From Fidelibacterota bacterium (GTDB lineage Bacteria; Fidelibacterota; UBA8477): a stretch of DNA of 24,607 nt. Shown here one piece after another: positions 1 through 24,607 of the stretch (position 1 is its first letter; every line of letters starts with the position of its first letter). The translations under genes were made by a program, and so were the position numbers. The notes beneath the pieces are model-generated. The model searched no databases and had not been told where the DNA came from. It saw only the letters and a list, made by a program, of their open reading frames with translations. The stretch covers positions 1 through 24,607 of the forward strand of contig JAIPJR010000044.1 in the NCBI GenBank assembly GCA_021734045.1, given 5' to 3'.

Positions 1-137
1 CTAAAGCCAGGTTGTCTACGCGTTACTCACCCGTTCGCCAGTTTACTCGCAATCCGAAGACTACTTTCTCCTTGACTTGCATGTGTTAAGCACGCCGCCA
101 GCGTTAGTCCTGAGCCAGGATCAAACTCTCCGTTGTA
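1..137 (-). rRNA. rrs: 16S ribosomal RNA, 5' end (partial)
   Basis: The reverse complement contains the universal bacterial 16S 5' signature (the 27F primer site, 110-129) followed by the conserved CGCTGGCGGCGTGCTTAACAC block, CATGCAAGTC, and GGCGAACGGGTGAGTAACGC near the window edge. The gene reads toward coordinate 1 and is cut there, so only about the first 137 nt are present. The mature 5' end is placed roughly 8 nt before the AGAGTTTGATC box by analogy with other bacteria and is uncertain by several bases. The V1 loop is short. This fragment is the best available handle on the organism's phylum. Confidence 0.97.
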
Positions 138-173
138 TTTATCTTGGCTCTTATTTATCTAAACTCAAAAAGG

Positions 174-197
174 TCATTCAACGAGTTTGTTGAATGA
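174..197 (-). other. Perfect hairpin in the rRNA leader
   Basis: A 9-bp perfect inverted repeat (174-182 pairs with 189-197) with a 6-nt loop lies about 40 nt upstream of the 16S 5' end, between the boxA-like motif and the gene. It is not followed by a T run, so it is not a terminator. It could be a leader folding or processing element; the function is inferred only from position. Confidence 0.6.
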
Positions 198-233
198 GCA
201 ATCTCATATCAACCATAAACCCTACACGCCTAA

Positions 234-245
234 TTTTCAAAGAAC
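234..245 (-). promoter_or_regulatory. boxA-like antitermination motif in rRNA leader
   Basis: On the minus strand this reads GTTCTTTGAAAA, close to the boxA element (TGCTCTTTAACA in E. coli; GTTCTTTGAAA-type in many other bacteria) that recruits NusB/S10 to rRNA transcripts. It lies about 100 nt upstream of the 16S start, inside the transcribed leader, the expected place. Confidence 0.7.
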
Positions 246-247
246 CT

Positions 248-262
248 CGGGGAAATTCCCCG
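248..262 (-). other. GC-rich hairpin just upstream of boxA
   Basis: CGGGGAAATTCCCCG is an odd-length perfect palindrome in the leader, two bases 5' of the boxA-like motif in the transcript. The order hairpin then boxA could be a boxB-boxA arrangement, but this is only a positional analogy. No T run follows, so intrinsic termination is unlikely. Confidence 0.5.
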
Positions 263-378
263 GCCTTCCTGTTGAAAGCTGCGTAAAATAATTTTCAAGT
301 GGCCCGCTGTCAACGTGAAAGAAAATCTTTTTTCTCTCCACACTTTCCAGCCTGCCGGACAGCTATCTTCTCACAAAA

Positions 379-416
379 AGCGGGGCGATTATACACCCCA
401 CGCCCCCCGCTAACAA
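379..416 (-). promoter_or_regulatory. rRNA operon promoter with GC-rich discriminator
   Basis: A perfect -10 box TATAAT (388-393) is preceded by TTGTTA (411-416) with exact 17-bp spacing, giving a predicted start near 380 and a leader of about 240 nt before 16S. The bases after the -10 are CGCCCCGC, a GC-rich discriminator of the sort linked to ppGpp control of rRNA promoters. Upstream of the -35 are A-rich tracts that could act as an UP element. An inverted repeat AGCGGGG / CCCCGCT (379-385 and 405-411) frames the -10 box. Confidence 0.82.
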
Positions 417-654
417 GAACTTTTTACCCCGTACAAACAAACTTTTTTCTTCCCCAGTGAATGCTGTGGTTTAACTCCCAAAATTTCAATACCCTACATT
501 TCTTAAGTGTGTTTAAAAAATTCGCTGCCCACTTATCAGTATCCCACCCATCCCTCATTTAATGCCCTGAAGATTCCGGCGTGCCGGGTCATATTTTACT
601 GATAAAATCCTTAACCACAGCACCCCGGTGTTCGATTTTACCTTAGTTAATCAC
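417..654. other. Gene-free spacer between rRNA promoter and operon terminator
   Basis: No open reading frame with a ribosome binding site was seen on either strand. The stretch is AT-rich with A/T tracts next to the rRNA -35 box (possible UP-type DNA) and holds one short 5-bp GC inverted repeat (576-580 with 583-587) that lacks a T tract. Nothing else recognisable. Confidence 0.6.
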
Positions 655-690
655 AAAAAAAAGAGCCAACCGTATAAGGCTGGCTCTTTT
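655..690 (-). terminator. Rho-independent terminator after the protease gene
   Basis: A 10-bp perfect stem (659-668 with 681-690, AAAAGAGCCA / TGGCTCTTTT) is followed on the minus strand by a run of eight T residues. It starts 27 nt after the stop codon of the subtilisin-like gene and separates that operon from the rRNA promoter downstream. Confidence 0.93.
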
Positions 691-716
691 ACCATAACAC
701 GAACTTTTTGTGGGCT

Positions 717-3700
717 TTATTTCATGAAGAGCATCTTGCGGGAAATCGTCTGTGCAGGTGTTATTAACTGGTACACATAGACCCCACTGCTCACAGCTAG
801 GCCAGATTCATCTAATCCATTCCACTGCATCGCATACTCACCGGGTTTGACGGATCCCGAGTAAAGTGTGTTGACCCGGCGACCCCTGATATCCCGGACC
901 ACCAACTCCACGCGCTCGGCAACGGGTACAGTGAACCGAATGGTTGTCGTCGGATTAAAGGGATTCGGATAATTAGGCAGCAACTCATACTCAGATGGGA
1001 TGCTAAAGTTGTGGCCATCAGCCAGATCACTGAACGGTTCACCAAACACGCCTGTACGCATCAAATTACCCCGGTCAGTGGCCCAATACCCCGCCTCACC
1101 AGCAGCGGTTTTAATATCCACCACGGCCAGCAACGAGTCGGAGCCGATAATAACTTCGAAATCACCATCGTCATCCAAATTGGCTACGGTAGGCGTACCG
1201 CGTACGCGACCCTGCAGCACGATGGGGAAACCGCTAATCGGCTCACCCGAGGCTGACAATCCGTACAGATAGTTATCATCAGATCCTACAAAAACCTCCG
1301 GTAGTCCATCATTATCCACATCTGCCAATACAGGTGAGCTGGAAATGGTGGAGCCGGTGAGTACAGGCCAACCGGCAATCAATTCGCCGGTGTGATCCAA
1401 TGCGTAGATATTGCGATCGTAAGATGTGAAAAAGATTTCCAGCATCCCGTCACCGGTGATATCACCCACTCCCGGTGTCATCCGCAGGTTCTGGGTTGGA
1501 TCACTGAATGTCCAAAGCACCTCGCCCGTGTTACTGACCGCGTAAAGTTCATCATTATCACTACCAATAACGATTTCCGGGCCGCCAGTATTATCAATAT
1601 TTGCAACCGTCGGTGCGCTGACCAGCCGATCACCCAATTCCACCGGAAATCCGCTGACTTCCGTTCCATCCAGCTTGAAAGCGTGAAGTAGGCTTCCCCA
1701 GGTTCCTACAATGATTTCTAATTCACCGTCGTTGTCAAGATCAACAACCGACACACCTTCGGTCATTTTTTCAGCTGAGGGTAATATCACGGGAAAATTG
1801 TCCAGGGGTGTACCGTCGTGATTAATGACTGCCAATTGCTGATTATACCCGGGCTGAATGATTTCCAACTCAGGATCATCATCCAGATTCACCAGCGTTG
1901 GTGTGGCCATCAGGTAGCCAGAACTTACCAAGAGTGTGTCAGAAGTGCCATCGTGCTGAATGAGGTAGAGATTCCGGTCCCAGGAACCAATCACCACTTC
2001 CAGGTCACCATCATTATCCACATCACCAATAGCAGGGGTCGCTTCGATTTTACTGCCGAATAACACCGGAAATCCCGGTAACTCACTTCCATCCTGCTGA
2101 TAGGCATGCACCAGGGAATCTTCTGCACCGAAAACAATGTCCATTTCACCGTCGCCATTCAGGTCCACCACCGCATTTCCACTCGTGGTTGCCTGTCGCA
2201 TATGAATCGGGAAATTGGCCTGCCACATCGTGACATCAATGGTGAAATCCACATCCACTTCATAGGGATGAGGGCCGTCCTGATTCGCCTGCAAATGGAG
2301 TGTAAAGGGCAATTCCCCAGTAGAAGCCTCTTCGGAAAGTTCGAAATGGAAGGTATCAAACAGATTCGACCCGATATTGCCACTCTGAATCGTACTGAAA
2401 CTAGCCAAAGAATCCAAAATGGTCACAAAGGGACTGGTGGAGGATAGCATACCGGTAACATTTTCGGCATTCATCCAATTGGGTGCATTGCTCAGGGCAA
2501 TACGAAGGTAGGCGCTTTCACCTGCACTTAGCTGATTATCTCCATCATCATCAATCAACTGCAGGCTATGCGAACTGTAAGTCAACGCAGGAAAGATTAA
2601 TTGCGCCAGGGCATTGTAAACATTTATCCGTCCGGCACCCAGTCCACCGGCATAATTGGGATTAATATCATCGATTGGGTCGGCAGCCGCCAGCATACGA
2701 TCAACCATTTCATCGTTGGACATATCCGGATTCATGCTCTTTAATAAACCAAAACTACTCGCCACCAACGGCGAGGCCATGGAGGTCCCCGGCCAGGCAT
2801 CGTATGAGCCCATGTTAGTCAGGACTGTACTCCAAATACCTTCACCCGGAGCCGATAAATCCACAGTAGAGCCATATGTAGCCCAACTGAAAACATCTGA
2901 CGCGCTCACGGCTGTCACCGATACCACGTTATCATAGGCAGAGGGGTAATGAATGTTGTCGTTAGGTGTGCCGTTGGGATTTCCATTTCCAGCGGCAGCC
3001 ACAACCAAGGACCCATAGGTATTGTACGCGGTATTAATCAGGCTCTGTTCAGATGAACTGAAATTGCTAAAGCTACCCCAGGACAGGTTGATAATGTCAG
3101 CCCCAGCCTTGGCTGCATAGAGAATGCCTGAGTATCCACCGGATACATACCCATTGGCATCCTGGTCATACATACACTTCACCGCCATGATGGAACCATT
3201 AAAAATCGTTGCTGCCACGCCAGCACCATTGTCGGTTTCTGCTGCCAGAATACCAGCCACATGGGTTCCATGCGCCCGATAATCTGCGAAAGCCGCACCG
3301 GTCATGGCTGCCATGGGATCACGGTCAGGGTCTACGCCGCTGGTAGTTCCCGCGATATCCCAGCCCAGAATGTCATCCACATACCCATCTGTATCATCAT
3401 CCACACCATTCACCAAAGGGGAATCATCGTGGACGGCATCTTGCAGATCAGCTGTACCATTGTTATTCACATCACCGACATAAGCTACCAGTTCAGCACG
3501 GTTGATAAATCCGTCTTCATCTGTATCAATCGCATCAAAAATCGCAGCCGGAATCTCGTCCTGATTAATCCAGGCATTGTTGCGCAAGTCCGGATGATTG
3601 TACTGAACGCCAGTATCCACGGAGGCCAGCACAATATCCCGCGAACCCGGTTCCACACCACCGGGAATATCCCATAAATCCCATGCCTGGGGCGCCATGA

Positions 3701-4145
3701 TCCGTGGCAGATGCCACTCGGAGTTAAAACGGGTATCATTGGGGCTGTAATTGACGCGATTAATATTTTCCGGTTCCGCATACAGAACATTCGCATCCTT
3801 GGTAAAATCAGCCATCACTGTCGTGAGGATTGCGCGGTCGCGGTCGCCTGGCAGCACAACCCGGTAGATATTCATCAGTAAAACCTCACCATCGCTGTCT
3901 TCAGGACCCGCATTGGGAAGCCAGCGCTCCATACGGACCACCTCGTGGCGCGACAATAATTCGTCCACAGTTAAAATTCCCGTAACCGGCTTTTGTCCTG
4001 CATCCACGGTCACAGTCACCGTGGGAGCTTCAGCCCTAAATGCCACGAGAAATCGGTCTGCGTACTGTTGCGGCTCAACTGGTCCCGCTACTAAACCAGC
4101 TGCCAGGGCTCCAAATATCAGGGCGCTCTTCATTGTTTTATTCAT
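717..4145 (-). CDS. Secreted subtilisin-like protease (S8) with EF-hand insertion, FG-GAP propeller and T9SS sorting domain
   Basis: Surface serine endopeptidase of 1142 residues. ATG at 4145 is chosen over the upstream in-frame ATG at 4211 because AAGGAAA lies 8 nt before it and a signal peptide follows directly (about 1-21). A propeptide-like region (25-130, fervidolysin style) leads to the S8 domain with the full triad: D177 (VDTG), H292 (HGTH), S455 (GTSMASP), and oxyanion N387. D to H spacing is 115 residues against about 32 in subtilisin; the extra segment has a canonical EF-hand loop (207-218, DTDEDGFINRAE) and a second loop (225-236). An Ig-like stretch (520-640) is followed by eight DxDxDG-type repeats starting near 661, 708, 753, 802, 849, 895, 942 and 989, predicting a beta-propeller. 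The tail (about 1055-1142, NYPNPFNPTTT) is a T9SS type A domain. Last gene of the likely receptor operon, 108 nt after its neighbour; the terminator follows. Confidence 0.93.
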   Translation of the reverse strand: MNKTMKSALIFGALAAGLVAGPVEPQQYADRFLVAFRAEAPTVTVTVDAGQKPVTGILTVDELLSRHEVVRMERWLPNAGPEDSDGEVLLMNIYRVVLPGDRDRAILTTVMADFTKDANVLYAEPENINRVNYSPNDTRFNSEWHLPRIMAPQAWDLWDIPGGVEPGSRDIVLASVDTGVQYNHPDLRNNAWINQDEIPAAIFDAIDTDEDGFINRAELVAYVGDVNNNGTADLQDAVHDDSPLVNGVDDDTDGYVDDILGWDIAGTTSGVDPDRDPMAAMTGAAFADYRAHGTHVAGILAAETDNGAGVAATIFNGSIMAVKCMYDQDANGYVSGGYSGILYAAKAGADIINLSWGSFSNFSSSEQSLINTAYNTYGSLVVAAAGNGNPNGTPNDNIHYPSAYDNVVSVTAVSASDVFSWATYGSTVDLSAPGEGIWSTVLTNMGSYDAWPGTSMASPLVASSFGLLKSMNPDMSNDEMVDRMLAAADPIDDINPNYAGGLGAGRINVYNALAQLIFPALTYSSHSLQLIDDDGDNQLSAGESAYLRIALSNAPNWMNAENVTGMLSSTSPFVTILDSLASFSTIQSGNIGSNLFDTFHFELSEEASTGELPFTLHLQANQDGPHPYEVDVDFTIDVTMWQANFPIHMRQATTSGNAVVDLNGDGEMDIVFGAEDSLVHAYQQDGSELPGFPVLFGSKIEATPAIGDVDNDGDLEVVIGSWDRNLYLIQHDGTSDTLLVSSGYLMATPTLVNLDDDPELEIIQPGYNQQLAVINHDGTPLDNFPVILPSAEKMTEGVSVVDLDNDGELEIIVGTWGSLLHAFKLDGTEVSGFPVELGDRLVSAPTVANIDNTGGPEIVIGSDNDELYAVSNTGEVLWTFSDPTQNLRMTPGVGDITGDGMLEIFFTSYDRNIYALDHTGELIAGWPVLTGSTISSSPVLADVDNDGLPEVFVGSDDNYLYGLSASGEPISGFPIVLQGRVRGTPTVANLDDDGDFEVIIGSDSLLAVVDIKTAAGEAGYWATDRGNLMRTGVFGEPFSDLADGHNFSIPSEYELLPNYPNPFNPTTTIRFTVPVAERVELVVRDIRGRRVNTLYSGSVKPGEYAMQWNGLDESGLAVSSGVYVYQLITPAQTISRKMLFMK

Positions 4146-4188
4146 CGAAATTTCCTTTTTAGCTCTCTCTTCATCTGAAACCACAGAA

Positions 4189-4222
4189 GCTGAAAGCGGA
4201 TGGGAAGTCACCAGCTTTCAGC
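4189..4222 (-). repeat. Intergenic inverted repeat
   Basis: A perfect 9-bp inverted repeat (GCTGAAAGC at 4189-4197, GCTTTCAGC at 4214-4222) with a 16-nt loop lies in the 108-nt gap before the protease gene. It has no T tract on either side, so it may attenuate transcription or stabilise mRNA ends rather than terminate fully. Confidence 0.55.
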
Positions 4223-4253
4223 CTCCGGAATATACGACAAAAACAGGTTCTGG

Positions 4254-7106
4254 CTATTTGACCAGTGTCATTTTCTTTGTCATTGAAAACGATCCGCTGG
4301 TGAGCCGGTAAAAATAGACTCCGGACGATATTTTACTACCGTCAACAGTCACCCGGTAGTTCCCGGCATCCTGAACCTCATTAACCAGCTCGGTAATCAG
4401 ACGACCGCTGATATCATAAACAGCTAAATTCACCTGGCCGAAACTGGGAACACTGTAGTTAATCATGGTCACAGGATTGAATGGGTTCGGATAATTTTGG
4501 GACAATGCAAATTCCGCCGGAATCTGGTTATCCCGTGTATAGATACCCACAACAGCCCAAGCCGTGTCCACTACCGCATGAATCATCAAGTTGTAATTCA
4601 AACCGGCGTCACCCATATTCACCCAGCTACCGGCACCATTTATGAATGAATTTCCCTGGTAACCGGAATTGTCAACTCCCATCGAAGGGGTCGAGCTGTA
4701 AATCCGCCAGCCCACGTAAAAGGAGCCTTCGGTAATCCACAGCGAATCAGCCGTAACATCTACCTGGTTCCAGCCGTAACTCAGACCGGAAATGGCACTG
4801 CGGAATAAGTAGTTATTCAAATCCGTCGGCGGTGTGCCATCACTCTCACCCGGCCAGATATAGGCAATGGTGTTCCCATTGGCATCAGGGTCATTCACAT
4901 AAAATCTGATGCGCTTCATGAGCACCGGGTATGCTTCTGGTGTGAATTTCACGGCGAGATAATTCCCGATATCAGTATTGAATCCGGTTTCAGCTGTTCC
5001 GTCATCGTAAGCCATTTCGATCACGCTCGCAGCTTCCGGTAAAACAAATACTTCACTGGAGTAATTGCTTTCCACGCCTTGATACATGGCTTTCACCGCG
5101 TAATAATAGCCCACGCCATTCTCCACCATTTCATCCGTGAAGGTCCCGGCGGTAAGCGGTGTATCGTTCAACGGTGCACCAAAACTGCCACCTTCGGTGC
5201 GACGATAGACATTATAAGAAAAGCCACCGTCGCTCGTGGTGGTTCCCGATGCAAATAGCGCGTAATTCCCATCTAATCCCGTTCCGGTCAGACTAACAAG
5301 GGCACCACCGCTACTGGGTGTATAACCGTACATTTCACCGGCATATTCACCATCGGAATCCAGAGCAATATATGGATAGAGTGTATCCGTATGGGTCCAC
5401 CCGATATAAAAACTTCCCTGAACTGTGAGATCCGCCGGTGTCAGATCAAAGGTCAAAAACTCATCCATGGCACTGGGCATCACCGGGGCGCTCTGATACA
5501 GAACATCCGCATCATCATTCCAGACAGTGACCTGAATTTCAGCCAGCTGTCCGGGATTTGTGGCATTCCCGCTGGAGAGCAGGTAATAGAAGGTTTCTAA
5601 CTGAGTGGGTAATGCGGCATCGAACCGTTGTGCCCAGCCCGAGCCTACATTGCGGCCGGCTACCCAGGGTGGTGAACCAATAATGAACGACTCATAACTG
5701 TCATCACCATAGAAGAAATCCACTTCCTGCGGGTTATTCAGGTCATCCCAGGTCAGCGTAACGCTGCCGGGTGCCATCTCCGCAGTCACATTGGAGGGCG
5801 GGGGTACAATCAACTGAGTGGTTTTGAAAACATTAATATCATCGATATGCAGTCCGGTTCCGTTACCGCCATCATCGTTTGAATCAACACGACTGGTCCA
5901 TTTTAGACGGATATCTTTTCCGGCGTAGGGAGTCAGGTCTAAATCACCATTAAACTCCAGGCCGGATGTATAAACAGTCCAGCCAGCACCGCCCGGACGC
6001 GAAATATCGCCATAGTCGTAGAACAAATCATTCCAGAGAATACCCGAGGCAGTCATATTATCTTCATCTTCAGCATCATTAAAGAAAAGAGTGTCGCCAG
6101 CGTTGTTTACCAGAATATTATCGACATAAAAACCGGTCAGTGTAGGATCATCGGCAACAGAAAATGCCACATCTGACCCCAGTGCAAACCGGATAATGAC
6201 TTCTTCGCCGGCATAAGCACTCAAATCAAAATTACCGTCCAGCCAGTCACCACTGGTACCACCCCAACCCGGGATATTACAGCCGTCACCGTTGGCGGAC
6301 CAACCATAACCACTGGTTGAAGTGTATGCCGGTGCACCTGCCAGAGCAGTCCAATTCACACCACCATCGGTGGAAATCCGCACATTGGCTACATCCCACC
6401 CGTCAATCGAACAACCGTCGATGGTTTGGGCCGGACCATCATAAGCTTCCAAAGCATATTTCAGCTTGAACTGAAGATTGCTGGTGCCCGCAGGCAGTTG
6501 AATCGGATCGGTATCCAGAAACTGTAGCCAGTCGTCAGAATAACCGCCCAAATCCTCGTCACCACACCACCAGGACATCCCCTCGTAAGCGTTTGTCTCC
6601 GAACGGTGCCACGGGATTGCAGTCATGTCCGCAATTTTCACCAGGTAGTAGTCTTCCAAATTATTGTTACCATCACCGTCGAAATCAGGCATATCACAGT
6701 TCACGGCAAACTCGATAGCGAGTTCTTCGATGTCTGTTACTGTCGGCATCGTAATTACCGGGCTGATTAACTCGGAGATACCAGCACCAGCCGGGTTATC
6801 GTCTGCATTCATACTGTGCGTAGGACTGTAAGAATCCAGATCGGTGAGACTCCATTGGCCCGATAAATCCCATCCGGATACATCACCTTCAAAATCCTCA
6901 GAAAAGACCACCTCACTGTCACGGGTGGCAACCTGCATCGGTTGAATCATGCCGGTATGCGGCGTCAGCCCCCGGTCCGATTGTATCGCGGACACTTCTG
7001 TATCAGTACGGAGTACCGTGGATGCCGGATCCATGTCGTTGCCGGTTTTCGCCATTAATCCGACTGCCATTAACATGGTCAGACCTGTGATAAAATATCG
7101 TTTCAT
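4254..7106 (-). CDS. Modular secreted protein with MAM/InhA-like, Fn3 and duplicated domains, T9SS sorting domain
   Basis: Predicted surface or released protein of 950 residues with no catalytic motif that I can see. Start ATG at 7106 is preferred over in-frame ATGs at 7154 and 7124: AGAGGG precedes it and MKRYFITGLTMLMAVGLMA forms a signal peptide. Residues 68-335 and 336-427 look like carbohydrate- or protein-binding beta-sandwiches of the MAM/immune-inhibitor-A type; each ends in a YAG...(I/L)..DNI/DDI element. A fibronectin III-like strand set (about 436-460, 628-688) surrounds a module that occurs twice (about 465-620 and 697-845; GSFYIGW and GSFYVGW). An acidic DFDGDG loop sits at 141-146. 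The tail 868-950 (QNYPNPFNPVT ... KKMTLVK) is a T9SS type A domain. It begins 48 nt after the PorV-like gene, so the two are probably co-transcribed. Likely role is adhesion or binding; this is inference. Confidence 0.88.
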   Translation of the reverse strand: MKRYFITGLTMLMAVGLMAKTGNDMDPASTVLRTDTEVSAIQSDRGLTPHTGMIQPMQVATRDSEVVFSEDFEGDVSGWDLSGQWSLTDLDSYSPTHSMNADDNPAGAGISELISPVITMPTVTDIEELAIEFAVNCDMPDFDGDGNNNLEDYYLVKIADMTAIPWHRSETNAYEGMSWWCGDEDLGGYSDDWLQFLDTDPIQLPAGTSNLQFKLKYALEAYDGPAQTIDGCSIDGWDVANVRISTDGGVNWTALAGAPAYTSTSGYGWSANGDGCNIPGWGGTSGDWLDGNFDLSAYAGEEVIIRFALGSDVAFSVADDPTLTGFYVDNILVNNAGDTLFFNDAEDEDNMTASGILWNDLFYDYGDISRPGGAGWTVYTSGLEFNGDLDLTPYAGKDIRLKWTSRVDSNDDGGNGTGLHIDDINVFKTTQLIVPPPSNVTAEMAPGSVTLTWDDLNNPQEVDFFYGDDSYESFIIGSPPWVAGRNVGSGWAQRFDAALPTQLETFYYLLSSGNATNPGQLAEIQVTVWNDDADVLYQSAPVMPSAMDEFLTFDLTPADLTVQGSFYIGWTHTDTLYPYIALDSDGEYAGEMYGYTPSSGGALVSLTGTGLDGNYALFASGTTTSDGGFSYNVYRRTEGGSFGAPLNDTPLTAGTFTDEMVENGVGYYYAVKAMYQGVESNYSSEVFVLPEAASVIEMAYDDGTAETGFNTDIGNYLAVKFTPEAYPVLMKRIRFYVNDPDANGNTIAYIWPGESDGTPPTDLNNYLFRSAISGLSYGWNQVDVTADSLWITEGSFYVGWRIYSSTPSMGVDNSGYQGNSFINGAGSWVNMGDAGLNYNLMIHAVVDTAWAVVGIYTRDNQIPAEFALSQNYPNPFNPVTMINYSVPSFGQVNLAVYDISGRLITELVNEVQDAGNYRVTVDGSKISSGVYFYRLTSGSFSMTKKMTLVK

Positions 7107-7154
7107 TTTGCCCTCTTTCTTCATCACGGAATGTTTATTGTCCTGAACATTCAT

Positions 7155-8450
7155 TTAAAAAGTTAGCCCCAAAGAAATCTGCTGAACCATACCCAAGATT
7201 CCATAATTGGAGTAGGAGTAGTCAAATAACAAATTGGTACCGTACATGTTGTACTTAGCGCCAAATCCCAGGGAAATGCGTCGCCAGGGGTATTTACCAT
7301 CGCCGTAAAAACTCTCCCAGGCCGATCGATTGACGGTACCCGTTTTCACACGCAATCCGTCGGTAAAATCCTCGTAGGAATCGAAGTCAGAATCAAAGAC
7401 GCCATTATCATTCACATCATCCCAGTCCCAGCGGCTATTACCATTGGAGTCCACGAAATACTCACCCAGATCATACTCACCATTGTACTCCACGCGGTAT
7501 TTGTCGTATGAACTCACCCATTCGTAGTTGAATTTGTAGCCACCACGGAAAAATATCATGTCATTCCAGGCATACTCAAATCCCACGGCACCACGCAGTG
7601 GTGTATCAGAGGCGTCATTGGCATCTGCAACCAAAGTCAAACGGTGTATTGCTGAGGGCATCCAGGGGCTTTTACCACCAATAACATCACTCAAAAGACC
7701 CATCCGGAAAACCAGCGGCAATGGCCAATCTTCCGTCAACAATCGTGATGTTACCTCAGGGTTACCCTGAAGCGTGGAATTGATATCCACCTCCTGATTC
7801 AGATCCGGTCCATCAAACCGGGTGCTGCCACCAAAATTCTGAATGGCCATGCCCAGCGTGAGGCCGTAAATCCCCAAGTTAAAATTTGACCCGATATCAA
7901 AAGCCAGTACAGATGCGGTTTCGCGATAGATTTGCTCCCGAATCCACTTGGTGGTGACGCCCACAGCAAGGCGATCCGTAAGCTTACGGGTGAAAGTAAC
8001 ACCCACTGCCACATCCATGACCTGGAATTGCTCGCCAGTACCATCCGGAAAATCCAGTGTCGTCACCTCCATATCACCGGAATTCATATACTGGGTGGAG
8101 AAACCAAAGTAATTGCTGCTCCCCAGGGGATAAACCACGCCCATGTAGTTATTGGAAATTCCGGCATAAAGCTGTTGTGAGCTGATATACATATCCGGTC
8201 CTGTTGCAAAAGCAATTCCCGCCGGATTCCAAGCTAATGCCGCAGCACCTTTTGCCAGGGCTGTGTAGGCACCAGCCAGCCCAGCGCCGGACGCGCCGGA
8301 TTCCAGTTTTAGAAACTGACCGACAGAGGTAGCAACTTTGGTAAATTCCTGCCCCGGTTGTACCGTATTAAGTGAATCCTGTAATGACTGCTGTGCCAGA
8401 GTGACGCCAGCGAACAACAAACCGAATGCGAAAATGCGAAGCGATTTCAT
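7155..8450 (-). CDS. PorV/PorQ-family outer membrane beta-barrel protein
   Basis: 431 residues. Signal peptide (1-19, ending TLAQ), then the N-terminal hallmark of the PorV/PorQ family: a GASGAGLAGAYTALA...AALAWNPAG block at 52-78, amphipathic beta strands throughout and a C-terminal F, as in FadL-like 14-stranded barrels. PorV is the outer membrane protein that binds T9SS cargo sorting domains and delivers them to the surface attachment complex; assignment to PorV rather than another paralogue is not possible from sequence alone. An unusual insert at 334-355 has two DxNxN...D repeats 11 residues apart, resembling dockerin calcium loops. The ribosome binding site AGGAGGA (8455-8461) overlaps the stop codon of the preceding gene, so translation is probably coupled. 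It sits between two secreted proteins and downstream of a TonB receptor, suggesting service to local cargo. Confidence 0.88.
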   Translation of the reverse strand: MKSLRIFAFGLLFAGVTLAQQSLQDSLNTVQPGQEFTKVATSVGQFLKLESGASGAGLAGAYTALAKGAAALAWNPAGIAFATGPDMYISSQQLYAGISNNYMGVVYPLGSSNYFGFSTQYMNSGDMEVTTLDFPDGTGEQFQVMDVAVGVTFTRKLTDRLAVGVTTKWIREQIYRETASVLAFDIGSNFNLGIYGLTLGMAIQNFGGSTRFDGPDLNQEVDINSTLQGNPEVTSRLLTEDWPLPLVFRMGLLSDVIGGKSPWMPSAIHRLTLVADANDASDTPLRGAVGFEYAWNDMIFFRGGYKFNYEWVSSYDKYRVEYNGEYDLGEYFVDSNGNSRWDWDDVNDNGVFDSDFDSYEDFTDGLRVKTGTVNRSAWESFYGDGKYPWRRISLGFGAKYNMYGTNLLFDYSYSNYGILGMVQQISLGLTF

Positions 8451-8459
8451 GGCGTCCTC

Positions 8460-11400
8460 CTATCGAATGACGGCAAATTTGCCGACATAGGTTTCATAGT
8501 TAGGCGCTTCTACCACAAACACATAAAGCCCGGGGGCAACCTCCTGTCTGTTCATGGAGCGCAAATTCCATTCGGCCTGCCCGGAGAAAATGTCCTCCTG
8601 AAGCAGCGTGTACACCAGTTCACCGGTCAGCGTGAATATCTTGATGGTACACTCATCCGGTAGATGGGTAAAATGCAGCGCTTTGTGATTAATATCTGTC
8701 TCCCAGCCGGCCGTAACGATATACGGATTGGGGACAACCTTCACCTCCGTCAGTAACGACTTGGTGACCGTTGCCATTTCCGTGACCGTGGTGGCATCAA
8801 AATAAAACTCATCACCTCGCTGAAAGGGTTTCAGCATTTTAATCTGGGTAATATCACTTGCCTCATAATGCCGTATATCAGCCAGCGAATCGGGTGGCCA
8901 ACTAATCGTCATGGAGTAGGTGGATTTTGTGCGTAATGAATCAAAACCCGGCACCGCTGACTCACGAAAGACCAACCGGCGTCCACTGTAAAAATCAGGG
9001 AATGCGGGATTTGCAGTTTGGTCTGGCGAACCGCCAGATGCAGCAGTGATGTCCACACTGGTTCCTGCAGTGATATTATAGGTTGTAAACGGTAATACAT
9101 AGCCGTTGGTGGTGGTATCCGGTTCACCCCAGCGCAGCTCATAATCGCATGCGTAGGCAAACGGGAATCCCAAGCCGTTGGAAAGACTGAAATTATATGT
9201 GGGTGCAATTGACTTCGGTTTATTCACCCATTCAATTGTATCCAGCATCGCCTCTTCGATATTTTCAGTGAATAGCTGAAATCCACCCCATGAGTTGCCC
9301 AGCTTACTTTTAAAGCCCATTTCAACCGGTGTGCGTTGCGCCGCACGGGTAGCGACCGTATCCCGCACCCAAAGAGAATCTCCCGGTGAACCGGGATCTT
9401 CAACATATTTATAAATCCAGCCAATCAGCGTGTCACCGGTGGTAGTATCAATCACCGAATAACTAGGATTGCTGATATATAATGGGTTATTCTCCAGCGG
9501 TGAGTCGGCTCCGCCTTTGAACAATGGATCAGCATCCACCGTAATCCGATACACATGATCATTGCCAACTACCTGAGATTTATCAGCTGGTAATACACTC
9601 ACGCTGCCGGTTCCGACGTTCCAGTCCGCCCGATCCACTGTCCAGTTCTGTGGCGCATTGGATGGCCGGGCATCCGGTGTCACATGGACTACCTGCGGGA
9701 GCAAGTCGCTGGTCCCTTTGAAATTTTCCAGAGATTCCAGCATGTATTTCCATTTACCATTCACACTGGTGTAAGAATCAGTGGAATCGATACCAATGTC
9801 GTACGCCACCACCGCATAAGTATAGGTAACGCCATTCAGGACATCTGTATCTTCGAATTTGTGTTCCAAACCCGTGTTGTTACCCAGATGCAGCCAGGGA
9901 GCCACCTGGTCCGGCCCATCGTAGGATTTACCGTACAGATCTTCATCCTCTTCCTGGGTCAGATCAAATTGTGCTATCGGCTTCCAGCCTACCGCTTGCT
10001 GATCCGTGTTTTTGATCCGGTCTCTGGCCGGGTCTCCCCACGTCATACCACCATCCGTGGATTTATAAATTTTATATCCTTCAAAATCAGCCTGCCCCGT
10101 CACGATGTCCCGGGAATCTTCTGCGGCTGAATCCCAATATAGAGTAATCTTACCATCTTCCGGAATGGCGGATACTGTGGGCGCTTGTGGTGGGCTGAAT
10201 CCCTGATAATGCAAGTCGTACATAATCTGGGCAATTTCAGCGTTTTTCGCCAAATCGGGTGGTGTTTCCAACGTTTTGGTGTCTGACGGTGGATCACCCA
10301 TCACCACAGCAAAGCTGAAATTGGCCGTGTCACCCGCAGCCAGATCAAATGGACCGGCTGACATGATGAATACACAATCAAGACCATCCGGGAATGCCTG
10401 GCGCAACCCTTCCAGCGAATCGAAATGCGGATTTAAAACGCCCGCATCATCAGCATGAAAGTACCAGTTTTTATAATTAGATGACATGGGATTATTGGAA
10501 CCGTCCGGAATACCACGCCAGTCCCAGCCATAAAAATCTTGCTTGGCATAGCTGGTATCACCCGACATCAGGGCGTACATAATCGCTTCCTTATCCACTG
10601 CACCAGGACAGCCTGCTGCACCCGCATAAGGATCGCCACCTGAACAACTTCCACCGCCGGTTTCATCTTTGGTTACACCCGGCCGTTTGTACCAATCAAT
10701 CCAATGCCAATCTGTGAGTCCCAGGCTGGATCCCTGTGAAATTTCCGGAACACCGTCACCATCATAATCGATATCCCGGGAAGCGCTGGGTGTATCCAGT
10801 AATTTCAGGGCTGAATAGGCCAAGTCGTGTGCTCCGGAACTATTGTCATCCCAATCCCAGATGAAGGCCATGTTATACGTCGTATCAAAGGCCATCATAT
10901 CGTCATCATTGGTACGACCGATATAGTCTGAACCCAATCCTCGTAACGAGTAGGAATCCACATCAAAATAGAATCCGCCGTAAATCTCCCGGTAATCAAA
11001 CCCTGCGCTGGGATCGCCTCGAAACCCGCGCGGATAATACTCATACCGCACCGAATCCGGCCCCACCATGTAGGGGACCATGACCACATTGGTTTCACCG
11101 TCACCAGTGGTGTCCAACGGAAACCCCTTCCAACTCTCATTGATAATCTGCACCGTGAAAAACACCACATCTTCCGCATAGGAACGACCATAACTATGGG
11201 CATTCACCAATACACGGGTGCCTGTGGGATACCCCTGGGTCGGGTCTTCATCCCGCGTGGCCAGCCGATCGTCAAATTCCATATATACATCCTGGTCACC
11301 CACAAAAGTCCCGGGAATGGGTTCCAGGTAATTGGGTGCGGCTTCGTCTGTAACAACGGCCCAGTCGCCTGGCCAGGTACGCTCTTCTTTGCCGGTCTCC

Positions 11401-12008
11401 TGATTCAGAAGAATTGGCCAGGTTAATGGCACATCACTGCTGGCAAGCAGCGGATAGGGATCGCCCGTATCGGTATAAAGTCCGCCATAAATTTCACCAG
11501 CTGCAACTTCACCGGAATGCAGCCTGCCACGAGCACCTTCTACCGCTTCCCAGTCCACCTGTTTCGAGGCGTCGGTCCGGTCAAACCACGATTCACTCAC
11601 TGTAGATCCCCAATACACCAGATCGCCGGGGACATGGCGATTTTCAACAACATCAAAACGCGGCCTTACAGCCCAGGGATAGGCTTTTGTATCGCCTAAA
11701 ACGCGTCCCGGCACACCCAGAATAAATGAAACATCCGAAATGTATTGATAACCTTTGTAATAACCCGCCGGATAAGCGCCACTGCTGTATTGAATAAAGC
11801 TGCCATAGTTTTGGGTAGCAAATTGTAATTCACCCTTGCTGGCATACGCCCGCGCCCGATTTAACAGCGGGTCAGTGGCCGTCATTTTTGCGACTTTATT
11901 CGGGTATTTCAACGTTGGCTCAGCAGCCCATCCTGATACCGTCATAGCCACGTAGGCCAATCCGATTATCACTATTTTTTTCATCGTGGTTTTTACTTCC
12001 ATATTCAT
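8460..12008 (-). CDS. Large secreted protein with Fn3-like domain and divergent VVPNPY-type sorting domain
   Basis: 1182 residues; I do not recognise a characterised family for its first 600 residues. Start at 12008 has AAGG 5 nt upstream; an internal ATG at 11984 (MKKIVIIG) is an alternative that would shorten the n-region. A signal peptide follows (cleavage near GWAAEP). The N-terminal half is rich in Trp, Tyr and Asp and carries acidic loops DTTGDG (near residue 298) and DYDGDG (near 412), and two nearby cysteines (CSGGDP...GCPG). A fibronectin III-like unit begins near 605 and includes YKIYKSTDGG. The last 94 residues (1089-1182) keep the sorting-domain fold pattern but start VVPNPYIV instead of NYPNPFNP and end KFAVIR. 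The gene lies 49 nt after the TonB receptor and 9 nt before the PorV-like gene, so it is the best candidate for the receptor's partner at the surface. Confidence 0.82.
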   Translation of the reverse strand: MNMEVKTTMKKIVIIGLAYVAMTVSGWAAEPTLKYPNKVAKMTATDPLLNRARAYASKGELQFATQNYGSFIQYSSGAYPAGYYKGYQYISDVSFILGVPGRVLGDTKAYPWAVRPRFDVVENRHVPGDLVYWGSTVSESWFDRTDASKQVDWEAVEGARGRLHSGEVAAGEIYGGLYTDTGDPYPLLASSDVPLTWPILLNQETGKEERTWPGDWAVVTDEAAPNYLEPIPGTFVGDQDVYMEFDDRLATRDEDPTQGYPTGTRVLVNAHSYGRSYAEDVVFFTVQIINESWKGFPLDTTGDGETNVVMVPYMVGPDSVRYEYYPRGFRGDPSAGFDYREIYGGFYFDVDSYSLRGLGSDYIGRTNDDDMMAFDTTYNMAFIWDWDDNSSGAHDLAYSALKLLDTPSASRDIDYDGDGVPEISQGSSLGLTDWHWIDWYKRPGVTKDETGGGSCSGGDPYAGAAGCPGAVDKEAIMYALMSGDTSYAKQDFYGWDWRGIPDGSNNPMSSNYKNWYFHADDAGVLNPHFDSLEGLRQAFPDGLDCVFIMSAGPFDLAAGDTANFSFAVVMGDPPSDTKTLETPPDLAKNAEIAQIMYDLHYQGFSPPQAPTVSAIPEDGKITLYWDSAAEDSRDIVTGQADFEGYKIYKSTDGGMTWGDPARDRIKNTDQQAVGWKPIAQFDLTQEEDEDLYGKSYDGPDQVAPWLHLGNNTGLEHKFEDTDVLNGVTYTYAVVAYDIGIDSTDSYTSVNGKWKYMLESLENFKGTSDLLPQVVHVTPDARPSNAPQNWTVDRADWNVGTGSVSVLPADKSQVVGNDHVYRITVDADPLFKGGADSPLENNPLYISNPSYSVIDTTTGDTLIGWIYKYVEDPGSPGDSLWVRDTVATRAAQRTPVEMGFKSKLGNSWGGFQLFTENIEEAMLDTIEWVNKPKSIAPTYNFSLSNGLGFPFAYACDYELRWGEPDTTTNGYVLPFTTYNITAGTSVDITAASGGSPDQTANPAFPDFYSGRRLVFRESAVPGFDSLRTKSTYSMTISWPPDSLADIRHYEASDITQIKMLKPFQRGDEFYFDATTVTEMATVTKSLLTEVKVVPNPYIVTAGWETDINHKALHFTHLPDECTIKIFTLTGELVYTLLQEDIFSGQAEWNLRSMNRQEVAPGLYVFVVEAPNYETYVGKFAVIR

Positions 12009-12057
12009 GCTAACCTTGTCAGTGCATAACGACCCATCAACTCACATTGCCTGCCCA

Positions 12058-15000
12058 TCAGAACGACGCTTCCAATGTGAAGTCAATCTGCCTGGGGTCT
12101 GAGTAGTAATAAGGCCGGTCAAATAGGGTGTTCGAGGCAGAACCGTCTTCAATAGCCCGGGTGTTCAGGCGTCCCGGATCCACAGCGCTGCCGGTTTCCG
12201 CGTAAATATCAATGACATTCTCACGGTTAAAGATATTCCGCACAATGATACCAGCCGCCCAACGGACACCAAATAATTGCATGTATTTTCGATAGGCCAT
12301 ATTCGTTTCGATATACCAGGGCATTCTCTGACTGTTGGTAGCACCGAAACTCTTGAGATTAATGTCATACGGCGTATAGGGCGCACCGCTCATGGCTACC
12401 ATGGTGAGATTCACATTGGAATGATTCAATGGCCGCATACCAAAAATCACCGGGCTATTGTCTTTGGTAAATTGATAACCCGCCGTTGCGGTGAGGTTAT
12501 GGGTACGGTCGTAGTTCATCAACACTTCTTTTTTCGGCATGGTTTCCGGTGTGTCAGAGGAGCGATATCCCTGCCAGGCGTCTGCCCGGTTCGCCGTGGC
12601 CCGTGAAAGCGTGTATTGAATGACGGTGGACCAGGCGCTGCCGCCCCGCTTTTCCAGGGTTAAGTCCATTCCGCGGGCTGAACCATAGTCATAATTCACC
12701 ACTACTGAATAATTGTATGGAAAGGATTTCACACGCTCCGTAGCGGCCAGGTCAGAGTAATCTTTGGACCACCCCACCAATCCCATACGCCAGTAATCCG
12801 AGAACTGATAATTCAGTCCGAACTCGTAGGATGAAGCTTTTTGCGCCTGCACATGGGCGTTTCCCACAATGGGTGACGGCGTGGTCAGGTCTCCCGCGTC
12901 ATTGAGATAAATATTCCGATAGGTAGGATTCTGGAAAAAGCGGCCATACCCGAAGGTGAATGTGGCCCGGTCCGTGATAACATGTGAAATACCCAGTCGC
13001 GGCGACCAGAGAACCTTCCAGTCGGACGGCACCAGCCCGGACCAACTGGCCCGTGGATCTGCCCATGAGGTGTCCCGAGAATTCTGCATATCCGCCCGCA
13101 GACCCACATTGATAGTCATCCAGGGGTATTCAATTTTATCCTGGACATAGGCGCCCAATTCCAGTGGTGATTTCTCACCGGTTCCGTTCAGGAATTTGTC
13201 CCAACCAGTTCGGTCCACCTGCCCTGGTAAGCCATAGACTTCCAGATAAGGTTCGCTTAGCCACGGGAGCTGCGCTTCATCAAAGGTGATAAAATGGCGT
13301 TTGAAATCCACGCCGGCTCGTAATTGGTGGTTTTTATTCACACGACTGGTGATATCGAACTTCACCTCATCGGTCACTGATTTTGTCCAATGCCGGTATC
13401 GGTCAGCACCACCGGAGAAATATTCATAATAAAAAATGTAGTACAACGAATCGCGCATGGCCTGGATGTCCTGAGAAGTCATCACACCAGTGGGTGGATT
13501 GCTGTACAGATTGTAAGTGGAATCGGGGAAATAATGGTACTGCCACGAAGCATACTGCCCCTGCTCCAGCCATTCGTTGTTCGGATCACCGTAATGCCAG
13601 AAATGGGAATTACCCCGGTCATCGGTGTATTCCATGGAATCCAGTGGTACGATGAGATACCCATTCCGAAACGGATTAAAGCTCTGCAACGAATTATCCA
13701 GAATTTTGACCTTATCATAAGGTTGAATCTCAAGGGCCCCGCCAACTGGAATCGTCATCTCCACGCCATCGCCATAGGGCGCGCCTTCACCGGTACGGGA
13801 GAAATAGAGAATCTTGGTGGGTAAACAACCCGGACCCCAGGACTCATAAACATCCGAAGTCTCTTTGTCGTTGGTGATGGTAGCGCCGGGCAGGTATTTA
13901 TCAATAAAGGGAATATCGCATTCACCCTTGTAATCATGCCCCATATGCAATCCCCGTGCTTCCGTCCCGGCTTTAAACTCCACCCAGTCCGGATAGCCAT
14001 CGCCATCCATATCGCCATTCTTCACACCAATCTTCATCTGTTGGGTAAACCGACCGACTGACAGTGTGTAATAGGTTTTTTCATTCAACTGGTGGCGGAA
14101 CTCCATATTGTAGCGCTCCGACCACTTGCGGTTAATATTCTTCCCTTCCTCATAAAACTGATAAAAGCGGTCGAAGACCTGGAATTCCGAATTCACATAC
14201 CAGTAGGTAAAATTCAGTTGCTTATAATTATCAATTTTCCAGTGCAGCTTGGTGAAAATGTCCGAGGTATTGTCAAATCCAAATGAACGCCAACCGGCAT
14301 ACCGATCCAGCCAATTAACTTTATTAGTCTGATTATTCACACCACCCACATCATTGGGATTATAGACCTTATCATCAAATTTCAGCGTACGATAAGCACC
14401 GGTGGTAATGTCTCCGGAGATAGAGAATGTGAATTTATCACCTAAGGCTGGAATAATGGGGCCACTCAAACGACCGGCAATTTTCTGATAATCGCGCAGC
14501 TGGTCATTTTTCTGGGGGCTCACACCGCTGCCCTCCAGGGTCAGCTTCACCTCATACTCAGCACCGCCGGTATGGGAGATATTATTCACGATACTGGACA
14601 TGGCATCGCCATATTCCGCACTGAATACACCGGTTTGGACTTCCAGCTCTTCCACGGCGTATTTATTCAGACGCGTGCCCTTACCAATACCACCATAGAT
14701 GGGATTCTCGATGTACATTCCGTCAATGGTGTAACCGATTTCACCGGAGCGACCGCCACGGACATGGATCTGTTCAATACCACGATCTTCAAACCCGGGG
14801 ATACCGTACTCTGCACTCTTAATCTGGATTACACCTGACTGCAGAGTCAGCATTTCAGTGAGATCACGCACCGGCAGGTTTTGAATTTCTTCAGCCGAGC
14901 GAACCATCTTCTTCACGGTCACATCTTTTTCCACCATAGGGCGTTCCGCCGTGATGACCACCTCTTTTCCCTGAACAAATCCTTCCTGCATGCGAAAATT

Positions 15001-15294
15001 AATACGGGTGGTTTGGTCCATGATAACCCGGACATCCTCATAGGTCAGCGCATCATAGCCAATCATGGTCGCTTTGAGGGTATAGCGTCCCACCGGGACA
15101 TTTTCGATAAAATAATCACCCTCAATATCCGAAGAGGTCCCCAGTCCCAGACCCTCGACAACAATATTGACGCCCGGCAGGGGCTCTCCCGTATTGTCAT
15201 CCACAACGGTTCCGGCAATTGTTCCAACTGTTGCCGCGAAGGTTAAGTTATTCCCCAGCAGAAACAGCAAGCCAAGAACAACGAACCGCCTCAT
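12058..15294 (-). CDS. TonB-dependent outer membrane receptor with carboxypeptidase-like N-terminal domain
   Basis: 1078 residues. ATG at 15294 is chosen because AAGGAG lies 6 nt upstream; an in-frame ATG at 15309 overlaps that site. Signal peptide 1-20; a CarboxypepD_reg-like Ig domain at 24-105 (GTVVDDNTGEPLPGVNIVV); plug domain about 115-240 (VVITAERPMVEKD, VRGGRSGEIGYTIDGM); then a 22-strand-type barrel to the terminal F1078. The family imports bound nutrients using energy from TonB-ExbBD; the substrate cannot be read from sequence. No SusD-like lipoprotein gene is adjacent, unlike glycan utilisation loci. An extracellular-type loop near residues 424-437 has a DMDGDGYPD calcium-like motif, unusual in such receptors. 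First gene of the likely operon running to 717; a long hairpin element lies in its leader region. No TonB-box was identified with confidence. Confidence 0.93.
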   Translation of the reverse strand: MRRFVVLGLLFLLGNNLTFAATVGTIAGTVVDDNTGEPLPGVNIVVEGLGLGTSSDIEGDYFIENVPVGRYTLKATMIGYDALTYEDVRVIMDQTTRINFRMQEGFVQGKEVVITAERPMVEKDVTVKKMVRSAEEIQNLPVRDLTEMLTLQSGVIQIKSAEYGIPGFEDRGIEQIHVRGGRSGEIGYTIDGMYIENPIYGGIGKGTRLNKYAVEELEVQTGVFSAEYGDAMSSIVNNISHTGGAEYEVKLTLEGSGVSPQKNDQLRDYQKIAGRLSGPIIPALGDKFTFSISGDITTGAYRTLKFDDKVYNPNDVGGVNNQTNKVNWLDRYAGWRSFGFDNTSDIFTKLHWKIDNYKQLNFTYWYVNSEFQVFDRFYQFYEEGKNINRKWSERYNMEFRHQLNEKTYYTLSVGRFTQQMKIGVKNGDMDGDGYPDWVEFKAGTEARGLHMGHDYKGECDIPFIDKYLPGATITNDKETSDVYESWGPGCLPTKILYFSRTGEGAPYGDGVEMTIPVGGALEIQPYDKVKILDNSLQSFNPFRNGYLIVPLDSMEYTDDRGNSHFWHYGDPNNEWLEQGQYASWQYHYFPDSTYNLYSNPPTGVMTSQDIQAMRDSLYYIFYYEYFSGGADRYRHWTKSVTDEVKFDITSRVNKNHQLRAGVDFKRHFITFDEAQLPWLSEPYLEVYGLPGQVDRTGWDKFLNGTGEKSPLELGAYVQDKIEYPWMTINVGLRADMQNSRDTSWADPRASWSGLVPSDWKVLWSPRLGISHVITDRATFTFGYGRFFQNPTYRNIYLNDAGDLTTPSPIVGNAHVQAQKASSYEFGLNYQFSDYWRMGLVGWSKDYSDLAATERVKSFPYNYSVVVNYDYGSARGMDLTLEKRGGSAWSTVIQYTLSRATANRADAWQGYRSSDTPETMPKKEVLMNYDRTHNLTATAGYQFTKDNSPVIFGMRPLNHSNVNLTMVAMSGAPYTPYDINLKSFGATNSQRMPWYIETNMAYRKYMQLFGVRWAAGIIVRNIFNRENVIDIYAETGSAVDPGRLNTRAIEDGSASNTLFDRPYYYSDPRQIDFTLEASF

Positions 15295-15356
15295 AAATCT
15301 CTCCTTCATTCAATCCCGCTTCAGGTGTTTTCCTCACCCCAGAGTCGACGTAAGCA

Positions 15357-15444
15357 GGGGTTACCAGAGAATTTCAGGTACATGCGAAGGCCGGTTTTCC
15401 GGCACCAACAGCCTGTACTTTTAGAATGATTCTCAGGTAACCCC
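15357..15444 (-). promoter_or_regulatory. Long structured element upstream of the TonB receptor
   Basis: Two 16-nt arms (15357-15372 and 15429-15444) are inverted copies with one mismatch. Inside them 15376-15382 can pair with 15414-15420 (one G-U), and a GCCGG-TTTT-CCGGC hairpin sits at the tip (15390-15403). The element ends 62 nt before the receptor's start codon. It could be an mRNA leader structure, a read-through attenuator between the two genes, or a small palindromic repeat. It has no T tract after the outer stem, so a simple intrinsic terminator is unlikely. Confidence 0.6.
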
Positions 15445-15459
15445 ACTTCAGCATGAAGT
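15445..15459 (-). repeat. Small hairpin after the BNR protein gene
   Basis: ACTTCA / TGAAGT, a 6-bp perfect stem with a 3-nt loop, begins 5 nt after the stop codon of the upstream gene and abuts the long structured element. Together they may form the 3' end structure of the upstream mRNA. No T run follows. Confidence 0.4.
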
Positions 15460-15463
15460 CTGA

Positions 15464-17386
15464 TTACTTCATCAACATCATTTTTCGAACAGCCGAATAG
15501 CTACCCGCATTCATTTTATAAAAATACATACCGCTGGCCAGATTGCTGGCGTCGAAGCGTACCTCATGGTGGCCGGCTGTCATGTAGCCATTGACCAGAT
15601 TAGCCACTTCCCGTCCCATCAAATCATACACGGCCAATTGCACCTGCCCATTTACAGGGAGGTCAAAAGCCAGTGTGGTGGTGGGGTTAAAGGGATTAGG
15701 ATAGTTCTGGTCCAGCATAAAACCATCAGGCCGGACTCGACCTTCATCAGCCACATCTGTTCCCGAAACCGGGAAGGTATAAGACCGGAAGTAAATCCGA
15801 CATTTGTAATCTTCACTGCTAGCCGGTGGGTTTACGGTAGGGACATCAAAGTCCGGCATTTGATAAACCATGTAAACGGTACCATTGGAAGCAAGTGTAG
15901 CAAAATGCGGATCAATCTCATCCAGTGCCGGATCTTCAGTGTCGGATATATTAATGGGATCACTCCACGTGGCGCCATTATCCTCAGAGAACACAGCCAT
16001 AACATCCATATAGGCGATGTCAGAGCTGGTATCCGGCCAGGTATACCAAGACACATACAGTGTGCTATCCAATGCGTTATCGCGGGCAATCGTGGGGAAA
16101 ACGCCCTGCCAACCCGGATCCTCAAGCAACCAAGCGGACTGCAAGCTGCCAATGGGGTTGATGTCCCAATTCAGCAGATCATCCTGGGGAGAGTAAAAAT
16201 GATAAAGTCCATTATACTCTGACCAACCCGGATAGACGCCACCCGTCGCAGAAGGCAACACACCCGCTACAATATGACAACCACCATCATCATCAACCAT
16301 GACATCCAGGTCATAATTAACAAATGGGGTCCAGTCAGGATCCAGAACCGCCCAATCATTGGAGCTTTCATCCCAGATGCTATCGGGGAATACCTCCCAG
16401 AAATAGTCATTCAGCACCTCGTCCGGGATATAGTGCCAGTCACTCCAGGTATCACCATAATCAGTAGTCTGCTTCATGAAAAGCGTATGATTGGCAATGG
16501 CCAGGGTATCATTCCAATAGCCGGAAACCACAAAATACCCCACACCATTGTCATTGATATTCAATGTACCGTTGGAGGTATAATTACTGGCGGCATCACC
16601 TAAAAATTCCCGAGCCTGATCTACTAAAACCACAGCCGGTTCCCACGCTAGAGGCGTGCCGTTCCAGGTGCCCGCGGTAGTGGCGCGAAACAGATATTTA
16701 TTGCGTGGATCCGTCCAGTCGGCAAAACTGGCATTTACATACATATTGTCCGTTTCGTCATAATTTACGTTTGGTGACCCCTGCCAAATATCGTTCGCAG
16801 TTGGGTTGGTATGTAAATCAGCAGGTGGTGCAAAAATTTCACCGCCATACTCACCTTCATCGTATGTATAGTAAGCCCGACCACCGTAGTCGCCGCCGCC
16901 GCCGCCGTATTCATTCCAGATAATCATGGGGAAATTGGGCGTAGCAAAAGCGCTGGGATAACGACCGGCCTGCTGCACACCCACTCCCGCATTCAGGTTG
17001 GAGTAGGTGAAAAAGCTGGAGCCGCCGTCTTCAGACAAGGCTGCGCCGATGACACCCGATGAACCGGTTTCGCCAGCCCATTGGCGGTAGGCCAGGAGGA
17101 AACGATTATTAACCGGATCCCAACTCAGCGGATTGGTTTCTCCCACCAGCATACCATATCCATTCAGAGAGGAATCAACCAGTACGACATTATCTTCACG
17201 TGTACTGGGTAGATAAGCAGGTCCGCCCACGCCGGGTTCCGGAATGATTTCCTCACCCTGGGGGGTTAAATGTTGATTTAATGTAGCCGGTACCTGCGCT
17301 GTGTTTGACTGCCTAACCGTCCTGGCGGCGCCAAAAATCGTCGTAGAAAAAATAAAAATCGACAATAGTACCCAAAACTTCTTCAT
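15464..17386 (-). CDS. Secreted BNR/Asp-box repeat (sialidase-like propeller) protein with T9SS sorting domain
   Basis: 640 residues. ATG at 17386 has GGGAG 5 nt upstream; signal peptide 1-20 (MKKFWVLLSIFIFSTTIFGA). The body resembles sialidase-type beta-propellers: Asp-box motifs of the S-x-D-x-G-x-x-(W/F) type occur at 118-125 (SEDGGSSF), 307-314 (TTDYGDTW) and 467-474 (SEDNGATW). I cannot identify the arginine triad or the nucleophilic tyrosine of true sialidases, so enzymatic activity is not claimed. A Gly run (161-165) and YGG repeats give a low-complexity loop near 160-182. Residues 557-640 form a T9SS type A domain (DQNYPNPFNPTTT...KMMLMK). A good promoter lies just upstream, so the gene is probably transcribed separately from spmAB, although read-through from spmB is possible. 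Likely located on the cell surface. Confidence 0.87.
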   Translation of the reverse strand: MKKFWVLLSIFIFSTTIFGAARTVRQSNTAQVPATLNQHLTPQGEEIIPEPGVGGPAYLPSTREDNVVLVDSSLNGYGMLVGETNPLSWDPVNNRFLLAYRQWAGETGSSGVIGAALSEDGGSSFFTYSNLNAGVGVQQAGRYPSAFATPNFPMIIWNEYGGGGGDYGGRAYYTYDEGEYGGEIFAPPADLHTNPTANDIWQGSPNVNYDETDNMYVNASFADWTDPRNKYLFRATTAGTWNGTPLAWEPAVVLVDQAREFLGDAASNYTSNGTLNINDNGVGYFVVSGYWNDTLAIANHTLFMKQTTDYGDTWSDWHYIPDEVLNDYFWEVFPDSIWDESSNDWAVLDPDWTPFVNYDLDVMVDDDGGCHIVAGVLPSATGGVYPGWSEYNGLYHFYSPQDDLLNWDINPIGSLQSAWLLEDPGWQGVFPTIARDNALDSTLYVSWYTWPDTSSDIAYMDVMAVFSEDNGATWSDPINISDTEDPALDEIDPHFATLASNGTVYMVYQMPDFDVPTVNPPASSEDYKCRIYFRSYTFPVSGTDVADEGRVRPDGFMLDQNYPNPFNPTTTLAFDLPVNGQVQLAVYDLMGREVANLVNGYMTAGHHEVRFDASNLASGMYFYKMNAGSYSAVRKMMLMK

Positions 17387-17431
17387 AAGTGCTCCCTTCA
17401 GAAACGCATTGGTCTGTCGTTTGTGACCGAA

Positions 17432-17460
17432 ATTTTAAGGGCAGGCCTTACGCTATGCAA
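17432..17460 (-). promoter_or_regulatory. Predicted promoter for the BNR protein gene
   Basis: TTGCAT (17455-17460) and TAAAAT (17432-17437) are separated by 17 bp on the minus strand, a good sigma-70-type match. The predicted transcript starts near 17425, leaving a leader of about 38 nt before the start codon at 17386. No terminator was seen between spmB and this promoter. Confidence 0.6.
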
Positions 17461-17483
17461 GATCGAAAGCCCTTGCGGCCGCT

Positions 17484-17501
17484 TGTTAATGTTTTGTAAC
17501 A
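17484..17501. promoter_or_regulatory. Interrupted palindrome upstream of a promoter
   Basis: TGTTA (17484-17488) and TAACA (17497-17501) form a dyad with an 8-nt spacer, about 24 bp upstream of the -35 box of the BNR gene promoter. The size and position suit a dimeric regulator's operator, but no regulator can be named and short AT-rich dyads arise by chance. Confidence 0.3.
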
Positions 17502-17542
17502 TGGATCACGCCCCGGCCTCATTTTGCGCGCATTCTAGCGTC

Positions 17543-18076
17543 TTAAAACACCAAATGACACACTAAAACAGCCGCGATAATGCCGGCCAGATCTGCAGTC
17601 AACGCAGCAGGCAGCGCGTGGCGGCTGTTCCGGATTGAAACAGACCCAAAATAGACCGCTAACACATAAAATGTGGTCTCGGTAGACCCCTCCATCACTG
17701 ACGCCATCCGGCCAATCATGGATTCGGGACCATGGGTGGTTACCAATTCGCTGACAATGCCTAAAGCACCGCTACCTGATAATGGACGCATAAATGCCAT
17801 GGGGACCAGTTCACCCGGCATACCAATCAAACCTGTAACCGGTGAAAGCACTTTCGCCAATAACTCAAGCGCGCCGGATGTCCGGAATGCGCCGATAGCG
17901 ACTAAAATTGCTACCAGATACGGGATTATCTTAATGGCAACCTGGAACCCTTCCTTAGCGCCATCGGTGAAGACTTCATACACCTTGATTTTCTTATAGT
18001 AACCCCAAATCGGAATCACCAGTACAATTACCGGAATCGCCAGGACGGAAACAGCGTTAATGATGTTTTGAAACAT
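17543..18076 (-). CDS. spmB: SpmB-like nucleoside-recognition (Gate) domain membrane protein
   Basis: 177 residues, full length for the family (about 175). Hydrophobic segments near 5-28, 48-68, 84-100 and 150-177, with the conserved FMRPLSGSGALG block (114-125) and GSTETTFYVLAVYFGS (149-164) diagnostic of SpmB. In Bacillus SpmA and SpmB are needed for spore core dehydration; homologues are common in non-spore-formers, where the transport or membrane role is unsettled. Its ATG directly follows the TAA of spmA, and GGAGG lies within the last codons of spmA, so the two are translationally coupled. No terminator was recognised after the stop codon; the next gene's promoter lies about 80 nt downstream. 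The organism need not sporulate. Confidence 0.93.
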   Translation of the reverse strand: MFQNIINAVSVLAIPVIVLVIPIWGYYKKIKVYEVFTDGAKEGFQVAIKIIPYLVAILVAIGAFRTSGALELLAKVLSPVTGLIGMPGELVPMAFMRPLSGSGALGIVSELVTTHGPESMIGRMASVMEGSTETTFYVLAVYFGSVSIRNSRHALPAALTADLAGIIAAVLVCHLVF

Positions 18077-18766
18077 TTAGTCCTCCTTCCCGGCTTCTGT
18101 GGTCGTTATCTCTTCATCCGGCACATCCGGTAACCGGAAGCGCGGCAGGCGTTGCAGGGTTTTGGTCATGATAATAGCGACGGTCGTGGAGACACCGGTG
18201 GCCACGATCACAGGGCCGATAATCTCAGCCGGACTGGTGGCTCCGGCAGCAGCTCGAATACCAATAACCGTAGCAGGAATAAGTGTGACGCTGGAAGTGT
18301 TCAATGCCAAAAAAGTTGCCATTGCATTGGTGGCCGTATTCTTGATTTTATTCAACTTTTGCAGTTCCTGCATCGCTTTCAAGCCCAGTGGTGTTGCCGC
18401 GTTTCCCAATCCCAGCATGTTGGCGGAAATATTCATGAGCATGGCACCCATGGCTGGATGCTCTGGTGGCACCTCCGGGAACAGCCGGATCATTATCGGC
18501 CGAACCGCCCGCGCGAACACACGAATCAGACCGGATTCCTCTGCTATTTTCATCAACCCCAACCAGAGTGCCATGATGCCGATTAAACCAAACGCCAGCT
18601 CCACTGATGCTCTCGCTGAATCGAATAAGCCGGTTGTCAATACCTGCAAAGGTTCGAATGACGGCGTCATGGTCCACCCGGCAGCTGTCTGCTCGATTCC
18701 CAGACATTTCACACCAGACAAGATGATTCCGATAGCCAAAAGCACCAACCATACAATATTAATCAA
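18077..18766 (-). CDS. spmA: SpmA-like nucleoside-recognition (Gate) domain membrane protein
   Basis: 229 residues. The start is TTG at 18766: no ATG is in frame nearby, AAGGAGG lies 8 nt upstream, and the N-terminus MINIVWLVLLAIGIILSG then begins as in SpmA. Several membrane helices (about 3-20, 55-72, 155-180, 185-205) and the Gate signature MNISANMLGLGNAATPLG (about 110-127), followed by KAMQEL, TNAMATFLALNTSSVTL and IPATVIGIRA, are all family hallmarks. The C-terminus is a charged tail (DEEITTTEAGKED). It pairs with SpmB, encoded immediately after, presumably as a hetero-complex in the inner membrane. Many FCB bacteria carry the two as one fused protein of about 400 residues; here they are separate, as in Firmicutes. 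A 46-residue membrane protein gene lies 71 nt upstream in the same direction. Confidence 0.94.
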   Translation of the reverse strand: MINIVWLVLLAIGIILSGVKCLGIEQTAAGWTMTPSFEPLQVLTTGLFDSARASVELAFGLIGIMALWLGLMKIAEESGLIRVFARAVRPIMIRLFPEVPPEHPAMGAMLMNISANMLGLGNAATPLGLKAMQELQKLNKIKNTATNAMATFLALNTSSVTLIPATVIGIRAAAGATSPAEIIGPVIVATGVSTTVAIIMTKTLQRLPRFRLPDVPDEEITTTEAGKED

Positions 18767-18837
18767 ACTTTTACCCTCCTTCTGCTTGGTTCCGGACCAG
18801 CCCGATTATCCCCCGAACCATGTCCGAAAAAATGACA

Positions 18838-18978
18838 CTAAATTTTCCGCCCTTTTTCCCGTCGTTCGGCCATCAGTTTTTCCAGCTCTTTTTCATACAG
18901 TTTTTTACGATACCGCCGAAATACGAGAGCAGCAATGATGACGAAAACAGCATATAGCGACGCGAAGAGCAGCGACAT
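18838..18978 (-). CDS. Small single-pass membrane protein (46 residues) upstream of spmA
   Basis: Below usual ORF size cut-offs but well supported: ATG at 18978 is preceded by AGGAGG with a 4-nt gap, a predicted promoter lies just upstream, and the reading frame ends at a TAG. The product is a hydrophobic helix (residues 2-20, SLLFASLYAVFVIIAALVF) followed by a very basic and acidic tail (RRYRKKLYEKELEKLMAERR, 21-40), predicted to have a cytosolic coiled or amphipathic helix. The positive-inside rule puts the C-terminus in the cytoplasm. It is the first gene before spmA, with 71 nt between them. It resembles CcoS/CcmD-type small membrane proteins only in shape; I do not recognise the family. 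It could be an accessory subunit of the SpmAB complex. Confidence 0.72.
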   Translation of the reverse strand: MSLLFASLYAVFVIIAALVFRRYRKKLYEKELEKLMAERREKGRKI

Positions 18979-19003
18979 TTCCCCTCCTGTCGATTGAGTG
19001 TGA

Positions 19004-19031
19004 ATTTTAATTCCCAACCGGAACTATCCAA
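19004..19031 (-). promoter_or_regulatory. Predicted promoter for the small protein-spmA-spmB unit
   Basis: TTGGAT (19026-19031) and TAAAAT (19004-19009) with a 16-bp spacer on the minus strand, placed between the preceding terminator (19057-19085) and the ribosome binding site of the 46-residue gene. The leader would be about 20 nt. Confidence 0.55.
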
Positions 19032-19056
19032 TAGAGAATGGATATTTCAGGCATAC

Positions 19057-19085
19057 AAAAAGGGGCAGAAAAACTGCCCCTTTTT
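19057..19085 (-). terminator. Rho-independent terminator, probably bidirectional
   Basis: A 12-bp perfect stem (19057-19068 with 19074-19085; core GGGGCAG / CTGCCCC) with a 5-nt loop and T tracts on the 3' side of either strand. It lies 23 nt after the stop codon of the 1057-residue secreted protein gene and closes the upstream operon. Confidence 0.93.
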
Positions 19086-19108
19086 GCAAAACTGTCTATT
19101 TGAAGGAA

Positions 19109-22100
19109 TTACTTCAGATAGAGCATCTTATGCTGAGCGGTAAAACCATCAGCAGTCATCCGGTAGAAGTAGATACCAGAGGAAACCGGTTTGCCAAGGG
19201 CATCGGTTCCGTTCCAGACTACATTGTAGGTACCGGGCTGGTAAGCATTATTCACCAGGTCCACAACCTTCTGACCTAACAGGTTGTACACAGCCAGTTT
19301 CACATCGGAAACAGCGGGTACGCTGAAGGAAATTGTGGTGGTGGGGTTAAACGGGTTGGGATAGTTCTGTGCCAATGCGAAATCGGCCGGAACTTTTGCA
19401 TCCTCGTCGTTTACACCTGTGATGCCAAACCAGTCAAGTGACTGCGTCTGTGGTGATTCAGCTGCAAAGCCGTACCATGTGTAGGGCGTTGCATTGATGG
19501 ATAGCGGATCAAACCCTAAGAAGACGATCTTGTCATCGCCTACTTCGCGATTCAAACCGATTGCCACCGGATCATCACCAAAGGTGGTCATATTCACATC
19601 AGAGGCATTCACCGGCTCGAAACCGTCCAGCCAGTTAGCTGCTTCGATTTCATAGTACGGATCGTACATCAATGTATCCCCGGCAGTCGTATGCATGGTA
19701 TACAAAGCACCTGTCAGGATATTATCTTCCACGGCTTCGATTGCATCGGCACCAGTGCTACTGGCATTGATGTCGTTGTAGCTGTGTGACACACCCAGGA
19801 TATCATACTCGAAGTCACCTTCGACGAAATCCAGGTCAGTCCAACCGGACAATGCACCAAACCACTCATCACCAGCCAGGAAGTATTCCTTAGCGCCTTC
19901 TTCTAACCAACCGGCAATCACAGCGCTATTGTCCCAAAGCGGGCCAAAAGTGGTGATTTCATAGATGGTTTCATAGGCCGAGGCCAGTTCTGAAGAAAGA
20001 CCTTTCTCCCAGATGTCATGGTGAAAATCGGCTGTGGTGTAATTGGTGTAATCACCGATTCCAAAGTAGTACGCACCAGGATAACCGGCAGCGACACCAC
20101 CATTGAAATTCACCAGGACAGGATACTGAGGCGCAAAGCGCTCGAACATAAACGGTTCGGAATCCATACCTGGAGCGGTTGACATTTCACCAGCAGCTTC
20201 TGCCATGATAAACCACCAGTAGTAACCGGATTCGGTTACATTGGGGATTTGTGCAGAATACATGTCGCCATCGGCGGTCATGGAAACATCATTCCATGTT
20301 TCACCGTCGGCGCTCCATTTCAGTGTAGCTGTAATGGCATCACCATCAGCATCAACGATCATGGCCGAAACATCATACGGACCAGCCAGTACAGTACCGG
20401 AAGGACCACTCACTTCGGAGATCTGCGGTGGTGAGGTGATACCCATCCAGTCGAAGACACCATTCAGAAATGTGTCAAACTGATCATAGGTCAGGGAACC
20501 ATCGGCAGCAGTATCTACAGCTGCATCAGCCTGAAAACCGATATAAGCAGCTTTGAAGGTACCACCGTCATAAGCAACACCATAACCCGAACCATCGTTG
20601 GCTCCTGCGAAGATCAGTGAACCGGAAGCCGGCGTAAGCTGATCACCCCAGTTTGAGGATGAATTACCCCAGTAAATCCAGGGATTCAGGGTCAATGGCT
20701 CAGCAGCAAATGGTGTATCCATATCCGTTACGCCCAAACCGACAAATACGGTATCAGGACCTTCCGGATCATTCACGCCGGAACCAATACCAAAATAGTC
20801 ATAGGCAAGATCACCGGCTGCAAATGTGGGATTTGCAGGCAGGCCATGGCCATAGTACCAATCCTGGTCAATGAGGACCAGATTTCCACCAGCGTCCATA
20901 AAGTCGGCATAACCCGGATCGGCCTCTGTTGCTACCGGAGGTACAGTCTTGTTGCCCCAACCGTAGACAATGATGTTGCTCCAACCCGCATCAATGATTG
21001 ATGCATCGATACCTGCATTTTCACTGGTATTCCAGTACTCGTAAACGAGACCAGCTTCATCAGCAACGGTGCGATAAAGATCGGCAGCAGCCTGAGTATC
21101 ATTCTCGCTATCAGCGACAATGAGCAGGTCAGCATCCGGATTGGCGGCCTCTTTGATGGTAAAGCTCAAATGAACTGATTCAGCTTCCAGACCATCGTTA
21201 TCTACACTGGTGATCCAGTATTCAATAACATCGCCTACAGCGAAGGTCCCGGCGATGTCATAGGTATAAATACCATTACCATCAGCGCCGGTTTCAGAAG
21301 CGGTGAGTGAACCGGTCGTCTCGCTCACACCATTCACGGTCCAATGGAAAACGATTTCGTCATTTTCATCAATGGCCATGTTATTGTCGCCTACATCATC
21401 AAAGAGGTCGGCTTCAATAGTGAAGGGACCAGTTGTGTTGTAGGTATTGTTCATCTGGTTCATGCTTTGTACAGCTATAGGTGCACCCCATGGGTAAGTT
21501 ACCTTGACCAGCATGGACACGTCGATAGCACCACTATAGCGTCCCCATAGGCCGTCTGTCCAGGGACCACCAAACCAAGTGTAGGTCAGATTTCCCTGGT
21601 CATCCGTGGCATCGGCCAGCGGCTGGGGAGTATCACCACCTTTTACGAAGGCGATTACGAATGGTGGCACATTGGCCAGATCCATTGAATCACCTACGAT
21701 GAATTCACCACCGATATCAAGTGGTGCGGACCAATCCGCCACATACTCTTCAATCGTATTGGGTGTGATGGTGGTACGCATTGTACCGATGGGTGAAGGA
21801 CCTTCACCGCGGGCGATAGCACTACATTCACCATCGGGACTGACGGCTGCAGCTTCTGCGCTGTAGTCAGCGCCAAAAACGTTCGCATTACCTGGGGTGT
21901 ACCATTGCGCATAAACCTCTTTCACCACAGCCGGTGCGGCCGGGGTAAAGACGATGGCGAAGGTGTCACCGGCAGCGCCGGAGCCCAGGTAATATTCAGC
22001 ATTGTCGTCCACGTGTTTCAGTGTCCAGAGCTGATCTTCTCGCGTTACTTCTGCCGCACCCGTCGGTTGATTCCGGGGGGTTTTGACAGGTACCACTTCC

Positions 22101-22282
22101 AGATCGTCAGCTGCCTGACGCAGCACACGAACCTGGTTTTGCGGTACTTGCTTACCCGAAGGTGTCAGCACTTGTACACGATTGTCATTCGCTACTGGAT
22201 TGTCTGTGACTGCCTTTTTGGCAAAAGCAGCCGGCACAACCATACTGATCGTTAATACGGTTGCAAGTAGCTTTTTAAACAT
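19109..22282 (-). CDS. Secreted protein with two Ig-like plus GATase-like units and T9SS sorting domain
   Basis: 1057 residues. ATG at 22282 has AAAGGAGG 7 nt upstream; signal peptide 1-21 (ends AAFA). Residues 85-265 form a beta-rich N-terminal region. An Ig-like stretch (268-376) precedes an alpha/beta region (384-616) that opens with a strand DADLLIVADSEND and holds GGNLVLIDQDWYYG, resembling ThuA/GATase-like Rossmann folds used as binding domains in secreted proteins. A second Ig-like stretch (618-712) and a second alpha/beta region (719-954, PVLVNFNGG ... FLGFDPLSI) repeat the layout; both end in a DW(M/F)GIT element. No catalytic Cys-His-Glu triad was found, so these are probably non-enzymatic. 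Tail 971-1057 is T9SS type A (QNYPNPFNPTTT...KMLYLK). Follows the TPR lipoprotein gene by 45 nt and is closed by a terminator, so it ends a three-gene unit. Confidence 0.88.
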   Translation of the reverse strand: MFKKLLATVLTISMVVPAAFAKKAVTDNPVANDNRVQVLTPSGKQVPQNQVRVLRQAADDLEVVPVKTPRNQPTGAAEVTREDQLWTLKHVDDNAEYYLGSGAAGDTFAIVFTPAAPAVVKEVYAQWYTPGNANVFGADYSAEAAAVSPDGECSAIARGEGPSPIGTMRTTITPNTIEEYVADWSAPLDIGGEFIVGDSMDLANVPPFVIAFVKGGDTPQPLADATDDQGNLTYTWFGGPWTDGLWGRYSGAIDVSMLVKVTYPWGAPIAVQSMNQMNNTYNTTGPFTIEADLFDDVGDNNMAIDENDEIVFHWTVNGVSETTGSLTASETGADGNGIYTYDIAGTFAVGDVIEYWITSVDNDGLEAESVHLSFTIKEAANPDADLLIVADSENDTQAAADLYRTVADEAGLVYEYWNTSENAGIDASIIDAGWSNIIVYGWGNKTVPPVATEADPGYADFMDAGGNLVLIDQDWYYGHGLPANPTFAAGDLAYDYFGIGSGVNDPEGPDTVFVGLGVTDMDTPFAAEPLTLNPWIYWGNSSSNWGDQLTPASGSLIFAGANDGSGYGVAYDGGTFKAAYIGFQADAAVDTAADGSLTYDQFDTFLNGVFDWMGITSPPQISEVSGPSGTVLAGPYDVSAMIVDADGDAITATLKWSADGETWNDVSMTADGDMYSAQIPNVTESGYYWWFIMAEAAGEMSTAPGMDSEPFMFERFAPQYPVLVNFNGGVAAGYPGAYYFGIGDYTNYTTADFHHDIWEKGLSSELASAYETIYEITTFGPLWDNSAVIAGWLEEGAKEYFLAGDEWFGALSGWTDLDFVEGDFEYDILGVSHSYNDINASSTGADAIEAVEDNILTGALYTMHTTAGDTLMYDPYYEIEAANWLDGFEPVNASDVNMTTFGDDPVAIGLNREVGDDKIVFLGFDPLSINATPYTWYGFAAESPQTQSLDWFGITGVNDEDAKVPADFALAQNYPNPFNPTTTISFSVPAVSDVKLAVYNLLGQKVVDLVNNAYQPGTYNVVWNGTDALGKPVSSGIYFYRMTADGFTAQHKMLYLK

Positions 22283-22327
22283 ACGCTTTCCTCCTTTGAA
22301 AGTCTTTGATTGCCAAAGCTCTATAGT

Positions 22328-23182
22328 TTACTCAATAATTGCCACTAAATCCGATAAAAATTTTCCAAAATCATCCGTGTAGTAATAGTCCACCATAAGC
22401 GAGTCGCCTGTGCTTAATGCCGGATTTCCGAAAACGGTGAACGTGTTACTTCCCTCAGTAGTTGATTTGATTTCATAAGTCGCATTTGTTGTTGCGGCAG
22501 ATGAAACCAAGACCAACTGATGGGCAGCATTCACGCGCACCGTGGCAATACCATTAAATGCCGTAGAACCAGTCGCTTGCGCGACCGCATTGCTAAATCC
22601 ATTTGACTGCACAGGATTCACGACTGAGAGACTTTCACCGATGTCCAGCACCTGCTGATAGGCTGTGGAAAAATCACCCATATAATAGGCCGCCGTGGCT
22701 TTAATCTTCTTCAATGCAGCCACATCCACGCCGCTATCATGACTGAAGACAAAGGTGGCATCGCTGGCCAGGACTTCGTCCACATAACCCACGGCACTTT
22801 CATATTCACCGGCGGCCAGTGCAATACCGGCTAACCCGGCTTTGGACTCGATGATAATGGTGGGGCCATTAACGGCATCCAGAAATGCAAATGCCAGTGC
22901 AGAGCTGAAATAAGAGCGACCATTTTCAAGCGCCTGAGCACGTAAACTGCTCCACCCCAATCCAAGATACACTTCCGGCAAGGTGGCTTCCCGCTCTGCA
23001 GCCATTGAAAAAGCTTCAACGGCCTCGGTATACCGACCCGCTTCAAAGCTATTCCACCCTTCCGTCATAAGAGCCTCATAGTTTTCCGGCGGTCCGGAGA
23101 GAAATTTGTCATCACTTAGCTTTTCGGTACAACCGATAAGCAAGAAACTCAGTACTGTAATTATGGTAATTTTCGTTTTCAT
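22328..23182 (-). CDS. Lipoprotein with TPR-like repeats
   Basis: 284 residues. ATG at 23182 is chosen (AGGTG 6 nt upstream) over an in-frame GTG at 23191. The signal has a lipobox LLIG-C18, so the protein is probably lipid-anchored; the residue after Cys is Thr, not Asp, consistent with sorting to the outer membrane if E. coli-like rules apply. Residues 30-75 (YEALMTEGWNSFEAGRYTEA) match TPR helix pairs, continued by YLGLGWSSLRAQ (around 80), GLAGIALAAGEYESAVGYVD (around 115-135) and AYYMGDFSTAYQQV (around 165-180). The C-terminal third (200-284) is beta-rich and unassigned. TPR lipoproteins often scaffold surface assembly. It starts 13 nt after the end of the upstream T9SS protein and precedes the 1057-residue one by 45 nt, so it is likely co-expressed with two cargo proteins. 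Confidence 0.87.
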   Translation of the reverse strand: MKTKITIITVLSFLLIGCTEKLSDDKFLSGPPENYEALMTEGWNSFEAGRYTEAVEAFSMAAEREATLPEVYLGLGWSSLRAQALENGRSYFSSALAFAFLDAVNGPTIIIESKAGLAGIALAAGEYESAVGYVDEVLASDATFVFSHDSGVDVAALKKIKATAAYYMGDFSTAYQQVLDIGESLSVVNPVQSNGFSNAVAQATGSTAFNGIATVRVNAAHQLVLVSSAATTNATYEIKSTTEGSNTFTVFGNPALSTGDSLMVDYYYTDDFGKFLSDLVAIIE

Positions 23183-23195
23183 ATTGAGCACCTAC

Positions 23196-24607
23196 CTACT
23201 TCGTCAAAACCATTTTTTTAACCTGACGGAAGTTCTCGCTGTCGAGTACATAAAAGTACACGCCAGACGCTACCGGACTGTGTCTTGCATCAAGAGCATT
23301 CCAGGTTACCTGATATGATCCAGCTGCCAAGTGATTCTGCACAAGCGTCACCACTTCACGCCCCTGAATATCATAGACCTTCAAGCTCACAACGCCATCA
23401 TCCGGTAATCCGAAAGAGATGGTGGTTGACGGGTTGAACGGATTGGGGTAATTCTGTTCCAGCACATAGGTCTCGGGAACGATACTGGCCTGATACACTT
23501 GGCCATGCTCTCCGGCAGCCACCACATAACGACCGAGGTAATTGGTATTCACGGTGATGGTCCGTGCCGATCGATCGACCTTCCCGCCGATGTATTCCCA
23601 GTTCCCATCTACCAGCAGATATACACCCAAAGGTGACGGGCTGTTTACCTGCTCATCGGTGAGGGACAGACTCAGCGTAGCTGTACGTTTTAGCCTAAAA
23701 GGCGTATTAGATGTGTAAATCACATCCGAAACCGGGTGAACCGATCCAGTGAACTGTGGCAGTTGCATAAAGCTCATGCTACCAGTCATCTTGAATGATC
23801 CAGCTACCATCCAGCGCTCGCTTTCCACGGCATGACTGGGAATATCAATCTGTCCCAGTTCATCCGGCAGAGTCATGCTTGTGGCGCTGGCCGGTTTGGC
23901 CAATCCCACTGTAATGGAACGGATTACCGGATCCAGAGAAATGCCATTCTGATCCCTGCCGGTAAAGAGCAGATCGTAGCTCCCTTCGGCGGTTAACTCG
24001 AATTTACCGGAATAAACTGAAGCCTGCGTACCAAAATCATGCAGCTTTTCCATTGTGACTATGGTGGTATCAAACTCACCATTCACCCGCACCTTTGCGC
24101 CCTCTGTTCCCGTTAAGTCGTACAGCGCACGCTGGGAAACGATGAACATATCCAGATAGGTGTCCGCATCTGGATTCTGGAGAGTGTAAAAATCACCAAA
24201 TTCCGGCTTACTGGTGATATTGGTGAGCACAAAATCATAGGTTACCGGTGGCTGAGCATAGTCGGTTTTAGAAACCACCAACGCCAACAATTGAGCACCG
24301 GAGACCGTATCGGGATAGGTATCCCGGAAACGGAACCGTGAGTCAGTACTTACCGGCAATGCCCCACGACTGGTCATGTCATCCAATTCAAAATCAACGA
24401 CCTCAAAATCCTGGGTCATAGGACTCAGAAAATCACTGCGAAGCATTATTTTTTTAGCTCTGTATTGAATGCCATCATACCCGTCGAAAATCAATGTATC
24501 CTCCGGTTGTAAATCGGGCGATACAATGATGACCTGCCCTTCCAGGTTCAGAAAGTAAGCCCTGGACACATAGAAATTAAATGACCACGGGAAAATGCCC
24601 GATTTTG
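23196..24607 (-). CDS. Secreted T9SS protein, N-terminus beyond the window (partial)
   Basis: The last 469 residues of a larger protein. The frame stays open to the window edge; a GTG codon at 24569 is not a credible start because it lies in the middle of continuous coding sequence (SWPFIGS... reading backwards, with no ribosome binding site or signal peptide). Visible parts are beta-rich: a region with Ig-like character (EGSYDLLFTGRDQNG, VIRSITVGL), a segment with TLSLSLTD followed by WEYIGGKVDRSARTITV, of the kind found near the ends of large secreted enzymes and adhesins, and a T9SS type A tail over the last 85 residues (QNYPNPFNPSTT...KKMVLTK). The function of the missing N-terminal part is unknown and may be enzymatic. 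The TPR lipoprotein gene follows after 13 nt, so they are likely co-transcribed. Confidence 0.88.
   Translation of the reverse strand, partial: KSGIFPWSFNFYVSRAYFLNLEGQVIIVSPDLQPEDTLIFDGYDGIQYRAKKIMLRSDFLSPMTQDFEVVDFELDDMTSRGALPVSTDSRFRFRDTYPDTVSGAQLLALVVSKTDYAQPPVTYDFVLTNITSKPEFGDFYTLQNPDADTYLDMFIVSQRALYDLTGTEGAKVRVNGEFDTTIVTMEKLHDFGTQASVYSGKFELTAEGSYDLLFTGRDQNGISLDPVIRSITVGLAKPASATSMTLPDELGQIDIPSHAVESERWMVAGSFKMTGSMSFMQLPQFTGSVHPVSDVIYTSNTPFRLKRTATLSLSLTDEQVNSPSPLGVYLLVDGNWEYIGGKVDRSARTITVNTNYLGRYVVAAGEHGQVYQASIVPETYVLEQNYPNPFNPSTTISFGLPDDGVVSLKVYDIQGREVVTLVQNHLAAGSYQVTWNALDARHSPVASGVYFYVLDSENFRQVKKMVLTK

Follow-up and report, generated by a model that had tools for sequence, protein, structure and literature searches.

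A co-inherited cassette of TonB receptor, secreted partner and PorV/PorQ-family barrel genes in Fidelibacterota

Organization of the locus

The stretch of DNA analysed here, hereafter the window, is contig C8 (24,607 nucleotides) of a 2.54 Mb genome from the Fidelibacterota, assembled in 119 contigs and 92% complete, and it carries on its minus strand genes for a TonB-dependent receptor, a large secreted protein, an outer-membrane barrel, a second secreted protein and a protease. The phylum, also named Neomarinimicrobiota or SAR406, is a little-studied group of ocean and subsurface bacteria that occurs widely in the dark ocean and for a long time had no cultured member. The receptor gene (12058..15294, with an alternative start at 15309) encodes a signal peptide followed by CarboxypepD_reg, plug and beta-barrel domains. 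Next, the gene at 8460..12008 encodes a 1182-residue secreted partner protein, termed the cargo, which has a Sec signal peptide without a lipobox. Its predicted layout comprises an N-terminal supersandwich domain of the galactose-mutarotase-like type (residues ~50-606, 10191..11861, placed from AF2 models), an FnIII-like region (607-780), a beta-rich middle and a sorting-like C-terminal domain, CTDx (8463..8756), a divergent type-A-like domain placed by profile alignment and a structural match to PorZ. The gene of the PorV/PorQ-family outer-membrane barrel (7155..8450), putatively a dedicated shuttle or anchor, is followed by those of a 950-residue secreted protein (4254..7106) with an InhA-like MAM domain and of an S8 subtilase (717..4145) with Asp, His and Ser motifs and FG-GAP repeats, both of which carry a type A sorting domain (TIGR04183). 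An intrinsic-terminator-like hairpin with a 13-pair stem and a T-run (659..690) closes the operon; it is credited on stem length and location, the overall yield of the terminator scan being not above that of shuffled sequences. All of these features lie on the minus strand, as does the 5′ end of a 16S rRNA gene at positions 1-136, about 0.5 kb from the end of the operon, within which rRNA gene the contig breaks.

The original prediction for this DNA had named five same-strand genes with gaps of 49, 9, 48 and 108 nt and a single terminator after the S8 protease. All five genes and the hairpin are present, the gaps hold with the starts chosen there, and the products proposed for the receptor, the PorV/PorQ-family barrel, the 950-residue T9SS-type protein and the protease are all matched by family searches. 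The prediction had also remarked on the absence of SusD, with the secreted protein in its position, and this is borne out: SusD/RagB (PF07980) gave zero matches in the whole genome, with a positive Bacteroides control, which speaks against a SusD encoded elsewhere in it. The receptor itself scores far below the cut-off of the SusC/RagA family (TIGR04056; 60 bits against 368). A TonB gene is present in the genome, a TonB-box-like stretch was detected by a strict pattern, not used further, in 10 of 41 receptors, and a lipobox was found in none of 41 cargoes.

Upstream of the receptor, on the same strand, lies the gene of a 640-residue type A sorting-domain protein (15464..17386), which holds the same position in the orthologous loci. 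In all nine of these, eight of them labelled as Neomarinimicrobiota, the order of 640-residue protein, receptor, cargo, barrel, MAM protein and S8 protease is kept to the contig limits, so that the protease and the MAM protein are steady companions within the orthologous group. A gene pair at 17543-18766 on the minus strand, which we take to be spmA/spmB-like, is likewise kept upstream in most of the orthologous loci that extend so far.

The cassette in the genome and across the phylum

The combination of TonB receptor, large secreted cargo and PorV/PorQ-family barrel occurs six times in the genome of origin. Besides the window, the trio is found on contigs C36, C9, C18 and C39, and the last of these shares a 114-base identical overlap with the right end of the window, which places two trios within one stretch, the second just upstream of the window. 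The gene severed at the join, which runs from window positions 23196-24607 into C39 (L054), encodes a type A protein of ~1500 residues and directly follows the second receptor-cargo-barrel cassette. Contig C54 breaks off past a cargo gene, with the first part of another gene behind it, and C59 begins with the tail of another gene, followed by a receptor, an IS200-like insertion and a barrel. The two look like halves of a single sixth locus, joined here across contig ends without an overlap; they are read as one since five loci of other genomes hold the same set intact, with the receptor between cargo and barrel, and a reading of the C54 cargo and the C59 barrel as orphans was set aside on the same ground. 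The DNA that separates receptor and barrel in this sixth cassette (L055:3876-5300) holds a gene for an IS200-like transposase along with repeats of a 'GLKPRL..PGFSPETQLTQK' reading frame, and the insertion lengthens the open frame of the barrel. The picture originally drawn of the locus was right about the trio and the barrel-cargo link, and it missed five more trios and the C-terminal domain of the cargo.

A profile built from the alignment of the cargo C-terminal domain was searched against 41 genomes of the phylum and found CTDx in all 41, in 1 to 23 copies apiece; the barrel family is likewise present in all 41. Among the best 30 CTDx loci a barrel gene is immediately downstream in 24 and a listed barrel lies about 1.5 kb downstream in 6. 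For 40 further CTDx loci linkage to a barrel was present in 34 of the 34 with sufficient flank (25 adjacent, two with about one gene between, one with a 3.1 kb gap, five in which the receptor and further genes intervene, and one with the barrel before the cargo). In 19 genomes another 20 loci were read, and all 20 show the core trio, one of them being truncated before the receptor. In a set of 50 cargoes, made up of these 20 loci, 20 more that are mostly several per genome, and those of the genome of origin, the receptor is just upstream in 44 and the barrel is next or next but one in 47; the exceptions are contig ends, second cargoes and a split type of cassette. The median gaps are 2 nt between receptor and cargo and 9 nt between cargo and barrel. 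Receptor, cargo and barrel genes are adjacent, nearly always in the same order and mostly a few nucleotides apart, and they are inherited together as a unit; the co-occurrence in related genomes on which the original prediction had staked itself holds phylum-wide, in 41 of 41 genomes. Three reduced genomes of 0.9-1.0 Mb (G005, G025 and G033) each retain a single CTDx together with two genes of the PorV family, so the signal is kept in one copy even in streamlined genomes.

Annotations of some Calditrichota, Ignavibacteriota, Gemmatimonadota and other FCB phyla place PorV/PorQ-family genes beside TonB receptors. No description of the receptor-cargo-barrel cassette was found in the open-access papers searched; one of them reports for SAR406 that genes with Por sorting domains are duplicated in large numbers and that TonB receptors are numerous, without this pairing (PMC5596340).

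The S8 protease and the 950-residue MAM protein accompany only the orthologous group of the window locus, and other cassettes have other companions or none; upstream of their receptors, the commonest same-strand gene is that of a type A protein (19/34). In the split-type cassette (L204:961-3798, L056:5236-6081) a c-type heme motif opens the companion that follows the cargo, and the L204 copy also has an OB-fold nucleic-acid-binding domain, which hints at a substrate class other than that of the protease locus. In one subclade a gene of ~460 residues stands between cargo and barrel (L134:9823-11211, L141:2376-3761; also L147, L163 and L166), and the two of these that were tested both match SurA-like N-terminal domains of the periplasmic chaperone/PPIase type; such a gene fits an export role.

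The original prediction took the unit to be a complex for peptide capture and degradation. At the window locus this may hold, as every orthologous locus of sufficient length has the protease and the MAM protein behind the barrel and the catalytic motifs of the S8 protease are intact. As the meaning of the cassette in general it is doubtful, since the pair is confined to the one orthologous group and the other cassettes are without proteases, and the supersandwich of the cargo is best known from carbohydrate-active proteins.

The cargo signal and its barrel

The 1182-residue cargo has no match in Pfam and none by phmmer in the PDB. An AF2 model computed from 14 sequences reached a pLDDT of only 45 and was therefore read together with a second one, built for a homologous cargo from a deeper alignment around that relative; this second model has a mean pLDDT of 77.6 and resembles the supersandwich of GH15/GH94/GH116 enzymes (Z up to 20.2 over 261 residues at 3.2 Å). 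The low-confidence model of the window cargo agrees, with a supersandwich at residues 50-606 (Z 17.0 to 9ju0, 231 residues, 3.5 Å) and an FnIII domain at 607-780 (Z about 8.8). The cargo body is accordingly modelled as a mutarotase-like supersandwich with FnIII, a fold that leaves the ligand undefined. The description of the cargo as unrecognised stands as far as Pfam is concerned, but a predicted body of supersandwich and FnIII and a sorting-type C-terminal domain are recognisable.

The C-terminal domain follows the motif V.PNPY...A.WE...LP...G...W[DN]L...G.Y...GKFA.I[KR]. The window cargo does not match the type A model (TIGR04183, cut-off 23 bits) at E 0.01, and 9 of 40 relatives do, with a best value of 4e-5; in a profile comparison, CTDx and the type A signal are homologous with 94% probability. 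The type B models (TIGR04131 and CHU_C, PF13585) do not match the cargo; among 40 relatives they give weak matches to 4, the best with E 0.005, and no type C (ChiA class) match surfaced in a scan of NCBIfam, in which it is uncertain which model represents type C. Compared with type A signals, CTDx is extended in its first loop, has an invariant W and retains a lysine near the end, a residue known from type A signals (PMC10994853). As judged by these profiles, CTDx is related to the type A sorting signal but distinct from it. In structure, residues 687-776 of PorZ match CTDx (cargo residues 1092-1182) with Z 10.9 and 27% identity. An identification of CTDx as PorZ proper was ruled out, as the PorZ-like gene on contig C4 is the better candidate and the PorZ profile is not selective against ordinary type A domains; since it scores some of those in the same genome equally high, the likeness to PorZ lends weak support to retention of CTDx on the barrel.

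The barrel of the window is a member of the PorV/PorQ family (NF033709; 151.2 bits, cut-off 90) and scores below the equivalog cut-offs of both T9SS PorV (NF033710; 56.5 bits, cut-off 250) and T9SS PorQ (NF033711; 67.2 bits, cut-off 220), although the NF033710 cut-off alone is harsh for this phylum, since no scanned barrel of the genome reaches 250 bits; the general PorV on contig C48 has 175.5 bits. Among cassette barrels, 15 of 16 score nearer to PorQ than to PorV. The genome encodes eight family members above the cut-off, and in the tree the cassette barrels group together, with the one-per-genome PorV, including that of C48, in a separate clade (support 0.999). The window barrel as the only PorV, serving all cargo, which would have run against the original prediction, is thereby ruled out. 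After the C48 PorV gene lies a gene for an M6-like inactivated metalloprotease (L058:7277-11539; NF052323, 350 bits, under the cut-off). In the genome of origin a barrel gene directly follows 5 of 6 CTDx genes, as opposed to none of the 66 genes with a type A domain over the TIGR04183 cut-off (Fisher p 4e-7), and the earlier view of the barrel as embedded with its cargo has proved correct, as barrel and cargo go together in the cassette.

Receptor, cargo body, CTDx and barrel have distance matrices that agree with one another over 41 full trios (r 0.74 to 0.92), and they still agree when only within-genome paralogues are compared (permutation p at most 0.0015), where r is 0.82 for receptor and body and 0.70 for CTDx and barrel. 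With the other two parts held fixed, receptor-body (0.63) and CTDx-barrel (0.42) are the two strongest links, and these coincide with the two contacts of the model proposed below. The coincidence is suggestive only, since the cassettes duplicate as units and the partial correlations are drawn from 57 non-independent pairs; co-inheritance of a duplicating cassette would raise all the correlations without any contact.

An alternative role for the barrel is that of a FadL/TodX-like pore passing hydrophobic compounds, or of an additional uptake channel, with the cargo an ordinary T9SS substrate of the general PorV. PorV is a homologue of FadL and the window barrel has weak Toluene_X and TodX matches, but PorV (6h3i) is by far the best solved match (E 2e-15, compared with 0.003 for TodX), the barrel follows CTDx genes and never the type A genes of the genome, and its distances track CTDx more than the receptor, all of which makes a channel of this kind unlikely.

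A proposed receptor-partner complex and its relation to known systems

Type A cargoes leave the SprA channel with PorV, while type B cargoes use cognate PorP/SprF-like barrels, which are often encoded next door and stay bound (PMC12618676, PMC9143113, PMC10202324), and the C-terminal domain of PorZ is retained on PorQ (PMC10202324). The genome of the window has the T9SS core genes for SprA, PorU, a separate PorV (C48) and a PorQ-like barrel (C107), and the complex is not self-contained as originally proposed, the general T9SS channel and sortase being encoded elsewhere in the genome. By analogy with these systems, we propose with a probability of roughly 0.55 that each TonB receptor of the cassettes carries a T9SS-delivered partner that is shuttled, and perhaps anchored, by a barrel of its own. 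First, the cargo would be exported by Sec and then through the general channel SprA. Next, CTDx would be picked up by the co-encoded PorV/PorQ-family barrel, bypassing the general PorV, and the barrel would stay bound to it and anchor the cargo at the surface, like SprF with SprB and PorQ with PorZ; as CTDx keeps the type A lysine, the general PorV might carry it too. Finally, the supersandwich and FnIII body would dock on the co-encoded receptor and aid ligand capture, the T9SS-delivered cargo thus playing the part of the Bacteroidota lipoprotein SusD. At the window locus the S8 protease and the MAM protein, as type A cargoes of the general PorV, would in addition cut protein, and the receptor would import the products. 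An extension of the model to the whole phylum, in which receptors with SusD lipoproteins would be replaced by receptors with T9SS-exported partners, each held by a private PorV-family shuttle reading its own class of C-terminal domain, is put forward tentatively.

The CarboxypepD_reg-plug-barrel build of the receptors, which we take to be Oar-like, could also be read the other way, with a TonB-energised Oar-like receptor serving secretion by exporting or placing the cargo, the end product being an adhesin or surface layer. In Myxococcus, Oar is reported to be needed for the secretion of PopC (PMC6434023). However, a second exporter appears unnecessary beside T9SS core genes and sorting-type C-terminal domains, and the protease-type companions suit uptake better, which leaves a secretory receptor rather improbable. 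A BamG-like accessory assembling the receptor-partner complex is hardly credible for the barrel: some cassette barrels weakly match BamG, and BamG/BamH have been discussed for SusCD assembly (PMC12611786), but the BamG scores of 21-35 bits are far under the cut-off of 250 and the PorV/PorQ-family scores, and one dedicated copy per cargo ill suits a general BAM subunit.

If the partner is indeed delivered by the T9SS and held by a barrel of its own, the cassette would represent a new pairing of T9SS cargo signal and shuttle, in which relatives of PorV, hitherto regarded as one general shuttle, have been multiplied and specialised, and it would imply that large surface receptor-partner complexes can form without surface lipoproteins. 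It would likewise offer a first handle on uptake in SAR406/Fidelibacterota, each cassette being a listable receptor with a ligand to find.

Among known systems, SprB-SprF, Fjoh_3952-Fjoh_3951 and PorP-PG1035 share with the cassette the layout in which a T9SS-type cargo gene is directly followed by a gene for a PorV-like outer-membrane barrel of its own, each cargo having such a pair. In contrast to the SprB-SprF type B systems, the cassette barrel belongs to the PorV/PorQ and not to the PorP/SprF family, the C-terminal domain resembles type A and not type B, and the set includes a TonB receptor gene. The likeness to SusC-SusD (RagAB) lies in the many paralogous pairs of a CarboxypepD_reg TonB receptor and a large partner at the surface, near which secreted hydrolases are encoded, whereas the cassette receptor falls under the SusC cut-off and a barrel is added; unlike SusD, the partner is without a lipobox, is not SusD-like in sequence, and has a predicted supersandwich body and a T9SS-type C-terminus. 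PorQ-PorZ offers the precedent of a PorV-family barrel that keeps a surface protein via an uncleaved C-terminal domain; the cassette barrels score nearer to PorQ than to PorV, and the PorZ domain is a close solved structure to CTDx, although the cassette is not orthologous to this pair, whose counterparts in the genome are a separate PorQ-like gene (C107) and a separate PorZ-like gene (C4), and the bodies of the cargoes are modelled as supersandwiches. Finally, the canonical PorV shuttle, one per cell for all type A cargo, is of the same family as the cassette barrels, which differ from it in forming a separate clade of many copies, each tied to one cargo gene.
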